In this document: positions 1 to 64,000 of the stretch, one piece after another
Layout: each line of letters opens with the position of its first letter
How positions within the stretch are numbered: position 1 is the stretch's first letter
Assembly: GCA_020072565.1 (NCBI GenBank)
Contig: JAIQGI010000002.1
Location: 1-64,000 of the forward strand
Reading direction: 5' to 3'
From: Terriglobia bacterium
Lineage (GTDB): Bacteria > Acidobacteriota > UBA6911
Length of the DNA stretch: 64,000 nucleotides
Position numbers and translations under genes: made by a program
Notes under the pieces: model-generated
What the model saw: the letters and a program-made list of their open reading frames with translations, nothing else
What the model was told of the DNA's origin: nothing
Database searches by the model: none

Positions 1-182
1 CTTGTGGCCTCGGGGCTTGCTGACACATCAACCCCGATGCCATGGTTTGGAAACAAGGAACTGGTCATCAGTTTCGCTTGATTGCCTCAGTGGCCCAAGC
101 GTTAGTCATTTCCAGTACCGTGGAAATCGAGGCTAGTCGTTTTTAAAGCAAAAGGATGGCATGTCGAGCGAAGGGTGAAATC

Positions 183-1283
183 GTGCTGAGAGTTGTCTGG
201 ATCGTACCCGGCTTCAGCAGCGACGAGAGCGATTGGTGTATCCCGGCGCTGCTCGATCTGGCTCGGGCTGTTGCGCGACGCTGCCGGCTGACCATCGTGG
301 CGATGCGTTATCCCTACCGGCATGATTCCTATCAAGTCGCCGGGGCGGCGGTCCGCAGCATCGGTGGTGCACATCGGGGCCCGCTATACACCCCGGCACT
401 CTGGCGGGACACCGCCGCCGCCGTCGGAGCCATCGGTTGCGATGTTCTCCATGCCTTTTGGGCGTACGAACCCGGTCTGATCGCGGCACGGTTCAGTTCA
501 AAGTGGCCGGTAGTCATCAGCCTCGCCGGCGGAGAAGTGGTGCACCTTCCCGAGATCCGGTATGGGCTGATGGGAAGACTTCGGACCAGAGTCCCGATAT
601 GCTGGGCTCTGCGCCGCGCGCGTGTGGTGACAGCAGGCTCCCCATACCTTATGGAACACGCGCACAGGATGCTCTTGCTGCGCACATTGCGTCATCTCCC
701 GCTCGGGGTCGATCTGCGGCGGTGGCCGCTCACGCGCCACGATTTCAGGCTGCCGATGATACTCAATGTGGGCTCTCTTGCGCCTGTCAAGGGGCAGGCA
801 GTCTTGCTCCGCGCCTTCGGCCGCGTACTCCGGCAGATTCCTGAGGCTCGGTTGCGTATTGCGGGAGGCGGCAGAGAATTGGGCAGGCTCGATAGCCTGG
901 TGCAGGAGCTCGAAATGTCGCAGAGTGTCGAACTGGCGGGCGCAGTCCCCCACCAGGAATTGGCCGTCTGCTACGGCCAGGCCTCGATGTTCGTTCAAGC
1001 CTCCTGGCATGAGGCCCAGGGAATGGCGCTTCTGGAGGCAGCGGCTTGCGGGCTACCGATCGCAGGGACAGCAGTAGGCGCGCTGGCAAGCCTTGCACCG
1101 GCCGCAGCGCTTGGTGTCCCCGCCGGAGACGAACACGGTCTAGCGACAGCCATGCTGAGACTTCTGGATCATCCGGACGAAGCAGCTTGTCTGGGCCGGA
1201 AGGCCCGGGAAATGGTGGAAGAAACCTACGAAGTCGAGATGGCCGCCAATCGCCTCCTTGAGCTCTATCACTCCCTCTTGTAG
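183..1283 (+). CDS. GT4-family glycosyltransferase
   Basis: A 366-residue GT-B fold glycosyltransferase of the GT4 (GT1-like) group, likely transferring a sugar in cell-surface polysaccharide synthesis in the cytoplasm. The C-terminal half carries the family pattern: 'ILNVGSLAPVKG' opening the nucleotide-sugar domain, 'LRIAGGGRE', and the donor-site stretch 'SWHEAQGMALLEAAACGLPI', where the first E and the EAAACG helix match the E-x7-E motif. I prefer the GTG at 183, because AAGGGTG lies 5 bases upstream. The ATG at 156 would add nine residues but has AAAGG directly against it. The neighbours (flippase, Gmd) fit an exopolysaccharide role. Acceptor and donor cannot be read from the sequence. 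Confidence 0.85.
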   Translation: MLRVVWIVPGFSSDESDWCIPALLDLARAVARRCRLTIVAMRYPYRHDSYQVAGAAVRSIGGAHRGPLYTPALWRDTAAAVGAIGCDVLHAFWAYEPGLIAARFSSKWPVVISLAGGEVVHLPEIRYGLMGRLRTRVPICWALRRARVVTAGSPYLMEHAHRMLLLRTLRHLPLGVDLRRWPLTRHDFRLPMILNVGSLAPVKGQAVLLRAFGRVLRQIPEARLRIAGGGRELGRLDSLVQELEMSQSVELAGAVPHQELAVCYGQASMFVQASWHEAQGMALLEAAACGLPIAGTAVGALASLAPAAALGVPAGDEHGLATAMLRLLDHPDEAACLGRKAREMVEETYEVEMAANRLLELYHSLL

Positions 1284-1306
1284 GGCCATCGTTTCGGATC
1301 GGCCCT
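1282..1306 (+). terminator. hairpin at the end of the GT4 gene
   Basis: AGGGCC (1282-1287) pairs with GGCCCT (1301-1306), and ATC/GAT extends the stem inside. It starts at the stop codon. No T-run follows, so it may be a pause or a Rho-dependent end rather than an intrinsic terminator. Confidence 0.35.
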
Positions 1307-1359
1307 GCCAAAACGCACCGACCTGCGCGCACAGATGACCCGCCAATATACCACTTCTC

Positions 1360-2310
1360 CTATTGGATGCCGGGAGCCTTGCCTGGAATCACAGGAATAG
1401 CCGTAAAGAGGTTCTGATTAAACACGAGCGCGACGACGGAGAAAGGCTGGGCGGCCGTCTCAATCAGCACCATTGAACCTTTGAACACAAAGCTCGGGCT
1501 CACGTCCTGCCACACGAATCTGGCAATGTGGTTGCCCGGCAACAGTGGATTCAGGAGACCGGGATTGATGGTTTGAGAGATCGTGCCGTCGGGATTTACC
1601 AAAACAATCTTGACGTTTATGGCCGAAGTGCCCGTGTTTGCTATCGCGTAACCGGTGGAACGGCTTTGAGTACCCAGAGTAAGGTCGTCATCGACGGGAA
1701 TCGTCGCGGCGTTGGTCGTGGCAGCCGAGAGAACGCCTACGATCGTCGTGAGAGCGCCGGTGGGACCAGCAAGCTGGAACGTGGCAACGCCGCCCAACGA
1801 TCCGCCTGAGCTTTCAACGCGGGCCCAGCCCGTGCTGGTGGGATCGGACGCATTCACAGGGCCTGCGGTGATCAATTGGGCACCCCCTGAGGGGACGGAG
1901 ATCGGGAACGAGGAGTTCACGGCGCTGGGAGAGCCGGGCGATGTGAAACTCGCATTCAGCGGCGCCCCGAGGTCGCCTGTCAGGATGAGGTTGCCTGTGG
2001 CCGCATCCAGCCCTGTATTGAGGAACGTGAATATGGTGGTATATCCTCCTCCGATTGCGACCTGTGCAAACAGATTGGTGGTAGTGGCGGTACCGATGGC
2101 GGCGGGACCGATGAGAGGCATCTGTAATGCCGGCATGAGTTGCTGATGTGGAACCGCTCCCGACTGCAAGGATAAGGGCCCGGCTTGCTGCGGGACTCTG
2201 GCCGGACCGCCGAAGTGCATTTGAGCATGGGCAGAGGGTACGATCAGGGCAGCAAATACCAAAACCACAGCCGCCGATCGGAAAGCGTCTCTATGAACAT
2301 TGCATTTCAC
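1360..2310 (-). CDS. secreted protein of unknown function (Acidobacteriota-type)
   Basis: A 316-residue exported protein. It has a signal peptide of about 30 residues (basic start, hydrophobic AAVVLVFAALIV, cleavage after AHA-Q). The body is rich in G, T, S, A and V, with stretches such as 'FAQVAIGGGYTTIFTFLNTG' and 'GYAIANTGTSAINVKIVLVNPDG' that look like beta-sandwich repeats. I have seen this style of protein in Acidobacteria but know no function. The start is GTG at 2310, with GGAGG about ten bases upstream. It stands alone, convergent with the GT4 gene and downstream of the polysaccharide group on the same strand. Confidence 0.7.
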   Translation of the reverse strand: MKCNVHRDAFRSAAVVLVFAALIVPSAHAQMHFGGPARVPQQAGPLSLQSGAVPHQQLMPALQMPLIGPAAIGTATTTNLFAQVAIGGGYTTIFTFLNTGLDAATGNLILTGDLGAPLNASFTSPGSPSAVNSSFPISVPSGGAQLITAGPVNASDPTSTGWARVESSGGSLGGVATFQLAGPTGALTTIVGVLSAATTNAATIPVDDDLTLGTQSRSTGYAIANTGTSAINVKIVLVNPDGTISQTINPGLLNPLLPGNHIARFVWQDVSPSFVFKGSMVLIETAAQPFSVVALVFNQNLFTAIPVIPGKAPGIQ

Positions 2311-2456
2311 GGTGGCATTCCTCCGAAAAGAAGGTAGAGCGTTGGATAGGCCTCAACTGCTTGCCCTCCCGGGATGCACTCGAACCCCGTCGGCACCATG
2401 ATACTATCCGTTAATCTAAAGTCAACGAGGCTGCCGCAGCTACCCCGTTGGTTTCA

Positions 2457-4286
2457 TCATCTCGAACTTTTCGTCCGGGCCGGAAACTGGCGACGAAGCT
2501 CTGCGATGCGGCTGCGGTAGGTTCCTGCCGAATCGCGTTCTGCTATGAAGCTGAGTTCATTTTGCGCTTCCTCAAATCTTGACTCCAGAACCAGTGCATA
2601 GGCACGGAGATACCTGGCCTCGAGGAGATCCCCGTGGAACCGTATGAGGAATTGGAGCGTCTGGAGGGCTGCGCGCGTGTCGCCCATGCGTACTTGAAGC
2701 GCCGCCAGGTTCAGATAGGCCGGCCAGTAGTCGGGGCGCTCGCGGATCGTTTCTTCAAATTCCCGTCTCGCGTCCTGGAGATCGCCTTGCAGGAGATTGA
2801 GGTTGCCCAGGTTGTGGTGTGCCTGCCACGTCTTTGGATCAGCGTGAATGGCCGCACGGTAATATCTTCCGGCAGTATCCAAAGAACCGTCGATTTGCGC
2901 GAGCCAGCCCAGGTTATAGAGCGCCGCCGCGTGATTTGGATCCAGTTCGACAGTTACGAGCAGCTCCTGGCGCGCCTTTTGCCGATCACGATCAAGATAG
3001 GCAATGGCGAGGTTATAGTGAGCTCTTGCCTTCCGGGGCGCTTTGGCGACTGCGTCTTCCCAAAGTCGGACGCCGTCACCCCAGATATAGGTCCGTCTCT
3101 CCGATGCGATCGCATAACACCCGAGCAAGAGCGACACGCATGCCAGGCCGACCGCGATCTTCAGCCTGTCGGTGGGCAAGAAACGGTGAATCGCTGCAAA
3201 TATTCCCCAGGCAATCAAGATCGCCGCGGCAGTCATGGGAAGATATAAGCGGTGCTCAAAAAGCAGGTCTTTACTCGGCACGATCGAGGAGGTTGGGGCC
3301 AGAAAGAGCAGAAATGCCAGAACTAAAAACGACAGGGTAGGATTGAATCTTCGCATGCGAACCGCGAAAAACACAAGGGCGCAAAGCATAATCACGCAAA
3401 GTATCGCGGTCGGTGAGGCTGGTGGGGCCGGCTGAAAGTCGTGATCGATCGAGAGTCCCGCAGGGAAGAGCAACAGACGCAGATAGGTTGCCAGAACTTG
3501 GAATTGAGCCAGGAGATATTGGAGGGAGCCACCCATGAGCGCCAGGCCTGTCGTGCGTTCACCGCGGCCCCAGAGGTTGTACAAAGCCCAAACGGCGGCC
3601 AGCCCTGCCAGCGTCAGAACAGCAACGATCGAGCGCCAGCGAACCAAATGCTGTCGAAAGGTCTTTAACGTTCCGGACTCGGCCCAGACCAGCGCTGCCC
3701 AGATCAAGGGTAGGATCAGAGCCGCTTCCTTGGAAGCGGCCGCCAGGAAGAAACAGAAACCGGAGAGCGCGAACCATGTGCGCCGGTTTTGCGACAGTTG
3801 CGCTTGGAGGAAGCTCGCCATGGATATAAGTGAAAAAAAGGCTGCCAGGAGCGTAGAACGCTGATAGATATAATTTACGGCTTCAGTCTGCACGGGATGC
3901 AACGCGAAGATCCCGGCGGCAGCCAGTGGCAACCAGCGTTGCACCAGTGGATCAAAAGAACCAGTCCGGCGCCGCATTAAGAGACGGGCAAACCAATAGA
4001 GCGACAGCGCATTCGCCAGATGCAGCAACAGATTTACCAGGTGGTAACCGACCGGCGACATCGCCCCCGCCCGGTAGTTCCAATAGAATGTCAGGTAGGT
4101 GAGCTGGCGGGTTTGGGTGGGCTTGAGCAGGTACCACGGATCGCCGGGTTCGGTAACCTGCGGGCTCTGCAGGAACAGGTTGTCGTCGAAATGGAACGGG
4201 TTCCCGAGTGAACTCCGGAAGGTCCAGACGGCAACAGCGAGCAGCAAGATCAGGCCTAATGAGGAGGAGGTTCTGCTCTCAGCCAA
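2457..4286 (-). CDS. TPR protein with GT-C-like membrane domain
   Basis: A 609-residue integral membrane protein. The first ~400 residues hold about ten hydrophobic segments and the TMTC/PMT-type signature 'FHFDDNLFL' after the first segment, then 'PVGYHLVNLLLHLANAL'. The acidic DD in the first loop is the usual catalytic site of GT-C glycosyltransferases. Residues ~420-590 are tetratricopeptide repeats ('AHYNLAIAYLDRDR', 'AALYNLGWLAQ', 'AHHNLGNLNLLQGD'). Similar bacterial proteins are called TPR/O-mannosyltransferase-like; a role in protein or glycan glycosylation is inferred. The start is TTG with AGAGGAAG upstream. It lies 48 bases after gmd on the same strand, so probably in one operon with gmd and the flippase. 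Confidence 0.75.
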   Translation of the reverse strand: MAESRTSSSLGLILLLAVAVWTFRSSLGNPFHFDDNLFLQSPQVTEPGDPWYLLKPTQTRQLTYLTFYWNYRAGAMSPVGYHLVNLLLHLANALSLYWFARLLMRRRTGSFDPLVQRWLPLAAAGIFALHPVQTEAVNYIYQRSTLLAAFFSLISMASFLQAQLSQNRRTWFALSGFCFFLAAASKEAALILPLIWAALVWAESGTLKTFRQHLVRWRSIVAVLTLAGLAAVWALYNLWGRGERTTGLALMGGSLQYLLAQFQVLATYLRLLLFPAGLSIDHDFQPAPPASPTAILCVIMLCALVFFAVRMRRFNPTLSFLVLAFLLFLAPTSSIVPSKDLLFEHRLYLPMTAAAILIAWGIFAAIHRFLPTDRLKIAVGLACVSLLLGCYAIASERRTYIWGDGVRLWEDAVAKAPRKARAHYNLAIAYLDRDRQKARQELLVTVELDPNHAAALYNLGWLAQIDGSLDTAGRYYRAAIHADPKTWQAHHNLGNLNLLQGDLQDARREFEETIRERPDYWPAYLNLAALQVRMGDTRAALQTLQFLIRFHGDLLEARYLRAYALVLESRFEEAQNELSFIAERDSAGTYRSRIAELRRQFPARTKSSR

Positions 4287-4334
4287 GCTTGTTCTTCCTC
4301 TCCCCGGACATGCGAGCCCGAAGCGGGGCGCTGC

Positions 4335-5357
4335 TTACGGATGGTAATCCGGATTGCCGTGAGGAGCCCCTTGTTGTTTGAACGCGGAATTTATCCGCAA
4401 ATCTTCTTCCACCATCTCGCGCACCAGGTCTTCGAAGGTGACCCGATAGTCCCATCCCAGATGCCTCCGCGCCAGCGAAGCATCGCCTTGAAGGATGTCG
4501 ATCTCTGCCGGCCGAAAGAGCTTCGGATCAATGGTGACGAAATCCCTATAGTCCAAGTCGACATAGGAGAAAGCGAGAGAGGCGAACTCGGCGACGGAAT
4601 GGGTCTCGCCGGTGGCTACTACGTAATCTCCCGGAGTGTCCTGCTGCAACATCAACCACATGGCCTTCACGTACTCCTTAGCGTGGCCCCAGTCTCGCTT
4701 TGCCTCGAGGTTTCCGAGCGGGAGATCTCGTGCCAGGCCCAACTTGATGCGGGCGGCGTGCGAGGTGATCTTGCGGGAGACAAATTCATAACCTCGGCGC
4801 GGAGACTCGTGATTGTAGAGAATGCCATTGGAAGCGTGCACCCCATAGGCTTCTCGATAGTTCCGGGTCAGCTCGAAGCCGGCCACCTTGGAGATGCCGT
4901 AAGCCGAGCGCGGGTGGAACCTCGTGCTCTCATTCTGCGGGACTTCCGCAGCGCGGCCGAACATCTCGCTGGAGCCCGCGAAATAGAACCTGCAGCTCGG
5001 GACCAGATCGTGGATCGCGGCCAGAAGGTAGTGCGTGCCGTTGATGTTGGTGTTGAGCGTGGAGAACTCGTCTTCGAAGGAGTAGCTGACGAAGCTCTGA
5101 GCCGCCAGATGGTAACATTCGTCCGGACGCACCGCCCGCATCACGCGATACATGCTGGCGAAGCTCTCGAGCGAAGCCGAATGAATCTCAATTTCCCCCA
5201 GGAGATGGCGAATCCTCCAGAGGTGGTGCTCCGGATCTTCGAGGGCGACACGACGGACAAAGCCTTGCACTCTGTACCCCTTTGAGAGCAGAAGTTCCGC
5301 GAGATAGGACCCATCCTGTCCTGTAATGCCGGTGATGAGAGCAACTCTCTCGCTCAT
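4335..5357 (-). CDS. gmd: GDP-mannose 4,6-dehydratase
   Basis: A 340-residue extended short-chain dehydrogenase converting GDP-D-mannose to GDP-4-dehydro-6-deoxy-D-mannose, the first step to GDP-fucose, GDP-rhamnose or perosamine. Visible features are the nucleotide-binding GITGQDGSYLAELL, the active-site Y-x3-K in 'SAYGISKVAGF', 'ILYNHESPRRGYEFVSRKIT', and 'GNLEAKRDWGHAKEYVKAMW', all diagnostic of Gmd. I chose the ATG at 5357 (MSERVALITG), because twelve extra upstream codons do not belong to the family. It sits between the flippase and the TPR/GT-C gene. No GDP-fucose synthase or Rmd partner is in the window, so the final sugar is unknown. Confidence 0.95.
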   Translation of the reverse strand: MSERVALITGITGQDGSYLAELLLSKGYRVQGFVRRVALEDPEHHLWRIRHLLGEIEIHSASLESFASMYRVMRAVRPDECYHLAAQSFVSYSFEDEFSTLNTNINGTHYLLAAIHDLVPSCRFYFAGSSEMFGRAAEVPQNESTRFHPRSAYGISKVAGFELTRNYREAYGVHASNGILYNHESPRRGYEFVSRKITSHAARIKLGLARDLPLGNLEAKRDWGHAKEYVKAMWLMLQQDTPGDYVVATGETHSVAEFASLAFSYVDLDYRDFVTIDPKLFRPAEIDILQGDASLARRHLGWDYRVTFEDLVREMVEEDLRINSAFKQQGAPHGNPDYHP

Positions 5358-5452
5358 GCGCTCAGTCCTTGTCGGTACATCAGGAAACAACACGGTGCTT
5401 CAAGACTTCCATCCGCTGCCAAGAGGATGACCAATCGCCATACGTTATAGCA

Positions 5453-6871
5453 CTAGTTGAGCGCCTTCTGCCCGGTGATTTCCCATATTTCCCGAATCGA
5501 GAATGCCCTGAACATCCAGGCCGCAAGGAAGTAGAGCAAAGCACCCGATCCGATGCGGGCAAGGAGATTCGCTGCCGGGCAGCAAACGACCAGGAGAACC
5601 ATGGGAACGCACGCCAGCGCGGGCCTCCAGACATGGCGCGCGAAGGGTAACCGGACGACTCTTCGTGCCGCCTGGTGATAGAGAAGGAGGAGAAAGATCA
5701 CCTCGGTTATCACCATGGCTGCAGCCGAGCCGACATAGGTATAGTGTGGTATGAGCAGCAGATTGAGAACGGCGTTTATCGCCGCACCAAAGAAAGTACA
5801 CCAGAGCAGGTTCCGCTGAAAACCGTGGCACATCAGGGTGTTTCTGAAAACAACTCTGCAGGTCATGAGGGGAATAATCCAGATCAGGATCCGCATGGCC
5901 ACGGCTGCTTCCGAGAACTGGCGCCCGAAAATGAGATTGATGAGATCTTGTGCGAGCACGGACCCGCCGGCCGTGAGGGGAAGGGCAAGCAGAAGAGTAT
6001 ATTTGAATAACCGATCTGAAACCCGCCGCAATTCGCCGGGGTCGCCTCTGCTTCTGGAGATCAGCGGCAGCAGGTTGGCGGCGTACAGGAAAATGAAAGC
6101 AGAGGCAAAATTAATGAACTTGTAGGCTGCGTTGTATTCACCCACTTCTGATGCAGGTCTCCAGAATCCCAGCATCACCATATCAAAATTGAACAGCACC
6201 ACGCCGAAGGCTCCCTCCAGGCCCATGGGCAGAGACTCGCGCAGCACCTTTCCCCACTCGATGAAGTCGAATGACGGCCGCGGCAGCCCATATCGCTTGC
6301 CGAAGACCAGCAACAACCACAGAACGGCAACCACCTCGCTGCCGAACTGGAAAAGCGGAACGTGGAAATACTCGCCGGGCCGTTTCAGAAGTGACAGCAC
6401 GAGAAAGGCAAAGACAAGGGTTGCCAGGATCCTCGCGGCTGCCGCGAACTTCATTTCCTCAACAGCCTGGAAAACCCACTGAGGCGAAAAGGCCGCACTG
6501 AAAAACATCAGCCCGCTGAGAATGATTAGAAGCTTTAACTCTTCCGGCTTCGCCAGACACCGGGCGGTCACACTGAGGACAAGAAACGCAACGGCGCTCG
6601 AGGTGAGCCTCAGGCCGAAGAGGGTGTCGGCGTATCGTCGGGCAAGAGAGGGTTGCCGTGCCACCGCCTGGATGCCGTAGATATCGAGTCCCTGGCGGGA
6701 AATGAGTTCGAAGTAGGCCGTGAAGGCAGTCGCAAAACCGAGAGTTCCGAAGAGATCTTTCCCGAGCACGCCCGCGATGTGGACCATCGCCCAGAAGGCC
6801 AGCAGCCTGGATACGAGATCCCCGGCAACCAGGATGGTGTAATTGGCCAGAAATTTTCGGGCGTTGAGCAT
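5453..6871 (-). CDS. polysaccharide flippase (Wzx/MATE-like)
   Basis: A 472-residue protein with about twelve to fourteen hydrophobic segments, of the polysaccharide-biosynthesis/MOP exporter type that moves lipid-linked oligosaccharides across the inner membrane. Family-type stretches include the N-terminal 'VAGDLVSRLLAFWAMVHIAGVLG' and, near the middle, 'FNFDMVMLGFWRPASEVGEYNAAYKFI'. It is the first gene of a likely three-gene unit flippase-gmd-TPR/GT-C. This supports export of a surface polysaccharide containing a GDP-mannose-derived sugar. Confidence 0.85.
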   Translation of the reverse strand: MLNARKFLANYTILVAGDLVSRLLAFWAMVHIAGVLGKDLFGTLGFATAFTAYFELISRQGLDIYGIQAVARQPSLARRYADTLFGLRLTSSAVAFLVLSVTARCLAKPEELKLLIILSGLMFFSAAFSPQWVFQAVEEMKFAAAARILATLVFAFLVLSLLKRPGEYFHVPLFQFGSEVVAVLWLLLVFGKRYGLPRPSFDFIEWGKVLRESLPMGLEGAFGVVLFNFDMVMLGFWRPASEVGEYNAAYKFINFASAFIFLYAANLLPLISRSRGDPGELRRVSDRLFKYTLLLALPLTAGGSVLAQDLINLIFGRQFSEAAVAMRILIWIIPLMTCRVVFRNTLMCHGFQRNLLWCTFFGAAINAVLNLLLIPHYTYVGSAAAMVITEVIFLLLLYHQAARRVVRLPFARHVWRPALACVPMVLLVVCCPAANLLARIGSGALLYFLAAWMFRAFSIREIWEITGQKALN

Positions 6872-6970
6872 TCTGCCGATCCCTGGGACACGACATGCGC
6901 AATAACGGGTGGGTTTCCCTTCGTCAACCTTAATCCTGCGAGGCCGAGCTCACGCCGGCAGCGCCGGCTT

Positions 6971-8326
6971 CTATTTGATCCTCCTATAAATGTTGAAACC
7001 TAAAGAGACGTCACTGTTGTCGGCATTCACGGCGTACTTGGACGGGCCGAAATCCCGGCTCGTGGAAACCAGGATGGTAAAGACATGTGCCGGCGTTCGA
7101 ATCTCGAGGCCACCTGAAAATTCCGGTTGACGCTTCACGAATCCGCCGAAGCCCGCAAGACGCGGTACAATTTCACCTATGAGAGACAGCCTTTCGTTCA
7201 GTGCTATGTCAGCTCCCAGTCCCAGGGAAAATGTCTGATCACTGCCGGGATTGATTACCCGCGTGCGGGAGGTCCTCACCAACGTGTCGTCACGGCTGTT
7301 GAACACGGCAGTAGGGACGACGTGAAGGCGCAAGGCCTTATAATCAAAAGAGGTCGCCAGCTGAACGAAGGGCGAAAACTGCTTTTCGAAATTGTTTTTG
7401 CCTTCTACTCCGGCGAGCAACGACATCTTCCAGAATGAATTCCTGCGGGTCTGCAATTCATAGGTGCCGTTGAAGTTGATGACCTGATCAAACCGGGCGC
7501 GCGCAACCCCGGCGCTGAAACGGTTTGTGAACGCATAGTTCACTCCCAGGTTGATGTTGGCGCCGAAATCGATTCCAAAGGCGTCACCCGCACTGGAGTC
7601 TGACAGGGACTGGATGAAGCGATGCTGTATGTGAATTTCTACCGAACCTTTGTTCAGGTCAACAGGAGCCGGCAGATCCACAAGCTTGGAGGTCTGGGCT
7701 TGATCCTCGCTCCGGCCACCTTCTTCCCTGGATGGTCTCGCGATTGGAATATTCCCGGCCCCGCCCGATACACCGCTGTAGGCGCCTGCAGTATAGATGT
7801 AATCGCCAGAAGGGGTTCCGCTGTCATCGGCAGCGTTGCCTGCGGCGTTGAAAAAGACCGGGCCTCCCGAGGGATCCGGGGCGGTCCAGTTGAAATAGAA
7901 TTCCACGGGACCGTCGGCTGTCCCTTCGCGTGTTCCCGTTGAGGTGTGCTCGATGTACTGGACTCCGGCTTCCTCCTTAACCTGCGTGGTCGAGTCCACG
8001 GATGCCAGTTGCCCGGCCTGATTTCCGGATCGGGTATGACGGACCGAGAGTTCAAATCCCCACCGGGATTGACCGGGCTGCCCGACGATCACCGTGATGG
8101 GGTACACTTGACCCCGTTCATAAGTCTTGGGAACGCCCCGAATCTCGAACACTCCGCCGATCGTCCTTCCTTCGTCGAGCCTGTAGCTGCTGTGGCACTG
8201 ATGGCAGGTTGGCTCACGAAATCCGGCTGTATGACGCGGAAGAGGACCGGACGAATACCCAAATAGCAGAGCGACTGAAGGCAGTGTAAAAAGAGGAAAC
8301 AAGAGAACAAGTTTCTGCAGCTTCAT
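6971..8326 (-). CDS. exported 'choice-of-anchor' domain / beta-barrel protein with one CXXCH
   Basis: A 451-residue exported protein. After a signal peptide comes 'TCHQCHSS', one CXXCH heme-type motif. Next is a domain with 'GVPKTYERGQVYPITVIVGQPGQSRWGFELSVR', typical of the choice-of-anchor V/reeler-like domain. The C-terminal ~200 residues resemble the DUF5777 beta-barrel family ('IQHRFIQSLSD', alternating hydrophobic strands, closing 'VSLGFNIYRRIK'). The start is the ATG at 8326 with a strong TAAGGAGG Shine-Dalgarno; the longer frame upstream is not coding-like. It probably sits in the outer membrane with a periplasmic or surface head. Function is unknown; a monoheme c-type electron carrier is possible but unproven. 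Confidence 0.7.
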   Translation of the reverse strand: MKLQKLVLLFPLFTLPSVALLFGYSSGPLPRHTAGFREPTCHQCHSSYRLDEGRTIGGVFEIRGVPKTYERGQVYPITVIVGQPGQSRWGFELSVRHTRSGNQAGQLASVDSTTQVKEEAGVQYIEHTSTGTREGTADGPVEFYFNWTAPDPSGGPVFFNAAGNAADDSGTPSGDYIYTAGAYSGVSGGAGNIPIARPSREEGGRSEDQAQTSKLVDLPAPVDLNKGSVEIHIQHRFIQSLSDSSAGDAFGIDFGANINLGVNYAFTNRFSAGVARARFDQVINFNGTYELQTRRNSFWKMSLLAGVEGKNNFEKQFSPFVQLATSFDYKALRLHVVPTAVFNSRDDTLVRTSRTRVINPGSDQTFSLGLGADIALNERLSLIGEIVPRLAGFGGFVKRQPEFSGGLEIRTPAHVFTILVSTSRDFGPSKYAVNADNSDVSLGFNIYRRIK

Positions 8327-8508
8327 GGTGATCCTCCTTAGGTAGAGCTGCGGAACAATGTGATGCCCGGCGAGCCTTGGGCGCCAATGTGCATAGCTAC
8401 ATCCTAAACGCGGAGCGCAGCTTAAACAATGCCCGCGATTTGACAGAATGAGCGATGGACTGCCCGGACCCTGGGTAGATGAGAAGGTAAAACAGCCGCA
8501 GGATCCCT

Positions 8509-8536
8509 TTGACATTTGCATCCTTGTTGATATGAT
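8509..8536 (+). promoter_or_regulatory. sigma-70-type promoter of the aroF-tyrA operon
   Basis: TTGACA (8509-8514), a 16-base spacer, then TATGAT (8531-8536). This is close to consensus. The start of transcription would fall near 8543, just ahead of the leader-peptide ribosome binding site. Confidence 0.8.
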
Positions 8537-8558
8537 GGGCGCGGAAGGAAGGAATGAG

Positions 8559-8615
8559 ATGAGCCGGTGCTATTGCCGCTATTATTACCGTGGCTCACGC
8601 GATCGTAGCCCCTGA
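8559..8615 (+). CDS. Tyr-rich leader peptide of the aroF-tyrA attenuator
   Basis: An 18-codon reading frame, MSRCYCRYYYRGSRDRSP, then TGA. Four of the first ten codons are Tyr, three of them consecutive (8580-8588). AGGAAGG (8546-8552) stands six bases before the ATG, so it should be translated. TGAGCC (8560-8565) can pair with GGCTCA (8592-8597), and GGT (8566-8568) with ACC (8587-8589). The resulting pausing hairpin would enclose the Tyr codons. GCCCC-TGA-GGGGC (8608-8620) forms another small hairpin on the stop codon. The position between a strong promoter and a terminator before a Tyr-pathway operon indicates a control peptide. Stalling at Tyr codons when Tyr-tRNA is scarce is inferred. 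Confidence 0.85.
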   Translation: MSRCYCRYYYRGSRDRSP

Positions 8616-8657
8616 GGGGCGCGTTTCTCCTTTCTTCGAAGAACGCAAGAAAGCAAA

Positions 8658-8686
8658 AACGGCCCACCAGGCATCGGTGGGCCGTT
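8658..8686 (+). terminator. attenuator terminator hairpin before aroF
   Basis: AACGGCCCACC (8658-8668) is perfectly complementary to GGTGGGCCGTT (8676-8686), an 11-bp stem with a 7-base loop, followed by TTCGCATTTT. The aroF Shine-Dalgarno AGGAGA starts only nine bases after the stem, so the hairpin could also hinder translation. A candidate antiterminator pairs GUGGCU (8590-8595) with GGCCCAC (8661-8667) over a one-base bulge. It is weak and needs folding. CTTTCTT (8630-8636) with AAGAAAG (8647-8653), or GCGTT (8621-8625) with AACGC (8642-8646), may be intermediate elements. Confidence 0.75.
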
Positions 8687-8706
8687 CGCATTTTAGGAGA
8701 GCTTTT

Positions 8707-9735
8707 ATGATCATCATATGTGAGACCAAAGCAACTGAGGCGCAAATCAACGCAATTCAGCAAAAAATACGCGAGGCGGGCCTGGAAGTGCACCGGTCCG
8801 ATGGAGTCGAACACACGGTGCTCGGTGTTGTGGGCGACCGCAGTCTTCTGGACGTGAGCGCATTTGCCCTTATCCCCGGCGTCCGCGATGTGGTGCCGGT
8901 ATCTACTCCCTACAAACTGGCCAGCCGCGAATTCCATCCGGACGACACGTTGGTCCATGTCGGTGAGGCGGTCGTGGTGGGCGGAAGCGAGGTGATTGTC
9001 ATGGCGGGGCCGTGCGCGGTCGAGAGCGAGGAGCAGATCGAAGCCAGCGCGGAATTTGCGGCCCGATGCGGCGCACGGGTTTTGCGTGGCGGGGCCTTCA
9101 AGCCGCGGTCGTCACCCTACTCTTATCAGGGCTTGGGAGTCGAGGGGCTGAAAATGCTGCGCCGCGCTGCCGACCGACACGGACTGGCTGCGGTGACAGA
9201 GGTCATGACCATAGAGCAGATCGACATAGTGCGCGAATATACCGACGTCTTTCAGGTGGGAGCGCGCAACATGCAAAACTACCCGCTCCTCACTGCGCTC
9301 GGGCAGGCAGGGAAGCCGGCCCTCCTCAAACGCGGCATGTCTGCGACCATCCAGGAGTGGCTGATGAGCGCCGAATACATCCTGACGGCGGGGAACCCGG
9401 ACGTGATACTCTGCGAGCGCGGCATTCGCACGTTCGAAACCGCAACGCGCAACACCCTGGACTTGTCGGCGGTACCTGTGGTCGAGCACTTGTCTCATTT
9501 GCCTGTCATCGTAGATCCCAGCCATGGAGTCGGCAACCGCCGATTTGTCGTGCCCATGGCGCGGGCAGCAATAGCTGCGGGTGCTGACGGCATACTGGTA
9601 GAAATCCATCCCGACCCCGATAAAGCCCTGTCCGATGGACCGCAATCCCTGACATTCGAAGAGTTCGAGGCGCTCATGAATCGATGCCGAATCATCAGCA
9701 CCACCATAGGACGGCGCTTGGCGAGAGCGAGGTGA
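8707..9735 (+). CDS. aroF: 3-deoxy-7-phosphoheptulonate (DAHP) synthase, type I-beta
   Basis: A 342-residue enzyme joining phosphoenolpyruvate and erythrose 4-phosphate, the first step of the shikimate pathway. Residues 1-~70 form the ferredoxin-like regulatory domain known from Thermotoga-type DAHP synthases. The barrel follows with '[13 protein letters not shown]', '[19 protein letters not shown]', '[12 protein letters not shown]', '[21 protein letters not shown]', 'CERGIRTFE', 'VDPSHGVG' and '[17 protein letters not shown]', which together hold the substrate and metal ligands. The start is the ATG at 8707 (AGGAGA six bases upstream); the longer open frame covers the leader region. It lies one base before tyrA, behind the Tyr leader. 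In this family the N-terminal domain often mediates Tyr or Phe feedback, so control may act at both enzyme and RNA level. Confidence 0.95.
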
Positions 9736-9736
9736 A

Positions 9737-10882
9737 ATGAAAGACGCGAAGATCACGATTATCGGCTGCGGATTGCTCGGGGGTTCGGCTGCCCTGGCTC
9801 TCAAACGGCGCCGGCCCGACTGGGCCGTGGCATGTATTGACCTCGCCGAGCGTCTCCCGGCCATCCGGGAGGCGGGAATCACCGATGAAGTCGGAACTCC
9901 GGAGGATCTGGCGCGCCACTTGCCGGAGAGCTCCTTTGTTCTTCTGGCGATGCCCGTGCCTGCGATTATGGAGACCATCGAGCGTATTCGCCCCCATTTG
10001 CGGGCCGGCGCCATCGTCACTGATGTGGGGAGCACCAAGCAACAGATCATGGCGAAAGCTCAAGCGCTGATGCCTCCCGGGACTCATTTCATCGGCGGGC
10101 ATCCTATGGCTGGATCTGAGCGCTCGGGGGTTGAGGCAGCGGACCCGCTTTTATTCAGCGATCGCGTCTATGTCCTCTGCCCGTACCCGGACACGCCGGC
10201 CGACGTGCTGTTATCAGTGATGAATCTGGTAGAAGACCTGCTGGCACTGCCGATCACCATCGATCCCGAGGAACACGACCGGATCATGGCCATGGTCAGT
10301 CATCTGCCCCAACTGATCGCCGTCGCGCTGATGCATGCGGCGCAGTCTGAGGATGCCACACATGATATGTTGGATAAGCTTGCCGGGCGCGGGTTCATGG
10401 ACATGACACGCCTTGCAGCATCTGACTACGGGATCTGGATGGGGATCCTGGAGACCAACAAAGCGGCGATCCGGGAATCATCCGACCGATTTGTCAGAAG
10501 TCTTGCCGCGCTGCTTGATAAAATGGTCGCCGGCGATGCCGCCCTGATGTGGGAGGAGGTCTGCCGGCGCCGCCGCCAGATGGGAGTGGACAGTTTGCCT
10601 CGAATGCGGAAGCCGGACTACCGCAGCATTATTGACCGCTGCGATAAACAGATACTGGGCGCGCTTGGCCACCGCATGCAGGTTGCGCGCAGGATCGGAC
10701 GCCTGAAATCACACCAGCAGGCGCCCGTCTCGGATCCTGACAGGGAACGGCGCATGGTTGCCCAGCGCGGGGAATGGGGGAAGGCGCTCGGCCTGCCGCC
10801 AGAGCTGATCAACGAACTTTTTGCGGTAATCATCAGACACAGTACCCACATTCAGGCTACGGAACGTGGAGCTGCGCCATGA
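9737..10882 (+). CDS. tyrA: prephenate dehydrogenase-chorismate mutase fusion
   Basis: A 381-residue bifunctional enzyme for the Tyr branch. Residues 1-~290 are prephenate dehydrogenase: Rossmann motif '[12 protein letters not shown]', '[11 protein letters not shown]', and '[21 protein letters not shown]' with the catalytic His. Residues ~295-381 are an AroQ-type chorismate mutase ('[30 protein letters not shown]', then 'DPDRERRM'). The order is dehydrogenase first and mutase last, the opposite of the Escherichia coli TyrA fusion. No ACT domain is seen. It starts one base after the aroF stop with GAGGTG ahead, and its stop overlaps the mntP start (ATGA). It should be co-transcribed and co-attenuated with aroF. 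Confidence 0.93.
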
Positions 10883-11445
10883 GCTGGCCGAGCCTGCTCG
10901 CGGTCGCAATCGCATTGGCGATGGACGCCTTCGCTGTTGCAATCGTCGCGGGACTGTCGCTTCAGCCGCTGACGGGGCGCCATGTCTTCCGCCTCGCCTT
11001 CCACTTCGGCCTGTTTCAGGCGCTGATGCCGACGCTGGGTTGGGCCGCGGGCTCGGCAGTCCACCGTTACACCGCGTCCTTTGACCACTGGGCCGCTTTC
11101 GGTCTGCTCGCCATCGTCGGTTGCAGGATGATCATGGGCGCCCTGCGCGGAGGCGAGGAAAAACGGGCCGCGAGTGATCCGACCTCAGGTTGGGACTTGG
11201 TTTTGCTCTCGATCGCGACCAGCATCGATGCGCTGGCCGTCGGCCTTTCCCTGGCCATGATCGGTTCACCGATCGTCGTCCCGGCGCTGGTCATCGGGGC
11301 GGTGGCGGCTGGTCTCACGACGGTGGGAATGGTACTGGGCCGGCGGATCGGCGCCCTGTGGGGCAAGCGCGTAGAGGTTCTAGGCGGATTCGTCCTCATC
11401 GCCATCGGCATCAGGATCGTGGTGAACCACATCCTTGGGCCATGA
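10879..11445 (+). CDS. mntP: manganese efflux pump MntP
   Basis: A 188-residue, six-helix inner-membrane protein of the MntP (formerly DUF204) family that exports Mn2+. The two internal repeats each carry the Asp-containing helix: 'IALAMDAFAVAIVAG' near the N terminus and 'IATSIDALAVGLSLAM' in the second half. It starts inside the tyrA stop (ATGA), so translation is coupled. MntP genes are often led by a Mn riboswitch; here none is visible and expression should follow the aromatic promoter. DAHP synthases are divalent-metal enzymes, which gives a possible but unproven reason for the pairing. Confidence 0.9.
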   Translation: MSWPSLLAVAIALAMDAFAVAIVAGLSLQPLTGRHVFRLAFHFGLFQALMPTLGWAAGSAVHRYTASFDHWAAFGLLAIVGCRMIMGALRGGEEKRAASDPTSGWDLVLLSIATSIDALAVGLSLAMIGSPIVVPALVIGAVAAGLTTVGMVLGRRIGALWGKRVEVLGGFVLIAIGIRIVVNHILGP

Positions 11446-13055
11446 GCCTGCCTGGTACCGACGTTCGTCGGCCAAGAAAAACGACGAGTTCAGCGGTGCA
11501 AACAGAAACCGGTGATTTTCGAATCGACCCACCCTACTCCAGCCGGGAAAGGCGCAAGCGCTCTTATCAAATATCTGCCTGGATCGCGCTTCTCGGTACC
11601 GGCCTGGCTTTGCGCCTGATCGCCATCGACAGCCGGGGCCTGTGGAGCGACGAAGCCTGGCGAGTCTGGGCGGCTCGTCTGCCGTCCGTCTTGGACGTTC
11701 TGCACGTCGCCTGGGCCCAGCCGCCGTCAGCCCCACTTTACTGGCTGGGCTTGCATTTCTGGATCGAGCTGTTCGGCCATGGTGATGTAGCGGTGCGGCT
11801 GTTCTCTGTCATCCCATCGGTGGCAAACATTCCCGCCATCTTCGGGCTTGGCCGTCTTCTCGCAGGATCTCGGGCCGGGTGGATCGCCGCAATCCTGCTC
11901 ACGGTTGCGCCTATGGCGGTCGAGATTGGCCAGGAAGCCACCATGTATGCCTGGACCATGCTTGTCGCCACCCTGGCGCTGGCAGCAGGGTGGCTCTGGC
12001 TGCAGGCCGGCAAGGGCGGGGCACGCTACCTCGCGTGCGGCGCGCTTTTGGTCTACCTCCACTATTTGGGCCCTTTACTCCTCGCCTGGTTTTTCCTCGC
12101 CGGGCTGCTGGCATGCCGGGAGTCGGGCCGCCGCGGTTTCGCATCACATCTGAGCCCCGGTACCTGGATCCGCGGACACGCCCTGCTGGCCTTAATCTGG
12201 CTGCCATGGGCGTTCGCCATGAGCGGACGGATCGCCGACCGTTGGCCTGAACTTCGCCAATTGCGGCACCTGGTCGGGTGGAACGATCTGTACCGCGCTG
12301 CGGCTCATCTGGTGCTCTCCGCCAGTCCGCAAAGCTTCTGGCCACCAATGCTGGTGGTTGCCCTCGTGGCAGGCGGCGGCTTGTTTTTGGCCTGGACATG
12401 CCAGCGCGCCCGACCGCGATCCGCAGTATTGCTATGTGCGCTGATCGCTTTCGGTACCGTAAGCACGCTCCTGGGCACATCGGCGCTCACCAAGGCGTGG
12501 CTGTTCCAGCCCCGCTTTCTGACATTGGTCCTGCCTCTGCTGCTTTCCATGTCAGCGCTGGGACTCGCTGCCCCGTCCGCCGGCCGGAACCAACGCGCGG
12601 TCCTGGTCGGGCTGGCGTGTTTTTGGCTGGGGGTGCAGATCGCGGGATTATCGACCTTCTACGCCCGTCCCGTGCACGGTCGCGACGGTATGCGCGAGAT
12701 CGGAGCGTGGCTCACGGCCGCCGTCGCCCCCGGGGATGTCGTCGTGGGCAACCACCCGCTCCTGCTCTGGAGCGTCGCACAGTACTACTCCGGCCGTCTC
12801 CAAGGCCTGCCCACCGACTGGGATGTGCGCCGGGGCTATCCATTGCTGCCCCCATCGCAGCCCGCTTGGGTGCAGGCCCAGCAGGCTGCCGTGGCCAGTG
12901 TTGTGGGCGCGGCCCCGCGCCTCTGGGTTCTCTATCTTCCGACGGTCGATCCGGATCGAGCGTTATTGGCCTCTATCCAGAAGTGTTATCGCCCGGCTGC
13001 CACGCGCACCTACCCTTTGCTTACCGTTTATTTGTTTACCAAGCGGGTGCCGTGA
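11442..13055 (+). CDS. GT-C membrane glycosyltransferase (PMT-like)
   Basis: A 537-residue polytopic protein of the dolichyl-phosphate-mannose mannosyltransferase-like superfamily. A cytoplasmic N-terminal ~45 residues precede the first helix. Then comes 'RGLWSDEAWRVW', whose DE pair is the GT-C catalytic signature, followed by about ten hydrophobic segments ('LLAGSRAGWIAAILLTVAPMAVEIGQEATMYAW' region) and a C-terminal soluble domain of ~130 residues ending in 'LLTVYLFTKRVP'. It uses a lipid-linked sugar in this family; the acceptor is unknown. The ATG overlaps the mntP stop (ATGA), making it the fourth gene of the aroF operon although its function is unrelated. Confidence 0.8.
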   Translation: MSLPGTDVRRPRKTTSSAVQTETGDFRIDPPYSSRERRKRSYQISAWIALLGTGLALRLIAIDSRGLWSDEAWRVWAARLPSVLDVLHVAWAQPPSAPLYWLGLHFWIELFGHGDVAVRLFSVIPSVANIPAIFGLGRLLAGSRAGWIAAILLTVAPMAVEIGQEATMYAWTMLVATLALAAGWLWLQAGKGGARYLACGALLVYLHYLGPLLLAWFFLAGLLACRESGRRGFASHLSPGTWIRGHALLALIWLPWAFAMSGRIADRWPELRQLRHLVGWNDLYRAAAHLVLSASPQSFWPPMLVVALVAGGGLFLAWTCQRARPRSAVLLCALIAFGTVSTLLGTSALTKAWLFQPRFLTLVLPLLLSMSALGLAAPSAGRNQRAVLVGLACFWLGVQIAGLSTFYARPVHGRDGMREIGAWLTAAVAPGDVVVGNHPLLLWSVAQYYSGRLQGLPTDWDVRRGYPLLPPSQPAWVQAQQAAVASVVGAAPRLWVLYLPTVDPDRALLASIQKCYRPAATRTYPLLTVYLFTKRVP

Positions 13056-13098
13056 CGCCTGCCGGCGTTGAATGAGTCGGTGAGTAAGGGCTCCTGGA

Positions 13099-13614
13099 TT
13101 AGTCGAGAATCAACTCGTATTTCTCTTCCACAACGTCTACGCCCCAATGTCTGCCGGCTTTCTCTTCCACCCTCTTAAATCCGGCCGACCGGTAAAGGTG
13201 TGCAGCGGTAGTGAGCGCACTCACGGTCCAGAGTATGATGGATCGATAGTCGCAAGTCTTGCAGAAGGCCACCGCCTCGCTCATCAGCTTTTTGCCAAGG
13301 CCGATGCCCCTGGCACTGGGATCGACGAGGAACCAGCGGAGCTGGGCCACTTGCGGGGATGATGCCACGATCGCGATACAACCTACGATCCTGCCGTCGC
13401 GCTCCGCGATCCACAGCCGCTCCCGCTTGGACCCGGAGCGCGCAAAATCGGAGAGGGGGCCTGCCACATATGCCTCAAATGTGTGGTCAAATCCGTACTC
13501 TTGGGCGTACAGAATGCCGTGGAGGTAGACCACGAAGCCAATGTCCCCCGGCATCAGGTTGGTACGAAGCGTCACGGCTCCTGCTGAGCCGGATGAAGTG
13601 CCGCTCCCCTGCAT
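13099..13614 (-). CDS. GNAT-family N-acetyltransferase
   Basis: A 171-residue acetyltransferase. The acetyl-CoA site shows as 'LRWFLVDPSARGIGLGKKLMSEAVAFCK' (R/Q-x-x-G-x-G/A pattern), followed by 'IILWTVSALTTAAHLYRSAGFKRVEE', the usual last strands of the fold. Similar proteins occur as the second half of MarR-GNAT fusions; here it stands alone. I chose the ATG at 13614. A TTG four codons upstream is possible. It is convergent with the GT-C gene. The substrate is unknown. Confidence 0.8.
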   Translation of the reverse strand: MQGSGTSSGSAGAVTLRTNLMPGDIGFVVYLHGILYAQEYGFDHTFEAYVAGPLSDFARSGSKRERLWIAERDGRIVGCIAIVASSPQVAQLRWFLVDPSARGIGLGKKLMSEAVAFCKTCDYRSIILWTVSALTTAAHLYRSAGFKRVEEKAGRHWGVDVVEEKYELILD

Positions 13615-13735
13615 ATCTGGACCCAATTTAAGATTAACAGGTTTCGATCTCCCCGGTTACCATTGCCTGTGGTGGTGTTCACTACCGAGCAAAGATCGGG
13701 CCATCTCTGGGAAACATCTTACAATTGTTCCGCTG

Positions 13736-13935
13736 TGAGATACTCCCCGAAATTTGGACCAGCGCCTAAGGTGTAAAATCTCTATCGACCAAACGGAGGG
13801 TCGATGGGAAAGCAGCGTAGGCGGTTCAGTGCGGCTTTCAAGGCAAAGGTAGCGTTCGAAGCCATCAAGGGACAACGAACGGTTCGGGAGATCTCCTCCA
13901 CCTTTGAGGTGCACCCCAGTCGAGTGACGCGCTGA
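13736..13935 (+). mobile_element. remnant of an IS3-family insertion sequence (left end and start of orfA)
   Basis: TGAGATACTCCCCGAAATTT (from 13736) looks like a terminal inverted repeat of an IS3-type element. It is followed about 50 bases later by the first 43 codons of a typical OrfA. No orfB, no DDE domain and no matching right end follow, because the sequence turns into an unrelated membrane-protein gene by 13963. The exact right break cannot be placed. Confidence 0.65.
13804..13935 (+). pseudogene. truncated IS3-family transposase OrfA
   Basis: Reading from the ATG at 13804 (GGAGGG just upstream) gives MGKQRRRFSAAFKAKVAFEA, then 'IKGQRTVREISSTFEVHPSRVTR' and TGA. This is the helix-turn-helix start of an IS3-group OrfA, in which the position after '(S/T)RVT' is usually followed by QWK and about 50 more residues. 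Here a stop and loss of the rest leave 43 codons, so it is not functional. Confidence 0.75.
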
Positions 13936-13962
13936 CTCGTTAGCCAGCCGAGCGAAACGCTG

Positions 13963-14517
13963 ATGGCAACCCAACGGGTATCATTATCGAGATCATTGGC
14001 CGTGAGCATTCCGGCAGTGTGGATTTCCAGCCTCCTCTGTTTCTACCTCTTGGAATTCCGTGACGGCGTTCTCCTTCGAACGCTCGGACCCACGTGGACG
14101 TATCTGCTGGTCGGGTCGGCCTACCCGCTCATTGTCGCGTTTCCGTTGTCCAGGTTGGTTTCAACGAGGCGACAGGGGCGGTTTGTCGTCGCTTTCGGTG
14201 GTCTCTTCATAGCAGCCATCGCGCTGATGGCCGTATGCCTGAGACTGGTTCCTGGATTGGTGGGTGGCTACGCGGCAGGAGTATTAGCAGTGTCATGTTT
14301 AGGGTGTGGAATTTCTTATTACCTGAACCGACGGTCGAACTTCATCATGATCGGATCCCTACTGGCTTGCTGGACGTTTCTGGGCGACTTCACGGGATAT
14401 AACACAAGACACATGCTGGGCGGGTTAGAAGGCGTCATGGCCTATGCCAGTATCTACAGCGTGTTCCTGGGCTCAGGCCTCGGGGCAATTCTCTGGTACG
14501 TGCAGAGAGGTGGATGA
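13963..14517 (+). CDS. small membrane protein of unknown function
   Basis: A 184-residue protein with about five to six hydrophobic helices ('IPAVWISSLLCFYLLEF', 'TWTYLLVGSAYPLIVAFPLS', 'FVVAFGGLFIAAIALMAVCL', 'AAGVLAVSCLGCGISYYL', 'YASIYSVFLGSGLGAILWYV'). I recognise no family. It begins 27 bases after the IS3 remnant, with no clear Shine-Dalgarno, so its original 5' end may have been lost to the insertion. It may be a hitch-hiker in the accessory patch. Confidence 0.5.
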   Translation: MATQRVSLSRSLAVSIPAVWISSLLCFYLLEFRDGVLLRTLGPTWTYLLVGSAYPLIVAFPLSRLVSTRRQGRFVVAFGGLFIAAIALMAVCLRLVPGLVGGYAAGVLAVSCLGCGISYYLNRRSNFIMIGSLLACWTFLGDFTGYNTRHMLGGLEGVMAYASIYSVFLGSGLGAILWYVQRGG

Positions 14518-14628
14518 ACGACTGTGACGCCGTGATCTGCGGAAGCGCGGCTCGGGGTCTGCACGAGTCTGACGGGTCGCTCGCGTGGAGCCGGTCGGGT
14601 CAAGGCAGTCAGTTACGGCGGAGGTCAA

Positions 14629-15747
14629 ATGCGAAAAGCAGCAGGCTTGACCATGTTTTTGTGCTCGCTCCTTTTCATATTGGAGGCGCCCGACGCCAAT
14701 GAACCCGGCGCCAAACAGCTGGATCCATTATTCGCCGCGATCAATTCGAGTAACGCGCCGGGCGCGGCGGTGATTGTTCTAAAGGACGGGCATAAGATCT
14801 TCGAGCGCGGCTACGGAGTAACCGATCTGCGCACGCTGCACAGGATCGACGAGCACACCAACTTCCGCCTGGCGTCCGTAACCAAACAGTTTACCGCCAT
14901 GGCCATCATGTTGCTCGTCCACGATGGCAAGCTTAGTTATGACACCCGCCTGACCGACATCTTTCCCGACTTTCCCGCATACGGGAAGGCCATCACCATC
15001 CGCAACCTCCTCAACCACTCGTCCGGCCTTCTCGATTACGAGAATCTGATGCCGAGGTATGACTTCAAAACTGCGGCAGAACAGATTCCCCAGATCCAGG
15101 ACGGCGAGGTGCTTGAACTGATGAAGTCCCAAAAGATCACAAAGTTTGCGCCCGGCACGCAGTGGGACTACTGCAACTCCGGCTATGTGGTCCTCGGAGT
15201 CATCGTCGGGAAAACATCGGGAAAGCAGTTCAGTGAATTTCTGCACGATCGGATCTTCGCGCCCCTGAAGATGAGCGGGACCGTCGTCTACCAGAGAGGC
15301 AAGAACGAAGTACCGAATCGTGCATACGGCCACGGGCGCGACAACGGCGTATGGCGGCAAACGGATCAGAGTCCGACCTCGGCTACCCTCGGAGATGGAG
15401 GTGTGTATTCCTCGCTGGAGGACCTGGCCAGGTGGGATCGAGCGCTGCGTGACCATACGCTGCTGAGCAAATCAGAGATGCAAGCCGCGATCACGCCGGT
15501 GAAAGTCGCCAGCCATTCGGTCGTGGAGCCCGACGGATCGCCGGCGGAGTACGGCTTCGGGTGGTTTCTGAATTCGTATCGGGGTCGCGCGAGGATGTGG
15601 CACTACGGGGAGACCATTGGGTTCAGGACCGCCATCCAGCACTTCACGGATGACAGGCTCACGATCATTATTCTCTGCAATCGCAGCGACATGAATCCCA
15701 CAGCCCTCGCGCTGAAGATAGCCGACCTATATCTTCTGCCTACCTGA
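14629..15747 (+). CDS. serine beta-lactamase-like hydrolase (PBP4*/class C fold)
   Basis: A 372-residue exported serine hydrolase. A signal peptide (~22 residues) is followed by the three family motifs: S-V-T-K in 'LASVTKQFTAMAIMLL' (nucleophile Ser), Y-C-N in 'WDYCNSGYVVLG', and H-Y-G in 'MWHYGETIGF'. 'NLLNHSSGLLDYE' and 'GDGGVYSSLEDLARWDRAL' are also typical. These proteins are usually esterases or D-amino peptidases rather than true beta-lactamases. The start has GGAGG five bases upstream. It is a single gene in the accessory patch. Confidence 0.9.
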   Translation: MRKAAGLTMFLCSLLFILEAPDANEPGAKQLDPLFAAINSSNAPGAAVIVLKDGHKIFERGYGVTDLRTLHRIDEHTNFRLASVTKQFTAMAIMLLVHDGKLSYDTRLTDIFPDFPAYGKAITIRNLLNHSSGLLDYENLMPRYDFKTAAEQIPQIQDGEVLELMKSQKITKFAPGTQWDYCNSGYVVLGVIVGKTSGKQFSEFLHDRIFAPLKMSGTVVYQRGKNEVPNRAYGHGRDNGVWRQTDQSPTSATLGDGGVYSSLEDLARWDRALRDHTLLSKSEMQAAITPVKVASHSVVEPDGSPAEYGFGWFLNSYRGRARMWHYGETIGFRTAIQHFTDDRLTIIILCNRSDMNPTALALKIADLYLLPT

Positions 15748-15888
15748 AAGCAGGTAATACCCCTGTCATGGGATGGTTGTAGGCTCAGGGGCCGGACGCT
15801 GGATTTATCTGCCACGCCATCCCTTTTCCGGGTGTCCTGCCAGAGCAGCTCGGAGCGGTGATTTCGAGAGGTCAGGAAGTCAACATGA

Positions 15889-16941
15889 TTAATCAAGCAC
15901 GGACCTGAGGGCCCGGGAGGCCTTTGTTGCAGTACGGAATCGCGCCGGCGGCGAGCCGAATTCACGCTTGAAAGCCCGATTGAAAGCTGCCTCGGATTCG
16001 TAACCCACTTCGAGCGCAATTTGTGCCACGCTCCAGCTTGTGGTCGACAACTTCTGCATGCCCAGCTGAAGCCGCCAGCGCGTCAGGTAGGTCATAGGGG
16101 GCTCACCCAGGTATTGCCTGAACCGTTCCGCTAACACCGAACGTGAAACACCTACTTCTTCGGCGAGTTTCGCGATCGTCCATGGATGGGCCGGCTTCCG
16201 GTGCAGAAACGCCAGGGCCTTCCCGACCTGCTCGTCTCGGGCTCCGGCCAGCCACCCGGTCTGACTCGGCGGCAGTTCCGCGATGTAACGCCGCAGTGTC
16301 TCCACAAACAGCACCTCGGAGAGCTTCGCGAGTACGGCCTCTGCTCCTGCACGAGAGGCGTCCGCTTCGCCGACCGAGTATAGTATCGAGTTCTCCAGCC
16401 ATCGGCCCGCTGCGTCATTGCGGATGTTTACCGTAAGGAGTCGCGGGAGACCGCTGAGAAAAACCTGTGCGAGCCGCGGCTCGCACGCCATGTAGCCGCA
16501 TATGAATCTCGTAATCTCGCCTCCTCCGCCCATCCGCGAAATCTTCAGTCCTTGTGAAAGGACCCGTTCGAATTCCTTTGCGGCATCCACCGGCCGGCTC
16601 GGTCGCCCGTTGCCCATGATGTGCGCGTCACCGTGTGGGAAAATCACGATATTGCCCGCCTCAAGAGACGTCATGGCACCGTCTTCAAGGCCCGCATAGG
16701 CTCTTCCCTCAATCAACAGGTGGTAAATAATGACGTGCCCTGCGCCCGGGACAAGATGCGGGACTAGGACGCTCGAGGCCGGCGAACGAATACTCCAGGG
16801 CTCCGAGAACTCGGCGTTATAGAACATCGCCCCCTCGAGTTTGACTGTCTTTAGCACCTCAGACAAAACATCCACACGGCCCCCGAAAATGCCATCCGGA
16901 TTACCTGCAAACCCAACCGGACCTTTGATCAAGGATATCAT
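15889..16941 (-). CDS. AraC-family regulator with N-terminal cupin
   Basis: About 350 residues. The N-terminal ~190 residues form a cupin sensor ('VLSEVLKTVKLEGAMFYNAEFSEPW', 'GNIVIFPHGDAHIMG', 'CGYMACEPRLAQVFLSGLPRLL'), as in the cupin_6 AraC group. The C-terminal ~100 residues carry two helix-turn-helix motifs ('WTIAKLAEEVGVSRSVLAERFRQYLGEPPMTYLTRWRL' and 'VAQIALEVGYESEAAFNRAFKREFGSPPARFR'). The start is uncertain: ATG at 16941, TTG at 16962, or GTG at 16875, the last giving the length usual for relatives. It diverges from the tautomerase/NTF2-like pair and probably regulates it. Confidence 0.88.
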   Translation of the reverse strand: MISLIKGPVGFAGNPDGIFGGRVDVLSEVLKTVKLEGAMFYNAEFSEPWSIRSPASSVLVPHLVPGAGHVIIYHLLIEGRAYAGLEDGAMTSLEAGNIVIFPHGDAHIMGNGRPSRPVDAAKEFERVLSQGLKISRMGGGGEITRFICGYMACEPRLAQVFLSGLPRLLTVNIRNDAAGRWLENSILYSVGEADASRAGAEAVLAKLSEVLFVETLRRYIAELPPSQTGWLAGARDEQVGKALAFLHRKPAHPWTIAKLAEEVGVSRSVLAERFRQYLGEPPMTYLTRWRLQLGMQKLSTTSWSVAQIALEVGYESEAAFNRAFKREFGSPPARFRTATKASRALRSVLD

Positions 16942-17102
16942 GCCGCACCATGCTGCAATCAAGAAAGCCGGACGCTCGGGTAAGGTGCACGCCGCGGTTC
17001 CACTGCATACTGGACCAGGTTGGATCGGACGACAGCGGACGGATCGGGTATCCGCCTCGGGGCCGTCCGGACAAACCTAAAACGCAAAGGAGATCAAAAA
17101 CC

Positions 17103-17318
17103 ATGCCGCTGATTCAGGTCAAAATGATCGAGAAAGTGTTTACACCCGCGCAGAAACAGGAACTCATCACTAGGCTGACGGACGCAATGGTGTCCGTGGA
17201 AGGCGAGCCCCTGCGTCCCTACACCTTGGTAATACTCGAGGACGTCGCAAGCGGGGAGTGGGCAGTTGGCGGGAAGTCCTTCACTACCGAAGCGGTCCAC
17301 GCCATGGCCGCGAAGTGA
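17103..17318 (+). CDS. 4-oxalocrotonate tautomerase-family enzyme
   Basis: A 71-residue tautomerase. The second residue is Pro (MPLIQVKMIEKVF), which becomes the catalytic amino-terminal proline after Met removal. 'TPAQKQELITRLTDAMVSVEGEPLRPYTLVILEDV' matches the short tautomerase fold. The start is ATG 17103 with AAAGGAG ten bases before it; the longer frame upstream is in the intergenic region. It is followed 26 bases later by an NTF2-like gene and diverges from the AraC regulator. A role in degradation of an aromatic or keto compound is plausible; the substrate is unknown. Confidence 0.88.
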   Translation: MPLIQVKMIEKVFTPAQKQELITRLTDAMVSVEGEPLRPYTLVILEDVASGEWAVGGKSFTTEAVHAMAAK

Positions 17319-17344
17319 AGTCGGGGAGGAAAGGAGAAAGATAG

Positions 17345-17770
17345 ATGAGCTCTATCGCATCAGTAGCAGAATCTGCCATACCCAAGACAAAACCAGGAGC
17401 AACGAAGGAGGAAAGGGAAGTGGCTTCGACGAAAGACGTTCTAGACCACCACTTGAAGTGTTTTGGGGAGGGTGACCTCAAGGGCCTCCTCTCTGACTAT
17501 GCGCCGGGTACCGTCCTGTTCCTGTCGGACGGGCCGCTCAGGGGAGCCGACGCGCTAAGACCGTTCTTCCAGGCGCTGTTTGCGGAGTTTGGAAAACCTG
17601 GCGCAGCGTTCAGCCTGAGACAGCAGTCCGTCGAGGGCGACTATGCCTATATCCTGTGGAGCGCGGAGACCGCTGAGAATGTGTACGAGTTGGGAACCGA
17701 CACGTTCGTCGTGCGGGACGGCAAGATCGTGGCCCAATCTTTCGCCGGCAAGATTACGCCCAAAGGCTAA
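17345..17770 (+). CDS. SnoaL/NTF2-like protein
   Basis: A 141-residue cone-shaped alpha+beta barrel protein of the NTF2-like superfamily. Family pattern: N-terminal helix 'VLDHHLKCFGEGDLKGLLSDYAPGTVLF', 'GPLRGADALRPFFQALFAEF', then strands 'AYILWSAETAENVYELGTDTFVVRDGKIVAQSF'. Members are either small isomerases/hydrolases or ligand binders. AAGGAG precedes the ATG. It is probably co-transcribed with the tautomerase under the divergent AraC regulator. Confidence 0.8.
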   Translation: MSSIASVAESAIPKTKPGATKEEREVASTKDVLDHHLKCFGEGDLKGLLSDYAPGTVLFLSDGPLRGADALRPFFQALFAEFGKPGAAFSLRQQSVEGDYAYILWSAETAENVYELGTDTFVVRDGKIVAQSFAGKITPKG

Positions 17771-18383
17771 AAACACGCCTTCATTCCGGGAGGCCGCCCA
17801 CTCCGCCAGACACCTCCGAAGTAGACGGCCCCCGGCACGACGATGGGTACGCCAAACCTGCCCATCCACTGCAGCACCACGACAACCATGCCGGGCCCAC
17901 AGCTCCGCGTGAGTCCGGACGCCGCCAATGACAAGGTCGAGATTCGGTTCCTGTTTGGCTGGCAGGACGCCGTACGCCAGGGCAATCGCTGATGCGGCTG
18001 CAGGCGCGCAGGGCTGAGCGCAAGGCCCCTCGACGCCCAAAGCACATCCAGCCGCCTTCCCTGCCCGTGTCGGAGCAGCGAACGGCGACGGATAGCCGAC
18101 TAAGCTGCTATTCGATCCGTCGAAACCCCTGCTGCCCAAGCCACAAGCGGCCAAGCCCTAATCACAAGGGGCCGCTGATTGGAATGAAATAGGCGGTTGG
18201 AGTCGCAGGTGGGAATCGAACCCCCGGCGGGTTTCCGCAAAAGAAGGATTGGCTCAATTAACATGATGCCTACAAATCGGAAACTGGGGAGGCATCATGG
18301 GCAGGCTGCAATGCAAAACCGCAGCTTATTGTGACTAGGCGCCCCTCACCAGCACCCTGAGACCGACCTGACGGTAGACATCA
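17771..18383 (+). other. gene-free stretch in the accessory patch
   Basis: About 600 bases without a credible gene. The open frames here show no family pattern. The only recognisable piece is a tRNA-3'-end-like fragment on the minus strand near 18200. The rest may be decayed sequence. Confidence 0.5.
18198..18231 (-). tRNA. tRNA 3'-end-like fragment (possible integration remnant)
   Basis: Read on the minus strand, GGGGGTTCGATTCCCAC forms a TpsiC-like arm with a TTCGATT loop and one stem mismatch. It is followed by seven bases (CTGCGAC), a discriminator T and CCA at 18200-18198. No matching 5' acceptor (GTCGCAG), D arm or anticodon arm is found upstream, so this is at most a tRNA 3' end. Such pieces are left by elements that integrate into tRNA genes. 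It may be coincidental. Confidence 0.3.
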
Positions 18384-18677
18384 ATGGACACTCAAACAGC
18401 CGGATACGAGGCGAAAGCTCTCGAGCCTCGGAACTTGGCTCTCTTCTTCCTGATGGTCTTTGGATTGGTCTGGCTTGGCCAGGCGCCCTTCATCTTCGCC
18501 ATCCTCACACCGCCTTCCTCGATCGGCCACGCCTATCCTTTCCTCGACTTGTCCAGTCCACCCTGGATGGTGATTCCCACGTTCCTTGGAGCGTTCATCT
18601 TCAGCGGCCTGGCTGAGGAGTTTGGTTGGCGCGGCTACTTCTTGGTTTTTGCCTCAATGCGCCCTTTGGCCCAGTAG
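18384..18677 (+). pseudogene. broken CPBP (CAAX-like) membrane protease
   Basis: A 97-codon piece with an N-terminal hydrophobic segment and then 'SGLAEEFGWRGYFLV', the first catalytic motif (EExxxR) of CPBP intramembrane proteases. Intact members have 220-300 residues, with further motifs (FxxxH, HxxxN) after this one. Here the frame stops 17 residues after the motif and overlaps the end of the opposite-strand TatD gene. The spacing from the first helix to the motif also looks short, so an internal deletion is likely. Confidence 0.7.
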
Positions 18678-19414
18678 TCATCATGCACAAGCCGAAGAAA
18701 GTTGTGCTGCACGATGTTCTTGGTTTCTTCGGGGGACCATCCCCGCAAATCAGAAACTCTTTGGATTACAGAACTAATAATGGAGGGCATTCCCAAGACT
18801 CCAGTCAGCCAACGAAAGCCCCCGGGATTATCGCTTTCCGTCAACAGCAGAGCCGATGGAATTGTTTTGGCTATCTTCTGGATGCCAGCGCTGAAAAGAA
18901 CTTCCACACCAACGGTGAAATATACACCCTTTTCGGCCAAGCTTTGAAGTTGCTCGATCGGGCCCGAGTACCAGTGGACAATTGCTCGGCTGGCCCCTAA
19001 GTCTCCCAGGATACGATCGACATCCGCCTCTGCTCCCGTCGAGTGGATGTTCAATATTTTTTTCTGAGAAATGCCTTGCTTCACGAAGTACTGAAACACA
19101 TCTCGCTGGAGAGCATGATTTTGAGGTTCGGAAATGAAGTGATAGTCGAGTCCAATCTCTCCCAGCATTGGGGAATCGTCGATCAGAGGTTGGAGAGATT
19201 CCAATTGGGTATGAAATGCGGGAGCATTCCAAGGATGTACTCCGAATGTGCTGAGAACCCACTGGGTCCGTTGGTCGATAGCCTTACTCTTGGCGTATGC
19301 CTCCGGGTCCATCGAAACGCTGATGGTGATGATCTCATGTTGTTCGATTTCTTTAATCACTTGTGGCAGCTCTAACTCATATTTGTCCAGGTGAGCATGG
19401 GCATCGATATACAT
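18635..19414 (-). CDS. TatD-family metal-dependent nuclease/hydrolase
   Basis: A 259-residue TIM-barrel hydrolase. Metal ligands and family motifs are visible: 'YIDAHAHLDKY' at the start, 'GEIGLDYHF', 'LNIHSTGA', 'IVHWYSG' and 'ESDNPGGF'. A short AAGGAAA lies just before the ATG. The coding sequence is clearly richer in A and T than its neighbours, and its 3' end cuts into the broken CPBP gene; both suggest acquisition by transfer. TatD enzymes act in DNA repair or tRNA quality control, and one type (QatD) belongs to the Qat defence system. No Qat partners are present here, so the role is open. Confidence 0.85.
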   Translation of the reverse strand: MYIDAHAHLDKYELELPQVIKEIEQHEIITISVSMDPEAYAKSKAIDQRTQWVLSTFGVHPWNAPAFHTQLESLQPLIDDSPMLGEIGLDYHFISEPQNHALQRDVFQYFVKQGISQKKILNIHSTGAEADVDRILGDLGASRAIVHWYSGPIEQLQSLAEKGVYFTVGVEVLFSAGIQKIAKTIPSALLLTESDNPGGFRWLTGVLGMPSIISSVIQRVSDLRGWSPEETKNIVQHNFLRLVHDDYWAKGRIEAKTKK

Positions 19415-19651
19415 ACTTTCCTTTTATCGCCTATAATTCGTCGTAAAGTCACGACTCAAGTCCTATGACGGGACTTCGGGGGCGTTATGTGTTAGTGCCA
19501 TTTCTAGAGTGCACTGATCGTTGGTAGCCCAACGGCGATCAATGATCAAGGGACCGATCTTCCATTTTAATCTCAATAGAAATCATACTTCTCTGTCGCG
19601 CCTTGCGGTATGGCGCAGGTGATCGGCGGCGGGCGGGAAGATCCGCGCTGG

Positions 19652-22567
19652 TTACTTCAGGTTGACGGGGCCGAGGTAGCGGTCGAACCAGTTGAGGGTT
19701 TCTCGCATCATGATGCCTCGGACACTAGACAGGTCGTGTCCGGATTCGGTCACAACCTGCTGCTTCCGGTCATCCGGCGTGCCAAGCCGCTTGAACATCT
19801 GGGCCGCCGAGGTCTCGAGCGGGAAAACGAAGTCATAGCGGCCGTTGATCATCAGGACTGGCGCCTTGACCCTCGGTGTGTAATTGAAGTCGTCTATCTC
19901 CGGGCTGCGCGGCGTTAGATTGTATCCACCGATCAGCAGTACGGCCGCTCTCAGCCGCGGTTCCATGGCGAGGAAGATCGACGCAAGCCTCGCGCCCCAA
20001 CTGATTCCAGAATAGGCGATGCGCCCCGCGTCGATATCCGGCCTGCTCTCCAAGTAGTCGACCGAGCGCCGGACCTCACTCAGCCACCACGTCACGCTCT
20101 CTCGCGATTGGTGTCCCACGGCAAGTCCAGCGTCGCGTTCGTAGGTGCCTTTATAGATGGGATAGAGCACCGCCCTTCCGCTCCGGATGATGAAATCAAT
20201 ATAAGCCGTGTTTGTCAGCGCATCCGATTTGCGGACTTGAAGGGCATTGGCCCCGGGAAACCATACGACAGCCTGGTAGGGCGGAACTGCATTTTTGGGC
20301 AGAAACAGGTACGCCGGCAGCCGCTCGCCGCCATAGCCCGCCGAGTACGACACCTTAAGCTTTCTCCAGTTGTCCGGCTTCGCATCTTCCGAGTCCACTT
20401 TGGATTCGAGCGGCCCCGTATCCCGGGGATAGAGCCTTTCAAAGATCCTGAACGCCTCGTCGGAAGCAGGCTTCTCTCGCGCATAGTCCCGGAAGGACTT
20501 GTCCAGGGTACCTGCGTAACGAGCGGGCGGGATCTTCCCATTCTGATACTTCACGCAGCGGAAGCCGTTCTCCGGAGCACGGTCGAAGGGAGGACGAGCC
20601 TCCGATTCCATCAGGAAGTACGAGGGTTCGTTCCACGCGCCACCCAGGGAGTAGCGGCGCCCGCGGGTTTCAGTCCATGTCCATTCGCGATGGTTGCCCG
20701 CCAAATCATAAACGCCGCGCAGCGAGACGCCGGCAAATGTGCCGACCGCCGCAGCGCCTTTGCCGGCAAAGTTGCTGAGCGGCACCATGGTGGGATTGGT
20801 CTGAATCCCGGTGGCCTGGTACCAGTGATACAGCGTTGGCAGGCTCTTGCCGGCATACTCGGCATACGCCGACGCTTCGTACCAACTCACACCGCCAACC
20901 GGGAGATCGTCCTGTCCCTCGCGGTAGGATCCGGCCTCCCACGTCGCGGGCCCCGGCCTCCCGCTCGAATCCACAAACCGCTTCATTGCTTCTTCCCAGG
21001 TGAAGTTGTGCCCCTCCATTAAAAAGCTGTGTTGCCAGTACTCTCGCTTTCGATAGCCACCACCGTCCACGAATCGTTTGAACTGCCGGTTCGTCACCTC
21101 AAACCGATCAATGCAAAATGCCTGCATCGGCCACGGCCCCAACAGTTCGAAACCTGCAAGATCCATCTGAAAGACGGTGTCCGGCAGGCAGGCCATGCCC
21201 ACCTCTGGCGAGCCCACGGGGACAAGACTGAAGTGCATCTCGCCCGTCGAAGGAGGAGGCCCACCAGTCTCCAATTTCTCGTACCCTTCTTTGGAGATAC
21301 TCCAGCGGAAGTAGGAGCGCGGGATGCGGTATTCCTTGAGCGGCGTTAGACCCACCGTTTTCCAGGGCGCATCCACCGCCGCGTACTCCTTCATCGAAAC
21401 GGCCGCACCGGGAGGATCTGTTACAAGCGTGATCGTCCGTGATAACTGCGGCCACAAGCCCTCCAACACCTTGTCGTCAGGTATGACTTTCGCGGCGCGC
21501 CCGGCAAGCTCAAACGCTTTCACGTACTCGCCCTGGTCAGTGAGGCGGGTAATCTCGGGCAGCATTTCATTCCGTGCCCAGTTCGCACGATAGCTCCGCA
21601 CGCCGACCCATAACGCTCCCGCGATCGCGGCGGCGAGGACCAGCAACAGGGGTAGAGCGATGCGCGGGTGTAACAGGGTGCGGAAGCCGGTGGAGCGGCC
21701 AAGAAGCTCCGCCTGGAATTCCACCAGTTCCTGGTGCAAATCAGCGGCGGAGGCGTACCGCAGATCCCGGTTCTTTTCGAGGCAGCGGTTCAGGATCGCC
21801 TCGAGTTTGTGTGGCACTTCGGGGCGCACCTTGCTGGCGCGCACCGGCGAATCCCGCAAAATCGCCGACATCGTCGAAATCGCGGATTCGCCCTGGAACG
21901 CTCTTTGACCCGTCAGTAATTCATAGAGCACGGCGCCCAGACTGAAGATGTCCGAGCGCGCGTCCAGCGGCTTTCCTTCCACCTGCTCGGGGGACATGTA
22001 CGAGACTGTCCCAACTACCGCGCCCTTGTCGGTGAGACTCGGCTCGTCCGCCGGCACGGTCGCAGTTGCCGCTTCGGGGACTCCGGCGGAGCGCACGGTC
22101 AGATGCTTTGCCAAGCCAAAATCCATCACCTTGGCATGACCCTTCCTGGTCAACATGATGTTCGCGGGCTTCAGATCGCGGTGGATGATCCCCTTCTCAT
22201 GAGCCTCCTCCAGGGCGCCGGCGACTTCTAACGCAACTTGAAGCATCTCATTGATGGGCAAGGGCCCTCTGAGAAGCCTGTCCTTGAGGGTTTGTCCCTG
22301 GATATGCTCCATTACAATGAAATCTCTACCATCAACCTCGGCAACTTCATAAACGTTGCAGATGTGGGGATGGTCGAGGGCGGCTGTGGCTTTGGCCTCG
22401 CGGAGGAGCCGTTTGTGGGCGGCTGGGTCCTGCTGCAGCTCCTGAGAGAGAAACTTAAGAGCAACTTCTCGACCCAGCGAAACGTCATCGGCGAGAAAGA
22501 CTTCGCCCATTCCGCCCTGGCCCAGTTTTTCAATGATCCGGTAGTGCGAGATGGTCTTGCCGATCAT
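19652..22567 (-). CDS. Ser/Thr kinase - PEGA - FGE-like - alpha/beta hydrolase fusion
   Basis: A 971-residue multidomain protein. Residues ~8-275 form a Hanks-type kinase: GQGGMG loop at 16-21, Lys38 in VALKF, 'HRDLKPANIML', DFG in 'VMDFGLAK', and 'GTVSYMSPEQVEG'. A transmembrane helix near 310-330 ('IALPLLLVLAAAIAGALWVGV') separates it from extracytoplasmic parts. These are a PEGA-like segment ('PGAAVSMKEY'), a formylglycine-generating-enzyme-like domain ('FCIDRFEVTNRQFKRFV', 'GGVSWYEASAYAEYAGKSLPT', 'DLAGNHREWTW', 'NGFRCVKY'), and an alpha/beta hydrolase with nucleophile GISWGAR, Asp in 'INGRYDFVFP' and His in 'ESGHD'. The start is ATG 22567 with GGAGGGG upstream. It stands alone between TatD and tRNA-Val. 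Physiological targets are unknown. Confidence 0.9.
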   Translation of the reverse strand: MIGKTISHYRIIEKLGQGGMGEVFLADDVSLGREVALKFLSQELQQDPAAHKRLLREAKATAALDHPHICNVYEVAEVDGRDFIVMEHIQGQTLKDRLLRGPLPINEMLQVALEVAGALEEAHEKGIIHRDLKPANIMLTRKGHAKVMDFGLAKHLTVRSAGVPEAATATVPADEPSLTDKGAVVGTVSYMSPEQVEGKPLDARSDIFSLGAVLYELLTGQRAFQGESAISTMSAILRDSPVRASKVRPEVPHKLEAILNRCLEKNRDLRYASAADLHQELVEFQAELLGRSTGFRTLLHPRIALPLLLVLAAAIAGALWVGVRSYRANWARNEMLPEITRLTDQGEYVKAFELAGRAAKVIPDDKVLEGLWPQLSRTITLVTDPPGAAVSMKEYAAVDAPWKTVGLTPLKEYRIPRSYFRWSISKEGYEKLETGGPPPSTGEMHFSLVPVGSPEVGMACLPDTVFQMDLAGFELLGPWPMQAFCIDRFEVTNRQFKRFVDGGGYRKREYWQHSFLMEGHNFTWEEAMKRFVDSSGRPGPATWEAGSYREGQDDLPVGGVSWYEASAYAEYAGKSLPTLYHWYQATGIQTNPTMVPLSNFAGKGAAAVGTFAGVSLRGVYDLAGNHREWTWTETRGRRYSLGGAWNEPSYFLMESEARPPFDRAPENGFRCVKYQNGKIPPARYAGTLDKSFRDYAREKPASDEAFRIFERLYPRDTGPLESKVDSEDAKPDNWRKLKVSYSAGYGGERLPAYLFLPKNAVPPYQAVVWFPGANALQVRKSDALTNTAYIDFIIRSGRAVLYPIYKGTYERDAGLAVGHQSRESVTWWLSEVRRSVDYLESRPDIDAGRIAYSGISWGARLASIFLAMEPRLRAAVLLIGGYNLTPRSPEIDDFNYTPRVKAPVLMINGRYDFVFPLETSAAQMFKRLGTPDDRKQQVVTESGHDLSSVRGIMMRETLNWFDRYLGPVNLK

Positions 22568-22844
22568 GGAGCACCCCTCCACTTGCTCTTCGCGCACTGC
22601 AATCAGAACGACACGAATTTGCTCCGATTATAGTCGACTCCTTCAAGTTTACGCGAAGATATCCAGCAAGAAGTAGTAGAGCAGATCCGGCGACCTAACA
22701 TGAAGGCCCCCAAAAGTTGCGTCCGGAATCCCTGAAGCGGGGCCATTTTCAGGAACTTGTCGGATGTGTGTTAGACGAGAGCCTCGAATGGTTCCAAATT
22801 GGCGGTTGGATTTCAAACTTAAATCGAGTACCATCAACCGCCTG

Positions 22845-22920
22845 GGGCGGTTAGCTCAGCTGGCAGAGCATCGGTTTTACACACCGGGGGTCACAGGTTC
22901 AAGTCCTGTACCGCCCACCA
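22845..22920 (+). tRNA. tRNA-Val (anticodon UAC)
   Basis: A complete 76-base cloverleaf. Acceptor GGGCGGT pairs with ACCGCCC, then discriminator A and an encoded CCA. D arm is GCTCAGCTGGCAGAGC, anticodon stem TCGGT/ACCGG with loop TTTACAC giving TAC, and T arm ACAGG-TTCAAGT-CCTGT. It ends 56 bases before the next gene. Confidence 0.97.
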
Positions 22921-22976
22921 TAGAAATCGTCCCGGTCGTTTCAGTCATCTGTTTTCATGCCGGACGGAGGGTGTTG

Positions 22977-23879
22977 ATGAACAAATTTCAATATCTCCTC
23001 GGAAACTCTTCCGTCATTCTCGCCGATGGTGCGATGGGCACCATGCTGTTCGAGGCCGGCCTGGAATCAGGGGATTCGCCGCAGGCATGGAACATCACGC
23101 ATCCGGAGCGTGTCAGGGCAGTTCACCGCGCTTACCTGGAAGCAGGATCGCAACTGATTCTCACCAACACATTCGGAAGCAATCGCTTCCGCCTCGCGCG
23201 GCACAATCTGCAGGCGCAGGTCGCGGAGTTTAACCGGGCCGGCGCTGCCCTGCTGCGGGCTGAAGTAGATCATGCTGGTGGCAGGGCCCTCGCCGCCGGC
23301 GACATCGGGCCCAGCGGAGAGCTTCTTGCTCCACTCGGCAAGCTGAAGTATGCCGATGCCGCGGATGCCTTCGCCGAACAGGCAGGTGCCCTTGTCGCCG
23401 CGGGCGTCGATCTGATCTGGATCGAGACCATGTCGGCGCTGGAGGAAGTTCAAGCCGCCATCGAAGGAGTACGCAGGGTATCCGTGGAGATCCCTATCGT
23501 TGTGACCATGACCTTTGAAAAACATGGTCGTACCATGATGGGAGTCACTCCGGCGCAGGCAGTGAAGTCCATCATCGACTGGGGGGCATGTGCTCTGGGC
23601 GGCAACTGCGGCACCGGACCGGAAGAACTTTTGAACATCATTCGAACGATGCACGGCCTTATGCCGGAGATGCCGCTGATCTTCAAGCCGAACGCCGGGG
23701 TGCCTGTGCTCCTCAACGGCAAGACCACCTACAACGCTACCCAGGAATCTATGGCCCAATCCGCTCGTGAAGCGGTAAACGCCGGGGCGCGCGTCGTCGG
23801 CGCCTGTTGCGGCAGCACCCCGGCTCATTTACGAGCGATAAGCGAAGGATTCCGCGGCAGAATTGCGCCGAGCGCGTGA
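22977..23879 (+). CDS. homocysteine S-methyltransferase-family enzyme
   Basis: A 300-residue barrel matching the homocysteine-binding domain of MetH/BHMT/MmuM. Motifs: 'ILADGAMGTMLFEAGL' at the N terminus, 'ILTNTFGSNRFRL', 'IWIETMSALEEVQAAI', and the zinc cysteines in 'GGNCGTGPEELL' and 'VVGACCGSTPAHLRAI'. It transfers a methyl group to homocysteine; the donor could be S-methylmethionine, betaine or a corrinoid protein and cannot be told here. The start is ATG 22977 with GGAGGG five bases ahead. It follows tRNA-Val closely and may be read from the same transcript. No corrinoid-binding partner is adjacent. Confidence 0.88.
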   Translation: MNKFQYLLGNSSVILADGAMGTMLFEAGLESGDSPQAWNITHPERVRAVHRAYLEAGSQLILTNTFGSNRFRLARHNLQAQVAEFNRAGAALLRAEVDHAGGRALAAGDIGPSGELLAPLGKLKYADAADAFAEQAGALVAAGVDLIWIETMSALEEVQAAIEGVRRVSVEIPIVVTMTFEKHGRTMMGVTPAQAVKSIIDWGACALGGNCGTGPEELLNIIRTMHGLMPEMPLIFKPNAGVPVLLNGKTTYNATQESMAQSAREAVNAGARVVGACCGSTPAHLRAISEGFRGRIAPSA

Positions 23880-23972
23880 TTGCGGGCGAAGAAATCCCCC
23901 ACACGCAGCCGCCCCGAAGGTAATCTGCAGCAACCATCGGATCTGAATCGCAGGCATGCCGCAGCGTTGGAG

Positions 23973-24134
23973 CTAGCCTTTGGGGTAGACGATAAACTTT
24001 CGCTTTTCCTCTTTCTCCACGTATTCCGCCAACAGTCGCAGGGCGACATGCGTCATCGTCTTTCCCTGCAGAGTGCAGACGACTTTCAGCCTGCGATGAA
24101 GCTCGTCGGGGATATTCATTACCAGGCGTTTCAT
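23973..24134 (-). CDS. 53-residue ribbon-helix-helix protein (ParG/CopG-like)
   Basis: A short gene: MKRLVMNIPDELHRRLKVVC, then 'TLQGKTMTHVALRLLAEYVEKEEKRKFIVYPKG'. The N-terminal strand 'RLVMNIPDELHRRLK' and the following two helices are those of ribbon-helix-helix DNA-binding proteins of the ParG/CopG type, which bind DNA as dimers. No toxin or ParA partner is next to it. The start overlaps a run of ACATAT repeats that looks like its own operator. The gene lies between the homocysteine methyltransferase (convergent) and the membrane protein at 24166-24768 (same strand, 31 bases upstream of it). Confidence 0.75.
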   Translation of the reverse strand: MKRLVMNIPDELHRRLKVVCTLQGKTMTHVALRLLAEYVEKEEKRKFIVYPKG

Positions 24135-24135
24135 G

Positions 24136-24156
24136 ACATATACATATATACATATG
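24136..24156 (-). promoter_or_regulatory. ACATAT tandem repeats before the RHH gene (candidate operator)
   Basis: Three ACATAT copies (24136-24141, 24142-24147, 24150-24155) sit immediately in front of the ATG of the 53-residue RHH gene, in an otherwise GC-rich region. Ribbon-helix-helix proteins commonly bind short tandem or inverted repeats near their own promoter. Binding by this protein is inferred. Confidence 0.45.
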
Positions 24157-24165
24157 CTACTGTCG

Positions 24166-24768
24166 TCAAGATGTTTTCCCCTTCTTCCTGCGTTCCCTCA
24201 CCGACTGAAAGACCAGAAATGCGCCGAAGAGGATCGGAGCCACCGGCCACCATTCTCTGAGCCAATCGAGGGAATAATGGAGGACGGTATTGGAGGCTAT
24301 TATCAGACCCGCAACAATCAGCAGCACACCACCGGCCAGCGACCCATACGCTTCGGGCATCTTGAATTCCTGCGGGAATTCGGTTACGGCAATTCCAGAC
24401 AAGGCCTGATTGTAAAATGAAGCTCTGCGCGCCGCATCGACGAGATTGTAAAGCCAGTAGAAGACCAGAAAAAACACCAGCAGCGGCGTCAGCGGCCAAT
24501 GTACGCGCGGACCGGGAGCGAGCATTGATATCAGCGTCCCAACAACCAGTATGTTGATGAATCCCTGTCGATAATAACCCACGTAGACCTGTCCCAGACC
24601 GGGAACCAGCGAGAGAAAAGTGGCCAGGGCCGGTGACTTGAACCTCGGATCTTCCGGGTAAGCGGGCTTGCGCTGCCATGGGACGTCGCGTGGCGGGTAG
24701 GCGCGGGCGGCGGCCTCTTCGGGTTGGGGCGGATGCGGCTCTTGTCGAGTTTCCTGCGGATTGTCCAT
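24166..24768 (-). CDS. membrane protein with LiaF/TM2-like helices
   Basis: A 200-residue protein. A Pro/Glu/Arg-rich cytoplasmic N terminus of ~45 residues precedes 'SPALATFLSLVPGLGQVYVGYYRQGFINILVVG', a TM2/DUF5683-like pair of helices. Two more helices follow, and a last segment 'LDWLREWWPVAPILFGAFLVFQSVRERRKK', like the WWP helix of LiaF/DUF5668 proteins. AGGAGGG stands before the ATG. It follows the sigma/anti-sigma pair on the same strand 116 bases later and may belong to its regulon. Function unknown. Confidence 0.65.
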   Translation of the reverse strand: MDNPQETRQEPHPPQPEEAAARAYPPRDVPWQRKPAYPEDPRFKSPALATFLSLVPGLGQVYVGYYRQGFINILVVGTLISMLAPGPRVHWPLTPLLVFFLVFYWLYNLVDAARRASFYNQALSGIAVTEFPQEFKMPEAYGSLAGGVLLIVAGLIIASNTVLHYSLDWLREWWPVAPILFGAFLVFQSVRERRKKGKTS

Positions 24769-24884
24769 GATTACCCTCCTATGCTTTCTATCATGATGTC
24801 CTGTGGTTCCCTCTCTTCATCGGAATTAACGCAGCCGGGGCTGCGAGGGTTCGGTGGCGATATACATATTTGTCGAGCCTGGTA

Positions 24885-25730
24885 TCAGCGCACGTCGCGC
24901 TGCTGGTCCGTGCCGTTGCCGTCGAACAGGTCGAGCTTCAGTTCTTCCAGGAAGGAGGATGCCTTCCCACGGAGGGTGGAGGCGGTTCGAATGGGGAAAT
25001 CCGCCGCCTTTTCTGCCAGGCTCCTGCCTCGCAGATGGAGATCATTGAGCGATCGCCGCGCCGACTCCTGTCGACCGGCAAGCGCCGTGGCCGTTTCCTG
25101 CATTATCTGATTGCCGCTCTGAATCACCACCTGGGGCACCGCGAGCGCTTTCGGAAGGACGGCCGGGTTTCCCAGGGCCAGCAGGACGAGGAGGGTGCCT
25201 ACGTAAGCGGCTTCCCAGGCGAAGCGGGGTCTGCGGATCAGGCGGCTCCACCATACGGGGAAATCCAGGGGTTGCCGCGCCTCTCTGATGCGTGAACGAA
25301 GCCCGGCCGTCGCAGAAAAAACGTCTGCCGTGAAGCGCGCGTCCGGCTCAAGCGTTGCCATGCCGGGGAGAACTTCCTTCATTTCGGTCAGCGTTGCCGC
25401 AAGCTCGCAGCAATCCGGACAATGGTCGATGTGGAGGCGGATGATTTCTCCGTCGTCCGGCCTGAGGTTGCCGTCGACCCAAGCGCACAGGAGTTGCTCA
25501 GCGCCGTCGCAGGCAGGCCCGCTCGTACGGCAGAGGATCGAGCGCGCCAGGTCATCCTGCAATTCCGCGGCCAGCAAGTTCGCCTCCCCCCGTACGATCC
25601 CGAGCAGGGCACGGCAGCGGGCGCACGCACTCAAATGCCTGGCGGCGGCTTCCCGTTCTTCGGACGGCAGCAAGCCCCCTTCGAAGGCATCAAGCCGGTC
25701 TTCAAAGCTCTCGCAATCCATAGCCGTCAT
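24885..25730 (-). CDS. anti-sigma factor with two zinc-finger (zf-HC2) modules
   Basis: A 281-residue protein. The first module, 'AAARHLSACARCRALL', and the second, 'IIRLHIDHCPDCCELAATL', both fit the H-x3-C-x2-C zinc motif of ZAS anti-sigma domains. Most family members have one such module. One membrane helix follows near residue 180 ('AAYVGTLLVLLALGNPAV'), and the C-terminal ~100 residues are outside. It starts within the stop of the ECF sigma gene (TCAT on the plus strand), so the two are translationally coupled. It should hold the sigma factor inactive at the membrane until a signal arrives. Confidence 0.85.
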   Translation of the reverse strand: MTAMDCESFEDRLDAFEGGLLPSEEREAAARHLSACARCRALLGIVRGEANLLAAELQDDLARSILCRTSGPACDGAEQLLCAWVDGNLRPDDGEIIRLHIDHCPDCCELAATLTEMKEVLPGMATLEPDARFTADVFSATAGLRSRIREARQPLDFPVWWSRLIRRPRFAWEAAYVGTLLVLLALGNPAVLPKALAVPQVVIQSGNQIMQETATALAGRQESARRSLNDLHLRGRSLAEKAADFPIRTASTLRGKASSFLEELKLDLFDGNGTDQQRDVR

Positions 25731-26281
25731 AACTCACCGCTGAGCGCCATCACTTTGCGCGCCAATTCGATCCGCGCCCGGTTGGAGCGGGATTTGACCG
25801 TTCCCAGGGGAATGTGGAGCATGGTGGCAATCTCGTCCAGTTGCAGGCCCTGGATCTCTTTAAGCAGGATAATCTCGCGATTCAGATCGGTGAGTTCCCT
25901 CAATGCACGGTAGATAAGGCGTTTCCTGGAGTCGGCCGCCCACTGCTGCTCAGGGGTGTTGCCCTTGTCTGGCAGATCGGCAATCTCGTCGAGCGCTACA
26001 TCCCTGCCTTGCGATCTTGCTCTCTTCCTGCGCAAATGATCGATGCAGGCATTGCGGGCAATCCGGATGATCCAGGGCAGAAACATCTGCTCGTCGGTAG
26101 AGCTTCCGAGATTCTGATAGATGCGCACAAAGACCTCCTGGGCCAGATCGCGTGCATCCTCGGGATTTCCGACATAGTGATAGGCGATCCCATAGATGCG
26201 TGACTGGAACTGGCGCACCAGCGCCTCCCAGGCGAGCGCGTCGCCAGCCTTGCATCGTGAGAGGATCACGGAGAGATTCAT
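25727..26281 (-). CDS. ECF RNA polymerase sigma factor
   Basis: A 184-residue group IV sigma factor. Region 2 shows 'ALVRQFQSRIYGIAYHYVGNPEDARDLAQEVFVRIYQNL' and 'PWIIRIARNACIDHLRRKRAR'. Region 4 shows 'LIYRALRELTDLNREIILLKEIQGLQLDEIATMLHIPLGTVKSRSNRARIEL'. It directs RNA polymerase to a stress or envelope regulon. It overlaps the anti-sigma gene by four bases. A perfect 14-base palindrome lies just upstream. Confidence 0.95.
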   Translation of the reverse strand: MNLSVILSRCKAGDALAWEALVRQFQSRIYGIAYHYVGNPEDARDLAQEVFVRIYQNLGSSTDEQMFLPWIIRIARNACIDHLRRKRARSQGRDVALDEIADLPDKGNTPEQQWAADSRKRLIYRALRELTDLNREIILLKEIQGLQLDEIATMLHIPLGTVKSRSNRARIELARKVMALSGEL

Positions 26282-26676
26282 TTTGAGCCCGCGCCGGTTT
26301 AAACCGGGAACGCCCCCATTCTGAGCTCACGCTGACCAAATCACACTGGTAAAAACGCAAGACCCCGTTCAGAGGTTCGGCTGAAAGAGGCAACTGCGTC
26401 ATTTTCCCATCGACACTTCTGGAGACCTCGCACCGTGCTCCGAGGTAAATTGCTATTTTCATGCGCTTGGGCGCGCCCCGGCGCTTGAGCGACTGCTCGG
26501 GAAATATCAGTGAAAAGCAAGAGATCCACGCAGAGGACGCGGCGTTAAGCTGTTGAGGCACAAGGTAGTTTTCGTGCGCATGGGTGCACTTGCCCCAGGA
26601 GAGACTGTCCCGCAAATCCAGGTGTCCTTAATTCGCTACTGTTCCGGGGGCGGGTCCTGCGGTAGAATCAAAAAAT
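26282..26676 (+). other. divergent intergenic region between the sigma gene and amrS
   Basis: About 400 bases with no convincing gene. It contains the palindrome at 26294-26307 on the sigma side, one arm of the CGCAGAG-type repeat word near 26528, and TAGAAT (26662-26667) just before amrS, a possible -10 without a clear -35. Nothing else is recognised. Confidence 0.5.
26294..26307. promoter_or_regulatory. perfect 14-bp palindrome upstream of the sigma gene
   Basis: CCGGTTTAAACCGG, centred about 20 bases before the sigma factor ATG. It could be an operator or a short hairpin in the leader mRNA. No binding protein is known. Confidence 0.4.
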
Positions 26677-27774
26677 ATGCCAGCATTATCTGAGGTGCTT
26701 CAGCAACATACACGCGAGGGTGAGCTCTACGAAAGGCTCGATGGGGACCGCGTGCGATGCTTTGCTTGCGGCCATTGCTGTCCGATTCCGGAAGGATCGG
26801 CCGGAGTATGCAAAGTCCGTTACAATCGCGGCGGCCGCCTGATGGTTCCCTTCGGCTATGTATCCGGGGCCCAGTGCGATCCTGTGGAAAAGAAGCCCTT
26901 CTTCCACGTCCGCCCCGGTGCGCTTGCCTTCAGTTTCGGCATGCTCGGCTGCGATCTCCACTGCAGCTTTTGCCAGAACTGGGTGACATCCCAGGCTATC
27001 CGTGATCCCCAAGCCGTATCTTCCGCTTTTCAGACAACGCCGGAAAAGCTGGTGCGGAGTGCGATGTCGCAAGGCGCGGAAATCGTGGTCAGCACTTACA
27101 ACGAGCCGCTCATAACCAGCGAGTGGGCGGTTGAGGTGTTCAAACAGGCAAAATCGGCTGGCCTGATGACGGGTTTTGTATCCAACGGCAATGGGACGCC
27201 GCAGGTCCTGGAGTATCTGCGGCCCTGGGTGGATCTTTACAAGGTCGATCTGAAAGGCTTTGACGACCGCCGCTACCGCAAACTCGGCGGGCGCCTCCAG
27301 CCCATTCTCGACACCATTCGCAGCCTTCACCAGAACGGTTTCTGGGTGGAGATCGTCACGCTGCTGGTGCCGGGTTTCAACGATTCTGAGGAAGAGCTGA
27401 CCCGATTGACCCAATTCATTGCCGAAGTATCTCCGGATCTGCCGTGGCACGTGACGGCCTATCACCAGGACTACAAGATGACCGACAATCCTGACACAAG
27501 CGCCTCCGACCTTGCTCGGGCCGCGGAGATAGGGAGGCGAGCCGGATTACACTATGTCTATGCCGGCAACCTGCCTGGAAGGCTGAAGAACCTCGAAAAC
27601 ACGTATTGCCCCCGTTGTGGGGGCTTGCTGGTCGAACGCCGTGGATACCGGATACTCCAATATTCCCTGACCGGCAACGGCACTTGCCCATCCTGCTCTC
27701 AAGTCATCCCCGGCAGATGGGCCGCATCACTTCAGGCGCAGCGACCCGCCTTCTCCTTCTTCGCCCGTCGCTAA
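26677..27774 (+). CDS. amrS: AmmeMemoRadiSam-system radical SAM enzyme
   Basis: A 365-residue radical SAM protein. The cluster-binding CxxxCxxC is in 'FGMLGCDLHCSFCQNW'. An N-terminal Cys group ('RCFACGHCCPIPEGSAGVCKVRYN') and 'PFGYVSGAQCDPVEKKPFFH' are characteristic of AmrS/PflA-like enzymes of the AmmeMemoRadiSam set. 'TYNEPLI', 'DLYKVDLKGFDDRRYRKLGG' and a C-terminal zinc-ribbon-like 'CPRCGGLLVERRGYRI' complete it. In other genomes it stands beside AMMECR1 and Memo genes; neither is in this window. Its substrate is not established. Confidence 0.9.
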   Translation: MPALSEVLQQHTREGELYERLDGDRVRCFACGHCCPIPEGSAGVCKVRYNRGGRLMVPFGYVSGAQCDPVEKKPFFHVRPGALAFSFGMLGCDLHCSFCQNWVTSQAIRDPQAVSSAFQTTPEKLVRSAMSQGAEIVVSTYNEPLITSEWAVEVFKQAKSAGLMTGFVSNGNGTPQVLEYLRPWVDLYKVDLKGFDDRRYRKLGGRLQPILDTIRSLHQNGFWVEIVTLLVPGFNDSEEELTRLTQFIAEVSPDLPWHVTAYHQDYKMTDNPDTSASDLARAAEIGRRAGLHYVYAGNLPGRLKNLENTYCPRCGGLLVERRGYRILQYSLTGNGTCPSCSQVIPGRWAASLQAQRPAFSFFARR

Positions 27775-27876
27775 TCAGCCCCGGCCGCAAACCAGATTCC
27801 TGTCGTGACTCTGCATATTGCCTCAAAGATCGCAACATTGCGCCCAGCCACAACCGACAATTCCAAAGCCCAAAAT

Positions 27877-28656
27877 CTATGGAAGGACTCCTTGTGCTCG
27901 GAACGGATTGCGGATGCGGTTGCAGTACTCGGCGATCTGCGGTGCCATGGCCTTGTCAAAGCGCCGGGGGCGGGGAAGATCGATGGAAATAGTTTCCAGT
28001 ATCCGGCCCGGGCCCGGCGACATCAGCGCAACCCGGTCCGAGAGCAAGACAGCTTCGTGCATGTTGCAGGTGCAAAGTACAGCCGTGGTTCGGGTCTCAG
28101 CCCAGAGGCGCTGTAAGCTGTCGATCATCTGTTCCAGCGACAGAGGATCCAGTGTCCTGAAGGGCTCATCCAGGAGCAGCAGGGAAGGACTGTGGACCAG
28201 CGCCCGGCAGATTGAGATCGCCTGCGCCGTGCCCGGAGGCAGTTCATAAGGTTTGCTCTGCTCGAATCTCGACAGGCCGAACCACGCCAACAGCCGGCGC
28301 GCCCGATTACTGCTTTCCAGCAGGTCTAGACCGCGCATTTCGGCTGGCAGGAGAATGTTCTGCATGGAGGTCCGCCAGGGCAGCAAAGCGGGTTCTTCGA
28401 AGGCCAGGCCGAAATCGCGGCTTGGCGGCTGGAGTTTCGTCCCCGCGATCCTGATCTCACCGTTCGTGATCGGCACTATTCCGGCGATCATCTTGAGCAG
28501 GGTTGTCTTGCCGCAGCCTGCAGGGCCGACGATCGATAGAAACTCACCGCCTCCGATGTCGAGGGATACCGGGCCGACGACCGCTCGAATTTCCCGCCCG
28601 ATGACCCGGGCGTGATAAACATTCCGGATTTGAAGCTGAGCAGTAGGCGAGGACAT
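27877..28656 (-). CDS. ABC transporter ATPase (SsuB/TauB type) with altered catalytic motifs
   Basis: A 259-residue nucleotide-binding subunit. Walker A (GPAGCGKTT) and Walker B (LLLLDEPF) are intact. Against the SsuB pattern, the Q-loop reads FEEPALLPW (Gln to Glu), the signature reads ELPPGTAQ instead of LSGGxxQ, and the switch region reads TCNMHEAV in place of THDxxEAV (His to Cys). It overlaps the permease stop by ATGA. The start is ATG 28656; upstream codons belong to the permease in another frame. ATP turnover may be slow or regulated, or the protein may be a specialised non-standard ATPase. It is the last gene of the F420 run. Confidence 0.88.
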   Translation of the reverse strand: MSSPTAQLQIRNVYHARVIGREIRAVVGPVSLDIGGGEFLSIVGPAGCGKTTLLKMIAGIVPITNGEIRIAGTKLQPPSRDFGLAFEEPALLPWRTSMQNILLPAEMRGLDLLESSNRARRLLAWFGLSRFEQSKPYELPPGTAQAISICRALVHSPSLLLLDEPFRTLDPLSLEQMIDSLQRLWAETRTTAVLCTCNMHEAVLLSDRVALMSPGPGRILETISIDLPRPRRFDKAMAPQIAEYCNRIRNPFRAQGVLP

Positions 28657-29513
28657 CAAACCCTTCGATTCAAGGAGAAGCCCTTCAGGCTGTTCTGCCT
28701 TACCAGGTCTATCCAGGGGGGTACGGGAGCTGGCCACGAAATCCAGGCTCTCTCGATAAGACAAATGGCATAGTAAGCCCCCAGAGCCATCAGGACGACC
28801 ACAGTCAATGCCGCAAACAGCTGGGCTGAGTCCGCCTTGGCACCGGCGTAAAGCATCAGATAACCGAGGCCGTTGTCGGAGCCGACCCACTCCGTCACCA
28901 TGGCTCCGGCCAGCGCAAGTGTGACCGAGAGCTTCACGGCGCGTGTCATATAAGGCACGCACGCAGGCAGATGGACTTTCAGGAAGATTCGTAACGGGCC
29001 GGCTCCCATCGTCTGCAGTATTTCAACAATGTCGACCGGCACGGAGTCGAAACCGGCCTGCAAATACGCTGCCAGGAATGGAAAGCACACCAGGAAGGAA
29101 ACCGCGGCGGCAGGTGCGGCGCCGAGCCCTAACCAGAGAACGACCAGCGGAGCCAGGACCAGCAACGGCAGCTTCTGCAGGAATGAGAGCACCGGCACCG
29201 CGACACCGCGGGCCCTGGTTGACCAACCGTTCAGGATCGCCAGGAGAAAGCCGGCCGCTCCGGCGAAAAGCAGGCCTTCCAGAGATTCCAGACCCGTAAC
29301 CCAAGCATGGTTTCTCAGCTGGGGAGCTTCCCTCCAGATCTCGAGCAGGACACGCGATGGTGCGGGCAACGCTGAGGACCGTACCTGGAGAACCCAGATG
29401 ACGATCTCCCACAGCAGCAGCAGCACAGCTGCGATAACCGGGCCTGACCCCAGCCGAACGGTCACTCGCCCCAACAGTTTTCCGGCGAACGGCGGCTCTT
29501 CACTTACGGGCAT
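28656..29513 (-). CDS. ABC transporter permease (SsuC/TauC type)
   Basis: A 285-residue inner-membrane permease with about six helices and the EAA-like coupling loop 'EILQTMGAGPLRIFLKVHLPACVPYM' facing the ATPase. It belongs to the nitrate/sulfonate/taurine family, which also includes importers of thiamine precursors and riboflavin. No substrate-binding protein gene is adjacent. It begins 37 bases after the PPOX gene and overlaps the ATPase gene, so it is part of the same minus-strand run as cofE, cofC, cofD and npdG. Confidence 0.9.
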   Translation of the reverse strand: MPVSEEPPFAGKLLGRVTVRLGSGPVIAAVLLLLWEIVIWVLQVRSSALPAPSRVLLEIWREAPQLRNHAWVTGLESLEGLLFAGAAGFLLAILNGWSTRARGVAVPVLSFLQKLPLLVLAPLVVLWLGLGAAPAAAVSFLVCFPFLAAYLQAGFDSVPVDIVEILQTMGAGPLRIFLKVHLPACVPYMTRAVKLSVTLALAGAMVTEWVGSDNGLGYLMLYAGAKADSAQLFAALTVVVLMALGAYYAICLIERAWISWPAPVPPWIDLVRQNSLKGFSLNRRV

Positions 29514-29550
29514 GGTCTGTCTGGCATCCTCATCGGTGAGGCGGCACCGA

Positions 29551-29949
29551 TCATCCCATGGTGCTTACATGCTCGGGCGTCACCTTGTACAGCACCCGCA
29601 CTTCGGCGGCTGAACGGTGGGGATAACTGTCCACATTCAAATACTTCTTGGCCAGTCGGTCGATGTGCTGGTCTGCACCTTCTTCAGTTATTTCAGTTAC
29701 CCGGCCGCGGATTTCAAGGTAGCGGTAAGGATTCTTAGGATCCATGATGGACAGCGCCACCCTCGGATTGTTGCGCATGTTGCGATCCTTGACCCGGCCT
29801 TTGGCAGAGTTGATCCTCACGTACTCGCCATCGTAGTCAAACCACACCGGTGTAACGTGAGGGCTGCCGTCTTTCATCAGCGTTGCCAGATTGGCGAAAG
29901 CAGGCTGCTGGATCAAGTCGATGAAATTCTCAGGGATTTTGGCTGCCAT
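29551..29949 (-). CDS. PPOX-class F420-dependent oxidoreductase
   Basis: A 132-residue split-barrel flavin/deazaflavin enzyme. Family motifs are 'FANLATLMKDGSPHVTPVWFDYDGEYVRINSAKGRVKDRNMRNNPRVAL' and 'YLEIRGRVTEITEEGADQHIDRLAKKY', as in the F420-dependent (TIGR03618-like) branch of pyridoxamine-phosphate-oxidase-like proteins. GAGGAGAG precedes the ATG. It lies ten bases after cofE, so it is probably a user of the F420 made by the operon. Substrate unknown. Confidence 0.88.
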   Translation of the reverse strand: MAAKIPENFIDLIQQPAFANLATLMKDGSPHVTPVWFDYDGEYVRINSAKGRVKDRNMRNNPRVALSIMDPKNPYRYLEIRGRVTEITEEGADQHIDRLAKKYLNVDSYPHRSAAEVRVLYKVTPEHVSTMG

Positions 29950-29959
29950 GTCGCTCTCC

Positions 29960-30742
29960 TCAACGAAAAAGGTCTTCCTCCGCCGGGCGGATCAAATCCC
30001 TGCCGCTTGCTTCTACGGGCGTGTAGCGAAAACCTTCGATTATGGCGGCCGGGATACCTGTGGTCTTCCCCATGACCAGCTCGGCCGCCCCGGCGAGCTC
30101 GTCGGCGACCGCAAGCACCGTCGCTTGAAGCAGGCGTCCATATGAGTCTACCTGTCCTCGATAATCGATAAAAGGGGAAAGACCTGAGACGCCGAGCGCT
30201 ACGTTCGTCAGGCCCTTGCGCCAGGGTCTGCCGAAGGTATCGGAGACAATCACTGCCACGCTCCGGTGCAGTGCCTGTTCGAATTCCTGCCGGAGGCGTG
30301 CAGCCGACTTGTCGGGATCCTGAGGCAGCAGGACCACCATTCCACTTGGGGCATTGGAAGCGTCGACGCCGGCGTTGGCGCAAACATAGCCGTGGTGGGT
30401 CTCCGCGATGATGATGCCGCGATCCATCTTCACAATGCGCCGGGCTTGTTGAAGCACGACCTCTACCATGCGCGGGTCCTTATGATATTCGGAAGCCCAC
30501 ACCTGGGCTCGGGCAGAGGGGACGATCCCGTCCAGCCGGACCAGGCAGCCCTCCGACTTGCTCACGACCTTCTGCGCGACGACGATTACGATCGGATCGG
30601 ACTCTTCGGGACGCCCCTCACGCGGCGTTGCGCTGACAGCCGCGGATGCCAGTGCCCTTAGAATTTCCGTCGCTAGGTTCGTCCCCGACAGAATTTCAGG
30701 AATCCCCTGCAGTCCCCGGATCCGGATCTTGCTGGAAAGCAT
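29960..30742 (-). CDS. cofE: coenzyme F420-0:L-glutamate ligase
   Basis: A 260-residue GTP-dependent ligase adding gamma-linked glutamates to F420-0. Visible family features are 'IVIVVAQKVVSKSEGCLVRLDGI', 'DRGIIIAETHHGYVCANAGVDASN', 'LLPQDPDKSAARLRQ', 'VIVSDTFGRPWRKGLTNVALGVSGLSP' and 'VADELAGAAELVMGKTTGIPAAIIEGF'. It is the single-domain archaeal-like form; the C-terminal nitroreductase-like domain that actinobacterial FbiB uses to reduce dehydro-F420-0 is absent. Its start lies 47 bases inside the end of cofC. Confidence 0.93.
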   Translation of the reverse strand: MLSSKIRIRGLQGIPEILSGTNLATEILRALASAAVSATPREGRPEESDPIVIVVAQKVVSKSEGCLVRLDGIVPSARAQVWASEYHKDPRMVEVVLQQARRIVKMDRGIIIAETHHGYVCANAGVDASNAPSGMVVLLPQDPDKSAARLRQEFEQALHRSVAVIVSDTFGRPWRKGLTNVALGVSGLSPFIDYRGQVDSYGRLLQATVLAVADELAGAAELVMGKTTGIPAAIIEGFRYTPVEASGRDLIRPAEEDLFR

Positions 30743-31391
30743 GGTTTGCGAGCCTCTCTTTGATATTCAGGTCCACCAGCGTATGGTAAGTCTCGCCGGG
30801 AACCGGCCGGGAGAGAAAACGGACAATGTCGGCAGGATCGTCGAGATCCAGCTCCAGGTGCGGGTTTTGCACGATCCTGAGATGAGCACCGGCTGCTGCA
30901 GCTTCGCGAAGGTGGAGTGTAAAGCTGCCGGGGCCGAAGCGTGATGGGAACAGGTCAGGAGGCGTGCGCAGGAGCGCGTTGGTTCCCGTCCGATCCCAGG
31001 ATGGCGCCAGCACGGCGCCCGGAGCGGTGATCGGCAGCGAGAGTATTTCCCCGACATCCTCTGGCCGCACCAGCGGCAGATCGGCCGGCAGGCGCAAGAC
31101 CGCCTCCACCCCTTCCTTCGCCAGATGCTTGGAGGCCGCATCAACGGATGCGCTCTCGGAAGTCTGAACCTCTTCCCAGAGCACTCTCCACCCGAGCTTC
31201 TCAACCCGCGCCGCGGCCCGGGTTGAGTTGGTTATGATCGCGACCGGATAGGAAAGCGGGAGCAAGGCGCGGATCATATCTTCCAACATGGCCCAGGCGA
31301 CAGCGCATCTCTCTTGAGCAGTCAGCAGTGGAGACATTCTCGATTTGGCCATCGCATGTTCTTTCACGGGAACGAGTATGACGGGAGTCAC
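30696..31391 (-). CDS. cofC: 2-phospho-L-lactate (or PEP) guanylyltransferase
   Basis: A 231-residue nucleotidyltransferase making the GPP-type donor for CofD. From the GTG at 31391 the protein reads VTPVILVPVKEHAMAKSRMS, matching the family start 'vPvK...aKsRL'. Further motifs are 'VLRLPADLPLVRPEDV', 'VLAPSWDRTGTNALLRTPPDLFPSRFGPGSFTLHL' and 'LELDLDDPADI'. The start overlaps the cofD stop (GTGA), and the 3' end overlaps cofE by 47 bases. Whether it uses 2-phospholactate, PEP or 3-phosphoglycerate cannot be judged. Confidence 0.92.
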   Translation of the reverse strand: MTPVILVPVKEHAMAKSRMSPLLTAQERCAVAWAMLEDMIRALLPLSYPVAIITNSTRAAARVEKLGWRVLWEEVQTSESASVDAASKHLAKEGVEAVLRLPADLPLVRPEDVGEILSLPITAPGAVLAPSWDRTGTNALLRTPPDLFPSRFGPGSFTLHLREAAAAGAHLRIVQNPHLELDLDDPADIVRFLSRPVPGETYHTLVDLNIKERLANHAFQQDPDPGTAGDS

Positions 31392-32314
31392 GGCAGGACC
31401 TCCAGCAGAGACTTTGCCAGCGCGACTTTCGAGGCCGTGCTGTCCATGACCGTCTCGACGGCGTGAACCTCCAGGCCGAGAGCCGCAATCTGTTCGCACA
31501 GGTTCTCATCGCGGCGGTCTAACATGAATATGTCGAGGAAATCCCGGTAAAGCCTGGCGACGCTCACGGCGGAAACCTCGTGGCCGAGCTGGCGCATCAT
31601 GGCTGCGGCCGGCCCCTTGAGCGCGTCTCCGGCAACAATGGGGGATACCGCCGCGATGGTCGCCGGTGTGGCACTAAGCGCCTCTCTGATCCCGGGCACC
31701 GCAAGGATTGGGCCGATACTGATATAAGGATTGCTGGGACATACTACGACGGCATCTGCACTCTGGATGGCATCGAGAACGCCCTGAGCGGGGCTGGATG
31801 CCTCGATCCCCTGGAAAGAAAAGCCGTCGACCAATGGCGCGCACTTCCTGCGCACATAGTAATCCTGAAAAGCCAATGTGCCTTCTTCGGTGTGCACCAT
31901 GGTAGGAACGGGAAAGTCGGTCATGGGAAGAATTCGGGCGGTGATGCCGTTTTGCCGGCATATAGCTGCAGTCGCCTCCGTGAGCGTCTTGCCGTTCTGG
32001 AGGCAATGGGTGCGGTAGAGGTGGGTGGCCAGGTCGCGATCCCCTAACTTGAACCAGGTGTCGCCCCCCAATTCACCCAGGCGCTCGAGGCAGCGGAACG
32101 ATTCGTCCCGGATCCCCCATCCGGTCATGGGGTTGTCGAGGCCCGCCAGCGTGTAAGTGATGGTGTCGAGATCGGGACAGATATACAGCCCCATCCAGCA
32201 AAAGTCGTCGCCGGTGTTGACGACAACGGTAAGATCTTCGGCCGGCATGACTTTGATCACGCCGGACAAGAGCTTTGCCGCCCCAACTCCCCCTGCCAGC
32301 GCCGTCAGCCTCAC
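31388..32314 (-). CDS. cofD: 2-phospho-L-lactate transferase (F420 biosynthesis)
   Basis: A 308-residue enzyme joining the activated phospho-acid to FO, giving (dehydro-)F420-0. Motifs: 'LTALAGGVGAAKLLSGV' at the start, 'VVNTGDDFCWMGLYICPDLDTITYTLAG', 'GDRDLATHLYRT', 'QDYYVRRKCAPLV', 'VVCPSNPYISIGPILAVPGIREAL' and 'VSPIVAGDALKGPAAAMMRQLG'. The start is GTG. It overlaps cofC. An FO synthase (CofG/CofH or FbiC) needed to make its acceptor is not in the window. Confidence 0.95.
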   Translation of the reverse strand: MRLTALAGGVGAAKLLSGVIKVMPAEDLTVVVNTGDDFCWMGLYICPDLDTITYTLAGLDNPMTGWGIRDESFRCLERLGELGGDTWFKLGDRDLATHLYRTHCLQNGKTLTEATAAICRQNGITARILPMTDFPVPTMVHTEEGTLAFQDYYVRRKCAPLVDGFSFQGIEASSPAQGVLDAIQSADAVVVCPSNPYISIGPILAVPGIREALSATPATIAAVSPIVAGDALKGPAAAMMRQLGHEVSAVSVARLYRDFLDIFMLDRRDENLCEQIAALGLEVHAVETVMDSTASKVALAKSLLEVLP

Positions 32315-32408
32315 GACATCTTCCCATCCCGGAATATCTGAATGGATCGAGCTCTTGGACCGTTTCCGTTAAATGCGGAAATGGGGATCCTGTCACCCCA
32401 TCTTTGTT

Positions 32409-33065
32409 TCAGATGCCTTCAATTCGGTAGCGCGCGCCCTTTTTTTTGTAATGCCGGTTGAGCTCGGCCGCGAGCGTGGTCATGCGTTCCAGCGTCCGCG
32501 CCGTGCGCAACGGTCCGCCGTCGAGGGGGCGCAGCGACGGGATCAAGTTCGCCGCCGCCATCACCTTCTGTTTGGCATCAGCCGAATCGCTGCACACGAA
32601 CACATCACAATTCAGAGTCGTTTCCAGGTCTGCGAGAACGAAGGCGGGGATGGTTTTAAATGCTGCGACCAGGGGAACCCCGGCCGGCAGGTGGCGCGCA
32701 ATCTGCTCCGAATTTGATCCGTTCTCCGGCTCCAGATACTCAGCATGACCTGCGCGAAAAAGCAGCGGTACCGTCACGTCGACGATGACATGACGAGAGG
32801 TGAGCAAAGTACCGCAGTTCTCTACGGCGTTCACAGCCTGGGCAAACGGGACCGTGAGGAAAATGATTTCGGAGGCATCGAGCATCGCGTGATTGCCCGC
32901 CCCCCGAATCAGAGATTCCCCCAGGATTGTGTTGTACCTCTCTGCCGCCTGCGCCGCACGCTCCGCCGAGCGCGAGCCCACGATGACAGATGCCCCGGCA
33001 GCAGCGAAACGAAGCGCCAATCCTTTTGCCTCAATTCCCGTGCCGCCCAAGAATCCTATGTGCAC
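32409..33065 (-). CDS. npdG: F420-dependent NADP reductase (Fno/NpdG-like)
   Basis: A 218-residue Rossmann protein transferring hydride between NADP(H) and F420. It starts 'HIGFLGGTGIEAKGLALRFAAAGASVIVGSRSAERA', where GRS-R marks NADP preference. It continues with 'EIIFLTVPFAQAV', 'VIVDVTVPL', 'AAFKTIPAFVLAD', 'CDVFVCSDSADAKQKVMA' and 'DGGPLRTARTLERMT'. The start is GTG at 33065. It is the first gene of the minus-strand F420 run, 94 bases before cofD, and would supply reduced F420 to the PPOX enzyme. Confidence 0.9.
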   Translation of the reverse strand: MHIGFLGGTGIEAKGLALRFAAAGASVIVGSRSAERAAQAAERYNTILGESLIRGAGNHAMLDASEIIFLTVPFAQAVNAVENCGTLLTSRHVIVDVTVPLLFRAGHAEYLEPENGSNSEQIARHLPAGVPLVAAFKTIPAFVLADLETTLNCDVFVCSDSADAKQKVMAAANLIPSLRPLDGGPLRTARTLERMTTLAAELNRHYKKKGARYRIEGI

Positions 33066-33380
33066 AGCTCATCCTCCGCACACGAAACCGCACCGACCGC
33101 AGGGCAACCCGGCGGCTGCAACCAGAAGCGGAAACCTCGCATCATACGAAATACACGAAACAACCCCTCGTGGTGTTCGTATGGCTGCAGGAGTTTTTAA
33201 CGGCTTGTTCCGAAAAAACACAAGAGTACAGACCTGCTGCCCCCGGATCCTGAAGAAAATTCTCTGCAGCCTTCGCGGACTTGGCGGTTCGACTTTCAAC
33301 GCCGGCTCAAAGATACCACAGTTCGACCTGCCTAAGTGCGGTGCCGAGGCTATAATCCTAGGGAGGGGTGGGCTTGTCCA
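33066..33380 (+). other. divergent intergenic region between npdG and the acyl-CoA dehydrogenase
   Basis: About 315 bases with no credible gene. TATAAT at 33351-33356 is a consensus -10 for the rightward gene, though no good -35 stands at the proper distance. A long imperfect hairpin occurs at 33143-33183. GGGAGGGG (33361-33368) precedes the rightward ATG. Confidence 0.5.
33143..33183. repeat. intergenic inverted repeat of the CGAA/CACGA type
   Basis: CATACGAAATACACGA (33143-33158) pairs, with a few mismatches, with TCGTGGTGTTCGTATG (33168-33183), leaving a 9-base loop. It shares words with the other intergenic hairpins in this window. Confidence 0.6.
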
Positions 33381-34472
33381 ATGTACTCATTTGAGCCTTC
33401 TGCAGATCAGAAGACGCTGGTGGAGGCTGCCCGAAAATTTGCCGCAAGGGAACTTCGCCCTGTGATGCGCGAGAGCGACGAGAAGGGTGACCTGCCTGCC
33501 CGCCTGTTTCAAAGCGGCTGGGAACTCGGCCTGCTTCCCGCGAGCATCCCGGAGAGCTACGGAGGGTTTGGCGAGCGCTCTGCGGTCACTGGGGTACTGG
33601 CTGCGGAAGAACTGGCTTGGGGCGATTTATCCGGCGCCCTGGCGCTCATGGCTCCCAATCTTGCGGCTTTTCCTCTCCTCCTCTGTGGCACGCTTGCGCA
33701 GAAGGCGAAGTTGCTCCCGCTGTTCTGTTCCGATTCCTATACGCCGGGATCCGCCGCCCTCATGGAGCCCCGCTACGACTTCGACCCGGGCGCGCTGCGG
33801 ACGCACGCCACGCTGTCTCATGGCGAATTCACTTTGGACGGCATCAAGTGCAATGTACCGTTTGCCGCCGAAGCGGAATGGATGCTGGTTTATGCCGCTC
33901 ACGACGGACAAAGCCAGGTTTTTTTTGTGCCCAGGGACACGGCTGGCCTCTCAGTGAAGGAACGTGAACAAAACATGGGCATGAAAGCCTGCCCTTGCTA
34001 CACGGTCGAGTTCAAGGGCTGTCGCGTTCCCGCTTCGCATCGGCTGGGAGAGGAAGCCGGCTGCGATCTTCAGCTGCTGCTTAACTCGTCACGGGTGGCG
34101 CAGAGCGCGTTGGCGCTGGGTGTTGCGCGCGCGGCTTATGAGTACGCCCTGGAATATGCGAAAAACAGGAAGGCCTTCGGCGAGGCGATCGCTCAGCGCC
34201 AGTCGATCGCCTTCATGCTGGCCGAGATGATCACCGATCTGGAAGGCGCGCGCATGATGGTCTGGGAGGCGGCGTGGCTCCTCGATCAGGGGCGTGATGC
34301 GACGCGAGAGGCTTTCCTGGCCAGGAATTTTGCAGACGACATGGCACTCAACGTGTGTGATCGGGCGCTTCAGGCCCTTGGAGGGCATGGTTATATCCGT
34401 GACTATCCCGTGGAACTGTGGCTGCGCAATGCCCGCGGTTTCGCAGTCATGGAAGGAATCGCGATGGTGTAG
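33381..34472 (+). CDS. acyl-CoA dehydrogenase (first of a pair)
   Basis: A 363-residue flavoenzyme of the acyl-CoA dehydrogenase family, which makes an enoyl-CoA while passing electrons to ETF. Segments: N-terminal helical domain 'DQKTLVEAARKFAARELRPVMRESDEKG', 'ESYGGFGERSAVTGVLAAEELAWGD', and C-terminal 'YALEYAKNRKAFGEAIAQRQSIAFMLAEMITDLEGARMMVWEAAWLLDQ' with 'DRALQALGGHGYIRDYPVELWLRNARGFAVMEGI'. The catalytic Glu position near the C terminus reads MEG. I chose ATG 33381. It is followed after ten bases by a second dehydrogenase; such tandem pairs often form heteromers. Confidence 0.9.
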   Translation: MYSFEPSADQKTLVEAARKFAARELRPVMRESDEKGDLPARLFQSGWELGLLPASIPESYGGFGERSAVTGVLAAEELAWGDLSGALALMAPNLAAFPLLLCGTLAQKAKLLPLFCSDSYTPGSAALMEPRYDFDPGALRTHATLSHGEFTLDGIKCNVPFAAEAEWMLVYAAHDGQSQVFFVPRDTAGLSVKEREQNMGMKACPCYTVEFKGCRVPASHRLGEEAGCDLQLLLNSSRVAQSALALGVARAAYEYALEYAKNRKAFGEAIAQRQSIAFMLAEMITDLEGARMMVWEAAWLLDQGRDATREAFLARNFADDMALNVCDRALQALGGHGYIRDYPVELWLRNARGFAVMEGIAMV

Positions 34473-34482
34473 GAGAAACGCA

Positions 34483-35721
34483 ATGATTAGCTTCGAGATG
34501 CCCGAGACCATCCGCGCCCAGGTGGATCTGGCGCACCGTATTGCGCTCAACCTCATGCGTCCACGGGCGCGCTACTATGATGACAACGAGCACGAGATTC
34601 CCTGGGACTATGTCAACTTCATGTGGAGCGATGCACTCGTGGCGGGGCAGGAGTCCCGCTCGGATGCCCGGGATTCCGGAGCCGGGTCAAGGCACGCTTC
34701 CACGGGCCTCGCGGCTTCCATGGCCCTCGTGCACCTCGTCGAGGAGCTCTCCTGGGGCGATGCCGGCATTTACCTGTGCACACCCGGTTCGATTCTGGGT
34801 GGTGCGGCTGTCGAAGCCATAGGCACGCCGGAGCAGAAGACACGCTTCCTCGCGCGCTATCGCGAAGGCGAGCCCAAATGGGCGGCTATGGCCATGACCG
34901 AGGCCCACTGCGGATCGGACATGGCTGCGATCAGGACGAGGGCTGTGCGCAACAGCGACCACTGGGTGCTCAACGGCGAGAAGATATTCGTGACCAACGG
35001 CCACAAGTCGCTCGTGGATTCGAATGGCTTCGTCGTGGTGTGGGCAACTGTGGAGCCGTCCGCGGGCCGTGCCGGGATCAAACCCTTCGTCGTCGAAGCC
35101 GGCACCCCGGGCCTGAAAGTGGTCAAGCTCGAACAGAAGATGGGAATCAGGGCGAGCGACACAGCCACCCTGCTGCTGGAGAATTGTTGTATACCACTGG
35201 GAAATCTTCTCGGCAACGCGGAGGTGCTCGAAGCCGGTGCGGGCTTCAAGGGAGCGATGGCGACATTCGATGCTACGCGGCCAACCATAGCCGCAAGCGC
35301 ACTCGGCATTGCACGGGCGACCATCGATCTGCTAAAGGAGTTGCTGGCTCAGGATGGAATCTCCATTTCCTACGCCCGGCCCCGAAACCTGCACACCGCG
35401 ATCGAACGGGACATACTTGACATGGAGGCGCAGCTGCGTGCCGGGTGGCTGCTGACGTTGAAAGCGGTCTCGATGATGAGCCAAAACCGGCCCAACACGC
35501 TCGAAGCTTCCATGTGCAAGATCAAGGCAGGGGAGGTTGTGACGCGCGTGACGCAGAAGGGCGTAGAACTTATGGGACCGCTCGGCTACTCGCGGAGGCT
35601 GTTGCTGGAAAAGTGGATGCGTGATGCCAAGATCAATGATCTGTTCGAGGGCACAGGCCAGATCAACCGTCTGATCGTGGCGCGCCGGATTCTCGGTTAC
35701 TCCAGCAGGGAGTTGAAATGA
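34483..35721 (+). CDS. acyl-CoA dehydrogenase (second of a pair)
   Basis: A 412-residue acyl-CoA dehydrogenase. Motifs: 'MAMTEAHCGSDMAAIRTRAVRN' (FAD/substrate loop), 'WVLNGEKIFVTNGHKS', 'KLEQKMGIRASDTATLLLENCCIP', 'DATRPTIAASALGIARATIDLL' and 'GVELMGPLGYSRRLLLEKWMRDAKINDLFEGTGQINRLIVARRIL', with the FEGT motif carrying the usual Glu. TAGGAGA from the end of the first gene serves as ribosome site. The two enzymes differ clearly in sequence, so they are not a recent duplication. The acyl substrate is unknown; no ETF genes are in the window. Confidence 0.93.
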   Translation: MISFEMPETIRAQVDLAHRIALNLMRPRARYYDDNEHEIPWDYVNFMWSDALVAGQESRSDARDSGAGSRHASTGLAASMALVHLVEELSWGDAGIYLCTPGSILGGAAVEAIGTPEQKTRFLARYREGEPKWAAMAMTEAHCGSDMAAIRTRAVRNSDHWVLNGEKIFVTNGHKSLVDSNGFVVVWATVEPSAGRAGIKPFVVEAGTPGLKVVKLEQKMGIRASDTATLLLENCCIPLGNLLGNAEVLEAGAGFKGAMATFDATRPTIAASALGIARATIDLLKELLAQDGISISYARPRNLHTAIERDILDMEAQLRAGWLLTLKAVSMMSQNRPNTLEASMCKIKAGEVVTRVTQKGVELMGPLGYSRRLLLEKWMRDAKINDLFEGTGQINRLIVARRILGYSSRELK

Positions 35722-35747
35722 CATGCACCCGCAACGAGCGGACTTTT

Positions 35748-35804
35748 GGAACCACCGAGACTCCCGCGATACTGCTCCAGGCTCCTCGCGCCCTCCGTGG
35801 TTCG
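35748..35804. repeat. intergenic inverted repeat after the acyl-CoA dehydrogenases
   Basis: GGAACCACCGAGACTCCCGC (35748-35767) is an imperfect complement of CTCGCGCCCTCCGTGGTTCG (35784-35803). It lies between a stop codon and the next gene on the same strand, so a terminator role is plausible. Related in wording to the hairpins near 33143, 50641 and 58819. Confidence 0.55.
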
Positions 35805-35908
35805 CATTCTGGATACACAAAGATTGATTTCCCTGCATTTGTTCGCGTACATTGTCCCTGCTCCTGTACTACCTCGCTTATATGCGCAGGACTCAAATGG
35901 AGGGAATG

Positions 35909-36835
35909 ATGCGCCAACACGGTCTGTTGTTGATCCTCATTCTGGTGTGTTGCGGGGCTGCCGGAGCCCAGAAGAATCCCTTTCTAGGCAAGTGGGACAT
36001 CACCGCCACAAGTGCCAAAGGCAGCTACCCCTACTGGCTCGAGGTCAGGGAGGAAAACGGCCAGCTGGTCGGGTATTTTCTCAATCGCGCCGGAAGCGTC
36101 AGCAAGCTGCGGGAAATCGCCATCGAGGGCCAAGAACTGGTGTTCTCGCCCGGCGCCAGACCAAACGCCCCGAAGCCGGTGCATCGTGCCCGGATTGTAA
36201 AGGACAAGCTGATAGGCGAACTGACCACGGCCACCGAGAAGATTCCCTGGGTCGGTGTGCGCCCCCCCAAGTGGGGCAACTACGACGCCAACGCAGCTCA
36301 CAAATTCGGAAAGCCCATCGCTCTGTTCAACGGTAAGGATCTCGCCGGCTGGGAGTTCCAGTTTGCGGATCAGCATCCCGGATGGTCAGTTGTGGATGGG
36401 TACCTGACGAATCATGAAAATATAAACAACATTATTTCAAAACAGAGATTCAAAGATTTCAAAGTGGAAGTTGAATACAAACTGGAGCCGAAGAGCAACA
36501 GCGGATTGTACCTCCGCGGCCGTTATGAGCTACAGATTCTCGACGATGCGGGAACCGAACCCAACGCCACCGGTCACATGAGCATTTACAGCCGGGTCAA
36601 ACCTTCTGTGAATTCCAGCAAGCCGGCCGGAGAGTGGCAGACCGCGGAAGTCACACTGGTAGGAAACCGGGTTACCGTAGTCTTGAACGGCAGCAGGGTG
36701 CATGACAATGTGGTGATCGATGGCATCACCGGGGGAGCGCTCGATAGCGACGAAGGATCTCCCGGTCCCATCATGATTCAGGGGGATCACTCGAGGATCT
36801 GGGTCCGTAAAGTTGTCGTCACCCCGATTCTTTAG
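35909..36835 (+). CDS. exported DUF1080 protein (3-keto-glycoside hydrolase-like)
   Basis: A 308-residue secreted protein. The signal peptide is MRQHGLLLILILVCCGAAGA. Residues ~20-105 form a small beta domain ('FLGKWDITATSAKGSYPYWLEVREENGQLVGYFLNRAG'). The C-terminal ~200 residues are the LamG-like DUF1080 fold ('ALFNGKDLAGWEFQF', 'WSVVDGYLTNH', 'FKVEVEYKLEPKSNSGLYLRGRYELQILDD', 'VTLVGNRVTVVLNGSRVHDNVVIDGITGGALDSDEGSPGPIMIQGDHSRIWVRKV'). DUF1080 members have been shown to hydrolyse 3-keto-disaccharides after oxidation of the sugar at C3. The start is ATG 35909 with GGAGGG four bases before. It precedes a Tat-exported Gfo/Idh/MocA gene, the enzyme class proposed to make or use 3-keto sugars. 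Confidence 0.85.
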   Translation: MRQHGLLLILILVCCGAAGAQKNPFLGKWDITATSAKGSYPYWLEVREENGQLVGYFLNRAGSVSKLREIAIEGQELVFSPGARPNAPKPVHRARIVKDKLIGELTTATEKIPWVGVRPPKWGNYDANAAHKFGKPIALFNGKDLAGWEFQFADQHPGWSVVDGYLTNHENINNIISKQRFKDFKVEVEYKLEPKSNSGLYLRGRYELQILDDAGTEPNATGHMSIYSRVKPSVNSSKPAGEWQTAEVTLVGNRVTVVLNGSRVHDNVVIDGITGGALDSDEGSPGPIMIQGDHSRIWVRKVVVTPIL

Positions 36836-36994
36836 GCGGGGACGAATGTACGGCGAATTCCCTGGAGTGCACAGGCTTGCTTGCGCCTTGGTCGTCCATG
36901 GATTGCGTTGTCATATCGCGAGGCGGCAGCGAGCTGCCGGACTCCAGCTTCGTCGTGAATGGGTCGCCTTCGCAAGAGGGGAGGTGGAGAGACC

Positions 36995-38341
36995 ATGAGT
37001 TCGGAGGTCTTCACCAAAACCATGGATCGGCGCGACTTTCTGCGCAAGACGACGGCTGCAGGTGCGACCCTTGCTTTGGCGCCGGAATCTCTCGCCAGTG
37101 CGGGCGGCGGCTCCGGCGAGATACGCGTGGCGCTTATCGGCGCAGGAGCGCAGGGCCAGGTGCTCATGGATGCTTGCCTGCAGATTCCCGAAATCCGCTT
37201 CACTGCCCTCTGTGACATCTGGACGGAGTACAACCAGAAACGCGTCAGCGGTCTGCTGAAGAGGTATGGCCACATCCACAACGCTTACGTCGATCTTCGG
37301 GAGATGCTGGACAAGGAGAAGAGCCGGCTGGACGCTGCGATCGTGGCCACACCGGATTTCTGGCATGCGGAGCACGCGATCGCCTGCCTGAAGGCGGGTT
37401 TGCATGTATACTGCGAAAAAGAGATGTCCAACGATTTGCAGGACGCCCGCCGCATCGTTCTCACGGCAAGGGAAACCGGCAAGCTGCTGCAAGTCGGACA
37501 TCAGCGGCGCAGCAATCCGCGTTACATTTTCAGTTACCAGAAGCTGATCCGCGAGGCGGCGCTGTTAGGAAAGTTGACGACGGTGAATGGCCAGTGGAAC
37601 CGCTCGCGCCGCGACCCGCTGACCATTCCAGATAGGTATGCGGTCTCTCCTTCAGTTCTGGAAAAATACGGTTTCCGTTCCATGGAGCAGTTCCTCAACT
37701 GGCGCTGGTATCGCGGCCTGGGCGGCGGTCCGATCGTGGACCTCGGCTCCCACCAGATCGACATTTTCAACTGGTTCCTGGATGCCAGGCCGAGATCCGT
37801 GATGGCAAGCGGCGGCACGGACTACTACAGCAAGGACACGCACGAGTGGTACGACACGGTCATGGCGGTCTACGAATATCCCACTCGCGGCGGCATGGTT
37901 CGGGCTTTCTACCAGACTCTTACCACCAACGGCTTCGGCGGCTACTACGAAGTGTTCCTCGGGGATCAAGGCTCGCTTGAAATTTCTGAGTCTGCGGGCA
38001 GAGGCAAGGTGTATCGGGATGTCGCCAATGCACCGGACTGGGGATCCTGGGTCCGACAGGGGCTGCTCCTGGCGCCCAAGGAGGAGCCTAAGCCCAAGAC
38101 TGAGGTGGTCCTGGATGTGCGCGAAACGGAACCGCCCCCAAGCTATCTGCTGCCTGTGCAGTCACTCAAGAAATACCACCAGCCGCACCTGGAGAACTTC
38201 TTCGCTGCCATCCGAGGCAGAGCCAAACTCAACTGCCCGGGCGAAATCGGTTACGAAACCGCCGTCACGGTCTTGAAAGTAAACACCGCAATCGAAGCGA
38301 ACCGTCCGGTGCTTTTTGAATCCGGCGATTTCGAGATCTGA
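36995..38341 (+). CDS. Tat-exported Gfo/Idh/MocA oxidoreductase 1
   Basis: A 448-residue NAD(P)-dependent oxidoreductase with a twin-arginine signal (MDRRDFLRKTTAAGATLALA). Rossmann motif is 'RVALIGAGAQGQVLMDA', then 'DAAIVATPDFWHAEHAIACLKAGLHVYCEKEMSND' (the EKP site here reads EKE), 'QVGHQRRSNPRY', and the C-terminal beta-sheet domain with 'GGGPIVDLGSHQIDIFNWFLDARP'. The exported location implies a tightly bound cofactor, as in glucose-fructose oxidoreductase. The ATG follows GGAG. The next gene, a multiheme cytochrome, begins directly after its stop codon, suggesting that electrons from sugar oxidation could pass to the cytochrome; this is inference. Confidence 0.9.
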   Translation: MSSEVFTKTMDRRDFLRKTTAAGATLALAPESLASAGGGSGEIRVALIGAGAQGQVLMDACLQIPEIRFTALCDIWTEYNQKRVSGLLKRYGHIHNAYVDLREMLDKEKSRLDAAIVATPDFWHAEHAIACLKAGLHVYCEKEMSNDLQDARRIVLTARETGKLLQVGHQRRSNPRYIFSYQKLIREAALLGKLTTVNGQWNRSRRDPLTIPDRYAVSPSVLEKYGFRSMEQFLNWRWYRGLGGGPIVDLGSHQIDIFNWFLDARPRSVMASGGTDYYSKDTHEWYDTVMAVYEYPTRGGMVRAFYQTLTTNGFGGYYEVFLGDQGSLEISESAGRGKVYRDVANAPDWGSWVRQGLLLAPKEEPKPKTEVVLDVRETEPPPSYLLPVQSLKKYHQPHLENFFAAIRGRAKLNCPGEIGYETAVTVLKVNTAIEANRPVLFESGDFEI

Positions 38342-40312
38342 ATGGGAAATGAAGCGTGCCGACCAGTTGTTCCGCCCAGCACTTCCTTCCTGGTCCGGGC
38401 ACTCCCGGCCGTCGCTCTATGGATCGGGCTAGGTGCGGCCGTCCTTGCCGGGACTTCGCCTCAGGCGGAGAAGGATCGCTTTGCCGGAAAACAGTTGCTG
38501 GGCGATCTGAACGACGGCAGCCGTGCGCGACCCGTTCATATCATCCCCTTGCGGGATACAGAAGGGGAAGTGATCCGGCCCGGAGATCGTCCGCTCTTGC
38601 CCTTCTCGACGCGCCAGACGTGCGCCGCTGACTGCCATGATGTTGCCACCATAAGCCGCGGCTGGCATTTCAACTCCACCCTCACCGGCGTTGCCGGCGG
38701 CAGGAGAGGCCAGCCGTGGATCCTCATCGATCAGGATACGGCTACGCAACTGCCGCTATCCTATCGTGCCTGGTCCGGTTGTTTCCGGCCGCAACAGCTT
38801 GGAATCAGCGCGTGGAAGTTCGCCGTCCTCTTTGGCGGTCGGACGCCCGGGGGAATATCCGAAGAGAACGGCGCGGGGGGCGCCGACTTGCAGGCGCGCT
38901 GGCAGGTTTCCGGAGAGCTCGAGGTGAATTGCCTGGCCTGCCACGATGCCTCCGCTGCCTATGACCACGCCGAGTACGCGCGGCAGATAGGCCTGGAAAA
39001 CTTCCGCTGGGCAGAAACCGCCGCGAGCGGGATCGGGCAGATCACCGGTTCGGCCCGGGAGATGCCCAACACTTTTGACTATCTGCTCCCCTACCTCGAG
39101 GACTCGCTCCTGGCCAAAAAGCCGACGGTAACCTATGCTCAGGAACGATTTCTGCCCGGGGCCAAGTTGGCTTTTGACATCCTCAGGAGTGTGCCGGCCC
39201 GGCGCTGCTATTTTTGCCATTCGAATGCGGATCTTGAGCAGCTTGGCCGCGCCCGCTGGAACACGGACGAAGACATTCATTTGGCACGGGGCATGACTTG
39301 CGTGGATTGCCATCGCAACGGATTGGACCATGCCATGATCCGCGGCTACGAAGGCGAGCCCGCGACGGGAAAGGATCCGCAAGCAGCCACTCTCACCTGC
39401 GGCGGCTGTCACCTGGGGACGGAGGCGGGCAGCAGTTTTCCCAAGGGACGTCTGGGCGCGCCCTTTCCCAAGCATGCCGGAATCCCTCCCGTACATTTTA
39501 CCAGGCTCACCTGCACCGCCTGCCATTCCGGGCCCTGGCCGGGGTCAGTGACTCACCGGTTGAAGACCAGCCAGTCGCATGGATTGGGTATGCAAAATAT
39601 CAACAAGGCGGGAGAGGTCTTGCCTCACCTCTATTACCCGGTCTTTGCCGAGCAGGAAGATGGCAAGATCGCGCCGAACCGGCTGTTGTGGCCAGCTTTC
39701 TGGGGCAGGTTGCAGGATCGGTCGGTCCAGCCGATTCATCCCGACCAGGTGAAAAGGGCATTGACAAAGGCGAGGCTGAGCCTAAAATCGCCGCCCAATG
39801 GCGGCTGGCCTGCCATCGATGAACCATGGCTGGCCCGCATACTGCTGTTATTGGACGCGAATTCACAGGCTCAGGGGAAACCCGTGTATATCGCCGGTGG
39901 AAAACTGCACCGCCTGGATGACAACGGAAAGATCAGCATGGCAGACAATCCGGCGGCACAGCCTTATCTCTGGCCGCTGGCTCACGATGTGCGGCCCGCT
40001 TCCCAATCATTGGGAGCCCGCGGTTGCGAGGACTGCCATGCCACGGAGGCGCCGATCTTTTTCGGCAGCGTTGCTGTCGATTCCCCTTTGGCGTCCGAGC
40101 GCGGGAGTGCCTGGAAGATGTTCCAGTTTCAAAAGAATCTGGATTCCCGATATGCGGCCGATTTTGCCCGGTCCTTCCGATACCGTTCCTGGCTTAAAGC
40201 AGCGGGATTGACGTCCGCAGGATTGATCATGTTCTTGCTGATAGCTTACCTCCTGAGGGCGCTGGCGCGCCTGTCGGCAGTTGCAGACGGTGAAAAGGGA
40301 GAGCGGCCGTAA
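38342..40312 (+). CDS. seven-heme c-type cytochrome with C-terminal membrane anchor
   Basis: A 656-residue exported cytochrome. An N-terminal hydrophobic segment (~residues 17-36) acts as signal or anchor. Heme sites by residue: CAADCH at 94 (the unusual CX3CH spacing), then CXXCH at 197 (CLACH), 289 (CYFCH), 320 (CVDCH), 353 (CGGCH), 391 (CTACH) and 562 (CEDCH). A membrane helix near residues 625-645 closes it. I do not recognise a named family. It starts immediately after the Gfo/Idh stop and is followed 29 bases later by a b-type-like membrane protein and then ApbE, so a periplasmic electron-transfer complex with the quinone pool is likely. Confidence 0.85.
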   Translation: MGNEACRPVVPPSTSFLVRALPAVALWIGLGAAVLAGTSPQAEKDRFAGKQLLGDLNDGSRARPVHIIPLRDTEGEVIRPGDRPLLPFSTRQTCAADCHDVATISRGWHFNSTLTGVAGGRRGQPWILIDQDTATQLPLSYRAWSGCFRPQQLGISAWKFAVLFGGRTPGGISEENGAGGADLQARWQVSGELEVNCLACHDASAAYDHAEYARQIGLENFRWAETAASGIGQITGSAREMPNTFDYLLPYLEDSLLAKKPTVTYAQERFLPGAKLAFDILRSVPARRCYFCHSNADLEQLGRARWNTDEDIHLARGMTCVDCHRNGLDHAMIRGYEGEPATGKDPQAATLTCGGCHLGTEAGSSFPKGRLGAPFPKHAGIPPVHFTRLTCTACHSGPWPGSVTHRLKTSQSHGLGMQNINKAGEVLPHLYYPVFAEQEDGKIAPNRLLWPAFWGRLQDRSVQPIHPDQVKRALTKARLSLKSPPNGGWPAIDEPWLARILLLLDANSQAQGKPVYIAGGKLHRLDDNGKISMADNPAAQPYLWPLAHDVRPASQSLGARGCEDCHATEAPIFFGSVAVDSPLASERGSAWKMFQFQKNLDSRYAADFARSFRYRSWLKAAGLTSAGLIMFLLIAYLLRALARLSAVADGEKGERP

Positions 40313-40341
40313 GACAAAGCAGTGGAATCTGAAGCGACGCT

Positions 40342-40959
40342 ATGTATCGAGATGTGGTGGTAGGCGTATTCATCACGGCGTTTGTGCTCATGCTCGTGGA
40401 TTGCCTTCTCCGCATTCGGTTCCGGCGCCGGCGCCGGGATGTCGCTCCGCATCATGTCTCTTCCCTCGGGAATGGCACCATGCGGATTCTGGTTAACCTG
40501 TTCGGCTTTCTCTCATTCGCCGCAATCGCCGGCAGCGGATTTTATTCCTCCCTTACGGATGGACGCAAGCTGGCCGGCTACCGGCTCATGGTTCATGCCG
40601 GTTCCGCACTTGTGTTCGCCTTTGGCGCCGTGCTGGTCGCGCTCTTCTGGGCGCATCGGAATCGTTTCACTGCGGCAGACTGGCATCGCTTGCGGCGGCC
40701 GTTAAGCTCCGCGACCCCCGGCAGCGCCAGTTCTTATGCCGTCCTGTTGCGCAAACTATTTTTCTGGATCGCTGTTGCGTTGACCGTGCCGGCAGCGGTT
40801 TCCATCACGCTGGCCATGTTTCCAATCTGGGGCCCCTATCATCAGGAAGATCTCTTTCTGATTCATCGCTATTGTGTTTTGCCGCTGGCAGCGGCAAGCC
40901 TGTTTTTCAGCTACTTCTCTTTTGTGGCCTGGCTCTGCGGGGACGCAGACCGTCGATGA
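40342..40959 (+). CDS. five-helix membrane protein, possibly b-type cytochrome subunit
   Basis: A 205-residue polytopic protein with about five helices. Helix 3 starts 'RLMVHAGSALVFAFGAVLVALFW' and helix 5 'FLIHRYCVLPLAAASLFFSYFSFVAWL'. The His residues in these helices could bind heme as in cytochrome b561/DUF4405-like subunits, but I cannot confirm the pairing. A basic loop (RIRFRRRRRD) follows helix 1. It lies between the seven-heme cytochrome and apbE and overlaps the latter (ATGA), consistent with a quinone-linked membrane partner of the cytochrome. Confidence 0.65.
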   Translation: MYRDVVVGVFITAFVLMLVDCLLRIRFRRRRRDVAPHHVSSLGNGTMRILVNLFGFLSFAAIAGSGFYSSLTDGRKLAGYRLMVHAGSALVFAFGAVLVALFWAHRNRFTAADWHRLRRPLSSATPGSASSYAVLLRKLFFWIAVALTVPAAVSITLAMFPIWGPYHQEDLFLIHRYCVLPLAAASLFFSYFSFVAWLCGDADRR

Positions 40960-41870
40960 CAAAGCCGGGCGAAGGAGATTTGAAATTTGCTCTGCCGGAG
41001 GACATCTCCTCCGATCTCGTCCATCGCTTCTCCTATACGGCCATGGCCGCACTGTTCGGGATTGATTGTGTGCATGTCGAGGAAAAGTATGCGCGGCAGG
41101 CCGCCAGGTGCGCCTTTGACGAGGCAGACCGGCTGGAACGGGAACTCAGCCGGTTTGTAGAAAACAGCGACATCTCGCGCATCAACCACCTGTCAACAGG
41201 CCAGGGCGTCCGCGTAAGTCACAGGACGATGGAGTGCCTGGAGATCGCGCGGTCCTTATATCTCGAGACCGGCGGCGCCTTCGACATCGCGATCGGCTCC
41301 GGGTTTGACAAGCTGGAGTTGGTCCCGGGTGAATTCCATGTTCGGGCACATTCCGACGGGATACGGCTGGATCTGGGCGGAATCGGCAAGGGTTATGCCG
41401 TGGATCGCATGGCGGAAGTACTCAAAGACTGGGAGGTCGACCGGGCTCTCATCCACGCCGGATACAGCTCGGTTCTGGCGCTGGAGTCTCCTCCCGGCGG
41501 GCAGGGTTGGCCACTGACTCTGAGCGCCCCCGGGACTGAGACGGTTCTGGCCCGGATCATGGCACGAGATCAAGCCCTGAGCGGTTCCGGCATCCGGAAA
41601 ACGGACCACATTCTCGATCCCCGCGAGCAGAAGCCGGTCCGGCTCCGGTCGGCTGCATGGGTGTCGGCTCCCCGGAAAGTTTTGGGAGAATCGCCGGCTG
41701 CGGTCGCCGACGCTCTCTCGACCGCTTTCATGATTCTCAGTGCGCAAGAGATCGAGGCCTACTGCCGGAACCATTCGGGATTGGAGGCGTGGATCCTGGA
41801 GCCGGCTGCGCAGCGATTGCTGCATTTTCCGGCGACCTCAATGCCAGAGCGGAACACGCTGGGCATATGA
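40956..41870 (+). CDS. apbE: ApbE-like FAD:protein FMN transferase
   Basis: A 304-residue protein of the ApbE family, which attaches FMN to Thr or Ser of target proteins. Motifs: 'FDEADRLERELSRFVENSDISRINHL', 'YLETGGAFDIAIG', 'LDLGGIGKGYAVDRMAEVL' and the metal-binding 'ADALSTAFMIL'. The usual GGN site reads 'IHAGYSSVLAL', a variant. It has no clear signal peptide, unlike the lipoprotein forms. It overlaps the membrane protein gene by four bases. None of the adjacent exported proteins shows an evident D-G-x-(S/T)-G-A-(S/T) flavinylation motif, so its target is unknown. Confidence 0.85.
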   Translation: MTKPGEGDLKFALPEDISSDLVHRFSYTAMAALFGIDCVHVEEKYARQAARCAFDEADRLERELSRFVENSDISRINHLSTGQGVRVSHRTMECLEIARSLYLETGGAFDIAIGSGFDKLELVPGEFHVRAHSDGIRLDLGGIGKGYAVDRMAEVLKDWEVDRALIHAGYSSVLALESPPGGQGWPLTLSAPGTETVLARIMARDQALSGSGIRKTDHILDPREQKPVRLRSAAWVSAPRKVLGESPAAVADALSTAFMILSAQEIEAYCRNHSGLEAWILEPAAQRLLHFPATSMPERNTLGI

Positions 41871-42080
41871 GTTGCCTTATGGGACTGTGGAACAGACGAA
41901 CCCGGTTTCGCGGGTTCCGATAATTCTTTCGGGCGCCGCTGCCGGTGGGGTCGAAATCACGGGGACGATATCTTGGCAGACGCGATATTTTTGTTTTGCG
42001 TGCCGGGGAATTGAGGATAATAGCGACATCGTAAGGCGTAGCTTTTGTTTTGATCCCTGTACATTCTAAGAGGCACCAAC

Positions 42081-43490
42081 ATGGAAGATCAAAAGAAGGA
42101 AGACACCCAGGCAAAAGGGGAAATCTCGCGCCGTACTTTTGTGGGTGGCATCGCAGCTGCTGCAGGACTCATGGTGGTTCCCCGGCATGTGCTCGGCGGT
42201 CCCGGTTACCAGGCTCCCAGCGACAAGCTGAATATTGCCACTGTCGGGGTCAGTGGACAGGGGAGCAGCAACACCAATGCCTGCGCCAAGGAAAACATCG
42301 TGGCACTGTGCGACGTGGACGACGTCAGGTCCGAACGGGTTTACAGGAGATATCCCAATGCAAAGACCTACCGCGACTTCCGCGTCATGCTGGAAAAACA
42401 GAAGGACATCGACGCTGTTATCGTTGCAACCCCGGACCACAGCCATGCCGTGATAGCGATGGCGGCCATGCAACTGGGCAAGCACGTGTTCGTGCAGAAA
42501 CCGCTGACCCGTTCGCTCTGGGAGGCGCGCATGCTTACGGAAGCGGCCCGGAAATATAAGGTCGTCAGCCAGATGGGCAACCAGGGACATTCGGGAGAAG
42601 GAGTGCGGCTAATCGAAGAATGGATCGCCGACGGAGCGATCGGCAAGGTGCGCGAAGTACACTGTTGGACCAATCGGCCGATCTGGCCGCAGGGCATGCC
42701 CCGGCCCGCAGACTATCCGGCTGTGCCGGATGGATTGGACTGGGACCTCTGGATCGGACCGTCCCCAATGCGCCCCTATCACCCCACCTATCATCCGTTC
42801 AGCTGGCGCTCCTGGTTCGATTTTGGCGCGGGAGCCCTGGGAGACATGGCCTGCCATGTCATGGATGCTTCCTACACCGCCCTGAACCTCGGGTATCCGA
42901 AGAGCGTGGCGGCCTTCATTGCCTACCAGGTGGTGGAGCGGGAGCGACAAGACGGCAAAGGAGTGGACAGGGTGCGACTGGAATATAAAGACAGCTACCC
43001 GATGGCTTCCGTCATCCACTACAACTTCCCGGCTCGCGGCAAGAAATATCCGGCACTCAAGCTCCACTGGTACGATGGTGGGCTCTTGCCCGAGCGCCCC
43101 GAAGAACTGGAGCCGAGTCGCAGGATGCCTGAAAGCGGCACGATCTTCGTGGGAGAGAAGGGCAAGCTGATGTGTGAGACGTATTCCGAGAGCCCCCGCC
43201 TTATCCCCGAGACCAGGATGAAGGCCTACAAACAGCCCAAGAAGACCATTCCCAGAGTCGACAAGGCCAATCACGAGCAAAACTGGATCGATGCCTGCAA
43301 GGGCAAGACCAAGGCGGTCTCCAATTTTGATTATGCCGGGCCTTTTTCTGAGACCGTGCTCCTGGGCAATCTGGCAGTTCTATATCCGGGGAGACTGCTG
43401 GAGTGGGACGGTCCGAACCTGAAGGTCACCAACTTCGCCGCGGCGAACGATTTCGTAAAGCCCAATTTCCGCGAGGGTTGGTCACTCTGA
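42081..43490 (+). CDS. Tat-exported Gfo/Idh/MocA oxidoreductase 2
   Basis: A 469-residue oxidoreductase with a twin-arginine signal ('[20 protein letters not shown]'). Rossmann '[19 protein letters not shown]', '[42 protein letters not shown]' (QKP variant of EKP), '[25 protein letters not shown]', '[44 protein letters not shown]' and '[12 protein letters not shown]'. This matches the Tat-exported type common in Planctomycetes and Acidobacteria. It likely oxidises or reduces a sugar in the periplasm, together with the DUF1080 protein. About 90 bases separate it from the third family member. Confidence 0.9.
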
Positions 43491-43493
43491 TAC

Positions 43494-43565
43494 GAACCGC
43501 AGAGACTACCGGGACCGCAAAGGACTTGCAGTATTTGCTTCGAGGCCTTTGTGGTCTTTGCGGTC
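43494..43565. repeat. intergenic inverted repeat of the CCGCAAAG type
   Basis: GACCGCAAAG (43513-43522) is the exact complement of CTTTGCGGTC (43556-43565). A second copy of the first arm, GAACCGCAGAG (43494-43504), can compete for the same partner. The stretch fills most of the gap between two Gfo/Idh genes, just before the GGAGG of the second. Confidence 0.6.
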
Positions 43566-43579
43566 TGATGGGAGGAAAT

Positions 43580-44821
43580 GTGCGTTCACTGAGGATCGGA
43601 TCGGTCGGGGCAGGGTTTGTTGCGCGCTTCCAGCTGATGGCGTTGAAGCAGGTGCGCGGCGTGGAACTGGCAGGAGTCACCGCGCTCGAAGGCGCAGCCG
43701 CGCTGGCGGCGATGGCCAAGAGTCTGGGAGCGGGAAATACCGTCGTCTACGACAGCATTGCGGAGATGGCCAAACACGTCGACTGCATCGCCATATATGC
43801 ACCTAACTTCGCACGCATCCCGATTATGGAGGAAATCGCAGCCGCCGTGAAATCCGGTGCCATGCTGAAAGGAGTGATCTGCGAAAAGCCCCTGGGCCGA
43901 ACGGTTACCGAAGCACGACGGCTCGTCGAGTTGGCCCGGGCAGTTGACCTGCGCACGGCCTATTTCGAAAACCAGATCTTCATGAAGCCGATCCGGACGC
44001 AACTGGCGCAGCTGGAACCTGTACAGAGGCGGATGGGACCCTTCTCACTCACTCGTTCCGCGGAAGAACATGGCGGCCCTCATGAGGGCTGGTTCTGGGA
44101 TCCGACGCGTCAGGGTGGCGGAGTCTTGTGTGATATGGGCTGTCACAGCATCGCTGCCGGCTGGTACACTTTGACGCCGATCGGGAAGGGAATCACGTTC
44201 CTGCAACCCCAGAGCGTCAACGCTGAGATCGCGCTTCTCAAATGGGGGCAGCCTCGCTGGCGCGAGAAGCTGCTCAAGGATCGGGGAGTCGACTACCGGA
44301 AAACTCCTGCCGAAGACTTTGCCACCGGCATGATCACTTACAAAAATCCGGAAACCGGACAGAAGGTGAAATCACAGTTTACCAATTCCTGGATGTTCGA
44401 GAAGCAGGGGCTGCGGCTGTTTATGGATGGCATGGGGCCCGGATACGCATTCGAGGTCAACACGCTGGTATCGCCGCTCAACATCTTCATCGGCGACGTG
44501 GCTGCCGAAGCGATCAAGGATGCCGAGTCGGCTCTGGAAAAGGCCACGGCTTCGCGCGGCTTGCTGGCCGTCCAGCACAACGAGGCTGATCTCTATGGTT
44601 ACACCGATGAGAACGCCGATGCCCTCGAGGCTTTCACCCGAGGTCGTGATGCCATGTTGCCGTGGAGTTATGGCCTGGAAATCACCCGGCTGGTTATGGC
44701 GGCGTATCTGTCCGCCGAGAAAAAGCGGGTTATCGACCTGACCGATCCCGCAGTCCATAAAGAGCTGGAAACCTATGTCCCTCTCATCCAGCAGGGACGC
44801 GGGGCTGAATTGCTTTTCTAA
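43580..44821 (+). CDS. cytoplasmic Gfo/Idh/MocA oxidoreductase 3
   Basis: A 413-residue member without a signal peptide. Rossmann 'LRIGSVGAGFVARFQLMALK', 'VDCIAIYAPNFARIPIMEEI', the classic EKP in 'GVICEKPLGRTVTEARRLVELA', 'FENQIFMKPI', and C-terminal 'GWFWDPTRQGGGVLCDMGCHSIAAGWY'. I prefer the GTG at 43580, four bases after GGAGG; ATG 43568 lacks a ribosome site. With the MFS carrier just downstream it may process a sugar after uptake, while the two exported relatives act outside. Confidence 0.88.
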   Translation: MRSLRIGSVGAGFVARFQLMALKQVRGVELAGVTALEGAAALAAMAKSLGAGNTVVYDSIAEMAKHVDCIAIYAPNFARIPIMEEIAAAVKSGAMLKGVICEKPLGRTVTEARRLVELARAVDLRTAYFENQIFMKPIRTQLAQLEPVQRRMGPFSLTRSAEEHGGPHEGWFWDPTRQGGGVLCDMGCHSIAAGWYTLTPIGKGITFLQPQSVNAEIALLKWGQPRWREKLLKDRGVDYRKTPAEDFATGMITYKNPETGQKVKSQFTNSWMFEKQGLRLFMDGMGPGYAFEVNTLVSPLNIFIGDVAAEAIKDAESALEKATASRGLLAVQHNEADLYGYTDENADALEAFTRGRDAMLPWSYGLEITRLVMAAYLSAEKKRVIDLTDPAVHKELETYVPLIQQGRGAELLF

Positions 44822-44997
44822 GTATGCGCCAAGGGAGTGATCCGATCCTCCAATTCGTGGGTCCTGGCAGCTTGATGAGAACTGGAATCGTGGATTGTCT
44901 TATCATCGCCGACGGCGCTTGAATACCATCGTCCTGGCTGGGAACGATCACCGCCCAAAGGCCGGCAGCCCATCCCTATCCGACGAAGGGAGTTGAA

Positions 44998-46131
44998 ATG
45001 ATTCAAATCGTTGCGCTCCTCAGTGTTTTCGGTCTTGGTATCGGCTTTTCCGTTATCGGCGCGCAGAAGCTCGAGCTGGTCAAACAGCTGAAAATCAACG
45101 ACGGCCAGTTCGGCAAGCTGATTTCGGCCCTGATGTTTACGAGCATTTTCGTAGTTCTGATCTTCGGCCCCCTGGTGGATTTGTTTGGATACCGGCCGGT
45201 CGCCATCGCCGGGTTCATTCTGGGAGCCCTGGCCGTGTTCATGCTTGTATCGTCCCGCTCTTACGGCATGGCTGTCTTCTCCTGCGTGGTGCTGGGCATC
45301 GGCGCCATGTGCCTCAATCTGGGCAACACCCTGATTCCCATGGTGCTTTTTAAAGGGAATCCTGCCGCTGCCTCGAATTTTGGCAACGTGTTTTTCGGCA
45401 TCGGTGCTTTCATCACACCATTTCTGGTCGGAATGCTTCTCAACCGTCTCGGTTACAGGGCTACCGGCATGGTGATTACCCTGATTCTCCTGGCGCCGGT
45501 GGTGATCGCGGCGCTTGCCAGCTATCCGGAAATACAGAAGACCGGGCTGAACTTCGGGCAGGCGTTCTCGAGCGCGTTCGGACTTCTGGCCAATCCGGCC
45601 ATCATCGTTGCCGCTCTTGCCCTCTTCTGCTATGTCGGGCTGGAGGTTTCCATGGGCGGGTGGATTTCCACCTATGCCACCAACCAGGGCTTCGACGCCC
45701 GCGGTGCCAGCATGGTGCTTTCCTCTTTCTGGATCGGGCTCATGGTTGCCCGGCTCATCGCCTCGGTGGCGGTAACCTCGGCCAACGGGATAATCGCGCT
45801 CTGCGTCCTGGCGGTGGCCGCGACCGTCCTGATTGGGCTGATGATGGCAGCCAACTCCAAGGCTACGGCGGCGCTCCTGGTATTTGCCACCGGGCTATGT
45901 TTCGGGCCGATCTTCCCAACCGTTGTCGGGACCACCTTCTCGAAGATCGATCCGAGCCTTTATGGCAGTGCGTTCGGCATCATCTTTGCCGTCGGCCTCC
46001 TCGGCGCCAGCACTCTGCCAGCGGCCATCGGCATGTATTCCCAGGGCAAGCCCATCAAAAGAAGCTTCCCGATCGCGATGGCAGCGGCTCTGGTCCTGTT
46101 CGTGCTCGCGATCCTCCTGGGACGGGTATAA
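44998..46131 (+). CDS. MFS transporter (sugar-type)
   Basis: A 377-residue, twelve-helix major facilitator. The loop 2-3 motif is 'GPLVDLFGYRPVAIAGF', and the N-terminal half resembles fucose/glucose permeases ('LVKQLKINDGQFGKLISALMFTSIFVVLIFGPLVD'). Helix 11 region is 'FSKIDPSLYGSAFGIIFAVGLLGASTLPAAIGMYSQ'. GAAGGGAG precedes the ATG. Its place after three Gfo/Idh genes and before a sugar isomerase suggests uptake of a sugar or keto-sugar product. Confidence 0.88.
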   Translation: MIQIVALLSVFGLGIGFSVIGAQKLELVKQLKINDGQFGKLISALMFTSIFVVLIFGPLVDLFGYRPVAIAGFILGALAVFMLVSSRSYGMAVFSCVVLGIGAMCLNLGNTLIPMVLFKGNPAAASNFGNVFFGIGAFITPFLVGMLLNRLGYRATGMVITLILLAPVVIAALASYPEIQKTGLNFGQAFSSAFGLLANPAIIVAALALFCYVGLEVSMGGWISTYATNQGFDARGASMVLSSFWIGLMVARLIASVAVTSANGIIALCVLAVAATVLIGLMMAANSKATAALLVFATGLCFGPIFPTVVGTTFSKIDPSLYGSAFGIIFAVGLLGASTLPAAIGMYSQGKPIKRSFPIAMAAALVLFVLAILLGRV

Positions 46132-46187
46132 TTGCCCTTGCACGTATGTGCATGAAAAGTACCTCAAACCTCAGCGGCCCGGGCAAT
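46131..46187. terminator. hairpins between the convergent MFS and isomerase genes
   Basis: ATTGCCC (46131-46137) pairs with GGGCAAT (46181-46187), enclosing a smaller TGCAC-GTAT-GTGCA hairpin (46139-46152). It lies in the 61-base gap between convergent genes and could terminate both. Confidence 0.45.
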
Positions 46188-46192
46188 CAGGT

Positions 46193-47086
46193 TTACGTTA
46201 TGCGCAGTATCTTCTTCAGCCCCGCCAAAGACTGTTCCGTGCATTCCATGGCGGGTCTGTTGTCGGGGTAGGTTTCCTGCTCGATGACAATCCACTCAGT
46301 CCCCCCGACCGAAGAGCAGGCTGAGAAAACGGCTGCCCAGTCGACCGAGTCCTGGCCGAGGATCGCCTTCTTGTCCTTGTCCCCGGTCACGACAGTCGGT
46401 TTGAAGTGCACCGTCTTGGTGCGCCCCGGGTATTTCTTGACGTATTCGACAGGATCGAATCCTGCGGCGGCAGTCCAGCCGCAGTCCTGTTGCAGGATCA
46501 CATCCTTGCTGGTGCGTTCGGCAAACAAATCCCAGTAGGTTTTGTCTCCGTCCTTTTTAAATTCGGCGGTGTGATTGTGAAAGCCGCAGGCCATGCCCAG
46601 CGGCTTGAGAATCTCGGCGGTCTTGTTAAAGGTCTCCGCCAGTGATTTGCTCCTTTCCGGATCGGTGAAGGCGCCGTCGCCGGGTACGATCAGGAATTTG
46701 CAGCCGATGGTCTGGTGGAATTCGATGGTGCTCTTGATGGTGTCTTCCCGGAACGATGCGGTGCTGATGTGGGTCCCGGCGGCCTTTAATTTCAGTTCAT
46801 CGAGCCTATTCCTCAGCTCTTTTGCTTTGCTGTCGTAGTTATAGTAGCCGGCGAACTCGACGCCCTCGAAACCCATCTTCGCGAGCTGCTCCAGGGCGGA
46901 GTCGAAGTCTTTACGGCAATCGCCGCGCACAGAATAGAGCTGAACGGCGATCGGGATCGTGCGGCCTGCGGCCGTGTGTAGCTCCTTGGGAAGCGCCCAC
47001 GCGAAGGCTCCGAGGCCGGCTGTCTTGAGGACAGTGCGGCGCGTCCAGACATGCCCGCCTGCGATCAAAGAATCACACTCTCCCAT
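46193..47086 (-). CDS. Tat-exported sugar phosphate isomerase/epimerase-like protein
   Basis: A 297-residue xylose-isomerase-like TIM barrel with a twin-arginine signal ('WTRRTVLKTAGLGAFAWALP'). Barrel motifs: 'IPIAVQLYSVRGDCRKDFDSALEQLAKMGFEGVEFAGYY', 'AAGTHISTASFREDTIKSTIEFHQTIGCKFLIVPG', 'MACGFHNHTAEFKK', 'VILQQDCGWTAAAGFDPVEYVKKYPGRTKTVHFKP' and 'WIVIEQETYPD', carrying the metal-binding Glu, Asp and His. GGAGGAG precedes the ATG at 47086. Exported members accompany Gfo/Idh and DUF1080 proteins in 3-keto-sugar loci, where they may act on keto-sugars. Confidence 0.87.
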   Translation of the reverse strand: MGECDSLIAGGHVWTRRTVLKTAGLGAFAWALPKELHTAAGRTIPIAVQLYSVRGDCRKDFDSALEQLAKMGFEGVEFAGYYNYDSKAKELRNRLDELKLKAAGTHISTASFREDTIKSTIEFHQTIGCKFLIVPGDGAFTDPERSKSLAETFNKTAEILKPLGMACGFHNHTAEFKKDGDKTYWDLFAERTSKDVILQQDCGWTAAAGFDPVEYVKKYPGRTKTVHFKPTVVTGDKDKKAILGQDSVDWAAVFSACSSVGGTEWIVIEQETYPDNRPAMECTEQSLAGLKKILRIT

Positions 47087-47262
47087 GTTCCGTCTCCTCC
47101 CAAATTGGTGGCGCATGCATTATATGTCGAATCCGAAAATTCGGTGACATTATCCAAGTGCCGATCAGGTTTGTAGCTGATTCTCCGCCAAACGAACGAC
47201 GCGCGCACATTTGCGCGCACGAGGCGCCGTCTGGTGGTATTCTTATCAGAGGACCAATTCGC

Positions 47263-47694
47263 ATGCATAAAATGCAAGCCATCTTATCTTCGTCACTGTT
47301 GCGCCGGATGATTTTCCGGACCGTTTGCGCCCTGCCGATGCTTGTGATCCTTTTGCCCTTGGTGTCACCGGCGGAACCTGAGGCTGTCGATGTGACAGGC
47401 ACATGGGATATGACGGTCGAGTCACAACAGGGAACGGCTCACCCTTCGATCAGCCTGAAACAGGAAGGAGAAAAGATCACTGGAATTTACCGGGGCCAGA
47501 TGGGGGAGAGCAGTCTGGCAGGTACCATCAAGGGGAACGATATCGGGTTTACGGTGTCCCTGAAGTTTCAAGACGTCGCCTACACAGTCAATTACACCGG
47601 CAGCGTCACCGGTGACAATATGAAAGGTACCGCGCGTTTCAGCAATGCCGGTACGGGCAACTGGTCAGCCAGACGAAGGAAGAATCAGGCCTGA
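47263..47694 (+). CDS. small exported beta-rich protein
   Basis: A 143-residue protein. A hydrophobic signal segment ('IFRTVCALPMLVILLPLVSPA') is followed by one beta domain: 'VTGTWDMTVESQQGTAHPSISLKQEGEKITGIYRGQMGESSLAGTIKGNDIGFTVSL' and 'YTVNYTGSVTGDNMKGTARFSNAGTGNWSARR'. This pattern is common in Acidobacteria as a domain beside amidohydrolases and DUF1080 proteins, and looks lipocalin-like. The stop overlaps the next start (TGATG). Function unknown. Confidence 0.7.
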   Translation: MHKMQAILSSSLLRRMIFRTVCALPMLVILLPLVSPAEPEAVDVTGTWDMTVESQQGTAHPSISLKQEGEKITGIYRGQMGESSLAGTIKGNDIGFTVSLKFQDVAYTVNYTGSVTGDNMKGTARFSNAGTGNWSARRRKNQA

Positions 47695-48920
47695 TGAGTC
47701 AAGATTCCAGTCCCATGCCGCCTGTCCAAAGCCAGATGCGGCAGCCGCGGCGCATGATCTGGATCCTTGCCGCCACTTTGCTTTTTACTGGCGGGCAAGC
47801 GCGGCAGGCGTGGGAACAATCCCGTCTCGAGAAAGCCCACAACAAGGCAATCCCGCCGTCGGAATTTGCCCGCATCTTCAAGGAGTTTTCGGAACCGGGA
47901 GGCTACTTCCGATCCGACAACTTCGTCTCCAATGAAACTTCCTATCTGCATATAGTGGACAAGCTGAAAGAGCTGGGAGCCTCCGGCGGTGCTTACATCG
48001 GTGTCGGCCCGGAGCAGAACTTCACCTATATCGCGAAGATACGTCCGCAGATTGCGTTTATCGTGGACATCCGGCGGCAGGCAGTGATCCAGCACCTGAT
48101 GTTCAAGGCGCTTTTTCAGCTTGCCGAGACCCGGACTCGGTTCCTTTCCCTTTTGTTCAGCAAACCCATCGTCGGGGCCGGGCCGGGGGCGGATGCGTCG
48201 GCCCAGGAATTGGTGAGTTACTTTTCCAGGATCGCTACGGATGGTGCCACATTCACCCGCAATCTTGCTCTTATCGGGACCACAATCACGCGAAACTTTG
48301 CTGTTCCATTGGATGCCACAGACCGCGCGAAGCTGGAGTATGTCTATTCTGCCTTCCGCGATGAAAACTTCAATCTGCAGTACCGCGGGTACGGCAGGTA
48401 TGGCGGGTATGGGTACGGGTCGCGCAGCGCCTGGAGTTACTTCCCAACTCTGGGAGACCTGATGCTGGAATCGGATCTGCACGGGAAACTCGGCAATTTT
48501 CTTGCGAGCCGGAACGATTATGAATTCGTACGCTCGCTGCAGATAAGCAATCGCATCATACCGATCGTGGGAGATTTCGGAGGAACCAAAGCGATCGCTG
48601 CAGTGGCGAGCTATCTCAAGAAGAACGGCTATGCGGTAACGGCTTTTTACACGTCCAACGTGGAGCAGTATCTCTTCGACGGCGGGGAATTCGACGAGTT
48701 CGCCAAAAATGTCGGTCTGCTGCCGATTACGGCGAGAAGCCTCTTCATCCGTGCCTATCCCAACCAGGGCCGCTCTCCGCACCCGGCGCAGATCGGCAAT
48801 CACCGGCTGACGACCTTGCTTCAAAAAATATCCGTCTTTCTTGACGACTACCAGCACGGTCTGTATACGGATTACTGGACGCTGGTAAGAACCCATTACA
48901 TCTCGGCCCTCCCACCCTGA
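47694..48920 (+). CDS. LIC_10091/DUF7790-like protein
   Basis: A 408-residue protein. One N-terminal hydrophobic segment ('MIWILAATLLFTGGQARQ') suggests export. The characteristic part is 'FARIFKEFSEPGGYFRSDNFVSNETSYLHIVDKLKELGASGGAYIGVGPEQNFTYIAKIRPQIAFIVDIRRQAVIQHLMFKALFQLAETRTRFLSLLFSK', later 'LQISNRIIPIVGDFGGTKAIAAVASYLKKNGYAVTAFYTSNVEQYLF'. I recall this pattern from uncharacterised LIC_10091-type proteins with a methyltransferase-like core. A Gly/Tyr-rich stretch ('GYGRYGGYGYGSR') sits in the middle. It is translationally coupled to the preceding gene. Confidence 0.7.
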   Translation: MSQDSSPMPPVQSQMRQPRRMIWILAATLLFTGGQARQAWEQSRLEKAHNKAIPPSEFARIFKEFSEPGGYFRSDNFVSNETSYLHIVDKLKELGASGGAYIGVGPEQNFTYIAKIRPQIAFIVDIRRQAVIQHLMFKALFQLAETRTRFLSLLFSKPIVGAGPGADASAQELVSYFSRIATDGATFTRNLALIGTTITRNFAVPLDATDRAKLEYVYSAFRDENFNLQYRGYGRYGGYGYGSRSAWSYFPTLGDLMLESDLHGKLGNFLASRNDYEFVRSLQISNRIIPIVGDFGGTKAIAAVASYLKKNGYAVTAFYTSNVEQYLFDGGEFDEFAKNVGLLPITARSLFIRAYPNQGRSPHPAQIGNHRLTTLLQKISVFLDDYQHGLYTDYWTLVRTHYISALPP

Positions 48921-48997
48921 TTCGGTTTCGCTGTTTCGGACGGTTGGTGGTTTCATCCGGTTGCGGACGGGCGGGCGTGCTGCGTCCGGCTGCCGTT

Positions 48998-49768
48998 TCA
49001 GCCCCGCATCCGCAGGAGGGCTCGTAATTCCTGCTCCAATCCGGGGGTGCAGATCAGGCAGTGGCGGGCATCGATGCGCCCGGTTCCATCACGGGTGAGA
49101 AATCTGGCGCCAGACTCCTGAGCGATGATGCGCGCCGGCGCGTAGTCCCACTCCATGCCGTTGCCGCTGAGCCAGATGTCGGCCTTGCCGCGGGCGAGCA
49201 TGGCTATGTCGTAACTTGCTCCGTAGCCGCGAACCGTCCAGCAGATTTCGGTCAATCGGCGCAGTGCCTCCGCGTCCCAAACTCCCCAGGCCGATTTGAA
49301 TCCGCTCACCGCGAGGATCGCCTTGTCAAGGCGCGATGTGTCGGCAACCCTCGTCGGCGCATCATTCCAGTAGCAGCCAACGCCGGAGATGGCGTGGAGC
49401 ATCTCGGCGAGAAGGGGAAAATAGATCGCTCCCAGGACAATCCGACCGTCGGCTTCAAGTGCAATCTGAACTGACCAGAAGCGATTGCGGCGGACGAAAT
49501 CGCGGGTACCATCGATGGGATCGATGAGCCAACGTCGCCCCGAATGGGACGGTTTGTGTGTGCCTTCCTCGCCGAGGATACCATCTGCAGGAAAGCCTGC
49601 GGACAAACTGCCACTGATGAACTGCTCGCACTCCCGATCTGCGGCGGTGACGGGAGACTGATCTTCCTTTACCTCCGCTGCCGTGCCGGCCCTGAAGTGC
49701 CACAGAGCAATCTCACCGGCCTGCCGTGCGGCGGATAACATCGCCTCGGTCTCACGTTCGTAGGACAT
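48998..49768 (-). CDS. inositol monophosphatase-family phosphatase (HisN-like)
   Basis: A 256-residue Mg2+-dependent sugar phosphatase. Metal motifs: 'DQSPVTAADRECEQFI', GEEG in 'DGILGEEGTHK', 'WLIDPIDGTRDFVRRNRFWSVQIALE', and 'WLSGNGMEWDYAPARIIAQESGARF' with the WDYAP signature. The 'DPIDGTRDF' variant is frequent in histidinol-phosphatase-like members, so histidine synthesis is one option; inositol phosphate or PAP are others. The start is ATG 49768, which gives the family length. An in-frame GTG at 49852 would add 28 atypical residues. Confidence 0.88.
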   Translation of the reverse strand: MSYERETEAMLSAARQAGEIALWHFRAGTAAEVKEDQSPVTAADRECEQFISGSLSAGFPADGILGEEGTHKPSHSGRRWLIDPIDGTRDFVRRNRFWSVQIALEADGRIVLGAIYFPLLAEMLHAISGVGCYWNDAPTRVADTSRLDKAILAVSGFKSAWGVWDAEALRRLTEICWTVRGYGASYDIAMLARGKADIWLSGNGMEWDYAPARIIAQESGARFLTRDGTGRIDARHCLICTPGLEQELRALLRMRG

Positions 49769-49874
49769 AAACAACCACTCTGCGCTTTCCCGGCCTCGGA
49801 TGTCGATCAGGAGCGACCTCCGGTTCCCCAGATAGAAGAGGAGGTTGTTCACAGATCCATGCCTTTCAAGACTG

Positions 49875-50579
49875 TTACTGCCCCACTTCGACGGTGAGCG
49901 TCACGGTGGCATGAACTTCCACTGTGCCGGGCTCCACCGTTGTCTGCGGCGCTGTGGCAGCGCCCGCCATCATATAGAGGCGCTCACTCTGCGGCCGTAC
50001 GACTCCCCCTTGCTCTTCGGCACGCAGCACACGCACCATCTTGAGCCCCAGAGCTGCCGCCATGGCCTGCGCTTTGGCCTTGGCCTTAGTTGCCGCCTCA
50101 TTCAGCGCCCGAAGTTGCACCGCCTGGTCGTCTTTGAGTGTGAACTGCAGTTGCTGGATCGTATTGGCCCCCGACGCTGTTGCCGTGTCAATCACACGGC
50201 CGACGCCCGCCAGGTCATTCATCGTAATCTGGACCACGTTGCTGGCGGTATAGCCCGTAATGGCTGGCGTGCCGCCCTCCTTAGGATACCGATAAACCGG
50301 GCGTACGGAATAACCGACCGTCTTGATTTCCCCACCGTTGCCCAGGACGTTGCGAATCGCCGTGATGGTAGCGTCCACACGCTGGGCGTTTTCGGCTGTG
50401 GCCGCCTGGGCCGTAGCTGACTGCGTCACCACACCGACCTGGATGAGAGCCTGGTCCGGTTTTACTGCCACGACCGCCTCAGCGGAGACTTGTATGGATG
50501 GAGGAGGCACCTGTCCGGCTGCCAGCTTCGGCAGAACCAACGCAACCAGCAAAATAAGATTCGATCTTCCGACATGCAT
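49875..50579 (-). CDS. SIMPL-domain (DUF541) periplasmic protein
   Basis: A 234-residue exported protein of the SIMPL/DUF541 family (relatives include YggE and BP26). The signal peptide ends near 'LAAGQVPPP'. Then comes the repeated 'SIQVSAEAVVAVKPDQALIQVGVVTQSATAQAATAENAQRVDATITAIRNV', 'IKTVGYSVRPVYRYPKEGGTPAITGYTASNVVQITM', 'LRALNEAATKAKAKAQAMAAALGLKMVRVLRAEE' and a final 'VEPGTVEVHATVTLTVEV'. The start is ATG 50579 with GGAGG five bases ahead. Family members influence oxidative stress tolerance or form channel-like oligomers; the role here is unknown. Confidence 0.9.
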   Translation of the reverse strand: MHVGRSNLILLVALVLPKLAAGQVPPPSIQVSAEAVVAVKPDQALIQVGVVTQSATAQAATAENAQRVDATITAIRNVLGNGGEIKTVGYSVRPVYRYPKEGGTPAITGYTASNVVQITMNDLAGVGRVIDTATASGANTIQQLQFTLKDDQAVQLRALNEAATKAKAKAQAMAAALGLKMVRVLRAEEQGGVVRPQSERLYMMAGAATAPQTTVEPGTVEVHATVTLTVEVGQ

Positions 50580-50640
50580 GACGGCCTCCGTTAGAAATAT
50601 GTTATTCAATGCATACCAGGCAAATAATCGAAAAACACAG

Positions 50641-50680
50641 GAACCGCGCGAAAGCAGTATCGTGCTTTTCGCGTGGTTCG
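50641..50680. repeat. intergenic inverted repeat after mutS2
   Basis: GAACCGCGCGAAAGCA (50641-50656) pairs almost completely with TGCTTTTCGCGTGGTTC (50663-50679) around a short loop. It lies just downstream of the mutS2 stop on the minus strand, in terminator position. Confidence 0.6.
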
Positions 50681-50685
50681 TGATC

Positions 50686-53106
50686 TTATTTCTTGAGCTC
50701 GACCACGGTTGCGCCGCCGCCACCCTGGTTAGGAGGCGCCAACTGAAACTTCTCTACGTGGGGATGGTTTGTGAGCAGTTCCGCAATGGCGCGGCGCAGG
50801 ATGCCTTTTCCATGCCCATGGATGATGCGAACGCTCTCCGTCCCTGCCAGGAAGGCCTCGTCCAGGAACTTGTCCACGCGATCGATGGCCTCGTCGGCAG
50901 TCAGTCCGATCACCTTGAGTTCAGGCGCGAACTGCTGCTCGAGATTCAACTCCGGCGCCGGTTTTGCCGGCGCGCGCCCGCCGGGCGTGGAGGGGGCGGA
51001 TTCCAGGACCTGGAGGTCCTCGAGCCGGGCGCGGAACTTGAGGGATCCTATGCTCACCGTATAAGTCTCGCCGTGAATCGTGTCCACCGTGCCTGCCTGA
51101 CTCAGCGGTTTCACCCAGACTCGATCCCCTTCAGCCGGTTCGACGACCGCAGGTTTCCCAAGCGCGGGCGGGCTGGCCTCCTTACTGGCGGCGGCGGCTG
51201 AACGCTGCGGGCCAAGGCCGATCTCCGCCTCGATCTTCCTGCTCGTTTCCATGCTGCTGCGCCGGAACTGGGCGGCGCGGTTCTGTGCGACTTTCTTCAG
51301 TCTTTCAGCGGCGATCCGGTCATTGAGACCTTTGATCAGTTGCTCGCTCTGCCGGCTGAACTCACGGCCGGCGCGTGCCAGGGTTTCTTCAAACTCGGCG
51401 CGCCGGGAAGCTTCGCGGCGGGAGAATTCCTCTTCCAGCCGCGCGTACTCCTGCGCCGTCGCGGCCCGCTCCTCCTCCAGGGCTGCGCGCAGCGTTTCCT
51501 GCTCATCGACCAACGCCTTGAGCCTCTTTAAATACTCGCTCGCGCGGATCTGGTCGGGATTCGCCAGCGCACGCGCCTGATTGAGGATGGCGTCGGGCAG
51601 GTCCATGCGGCGCGCGATGTCGAGTCCGGCGGAAGAGCCGGCAACCCCCACGATCAACCGATAGGTGGGGCGCAGGGTGCGCTCGTCGAATTCCACCGAA
51701 GCGTTAAGCACCCCCTCCATTTGCGACGCCCACATCTTCAGCGGATTGTAATGGGTTGTTGCGAAAGTGGTGGCGCCGAGGCGGCGGAAACAGTCCACGA
51801 TGGCCACTGCGAGCGCCGCGCCTTCCTCAGGATCTGTGCCGGTCCCGACCTCGTCAATCAGAAGCAGTGCCGGCGGCACTACCTCCCGGGCCATTCGGGC
51901 GATGTTGCGCATATGAGCCGTGAAGGTGGAAAGGTTCGCGGCGATCGATTGCTGGTCCCCGATGTCGGCGAACACCTGATCGAAGACCGGCAGGACGGCT
52001 TCGTGCGCCGGCACATGAAGTCCCATTTGCGCCATGAGGGCTGTAAGCCCGACGGTCTTGAGCACCACGGTTTTCCCACCGGCATTGGGACCGCTTATGA
52101 CCAGAACCTGGTGAGCATCGTCGAGCGCAAAAGATATGGGCACGGCGCCGCTGCCTGATTGACGCAGCGCATGCTCGAGTAAGACATGTCGCGCATCGTG
52201 AAGCCTCAGTTCGCGCGCGGGTGACAGCCGGGGCCTGACGCAGTCGAATTCGAGCGAAAGCCGGGCTTTGGCCTGGCCGACATCGATTTCAGCAATCGTC
52301 CCTGCAATCGTCCGGATGGCTGCCTGATGGGCCCGGAACGCTTCGGTGATGGCGAACAGTATGCGCGCGATTTCGATCTCCTCCTGCTCGCGCAGTCGCA
52401 CGAGTTCGTTGTTCTGGTCAATGACCGGCAGGGGTTCGATGTACGTCGTCTGGCCGCTCGATGACAGGCCGTGAACGACTCCCGGAACCTGGACCCGGGA
52501 GTCCGTGCGCACCGGGATCACGAAGCGGCCGTTGCGAACCGTGATGAGTTCTTCCTGCACGGCCCGTGCCTCCTGCCGCAAGATCCCTTCCAGGGATCGG
52601 TGAATGTGCAATCGGCTGGTCTGAATCTCATGGCGGATGCTGCCCAGTTCGGGACTGGCGTTGTCGTCGATCTCGCCGCCGGGGAGTACCTTTCCCTTGA
52701 TGTCCGCGAGCAGCCGGTGTAGATCCGGGATTCTATTTATGATCCCGGCGAGGTTCGGGCAGCGCACACGTTCCTCCGAATCCCGGAACAGGTCGCGAAG
52801 GCCCATGCCCATGGACACAATGTGCTGCAAATCCAACACTTGTCGAGGCTCGAGCGTGGTTCCTGCGACCTGAAGCCGTGCGAGTCCCGGCTCGGGATCC
52901 TCAATCCCGGCCAAGCCGAATCGCTGACCGGAATCCAGGAAATGAACGCACTCCGTAGTCAGATCCAGGGCGCGATCGATCATGCCGCGGTCCGTCTGCG
53001 GCCGCAATTGCAGCACACCCGTGCGCCCGAGTGGTGTTTGGACGTGGCGCGCGAGCAGATCCAGGAGCGCGCCAAGCTCGAGGGTCGCGCATGTGTGCGG
53101 GTCCAT
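50686..53106 (-). CDS. mutS2: MutS2 ATPase/endonuclease
   Basis: An 806-residue protein. An N-terminal clamp/lever region ('LELGALLDLLARHVQTPLGR', 'RDLFRDSEERVRCPNLAGIINRI', 'HGLSSSGQTTYIEPLPVIDQNNEL') is followed by the MutS-type ATPase: Walker A 'VLVISGPNAGGKTVVLKTVGL', 'STFTAHMRNIARMARE', Walker B 'ALLLIDEVGTGTDPEEGAALAVAIVD', 'ATTFATTHYNPLKMWA'. A coiled coil (~500-600) and a C-terminal Smr nuclease domain ('VRIIHGHGKGILRRAIAELLTNHP') follow. Known roles are suppression of homeologous recombination and rescue of collided ribosomes. The start is ATG 53106, divergent from the next gene. Confidence 0.95.
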   Translation of the reverse strand: MDPHTCATLELGALLDLLARHVQTPLGRTGVLQLRPQTDRGMIDRALDLTTECVHFLDSGQRFGLAGIEDPEPGLARLQVAGTTLEPRQVLDLQHIVSMGMGLRDLFRDSEERVRCPNLAGIINRIPDLHRLLADIKGKVLPGGEIDDNASPELGSIRHEIQTSRLHIHRSLEGILRQEARAVQEELITVRNGRFVIPVRTDSRVQVPGVVHGLSSSGQTTYIEPLPVIDQNNELVRLREQEEIEIARILFAITEAFRAHQAAIRTIAGTIAEIDVGQAKARLSLEFDCVRPRLSPARELRLHDARHVLLEHALRQSGSGAVPISFALDDAHQVLVISGPNAGGKTVVLKTVGLTALMAQMGLHVPAHEAVLPVFDQVFADIGDQQSIAANLSTFTAHMRNIARMAREVVPPALLLIDEVGTGTDPEEGAALAVAIVDCFRRLGATTFATTHYNPLKMWASQMEGVLNASVEFDERTLRPTYRLIVGVAGSSAGLDIARRMDLPDAILNQARALANPDQIRASEYLKRLKALVDEQETLRAALEEERAATAQEYARLEEEFSRREASRRAEFEETLARAGREFSRQSEQLIKGLNDRIAAERLKKVAQNRAAQFRRSSMETSRKIEAEIGLGPQRSAAAASKEASPPALGKPAVVEPAEGDRVWVKPLSQAGTVDTIHGETYTVSIGSLKFRARLEDLQVLESAPSTPGGRAPAKPAPELNLEQQFAPELKVIGLTADEAIDRVDKFLDEAFLAGTESVRIIHGHGKGILRRAIAELLTNHPHVEKFQLAPPNQGGGGATVVELKK

Positions 53107-53273
53107 ATCAATAGAACTCCGCCGATTCCCGGTAACAGATTTCACAACCCGAATTTGGCCTTGGCCGGGAGCTTTTGAAGGTTGGCAACCCAACAGCCCG
53201 TGAGGTATATTGGGAGTTTGTATGCCGCTGAGAATTCAAATCCGTTTGCCGTTCTTTAAACTGGAGTTTCATC

Positions 53274-54602
53274 ATGGCTGCAAAGCAGAAGAAGGTTATC
53301 ATAATGGGGGCCGCAGGGAGGGATTTTCACAACTTCAACGTCTACTTCCGCAATAATCCTCAGTATCAGGTTGTCGCGTTTACCGCTTTTCAGATTCCCG
53401 GTATCGCAGGGAGAACGTACCCTCCTGAGCTCGCCGGCAACGGCTACCCGCGCGGCATTCCGATCTTCGATGAATCCGAGTTGTCGGCTCTGATCAAAAA
53501 ATTCCAGGCTGATGAGGTCGTGTTTGCATACAGCGACGTTCCGCACGTCGAGGTGATGCATCGCGCTTCGCTGGTCAATGCCCTTGGCCCGGACTTTCTG
53601 CTGATGGGTGCCAAATCGACGATGGTGAAGTCGATCAAGCCGGTCATTTCCGTATGTGCGGTCAGGACGGGGTGCGGAAAGAGCCAGACATCGAGGCGCA
53701 TCACGGAACTGCTGCACGAACGCGGCAAATCCGTAGTAGTAATCCGCCATCCAATGCCCTATGGGGATCTCAATGCCCAGCGCTGCGAGCGTTTTGAGAC
53801 GTTGGCGGACCTGGAGCGGTATCAATGCACGATCGAGGAGATGGAAGAGTACGAATCGCACATCCAGAAGGGGCACATCGTCTATGCCGGTGTCGATTAC
53901 ACGGATATTCTGCGCAGTGCCGAACGTGAGGCGGACATTGTACTGTGGGACGGCGGCAACAACGATATCCCGTTCTATCAGACCGATCTGCACATTGTGG
54001 TTGCGGATCCCCATCGCCCCGGGCATGAGCTGAAGTACTATCCGGGAGAGACCAACCTGCGTATGGCCCAGGTGGTACTGGTGAACAAGGTCAACACGGC
54101 AGAACCGGCCGCAATTGAGGAAGTGATCGCCAACATTTCCCACACCAATCCGAACGCGACCATCATCCGGGCCGGATCCGTTGTTTCAGTGGAGGACGAG
54201 AAAGCCATCAAAGGCAAGAAAGTGCTGGTTGTGGAGGATGGGCCCACACTCACGCACGGCGAGATGACTTATGGTGCGGCGCATGTTGCGGCAAAGCAGT
54301 TCGGTGCTGCTGAGATCGTTGATCCGCGCCCCTACGCCTCGGGTACGATCAAGGGCGTCTTCGAAAAATACCGGCATTTGACCGACATTCTGCCCGCCAT
54401 GGGCTACGGGGATCAGCAGGTTCACGATCTGCAGGCCACCATCAATGCCGTGCCTTGCGACCTGGTCCTGGTCGGTACGCCCTTTGACCTTTCCCGGCTT
54501 GTCAAGTCCAACCATCCCATGATTCGTGTTACTTATGCCCTGGACCAGCCGTCCACCGCCGAACTGGCACGAATTTTGGACCGGTTTCTCAGGAAACTCT
54601 AG
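53274..54602 (+). CDS. cyclic 2,3-diphosphoglycerate synthetase-like GTPase
   Basis: A 442-residue protein of the cDPGS-like P-loop family. Segments: 'KVIIMGAAGRDFHNFNVYFRNNPQYQVVAFTAFQIPGIAGRTYPPELAG', 'VVFAYSDVPHVEVMH', the P-loop-like 'VISVCAVRTGCGKSQTSRRI', 'VVVIRHPMPYGDLNAQ', 'ADIVLWDGGNNDIPFYQTDLHIVVADPHRPGHELKYYPGETNLRMAQVVLVNKVNTA' and a C-terminal 'DLVLVGTPFDLSRL'. Archaeal relatives make a thermoprotectant. In bacteria it recurs beside carbamoyl-phosphate genes with no proven role, as here ahead of argF, arcC and pyrB. It may be a chaperone-like or signalling GTPase for that pathway. Confidence 0.85.
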   Translation: MAAKQKKVIIMGAAGRDFHNFNVYFRNNPQYQVVAFTAFQIPGIAGRTYPPELAGNGYPRGIPIFDESELSALIKKFQADEVVFAYSDVPHVEVMHRASLVNALGPDFLLMGAKSTMVKSIKPVISVCAVRTGCGKSQTSRRITELLHERGKSVVVIRHPMPYGDLNAQRCERFETLADLERYQCTIEEMEEYESHIQKGHIVYAGVDYTDILRSAEREADIVLWDGGNNDIPFYQTDLHIVVADPHRPGHELKYYPGETNLRMAQVVLVNKVNTAEPAAIEEVIANISHTNPNATIIRAGSVVSVEDEKAIKGKKVLVVEDGPTLTHGEMTYGAAHVAAKQFGAAEIVDPRPYASGTIKGVFEKYRHLTDILPAMGYGDQQVHDLQATINAVPCDLVLVGTPFDLSRLVKSNHPMIRVTYALDQPSTAELARILDRFLRKL

Positions 54603-54610
54603 TTCGCCAC

Positions 54611-54662
54611 GACTCGAAGACTCAAAGACTCCACGATGTGGCTTTTGTCGAGTTTTCGAGTC
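54611..54662. repeat. intergenic inverted repeat between the GTPase gene and argF
   Basis: GACTCGAAGACTC (54611-54623) matches the complement of GAGTTTTCGAGTC (54650-54662) with one mismatch. Inside, CCAC-GAT-GTGG forms the tip. It fills half of the 96-base gap. Confidence 0.6.
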
Positions 54663-54698
54663 TCAGCGTCTGCGAGGTCTGCGCTTTCGGAGGCATCC

Positions 54699-55616
54699 AT
54701 GGCCAAAAGGGACTTCATCACGGTTCGCACTTACACTCCCGCTGAGGTCCGGAAACTGATCGACGATGCTATCGATATCAAGTCACACCCGGAGAAGTAC
54801 GCCGATACGCTCAAAGGCAAGGCTCTCGCCATGATCTTCGAGAAACCCTCCTTGCGCACACGCGTAACCTTCAATGTCGGCATCCACCAGCTTGGCGGAT
54901 TTGCCATCTATCTGTCGCCGGCGGAGATCAATCTCGGCAAGAGAGAATCCGTAGCTGACGTGGCACGAAATCTCGAGCGCATGGTTCAGGGAGTCATGGC
55001 CCGTACGTTCAGCCACAAGGTGGTGGAGGAATTGGCCGAACATGCGCATATCCCCGTCATCAACGGCTTGACCGATTACAATCATCCCTGCCAGGCGATG
55101 GCGGACTACATGACCCTGCTCGAAATCAAGAAGAAGTTTGCCGGGATGAAGCTTGCCTATGTTGGGGACGGCAACAATGTGGCCGTTTCGCTGATCCATA
55201 CCGCGGCGCGCCTCGGCGTCCATCTCGCTGTGGCGACACCTCCGGGATATGAGCCGAATCCTGAAGTAGTCCAATGGGGGCGCACCCAGGGTGCTGTGAC
55301 CGGCTGCACTATCGATCTTACCCACGATCCATTAGCCGCTGTGAAGGGCGCGGACGCGATCTACACCGACGTGTGGACCAGCATGGGACAGGAAGCAGAA
55401 TCGGCTACGCGCCTGAAAATCTTTCGTCCTTATCAGGTCAATGAGGAGCTGTTCGCCCATGCGCGCCCCGATGCCATCTTCCTGCACTGCCTGCCTGCCC
55501 ACCGGGGGGAGGAGGTAACTGATGGCGTCATGGAATCGCCGCGCTCCGTCGTCTTCCAGCAGGCGGAAAACCGGCTGCATGCTCAGAAGGCCATTATGCT
55601 CAACCTCATGCGCTAG
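54699..55616 (+). CDS. argF: ornithine carbamoyltransferase
   Basis: A 305-residue transcarbamylase making citrulline from ornithine and carbamoyl phosphate. Carbamoyl-phosphate loop 'FEKPSLRTRVTFNVGIHQLGG' (Leu replaces the more usual Thr in S-T-R-T-R), 'YLSPAEINLGKRESVADVARNLERMVQGVMARTF', 'GLTDYNHPCQAMADYMTLLE' with HPCQ, 'LAYVGDGNNVAVSLIHTAARLG', and the ornithine-binding 'FLHCLPAHRGEEVTDGVMESPRSVVFQQAENRLHAQKAIMLNLM'. CGGAGG precedes the ATG. It is followed nine bases later by carbamate kinase, a pairing typical of arginine catabolism, although no arginine deiminase is seen. Confidence 0.93.
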   Translation: MAKRDFITVRTYTPAEVRKLIDDAIDIKSHPEKYADTLKGKALAMIFEKPSLRTRVTFNVGIHQLGGFAIYLSPAEINLGKRESVADVARNLERMVQGVMARTFSHKVVEELAEHAHIPVINGLTDYNHPCQAMADYMTLLEIKKKFAGMKLAYVGDGNNVAVSLIHTAARLGVHLAVATPPGYEPNPEVVQWGRTQGAVTGCTIDLTHDPLAAVKGADAIYTDVWTSMGQEAESATRLKIFRPYQVNEELFAHARPDAIFLHCLPAHRGEEVTDGVMESPRSVVFQQAENRLHAQKAIMLNLMR

Positions 55617-55625
55617 AGGTGTGGA

Positions 55626-56585
55626 TTGGCGAAATCGGCTGTCATCGCAGTAGGCGGGAACTCCCTGATCCGCGCCGGAGAAAAAGGGACCATTCCCGAA
55701 CAAATTGCCAACGCCCGGGTGATCAGCAAGGCGATCGCCGCCCTCATGAAAACGGGGCTGCACCTGGTGGTTACCCACGGCAACGGCCCTCAAGTGGGGG
55801 CGCAGTTGCTGCGCTCCGAGCGCGCCGCAGGCCAGGTGTATGAGCAGGGCCTGGACGTGTGCGTTGCTGCGACCCAGGGGGAAATCGGATACATTCTCCA
55901 GCAGGCGCTTCAGCTGGAGTTCCAGCTGGCCGGGATCCGGAAGCCGGTATCGACGGTGCTCACCCAGGTGGTGGTGCGCGCGGACGACCCCGGCTTCCAG
56001 AGGCCTACGAAGCCTATTGGGCCGTTCTACTCGCATGCGGCCGCAGAGGAGAAAGCGCGCCTGTTCGGCTGGGAGATGATCGAAGATGCCTCCCGAGGCT
56101 ATCGGCGCGTCGTGGCATCGCCGGCTCCCGTCGAGATCATCGAAGCGGAGGTCATCCGCTGCGTCATGGATCAGGGCATCCTGGTGATCGCGGCGGGCGG
56201 CGGCGGCATCCCGGTGGTGCGGGACAACGGCCTCATCCGGGGCGTGGAGGCGGTGATCGACAAGGACCGCGCCTCCGTGTTGTTGGCCATGCAGCTGTCG
56301 GTCGACCTGTTGGTATTTTCGACAGACGCGGATTACGTCTATCTCAATTTCAAACGGCCCGGGCAGCGTGCTCTCAGGCGGATAGGCCTGCAGGAGATCA
56401 TGACGTATCACGCGGCCGGCGAGTTCCCTCCCGGGAGTATGGGGCCCAAAGTCGAGGCGGCCATCCGTTTTTTGCAGTCCGGAGGGAAGGAAGCGATCAT
56501 CACCTCCCTCGAAAACCTGGCGGAGGCGATGACCGGGGAAGCGGGAACTCACATAGTTCCTGAGATCGGGGGGCAGCAATCGTGA
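55626..56585 (+). CDS. arcC: carbamate kinase
   Basis: A 319-residue amino-acid-kinase-fold enzyme interconverting carbamoyl phosphate + ADP with carbamate + ATP. Motifs: 'AVIAVGGNSLIRAGEKGTIPEQ', 'LVVTHGNGPQVGAQLLRSE', 'IGYILQQALQ', 'DPGFQRPTKPIGPFY', 'IVIAAGGGGIPVV'-like 'ILVIAAGGGGIPVVRDNGLIRGVEAVIDKDRASVLLAMQLSVDLLVFSTDADYVYLNF' and 'GSMGPKVEAAIRFL'. The start is TTG at 55626 with GAGGTG upstream. Its end overlaps the pyrB start (GTGA). It sits between two transcarbamylases, placing the shared metabolite carbamoyl phosphate at the centre of the cluster. Confidence 0.95.
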   Translation: MAKSAVIAVGGNSLIRAGEKGTIPEQIANARVISKAIAALMKTGLHLVVTHGNGPQVGAQLLRSERAAGQVYEQGLDVCVAATQGEIGYILQQALQLEFQLAGIRKPVSTVLTQVVVRADDPGFQRPTKPIGPFYSHAAAEEKARLFGWEMIEDASRGYRRVVASPAPVEIIEAEVIRCVMDQGILVIAAGGGGIPVVRDNGLIRGVEAVIDKDRASVLLAMQLSVDLLVFSTDADYVYLNFKRPGQRALRRIGLQEIMTYHAAGEFPPGSMGPKVEAAIRFLQSGGKEAIITSLENLAEAMTGEAGTHIVPEIGGQQS

Positions 56586-57490
56586 AGCTTCGTCATGTCA
56601 TCGAATCGCAGCAGTTCACGGTGCCGCTCCTGATGGAACTTTTTGAGCGCACCCGTGCCATGGAGCGCATCGTGGCCCGAGGCGGGACACTCGACTATCA
56701 GCACAAGATCATGGCGACCCTTTTTTATGAACAGTCGACGCGGACTCGAATATCCTTCGAAGCCGCCATGCATCGCCTGGGTGGACGGGTTTGCTCCACC
56801 GAGGAGGCCAAGGCTTTTTCGTCGGAGGTGGAAGGAGAGCAGCTGGAAGACACGATCCGGATCATTTCCGGCTACACGGACGTGATCGTGCTGCGCCATT
56901 CCGAATTGGGGGGAGCCGCGCGCGCCGCGTCCGTGTCGAAGGTTCCTGTCATCAACGCTGGCGATGGCAGCGGCGGGCAGCATCCCACGCAGGCGCTTCT
57001 GGATCTCTACACCATCTTCCGGGAGCGCAGAACGCTGGACGGGCTCACGATCGCCATGGTCGGCGAGCTGGACCGCGGGCGGACGGTGCGCTCGCTGGCG
57101 TACCTCCTGAGCAAGTTCGAGCGCGTCAAGATGTACTTCGTTAGCCCGCCCGAGGTGCGGATGAAGCGGGATATACTCGAACACCTCGCGGAACACAACA
57201 TCTGGTATGCCCAGGAATCCGAACTCGATCGCGTGATCGGCGCCGTCGATGTCATCTATGTCACCCAGATTCGTCCAGGTCGAATGCCCGATCAACAACA
57301 CCTCAAGAAGTACTTCATGGACACGTCGGTGTTGCAGAAGATGAAACGGAACGCCATGATCCTGCATCCACTGCCGCGCACGCTGGAGCTCGACAAGACC
57401 GTGGATGACGACCCGCGGGCATTCTATTTTCAACAGGCAACCAACGGGCTCTATGTGCGCATGGCGCTCTTGACGATGGTCCTGGAATGA
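56582..57490 (+). CDS. pyrB: aspartate carbamoyltransferase catalytic chain
   Basis: A 302-residue transcarbamylase forming N-carbamoyl-aspartate. Motifs: 'FYEQSTRTRISFEAAMHRLGG' (carbamoyl-phosphate loop), 'DTIRIISGYTDVIVLRH', 'VINAGDGSGGQHPTQALLDLYTI' (HPTQ), 'IAMVGELDRGRTVRSLAYLLSKF', 'VDVIYVTQIRPGRMPD' and 'MILHPLPRTLELDKTVDDDPRAFYFQQATNGLYVRMALLTMVL' (HPLPR; the usual Glu-Ile after it is Thr-Leu). The GTG start overlaps the arcC stop, so it is translationally coupled. No regulatory chain (pyrI) and no other pyrimidine genes are adjacent. Confidence 0.9.
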   Translation: MKLRHVIESQQFTVPLLMELFERTRAMERIVARGGTLDYQHKIMATLFYEQSTRTRISFEAAMHRLGGRVCSTEEAKAFSSEVEGEQLEDTIRIISGYTDVIVLRHSELGGAARAASVSKVPVINAGDGSGGQHPTQALLDLYTIFRERRTLDGLTIAMVGELDRGRTVRSLAYLLSKFERVKMYFVSPPEVRMKRDILEHLAEHNIWYAQESELDRVIGAVDVIYVTQIRPGRMPDQQHLKKYFMDTSVLQKMKRNAMILHPLPRTLELDKTVDDDPRAFYFQQATNGLYVRMALLTMVLE

Positions 57491-57610
57491 GCGGAAATTT
57501 TTGAATGGGACGGGGAGTTTGCGCCGAGCTATTTGCGACGTGCGAGCTTGCTTGTGCCCGGGGAATGCGGCGGCCATCGGCTGCATTCCAAAGGATTTAC
57601 TGGAGGCTTC

Positions 57611-58810
57611 ATGAACCCCGAAATGACCACCAAGGATTTCATCGAGCTCGAGGACCGCTATGGAGCTCACAACTACCACCCGCTGGATGTGGTGATCCAC
57701 AAGGCCCAGGGTGTCTGGGTTTACGACGTGGATGGGAAGCGCTATCTGGACTGCCTGGCAGCGTATTCGGCGGTGAATCAGGGCCATTGCCACCCCAAAA
57801 TCATGGAAGCCCTGATCGAGCAGGCCCACCGCGTGACCTTGACCTCGCGCGCTTTTCGCAACGACCAACTCCCGCTTCTGTGCCGGGACGTGCACGAACT
57901 GACGGGGATGGACACCATGCTGCCCATGAACTCGGGGGCGGAAGCGGTCGAGACCGCGCTCAAGACGGCTCGCAAGTGGGGATACCAGGTCAAGGGCATT
58001 CCGGCCGATAGAGCGGAAATTATCGCCTGCGCCAATAACTTTCATGGGCGCACGATCACGATCGTCGGCTTTTCCACCGAGCCGCAATATCGCGAGGGAT
58101 TCGGCCCCTTCACACCGGGCTTCACCGTCATTCCTTATGGCGACGTGGAGGCGTTGCAACGCGCGATCACGGCGAACACGTGCGCATTCCTGGTCGAACC
58201 TATCCAGGGTGAGGCGGGGATTCTGGTGCCTCCTGCAGGCTATCTCAAGAAGTGCGAAGACCTGTGCCGGAGGAACAACGTGCTCTTTGTCCTCGACGAG
58301 ATCCAGTCAGGATTGGGGCGTACCGGCAAGCTGTTCGCCTACATGCACGAAGGTGTGCGCCCGGACATGGTGATCATCGGCAAGGCGCTCTCGGGCGGCT
58401 ATTATCCTGTTTCGGCCGTGTTGGCGCCGGGCAACGTACTCGGCGTCTTCAAGCCCGGAGACCACGGCAGCACCTTCGGGGGCAACCCACTCGCATGCGC
58501 GGTAGCGCGGGCTTCGCTGAAGGTTCTGACAGAGGAGAAGCTCGTGGAGCGTTCTGCGGAACATGGGGACTATTTCATCAAGAAACTGAAGACGCTGCGC
58601 GCGCCTCACATCGTCGAAGTCCGCGGACGCGGACTGTGGATTGGCATTGAAATGTCCGGCCCGGCGCGACCCTATTGCGAGAAGCTGAAAGATGAGGGAA
58701 TTCTGTGCAAGGAGACCCACGATCGCGTCATCCGCGTTGCCCCGCCGCTTGTGATCACACGGGACGAGATCAATTGGGCCTTCGAGCGGTTCAGGAAGGT
58801 ATTGCAGTAA
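57611..58810 (+). CDS. rocD: ornithine aminotransferase
   Basis: A 399-residue class-III PLP aminotransferase converting ornithine to glutamate semialdehyde. Characteristic: '[48 protein letters not shown]', '[23 protein letters not shown]', '[18 protein letters not shown]', '[14 protein letters not shown]', '[19 protein letters not shown]', and PLP Lys in '[20 protein letters not shown]'. 'YGAHNYHPL' separates it from acetylornithine aminotransferase. GGAGG precedes the ATG. With argF and arcC it could let ornithine be shared between degradation and citrulline formation. Confidence 0.93.
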
Positions 58811-58818
58811 AAAAACTC

Positions 58819-58868
58819 AACGCAGAGGACGCAGAGACAAACAGAATATTCTCTGCGTCCTCTCCGTT
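58819..58868. repeat. 19-bp inverted repeat, CGCAGAGGACGCAGAG type, between convergent genes
   Basis: AACGCAGAGGACGCAGAGA (58819-58837) and TCTCTGCGTCCTCTCCGTT (58850-58868) are complementary except for one position, with a 12-base loop. It lies between convergent rocD and the quinone oxidoreductase gene, so it may stop transcription from both sides. An A-run precedes it on the plus strand (58808-58814). Confidence 0.75.
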
Positions 58869-58875
58869 AGAGCTT

Positions 58876-59844
58876 TCACGGCACGAGTATAACCTTTCCG
58901 TGGGTCTGCCGTCCTTCCAGCGCCTGGTGAGCCTTCGCGGCTTCGCGCAACGGCAGGCTCCGGTCGATCCTCAAATTCAGTCTACCCTCGGAGATCCATT
59001 CAAGAATATCGCTTGCTCGCCAGTCGAGTTCTTCTTCTGTGGAGGTGTAATGGGTGAGGCTCGGGCGGGTCACATAGATGGATCCCTTGGCGTTGAGGAT
59101 GTTCAGATCCACGGGAGGGACAGGGCCGCTCGATTGTCCGAACAACACCATCATTCCCCTGCGCTTCAGGCAGTTCAGACTCTTCTCGAAGGTCGAGCGC
59201 CCAACCGAGTCGTAAACCACCTCGACGCCCCGCCCCTGGGTGATGTTTTTCACCTCGGCCTCAAAATCCCTCATATCGTAGCGAACCACGTGGTCGGCTC
59301 CCGCCTCGCGGGCGATCGCCGCCTTCTCTTCAGTGGACACCGTGCCGATCACGCGCGCGCCGATCATCTTGGCAATCTGGATCAGCAGGAGACCAACCCC
59401 TCCGGCCGCGGCGTGCACCAGCGCCGTTTGGCCTCTCTGAAGGGGGTATGTGGCGTGGGTCAGATAGTGAGCCGTCATGCCCTGGAGCATGGCGGCGGCA
59501 CCCGTCTGAAAGTCGATCTTCTCGGGGAGGGTTACGAGTTGCCAGGCGTTTGCCAGTGCATATTCGCCGTAAGCTCCGAGGTTCATTGCATACGCAACGC
59601 GGGTCCCCGCTACCACACCCGTCACATCCTGGCCCACAGCGTCCACAATTCCAGCCGCCTCCATGCCGGGAGTGAAGGGAAGCGAAGCCTTGTAGAGACC
59701 CGAGCGGAAATACACGTCGATAAAGTTCACGCCGATTGCCTGGACCTTCACTCGGGCTTGTCCCGGCCCCGGCACCGGGAGCGGTACTTCCTCGTAGACG
59801 AGTTTCTCAGGGCCACCTGTTTCATGCACTCGAATCGCTTTCAT
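58876..59844 (-). CDS. NADPH:quinone oxidoreductase (zeta-crystallin type)
   Basis: A 322-residue zinc-free medium-chain dehydrogenase. Motifs: 'MKAIRVHETGGPEKLVYEEVPLPVPGPGQARVKVQAIGVNFIDVYFRSGLY', 'FTPGMEAAGIVDAVGQDV', 'AAAMLQGMTAHYLTHATYPLQRGQTALVHAAAGGVGLLLIQIAKMIGARVIGTVSTEEKA' (NADPH site) and 'VVYDSVGRSTFEKSLNCLKRRGMMVLFGQSSG'. It reduces quinones by single electrons or acts as an enone reductase in related proteins. The start is ATG 59844 with AGGAGGAG. It is monocistronic and divergent from the peptidase. Confidence 0.93.
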   Translation of the reverse strand: MKAIRVHETGGPEKLVYEEVPLPVPGPGQARVKVQAIGVNFIDVYFRSGLYKASLPFTPGMEAAGIVDAVGQDVTGVVAGTRVAYAMNLGAYGEYALANAWQLVTLPEKIDFQTGAAAMLQGMTAHYLTHATYPLQRGQTALVHAAAGGVGLLLIQIAKMIGARVIGTVSTEEKAAIAREAGADHVVRYDMRDFEAEVKNITQGRGVEVVYDSVGRSTFEKSLNCLKRRGMMVLFGQSSGPVPPVDLNILNAKGSIYVTRPSLTHYTSTEEELDWRASDILEWISEGRLNLRIDRSLPLREAAKAHQALEGRQTHGKVILVP

Positions 59845-59994
59845 GTTCGACTCCTCCTGGGAACTGTCATCATCCTGCAGTGCCTCACAAGCAAAGCTTG
59901 CCATGAAGCCATGAATTCCGCGAAAACTTTTTGCTCTGATATACTAGGCCTTTGATTTCTCAACGTGGTACTGGATTTGCGAGAGGACACGATC

Positions 59995-62076
59995 ATGAAA
60001 CCATGGAGATCTCTTGTTTTGGCCTTGCTGGCAGGCATGCTGCTTGCCGTGCCCGGTCTGGCGCAACAGAAGCACACGATAAGCTTCGATGATCTGATCG
60101 CGTTCGGACGTGTCGGCGATCCACAGGTTTCTCCGGACGGGAAGGTGGTTGCGTTTTCGGTGACCCGATATGATCTTGCGAAAAATGCCGGGAACAGCGA
60201 CGTCTGGATCGTCCCGATTGCGGGGGGTGCCGCCCGGCAGTTAACTCAGAGCGAAAAGCGTGACAACAATGCCCGGTGGTCACCGGATGGGAAAAAGCTG
60301 GCATTTATATCGAGCCGCGATGGCAGCCCCCAGGTGTGGATCCTGGACGTTGCCAGTGGGGAGGCCCGAAAGCTGACATCGATCTCAACCGGAGCCGATG
60401 GAGTGATCTGGTCACAGGACGGCAATAACCTGGCATTCACGTCGGACGTATATCCGGACTGCCGTGATGACGCCTGCAATGCGCAGCGGGAAAAAGCCGC
60501 GGAGTCCTCAAAGGTCAAAGCCAAGATCTTTGACCATCTGCTTTACCGGCATTGGGATGCCTGGAAAGACGGGAAGCGGACCCACATTTTCGTCGTTCCA
60601 GCCGCCGGCGGGACGGCGCGGGATTTGACACCCGGCGATTATGACGCTCCACCTTTTTCACTGGGCGGTCCGACGGATTATGATTTTTCCCCCGACGGCA
60701 AAGAACTTTGCTTTGCGAGGAACACCGACAAGGTTGAGGCGACCAGCACCAACGGGGACCTGTGGACGGTGCCGCTGACGGGGAGTGAACCAAAGAAAAT
60801 CACCGCCAATCCTGCATACGATGGCTCGCCGCTTTATTCTCCTGACGGGAAATATATTGCGTACCGTGCTCAGCGGCGCCCGGGCTTTGAAGCGGATCGT
60901 TTCGAACTCATGCTCTTCGACCGGGTTGCCCGCACGTCAAGGTCCATAACCGCAAGCCTGGATCGCTCCGTGAGCGAAATGGTCTGGGCACCCGACAGCC
61001 GCACGATCTATTTCGCCGCTGAAGATCAAGGATTTTCCGGCATCTGGCGGGTAGGAGTGGGTGGGGAAGCTCCGCTAAAAGTGATCGAGAAGAGCTACAA
61101 CGGCGAACTAAAGGTGGCGCCTGACGGCAGGACCCTGGTTTTCACCAGGCAGAGCCTTTCCAGGCCGGCGGAGGTCTATCGCGCGAATGCCGATGGTCGC
61201 GATGCACGGCCGTTGACAGCAGTCAACGATGCCGCTCTCGGTCGCATAGATTTCGGTGCGGTCGAGAGCATTACCTATCCTGGGGCGGATGCGGTCGAAC
61301 CGAAGGGGAGCGGAGGGGACGGGAGCACGTTTTTCACGCCGATTCAGGCATGGATTGTAAAACCTCCTGCCTTTGACCCAAAGCGGAAATATCCGGCGGT
61401 GTTCCTCATTCATGGCGGCCCTCAGGGCGCATGGGAGGACAACTTCTCCTATCGTTGGAACATCCAGATGTTCGCCGCGCGAGGCTACGTGGTCTTCGCG
61501 TCCAATCCGCATGGGAGCACCGGATTCGGGCAGAAGTTCACGGATGAGATCTCCGGCGATTGGGGCGGCAAGGTTTACCTCGACTTGATGAGGGGGGCGG
61601 ATTATCTGACGAAGTTGCCTTACATCGATGCTGCCCGCGTTGCTGCAGCAGGCGCCAGCTACGGCGGATACATGATCAATTGGATTGAAGGGCACAGCGA
61701 GCGGTTCCGGTGTCTCGTAAGTCACGACGGGGTGTACAACGCGGCCAGCATGTTTGGTTCCACGGAGGAGTTGTGGTTCCCGCTGTGGGATTTTCAGGGT
61801 ACTCCCTGGAATAATCCGGCACTTTACGAAAAGTGGTCGCCATCAAGCTATGTGAAAAACTTCAAGACACCGATGCTCGTGATCCATGGCGAACTGGACT
61901 ACAGAGTGCCCGTGACCCAGGGATTCGAGCTCTTTACTGCTCTGCAACTGATGAAAGTGCCGTCGAAGTTTCTTTATTTCCCGGATGAAGGCCACTGGGT
62001 CCTGAAGCCCCAGAACAGCCGGCTCTGGTGGAAAACGGTCCAGGACTGGATCGACCAGTGGACGAAAGCGAAGTGA
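59995..62076 (+). CDS. S9-family prolyl oligopeptidase/acyl-peptidase
   Basis: A 693-residue exported peptidase. The signal peptide ends at 'PGLAQQ'. Residues ~40-430 form a beta-propeller of PD40/WD40-like repeats ('DPQVSPDGKVVAFSVTRYD', 'NARWSPDGKKLAFISSRDGSPQVWILD', 'SPLYSPDGKYIAYRAQRRPG'). The C-terminal alpha/beta-hydrolase domain holds 'HGGPQGAWEDNFSYRWNIQMFAARGYVVFASNPHGSTGFGQKF', nucleophile 'AAAGASYGGYMINW', Asp in 'HGELDYRVPVTQGFELF' and His in 'FPDEGHWVLKPQNSRLWW'. It resembles dipeptidyl-peptidase 5/acylaminoacyl peptidases that degrade short peptides in the periplasm. GAGAGGA precedes the ATG. Confidence 0.93.
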   Translation: MKPWRSLVLALLAGMLLAVPGLAQQKHTISFDDLIAFGRVGDPQVSPDGKVVAFSVTRYDLAKNAGNSDVWIVPIAGGAARQLTQSEKRDNNARWSPDGKKLAFISSRDGSPQVWILDVASGEARKLTSISTGADGVIWSQDGNNLAFTSDVYPDCRDDACNAQREKAAESSKVKAKIFDHLLYRHWDAWKDGKRTHIFVVPAAGGTARDLTPGDYDAPPFSLGGPTDYDFSPDGKELCFARNTDKVEATSTNGDLWTVPLTGSEPKKITANPAYDGSPLYSPDGKYIAYRAQRRPGFEADRFELMLFDRVARTSRSITASLDRSVSEMVWAPDSRTIYFAAEDQGFSGIWRVGVGGEAPLKVIEKSYNGELKVAPDGRTLVFTRQSLSRPAEVYRANADGRDARPLTAVNDAALGRIDFGAVESITYPGADAVEPKGSGGDGSTFFTPIQAWIVKPPAFDPKRKYPAVFLIHGGPQGAWEDNFSYRWNIQMFAARGYVVFASNPHGSTGFGQKFTDEISGDWGGKVYLDLMRGADYLTKLPYIDAARVAAAGASYGGYMINWIEGHSERFRCLVSHDGVYNAASMFGSTEELWFPLWDFQGTPWNNPALYEKWSPSSYVKNFKTPMLVIHGELDYRVPVTQGFELFTALQLMKVPSKFLYFPDEGHWVLKPQNSRLWWKTVQDWIDQWTKAK

Positions 62077-62247
62077 CCTTGCACTGCGAAGCAAGCGCTT
62101 TCGCCCCGTCTGCAGCGGCGGCCAAAGCGCTTGCCCAGGTCCAATTCGTGTTCTTCGTATCATCTTGTTGCCCGCAGTGTCTGCGCCCCAGTGGCGACCG
62201 GCTTCTCTCTTGTCAGCTTATCCGAGTGCTCCTATACTGATTCGGTC

Positions 62248-62649
62248 ATGCCGGCAACGACCCTTATCATATCCACCACCAGGAACAAACAAATCGTCGA
62301 TATCACCGGCCCGATTGAGCGCTACCTGGCGACGACAGGTATCCATCAAGGCCTGTGCAACATCTTTGCCGCGCACACCACGGCGTCCCTTACGACGGGC
62401 GAAGTAACTGAAGGGACCGACGAAGATCTATCCGAGACCCTGGGGCGCATGATCCCCAAGATCAGTTTCCGCCACGAACACAATCCCACGCACGCTCCGG
62501 ATCACATGATTTCGTCGATTCTCGGACCGAGCCTCACCATCCCCTTCCGCGAAGGAAAGCTGAGACTGGGCGCGTGGCAGAGCGTCCTGCTCGTCGAACG
62601 GAACGGACCGCGTGAACGCGACCTTGTGGTGACGGTCGTGCCCGCATGA
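62248..62649 (+). CDS. YjbQ/UPF0047 family protein
   Basis: A 133-residue protein of the YjbQ (UPF0047) family, described as having weak thiamine-phosphate synthase activity. Family stretches: 'NKQIVDITGPIERYLATTGIHQGLCNIFAAHTTASLTTGE', 'HEHNPTHAPDHMISSILGPSLTIPFREGKLRLGAWQSVLLVERNGPRERDLVVTVV'. His in 'AAHTTAS' and 'HAPDHM' are the conserved metal-site residues. The start is ATG 62248; upstream codons show no family match. Its true cellular role is unclear. Confidence 0.9.
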   Translation: MPATTLIISTTRNKQIVDITGPIERYLATTGIHQGLCNIFAAHTTASLTTGEVTEGTDEDLSETLGRMIPKISFRHEHNPTHAPDHMISSILGPSLTIPFREGKLRLGAWQSVLLVERNGPRERDLVVTVVPA

Positions 62650-62854
62650 TGCCATCCAGCGAATTTTCAACGAAATTGCTATGCGGTGACGGTATCTCTG
62701 TCCCGGGCGCACCGAAGAAGCAGGCGACACCTGCAGCCGGTTTCCTGTTGCCGCATTCCTGACCTGAATTGTTCATGAAGCAGAAGCGCACGCCGTGAAA
62801 AGCAACAAAATTGGACGCTGATAAACGCCGGCAGGAGCCTTTGCCGCCCTGCTT

Positions 62855-62878
62855 GCCGACCAAGACCGATCGGTCGGC
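62855..62878. terminator. hairpin between convergent yjbQ-like and decarboxylase genes
   Basis: GCCGACC (62855-62861) pairs with GGTCGGC (62872-62878). The inner GACCGATCGGTC (62864-62875) is itself a perfect palindrome. It lies in a 293-base gap with no visible gene, between convergent genes. No T-run follows. Confidence 0.4.
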
Positions 62879-62942
62879 GGCGGTCGATGTTTTTCCGCGT
62901 CCAAAAACTGCATTTGGGTCGTACATTCATGAATAATCCCGG

Positions 62943-64000
62943 CTAAGCTTTCGCAGCTTCACAGATCAATTGGAAAACACGTGTTACCCGATCCATGCCG
63001 GTCTGCAGGTTGCCGATCGCCACGCGCAGGCAGTAGCGCCCCTTCAGCCTGGTATGGGATAAGAATACTTCGCCGCTGGCGTTGACGCGCGCAAGCACAT
63101 CGGCATTCAGATTTTCCAGTGCGTCCTCATCGTTCATGTCCGGGGGATGGACGCGGAAGCACACTACCGAAAAAGGCGAGGGCGCAAGCCGCTCCAGGAC
63201 AGGATGCGCGTCGACCCATGAGGCGAGCATTTGCGCCAGCCGCACATGCTCGCGAATCCGGGCCGCCAGGCCCTCCGTGCCGAAATAGCGGAAAACGAAC
63301 CAGAGCTTGATGGCCCGGAACCGTCTGCCCAGCTGGAAGGAATAGTCCATGAGATCGACGCCGCCGCGGGCATCCGTCTTCAGATATTCAGGCACAAGCG
63401 AAAAGGCATTTCGAAATATCTCCGGCCGGCTGGTGAAGAGCACCGAGCAATCGACCGGCGTAAACAGCCATTTGTGGGGATTCACGACCAGTGAGTCGGC
63501 CCGCTCGCACCCGTGCAGCACCCAGCGGAACTCCGGCGCCACGGCCGAACTCCCCGCGTAGGCGGCATCCACATGAAGCCAGAGGCGGAAGCGACGGCAG
63601 AGAGCTGCAATTTCGGTTACAGGATCTACGGCGGTCGCTGATGTGGTCCCGACAGTCGCCACGACCGCAAACGGATGTCGTCTCTCTGCGAGATCCTTTT
63701 GAATTGCGGCCTCGAGCGCGTCGACCTGCATCCGGAACGCGCTGTCGCCGGGGATGCGCCGAATCCCTTGCATCCCGACGCCCAGTACGAGACCTGCCTT
63801 GTCGACGGAAGAATGCGCCTCCTCTGAGCAGTAGAGAACCAGAGGGGGTTTTCCCGAGAGCCCGTCTTCTCGCACCTGGAGGCCCGTCGCTTCGCGCGCC
63901 GCCGCCAGTGCCACCAGTGTGGAAGTGGAGGCCGTGTCGGTGATCATCCCGAACCATGCGGCAGGAAGGCCGATTGCAGACGCAAACCAGCGCATCACCA
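62943..64000 (-). CDS. PLP-dependent amino acid decarboxylase (aromatic/Tyr-type), partial
   Basis: The C-terminal 350-odd residues of a group II PLP decarboxylase; the N-terminal ~100-130 residues lie beyond the window edge. Visible: 'TSTLVALAAAREATGLQVREDG', 'YCSEEAHSSVDKAGLVLGVG', 'VVATVGTTSATAVDPVTEIAALCRRFRLWLHVDAAYAGSSAVAPEFRWVL' (cofactor Asp), the PLP lysine in 'SLVVNPHKWLFTPVDCSVLFTSRPE', and 'RFRAIKLWFVFRYFGTEGLAARIREHVRLAQMLASWV'. This pattern belongs to the aromatic-L-amino-acid/tyrosine decarboxylase branch, though glutamate or DABA decarboxylation cannot be excluded. It is convergent with the YjbQ gene. Confidence 0.92.
   Translation of the reverse strand, partial: VMRWFASAIGLPAAWFGMITDTASTSTLVALAAAREATGLQVREDGLSGKPPLVLYCSEEAHSSVDKAGLVLGVGMQGIRRIPGDSAFRMQVDALEAAIQKDLAERRHPFAVVATVGTTSATAVDPVTEIAALCRRFRLWLHVDAAYAGSSAVAPEFRWVLHGCERADSLVVNPHKWLFTPVDCSVLFTSRPEIFRNAFSLVPEYLKTDARGGVDLMDYSFQLGRRFRAIKLWFVFRYFGTEGLAARIREHVRLAQMLASWVDAHPVLERLAPSPFSVVCFRVHPPDMNDEDALENLNADVLARVNASGEVFLSHTRLKGRYCLRVAIGNLQTGMDRVTRVFQLICEAAKA

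Follow-up and report, generated by a model that had tools for sequence, protein, structure and literature searches.

In an uncultured Terriglobia bacterium of the phylum Acidobacteriota, aroF and tyrA lie in tandem within the stretch of DNA analysed here, a window of 64,000 nucleotides. They are separated from a divergent minus-strand gene (6971-8329, start inferred) by an intergenic space, 8330-8706, that holds a promoter, a short open reading frame (ORF) rich in tyrosine codons and a perfect hairpin (Table 1). The divergent 516-aa ORF had been listed as 6971-8521; its probable start, which is signal-peptide-like, is at 8329, and it therefore probably does not overlap the leader promoter.

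An earlier note on this DNA had described a near-consensus promoter (8509-8536), a ribosome site with an 18-codon leader peptide carrying Tyr at codons 5, 8, 9 and 10, and a perfect 11-bp terminator hairpin (8658-8686), in that order before DAHP synthase and TyrA. Promoter, leader and hairpin stem can all be read directly, and the family matches (TIGR01361/NF006421) place aroF ahead of tyrA-chorismate mutase. The promoter matches 11 of 12 consensus positions and has a TG one base before TATGAT, although a consensus scan gave no more promoter-like sites than chance would (2 found versus 2.6 expected). The presumed RNA start was placed from the -10 box. The Tyr codons are at 8571, 8580, 8583 and 8586, amounting to four in 17 codons (p = 0.0012 versus 2.9% Tyr in seven neighbouring proteins). 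An ORF with its own ribosome site is thus present between promoter and operon, and its translation is predicted. No Rfam family matches the leader region at gathering score, and the genome has no match to the T-box family RF00230 at E <= 1.

Table 1. Features of the window's aroF-tyrA region, and leader peptides of related genomes
Feature	Position	Strand	Details
Sigma-70 type promoter, extended -10	8509-8536	+	TTGACA 8509-8514, 16 nt, TATGAT 8531-8536
Leader Shine-Dalgarno (SD)	8543-8552	+	GGAAGGAAGG; from sequence; near presumed RNA start
Leader peptide MSRCYCRYYYRGSRDRSP-UGA	8559-8615	+	ATG 8559, 18 codons, UGA 8613-8615
Predicted antiterminator, 5' strand	8617-8626	+	GGGC 8617-8620 and CGTTT 8622-8626, one bulged G; directly past leader UGA
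Inner pyrimidine:purine stem	8630-8653	+	8630-8638 with 8644-8653; joins antiterminator strands
Predicted antiterminator, 3' strand	8657-8665	+	Overlaps terminator 5' arm; from folding
Predicted terminator hairpin and T-tract	8658-8695	+	Perfect 11-bp stem 8658-8668/8676-8686; -20.8 kcal/mol
aroF, 3-deoxy-7-phosphoheptulonate (DAHP) synthase	8707-9735	+	NF006421, TIGR01361; SD AGGAG, ATG 8707
tyrA, prephenate dehydrogenase with C-terminal chorismate mutase domain	9737-10882	+	Family matches
Leader peptide, G001			MNRCKCHYYRIPQESGP
Leader peptide, G003			MNSRFYFYYFGAFTTGP
Leader peptide, G006			MTVRYFYCRAYFKTDP
Leader peptide, G007			MSLLQGVYYYYSSYRPGP
Leader peptide, G009 (identical in G008)			MAVRYYRFYYRGYFKTDP
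Leader peptide, G010			MSRRFYYCFSSYATDP
Leader peptide, G011			MSLLERVHYYYGSHRPGP
Leader peptide, G012			MRAGFNYYCYSYKTDP
Leader peptide, G013			MNNRFYSYYYYGSYQTDP

Tyrosine-rich leaders in related genomes

A DAHP synthase search of 80 related genomes yielded nine aroF orthologues at 75-82% identity besides that of the window. In all eight with readable upstream DNA, the gene is preceded by a leader rich in Tyr that ends at a Pro-UGA stop within CCNUGAGGG; a pyrimidine tract and a hairpin rich in GC are also present. The ninth aroF, in G008, lies at a contig end. A covariance model, R1, built from the window and the eight readable relatives, found 11 full-length elements in 15 genomes of the family, one per genome, adding those of G011 and G008. 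Nine of these, including the window's, stand directly before an intact orthologous aroF. The G008 element is on another contig than aroF, with group II intron ends between the two, and the G011 element precedes an aroF truncated after 82-95 residues in its assembly. The truncation of the G011 gene (L041, from 1695) reflects either decay or misassembly.

The element is present in both genomes of the window's genus and in nine of ten relatives forming a larger genus. The tenth, G014, has an aroF fragment (69% identical) on a contig fragment, with no leader, and the three genomes lacking the element in two other genera have nearest DAHP synthases of 55-59% identity. A chorismate mutase-like gene precedes the DAHP synthase gene of G004 (by eye), and that of G002 has 5 nt of upstream DNA. 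Run over 396 Acidobacteriota genomes with stricter filters, R1 gave no match of full-length strength outside the 11; these score 100-143 bits, the next two matches (34.6 and 29.0) are on the opposite strand of known elements, and the rest reach at most 28.1. No such leader was seen in the 330-400 nt upstream of 20 less similar DAHP synthases (L011-L030; 5 nt only for L018), nor by eye at three of the six DAHP/KDO-synthase matches among paralogues in the window's own genome. We regard the recurrence in 11 genomes as the decisive evidence for the observation.

Some neighbouring arrangements are of a different kind. In the sister genus a gene of 668-680 aa, which begins like a chorismate mutase and ends as a DAHP synthase, adjoins aroF (L071-L075, L077); six upstream regions of the chorismate mutase-DAHP synthase fusion gene contained no consistent Phe leader. 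In another Acidobacteriota family, G047 (L029/L070) has an aromatic-rich ORF ending in PSYYWYSWYWFSPRG-stop, 270-320 nt before a DAHP synthase gene at 5285, with an inverted repeat over the stop and a near-consensus promoter ahead (by eye). Two other genomes of that family have no comparable gene.

The 11 leaders vary in sequence and length, and all contain two to six Tyr codons and end in Pro-UGA. Following the start, their residues include 43 Tyr among 179, with 23 Arg, 14 Phe and no Trp. With the near-copy G008 left out, Tyr accounts for 38 of 162 codons in frame, versus 0 of 152 and 1 of 152 in the other two frames; the in-frame excess has a binomial p of 1.5e-23 against 2.9% Tyr, a value that treats related leaders as independent, and single leaders can be inconspicuous (p = 0.077 for G001, with two Tyr). 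Because Tyr is nearly confined to one frame, we take the leader ORF to be coding. The excess of codons for the end product is therefore kept in relatives, as expected of a predicted attenuator, and the loss of Tyr codons or terminator in relatives, which the earlier note had named as evidence against its reading, is not seen in any of the 11 homologous leaders.

The signals ahead of the ORF are less uniform. The other leaders also have a purine-rich stretch before the ATG. In eight of the 11 the extended -10 motif TGNTANNNT lies 29-31 nt before the ATG; G003 has it at 49 nt, and it is absent from G007 and G011. A good -35 box is present in the window and G003; the other nine match at two to four of six bases by our scoring, and the box is not conserved.

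The composition also bears on which amino acid is read. The leader might be a general sensor of aromatic amino acids (both Tyr and Phe), with Tyr-only leaders such as the window's at one end of a range. Phe codons occur in seven of the 11 leaders (four of them in G003), the 29 leaders of the KSB1 genome's phylum described below have 119 Phe codons beside 136 Tyr in 785, and the Phe-Tyr-Phe leader of Corynebacterium glutamicum AroR is reported, in the accessible part of PMC11802643, to answer to Phe and not to Tyr. However, the leaders of the window, G001, G007 and G011 have neither Phe nor Trp, and Tyr is the sole aromatic residue present in all 11. We consider a general aromatic sensor unlikely and favour one for tyrosine.

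Predicted terminator and antiterminator, and a modelled switch

A predicted intrinsic terminator stands ahead of the first structural gene. The 164-nt leader RNA is more stable than its shuffled counterparts (z = -3.83; 0 of 200 shuffles equally stable), and since z falls to -1.57 once the terminator is removed (15 of 200 equally stable), much of the stability is the terminator's. Stem-loops of -17.9 to -26.0 kcal/mol are found in all 11 leaders, with T-tracts of variable quality: that on the plus strand of the window is modest, short and interrupted (GTTCGCATTTT), and several relatives have better ones (GTTTTTATTT in G011, CTTTTGTTTTT in G003).

The weak T-tract, together with a consensus scan that listed the window hairpin as a minus-strand terminator and no plus-strand terminator here, would suit a leader that is translated but whose hairpin acts on translation or RNA stability rather than on termination. 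We find this improbable, as the hairpin leaves the aroF SD uncovered and lies at a greater distance upstream in G003 and G007; the G003 hairpin cannot hide that site because it ends ~95 nt before aroF. The good T-tracts of several relatives also argue against it, as does a likely group II intron start in G008, placed by eye ~10 nt behind the terminator stem. Group IIC introns are known to choose sites right behind such stems, and in G008 group II families match both contig ends (RF02001 behind the aroF leader, L034; RF00029 before aroF, L007). That the hairpin is an ordinary terminator, bidirectional or serving the opposite strand, and the Tyr-rich ORF a product of chance, is scarcely credible: the minus-strand call and the divergent gene upstream would fit, but Tyr-rich ORF, Pro-UGA, antiterminator and hairpin recur jointly in 11 genomes, with Tyr almost confined to one frame.

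Under the attenuator reading, the terminator should have a competitor. The earlier note had suggested folding the leader for alternative structures and gave no antiterminator; alternative pairings, terminator versus antiterminator, are indeed predicted, the latter formed in the window by 8617-8620 and 8622-8626 with 8657-8665. Among the 11 leaders the partner is GGGC or a similar sequence right after the UGA, with a pyrimidine:purine stem between the strands, and the antiterminator folds have -11.2 to -20.6 kcal/mol. An inner stem of this type is in the minimum-energy fold of every one. The pausing hairpin proposed earlier (8560-8568 with 8587-8597) did not hold up: it can be drawn, but the window's nascent RNA is predicted to fold differently and the pairing is not conserved, a helix joining the start region to bases past the first Tyr being predicted in only six of the 11.

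The dependence of this choice on ribosome position was modelled by masking 13 nt from the first A-site base, with the ribosome placed at each codon, and folding the stretch of RNA between the ribosome edge and the last base of the terminator 5' arm, when the arm is just out of RNA polymerase. The CCC of the arm is paired upstream with a mean probability of 0.82 with the ribosome at Tyr, versus 0.05 with it at the stop (n = 11). The difference, 0.768, compares with 0.034 after dinucleotide shuffling of the intervening stretch (sd 0.096, highest 0.271, 200 sets). Some single leaders are not extreme, shuffles reaching the switch in 29 of 200 for G003, 23 for G011, 17 each for G001 and G008, and 9 for G009. 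Footprints of 9-17 nt change little (means 0.81-0.84 at Tyr and 0.04-0.13 at the stop), with G001 failing at 17 nt (stop 0.81). An antiterminator that excludes the terminator in a manner dependent on ribosome position is thus found by folding, as a prediction of the model.

Some aspects of the model are less classical. Stalling at later, non-Tyr codons also antiterminates. With no ribosome, seven of the 11 models give an upstream pairing of the arm of 0.70-1.0 (1.0 in the window) and the other four 0.02-0.07, and the textbook outcome of termination in the absence of translation is not reproduced; either untranslated leaders would read through, or co-transcriptional folding would differ from equilibrium.

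In seven of the 11, a G precedes CGGCCC in the arm; six of these pair with C in the antiterminator, and in six of the seven the same G could form only a G.U pair in the terminator, all pairs being taken from minimum-energy folds and hence biased towards pairing. A fixed-register count on a MAFFT alignment gave 86.4% of antiterminator positions paired, versus 47-64% in slid registers and 86.9% in column shuffles; because the count is not above the shuffles, we do not claim covariation.

At the level of DNA, a promoter, a leader ORF containing Tyr codons, a sequence able to form an antiterminator, a terminator hairpin and aroF-tyrA are established in this order. The arrangement very probably represents ribosome-mediated attenuation of aroF-tyrA transcription in response to charged tRNA-Tyr, with Tyr-tRNA as the putative cellular signal and the hairpin as a putative site of termination. 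With enough Tyr-tRNA, the leading ribosome would reach the Pro-UGA stop and cover the GGGC just beyond, leaving the terminator 5' arm free, and transcription would end at ~8690-8695. When Tyr-tRNA is short, the ribosome would stall at Tyr codons 31-46 nt upstream of GGGC; GGGC/CGTTT could then pair with the 5' arm, with the pyrimidine:purine stem folded between, so that no terminator would form and RNA polymerase would continue into aroF-tyrA. The operon is thus predicted to be on only when tyrosine is short. Pro-stop contexts such as that of TnaC slow release, and for this reason we suggest that the conserved Pro before the UGA may hold the ribosome over the GGGC segment. The Tyr-responsive attenuator envisaged by the earlier note is therefore well supported, with Tyr codons in 11 of 11 leaders, changing flanks and a terminator that is kept.

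Leaders in other phyla and before trpE

A scan for a Tyr-run ORF followed by a hairpin and a T-run, over the best 80 tyrA-context loci, gave 11 sense matches versus one antisense, and Phe-run matches had no strand bias (five sense, six antisense). Convincing examples outside Acidobacteriota are L087, L089, L099 and L105 (KSB1), L090 (same phylum) and L096, from a Spirochaetes MAG, in which the leader MIKSCGQIAGLTGYGYSYYYFKFII stands ahead of aroF-tyrA with aroF as the next gene. The next gene in the other five is chorismate mutase-like (by eye), and the L089 locus is without a DAHP synthase. Three further matches, L107, L139 and L145, were put down to chance (within tyrA; antisense; not ahead of aroF). 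Two genuine Acidobacteriota leaders, L082 and L084, escaped the strict scan.

In the phylum of the KSB1 genome containing L087, 81 of 82 genomes have some match. Among 51 regions upstream of aroF, one per genome and drawn from the higher-scoring part of the list, several being cut short, 29 have a Tyr-rich ORF with a terminator in sense and two in antisense (loci L087, L089, L090, L099, L105 and L193-L247). The same regions gave 32 sense and 8 antisense matches for Phe, 7 and 2 for Lys, and 6 and 0 for Asn, partly in the same ORFs. Applied to the 29 leaders, the ribosome model gave a difference of 0.47 versus 0.10 in 40 mononucleotide-shuffled sets (highest 0.275, sd 0.049). Not every leader conforms: L231 shifts in the opposite direction, and there is hardly any switch in L208, L223 and L228. 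R1 matches on 35 loci are weak (11.5-19.9 bits, versus 100-143 in the window family), and seven of eight rows fall on these leaders in sense, representing six leaders with one locus twice; these can reflect a shared make-up of Tyr codons, GC hairpin and T-run, or distant descent. With such leaders frequent in this phylum, the rarity that the earlier note ascribed to them is doubtful.

Leader-peptide attenuators are classical for the trp, phe, his, thr, ilv and leu operons (E. coli trpL, pheL). Like these, the element has a leader ORF with end-product codons, a predicted terminator before the first structural gene, and a stop codon beside a segment able to pair with the terminator 5' arm; unlike them, it has Tyr codons, is in a different phylum, has no Rfam family at gathering score, and in seven of 11 models stays antiterminated when untranslated. 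To our knowledge, the amino acids with textbook attenuators are Trp, Phe, His, Thr, Leu and Ile/Val, and tyrosine is left to TyrR and T-boxes. The same operon in E. coli, aroF-tyrA, is also under tyrosine control, but through TyrR, a DNA-binding repressor, with no leader peptide.

Attenuation-based control of E. coli aroF was once hypothesised (Camakaris 1980, according to the accessible part of PMC8632094), and the part of PMC1262725 available names T-boxes for tyrosine. C. glutamicum aroR-aroF has a leader-peptide attenuator (Neshat 2014) described as Phe-responsive and Tyr-insensitive in the portion consulted of PMC11802643; it too is an aromatic-codon leader acting by transcription attenuation before a DAHP synthase operon, but it differs in its Phe-Tyr-Phe motif, its response to Phe limitation and its host, Corynebacterium. 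The uORFC-13-1 motif, a computational find in the same accessible part of PMC8632094, likewise comprises a uORF with promoter, RBS and terminator ahead of aroF, but its codons are for Phe, not Tyr, and its genus is Acholeplasma. Predicted attenuators of Acidobacteria have almost no assigned function in the available section of PMC2965389. Among the matches listed, no Tyr-codon attenuator was found in the open-access literature searched, and the accessible parts of PMC4833913 and PMC8262941 contain nothing on Tyr leaders. The mechanism is not new; its tyrosine specificity, phyla and frequency appear to be new.

The same Acidobacteriota family has leaders before trpE. A script found a clustered-Trp ORF in ten of 12 trpE upstream regions, that of the window's genome (L174, G000:C3) being MIRTFQGYDYWYWRGVAACPLVCSLTVS, and the G011 region contains an ORF with two separate Trp (by eye), giving Trp-codon leaders in 11 of 12; in these 11, a GC-rich hairpin and T-run follow the ORF (by eye). 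A trp attenuator before trpE is thus predicted. With Trp codons before trpE and Tyr codons before aroF, the leader codons match the operon product both times.

The aroF-tyrA element recurs and has the look of a classical attenuator, with an uncommon choice of amino acid and a wider spread than the earlier note thought. We lean towards the view that Tyr-codon (or Tyr and Phe) attenuation is a common, unnamed control of aroF-tyrA in several uncultured phyla – this Acidobacteriota family, the KSB1 group and perhaps Spirochaetes – and that it operates alongside the trpE Trp leader in the window's family, such that each aromatic branch is read by its own tRNA. If so, a conserved Tyr-codon attenuator would fill the tyrosine gap among textbook attenuators, extend the leader-peptide mechanism to Acidobacteria and offer a ready tRNA-Tyr sensor. 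How often such leaders occur in the KSB1 group suggests that more attenuators are still to be listed, because uncultured phyla have been little searched.

In G010, the region upstream of trpE (L176) is cut by a group II intron end (RF00029), with the trp leader beyond the contig end. Given this and the intron in the G008 aroF leader, group II introns may favour attenuator terminators.

Follow-up and report, generated by a model that had tools for sequence, protein, structure and literature searches.

What is left of an ABC transporter when its motor subunit no longer carries the motifs for hydrolysis? An ATP motor is what defines an ABC importer, and a conserved lineage that keeps the motor subunit without its hydrolysis motifs would provide a natural test of the other roles of that subunit. 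The question is raised by a gene in a 64,000-nucleotide stretch of contig JAIQGI010000002.1 of a Terriglobia bacterium, here called the window. The gene (27877-28656, minus strand) encodes a degenerate NitT/TauT-type ABC ATPase of 259 amino acids, as assigned by PF00005 (92.5 bits), alignments and an AF2 model. Its best NCBIfam models are of the TauB/SaoA/NrtD type, with scores below the curated cut-offs of all these named families. The ATG at 28656 overlaps the stop codon of the adjacent permease gene by one base (TGATG), and the stop codon of the ATPase gene lies at 27877-27879. The fold is predicted to be intact (pLDDT 94.5, pTM 0.91), the closest solved folds being those of CmpD and NrtD. 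A residue read-out confirmed what a sequence-only reading of this DNA had noticed, namely that Walker A, Walker B and the D-loop are kept while the Q-loop, the LSGG signature and the switch His are altered. Walker A (GPAGCGKT, residues 44-51; 28504-28527), Walker B (LLLLDE, residues 159-164; 28165-28182) and the Leu-Asp of the D-loop (TLDP) are intact; the Q-loop Gln is replaced by Glu (Q87E; codon 28396-28398), LSGG by LPPG (residues 139-142; 28231-28242) and the switch His by Cys (H197C; codon 28066-28068), all on the minus strand. In other words, the protein has the ABC_tran domain of a NitT/TauT ATPase with both Walker motifs, and lacks LSGG, the Q-loop Gln and the switch His.

Orthologues of this protein are found in a genome of the same genus (G001, 60% identity) and in one of the same family (G004, 54% identity), the genome of the window being G000. 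The Q-loop Gln, the signature and the switch His are lost in both, and G001 has the gene in the same F420 context; the alignment that had been proposed as a check on the earlier reading thus shows that the losses are not a local mutation or an assembly error. The replacements vary across the three orthologues (in the order G000, G001, G004): Gln has become Glu, Asp or Ser, the Ser-Gly of the signature PP, PP or TP (giving LPPG in G001 and LTPY in G004), and His Cys, Ser or Glu. G141P is common to all three. In addition, the catalytic Glu of Walker B is lost in both relatives, G001 having Gln and G004 Asp in its place. At the C-terminal end, the window protein carries a tail, RAQGVLP (27880-27900, minus strand), whose AQGVLP is shared unchanged by the degenerate proteins of G001 and G004. 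The degenerate group, which has three members, all from draft genomes, forms a single clade (support 100/99) nested in canonical relatives, and a single origin of the loss is therefore the simplest reading. No fourth degenerate member was found in a class search (38 genomes) or a phylum search (396 genomes), and a contig scan of genomes for relatives gave canonical ATPases, with no further degenerate orthologue among the matches listed.

Such a combination of losses is rare. We gathered 84 related ATPases by N-terminal and Walker A patterns or by whole-protein scores, independently of the motifs under study; all 84 had kept the signature Ser, 82 the Gln and 81 the His. Not one (0/84) had lost all three. 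Among 11 other ABC ATPases read from the window genome, the signature Ser was present in every case and the switch His in 10, the alignment of the remaining one ending just short of the His; the Q-loop was unusual in two, and in two the signature deviated at the first Gly. We then considered the 47 columns whose conservation in the canonical set reaches 85% or more. Of the 10 columns that serve hydrolysis or the ATP sandwich, none is kept by all three degenerate proteins, each being broken in one or more of them, versus 28 of the 37 other columns that all three keep (Fisher p=1.8e-5). The set of 10 reflects what is established about ABC ATPases, but it was fixed after the alignment had been viewed. 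The kept positions include the P-loop Gly, Lys and Thr, the Walker B Asp, Trp94, Asn100, Arg151 and Glu201. A different deviation was seen in two Acidimicrobiia ATPases (L101, 54-827; L102, 8001-8690), in which the Q-loop Gln is Ala, the signature is LSQG and the His is normal.

To estimate selection, omega was calculated by codon maximum likelihood and by NG86. Under the codon model it was 0.079 for the degenerate clade, versus 0.048-0.070 for the canonical sets; the permeases gave 0.083. These values are approximate because synonymous sites are near saturation. Fixing omega at 1 for the degenerate clade worsened the fit by about 126 log-likelihood units. The degenerate ATPase is under strong purifying selection, and neutrality is untenable. 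The earlier suggestion that the protein is not decaying is thus borne out, both by the losses shared between orthologues and by an omega of about 0.08, which is not that of neutral drift. The further suggestion of coordinated, selected replacements found no support, in that the residues standing in for the motifs vary from one orthologue to the next, and the catalytic Glu is gone from two of the three as well. Together, these two observations point to a release from hydrolysis rather than to a tuned alternative chemistry.

The partner of the ATPase is a cognate NitT/TauT-type permease of 285 amino acids (28656-29513, minus strand; PF00528, 84.8 bits), whose fold resembles CmpB/NrtB in a predicted model of moderate confidence (pLDDT 76). 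The permeases of G000, G001 and G004 form a clade of their own that mirrors the ATPase tree, showing that the degenerate ATPase and its permease have been inherited together, although in G004 their genes are separated by a major-facilitator gene. The permease retains most positions that are conserved among transporting relatives. No NMT1-type binding protein (PF09084, PF13379) was found near the permease-ATPase pair, the single one in G000 being part of another, canonical system, and no second ATPase adjoins the pair in G000, G001 or G004. Elsewhere in G000, L039 encodes an SsuA-like binding protein with an apparent OmpA-like C-terminal region (2035-3771), a few kb from a canonical NitT-type ATPase and permease.

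Considering these results, we regard it as reasonably probable that the protein is a pseudo-ATPase, serving the NitT/TauT-type permease next to it as nucleotide-binding subunit without running a normal ATP cycle, and that the permease works independently of hydrolysis. Indeed, catalytic residues have been lost from a protein whose fold and gene are conserved under selection, and from the sequence we infer the loss of hydrolysis with good confidence. In canonical ABC dimers, the gamma-phosphate has the hydroxyl and the backbone amides of the signature among its ligands, and a proline has no backbone N-H. Because prolines replace these phosphate-holding signature residues, two subunits should be unable to form a normal ATP sandwich, so that a normal hydrolysis cycle would not be driven. 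The pseudo-ATPase would still be docked to the permease, perhaps with bound nucleotide, and the permease would be a carrier that needs no ATP hydrolysis and that the pseudo-ATPase might gate or stabilize. Compared to known NitT/TauT ATPases (TauB, SsuB, NrtD and CmpD), the window protein shares the fold, the P-loop and a gene order with a permease of the family, but differs in lacking the Q-loop Gln, LSGG and the switch His, and in having no adjacent binding protein. With the degenerate-site ABC transporters TAP, MRP, TM287/288 and Pdr5 (PMC7756269) it shares an altered signature and switch His and, in two orthologues, an altered catalytic Glu. However, those transporters have one degenerate site built from two ATPase domains, whereas here all defects lie on one subunit; and while the sequence of a degenerate site is conserved from one orthologue to another (PMC7756269), the residues at the degenerate motifs vary among our three.

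The sequence-only reading had offered three roles, of which the slow ATPase has become less likely and the heterodimer partner unlikely, while a regulator or structural subunit is possible. A slow ATPase would be a homodimer with altered chemistry that hydrolyzes ATP slowly to energize import. The intact Walker A, Walker B with its catalytic Glu and D-loop of the window protein fit such a role, as does the statement in a review that degenerate sites with Glu changed to Asp reportedly can still hydrolyze slowly (PMC7756269), and trace ATPase activity in the window protein is possible, the catalytic Glu being kept there. We nevertheless consider this explanation unlikely, given that both orthologues have lost that Glu (to Gln and Asp), the replacement residues are not conserved, the signature prolines remove phosphate ligands, and a binding protein was not found nearby.

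Slightly less likely still, the protein could pair with a canonical ATPase encoded elsewhere to give one active site. The solved structures nearest to it, those of CmpC/CmpD and NrtC/NrtD, do come from two-ATPase systems, and many other ABC ATPases are encoded in G000. A composite site combines the Walker A, Walker B, Q-loop and His of one subunit with the signature of the other (PMC7756269), and a subunit that has lost the Q-loop, the His and the signature together therefore damages both composite sites. Moreover, no second ATPase lies beside the pair in any of the three genomes, and the window protein is the opposite of the ATPase pairs at L098, L109, L112 and L113, which split their defects across two nearby genes: one ATPase has an L/V-SSG signature and a normal His, and the nearby one has LSGG and a Thr or Ser for the His. 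These complementary-defect NitT/TauT operons (L098, 6336-7061 and 8010-8696; also L109, L112 and L113) form, in their own right, a natural set of degenerate-site importers.

We give a slim chance to a complex that is not a transporter at all, with the ATPase as a regulatory or sensory subunit whose nucleotide occupancy reports the state of the cell to the permease or another protein; the kept P-loop, the new conserved C-terminal tail and the lack of a binding protein among the genes found nearby would agree with this, but the permease keeps most transport-conserved positions and no signalling gene is fixed beside the pair. Neutral decay of a dispensable transporter, although it would accommodate replacement residues that vary between orthologues and the loss of FO synthase from the genus (see below), is largely refuted and barely credible in the face of three intact ORFs at 54-60% identity, the low omega, the identical AQGVLP tail and a conserved operon position.

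The surroundings of the pair offer a candidate substrate. In the window, all on the minus strand, the operon starts with npdG, for an NADPH-dependent F420 reductase (32409-33065; TIGR01915, 182.1 bits), followed by cofD, for FO phospholactate transferase (31388-32314; TIGR01819, 326.9 bits), cofC, for 2-phospholactate guanylyltransferase (30696-31499 as an ORF, the real start probably lying further in; TIGR03552, 130.8 bits), cofE, for F420-0:glutamate ligase (29960-30742; TIGR01916, 262 bits), and a gene for an F420-dependent PPOX-class oxidoreductase (29551-29949; TIGR03618, 125.5 bits), all scoring over the respective cut-offs. The order npdG-cofD-cofC-cofE-PPOX-permease-ATPase is common to G000 and G001. 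FO synthase (CofG, CofH) was not found in either genome; a CofH-like match in G000 proved to be MqnC. The other CofD-bearing genomes of the class number 17, and CofG is present in 16; the seventeenth (G036) was rejected as a case without FO synthase, because it does have CofH, at the edge of a contig that cuts off CofG. Luciferase-like oxidoreductases number 12 in G004, 1 in G000 and 3 in G001.

FO is common in the culture supernatants of F420 producers (PMC11917521). Precedents for its uptake by such a permease come from two sides. RibXY is a NitT/TauT permease system that carries riboflavin, and ribXY cloned without a dedicated ATPase is functional in E. coli (PMC4418817); the system studied here resembles it in its NitT/TauT permease, and differs in that neither an FMN riboswitch nor a binding protein of the RibY type was found. 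Solitary BioY and BtuM are ABC-type membrane parts that move a vitamin without an ATP motor, for which metabolic trapping has been proposed (PMC6072759), although their fold is unrelated (ECF S-components) and here a pseudo-ATPase is retained. By analogy with these systems, and given the lack of FO synthase and the extracellular occurrence of FO, salvage of FO via this permease is plausible. More speculatively, the pair may have joined the F420 operon in the genus of the window and may admit FO, since G000 and G001 both lack FO synthase, and CofD would trap the FO that has entered as charged F420-0. That the genus, having lost FO synthase, derives its F420 from the FO of its neighbours, through an ABC-derived permease with a non-hydrolyzing ATPase and with CofD trapping pulling the uptake, is as a whole a doubtful proposal. 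It does not explain the origin of the degeneration, because G004 has FO synthase and carries the pair outside the F420 operon. If the link to F420 is true, it would be evidence for FO as a resource shared between bacteria, with a candidate transporter. Our literature searches found no described FO importer, and no paper on FO salvage or on FO genes in Acidobacteria.

The Rfam search for an FMN riboswitch covered positions 22000-36000 and gave one tRNA only. This tRNA gene (22845-22917) lies just upstream of a homocysteine-methyltransferase-like gene, whose true start must be later than called, because the called ORF start precedes the tRNA. Finally, an F420-adjacent permease in G029 was considered as a relative of the window permease and set aside, the grouping being weak. 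At this locus (L169, 9103-10934), a binding protein and a NitT/TauT permease adjoin F420 genes with no adjacent ATPase, and luciferase-like and PPOX-like oxidoreductase genes are beside them.
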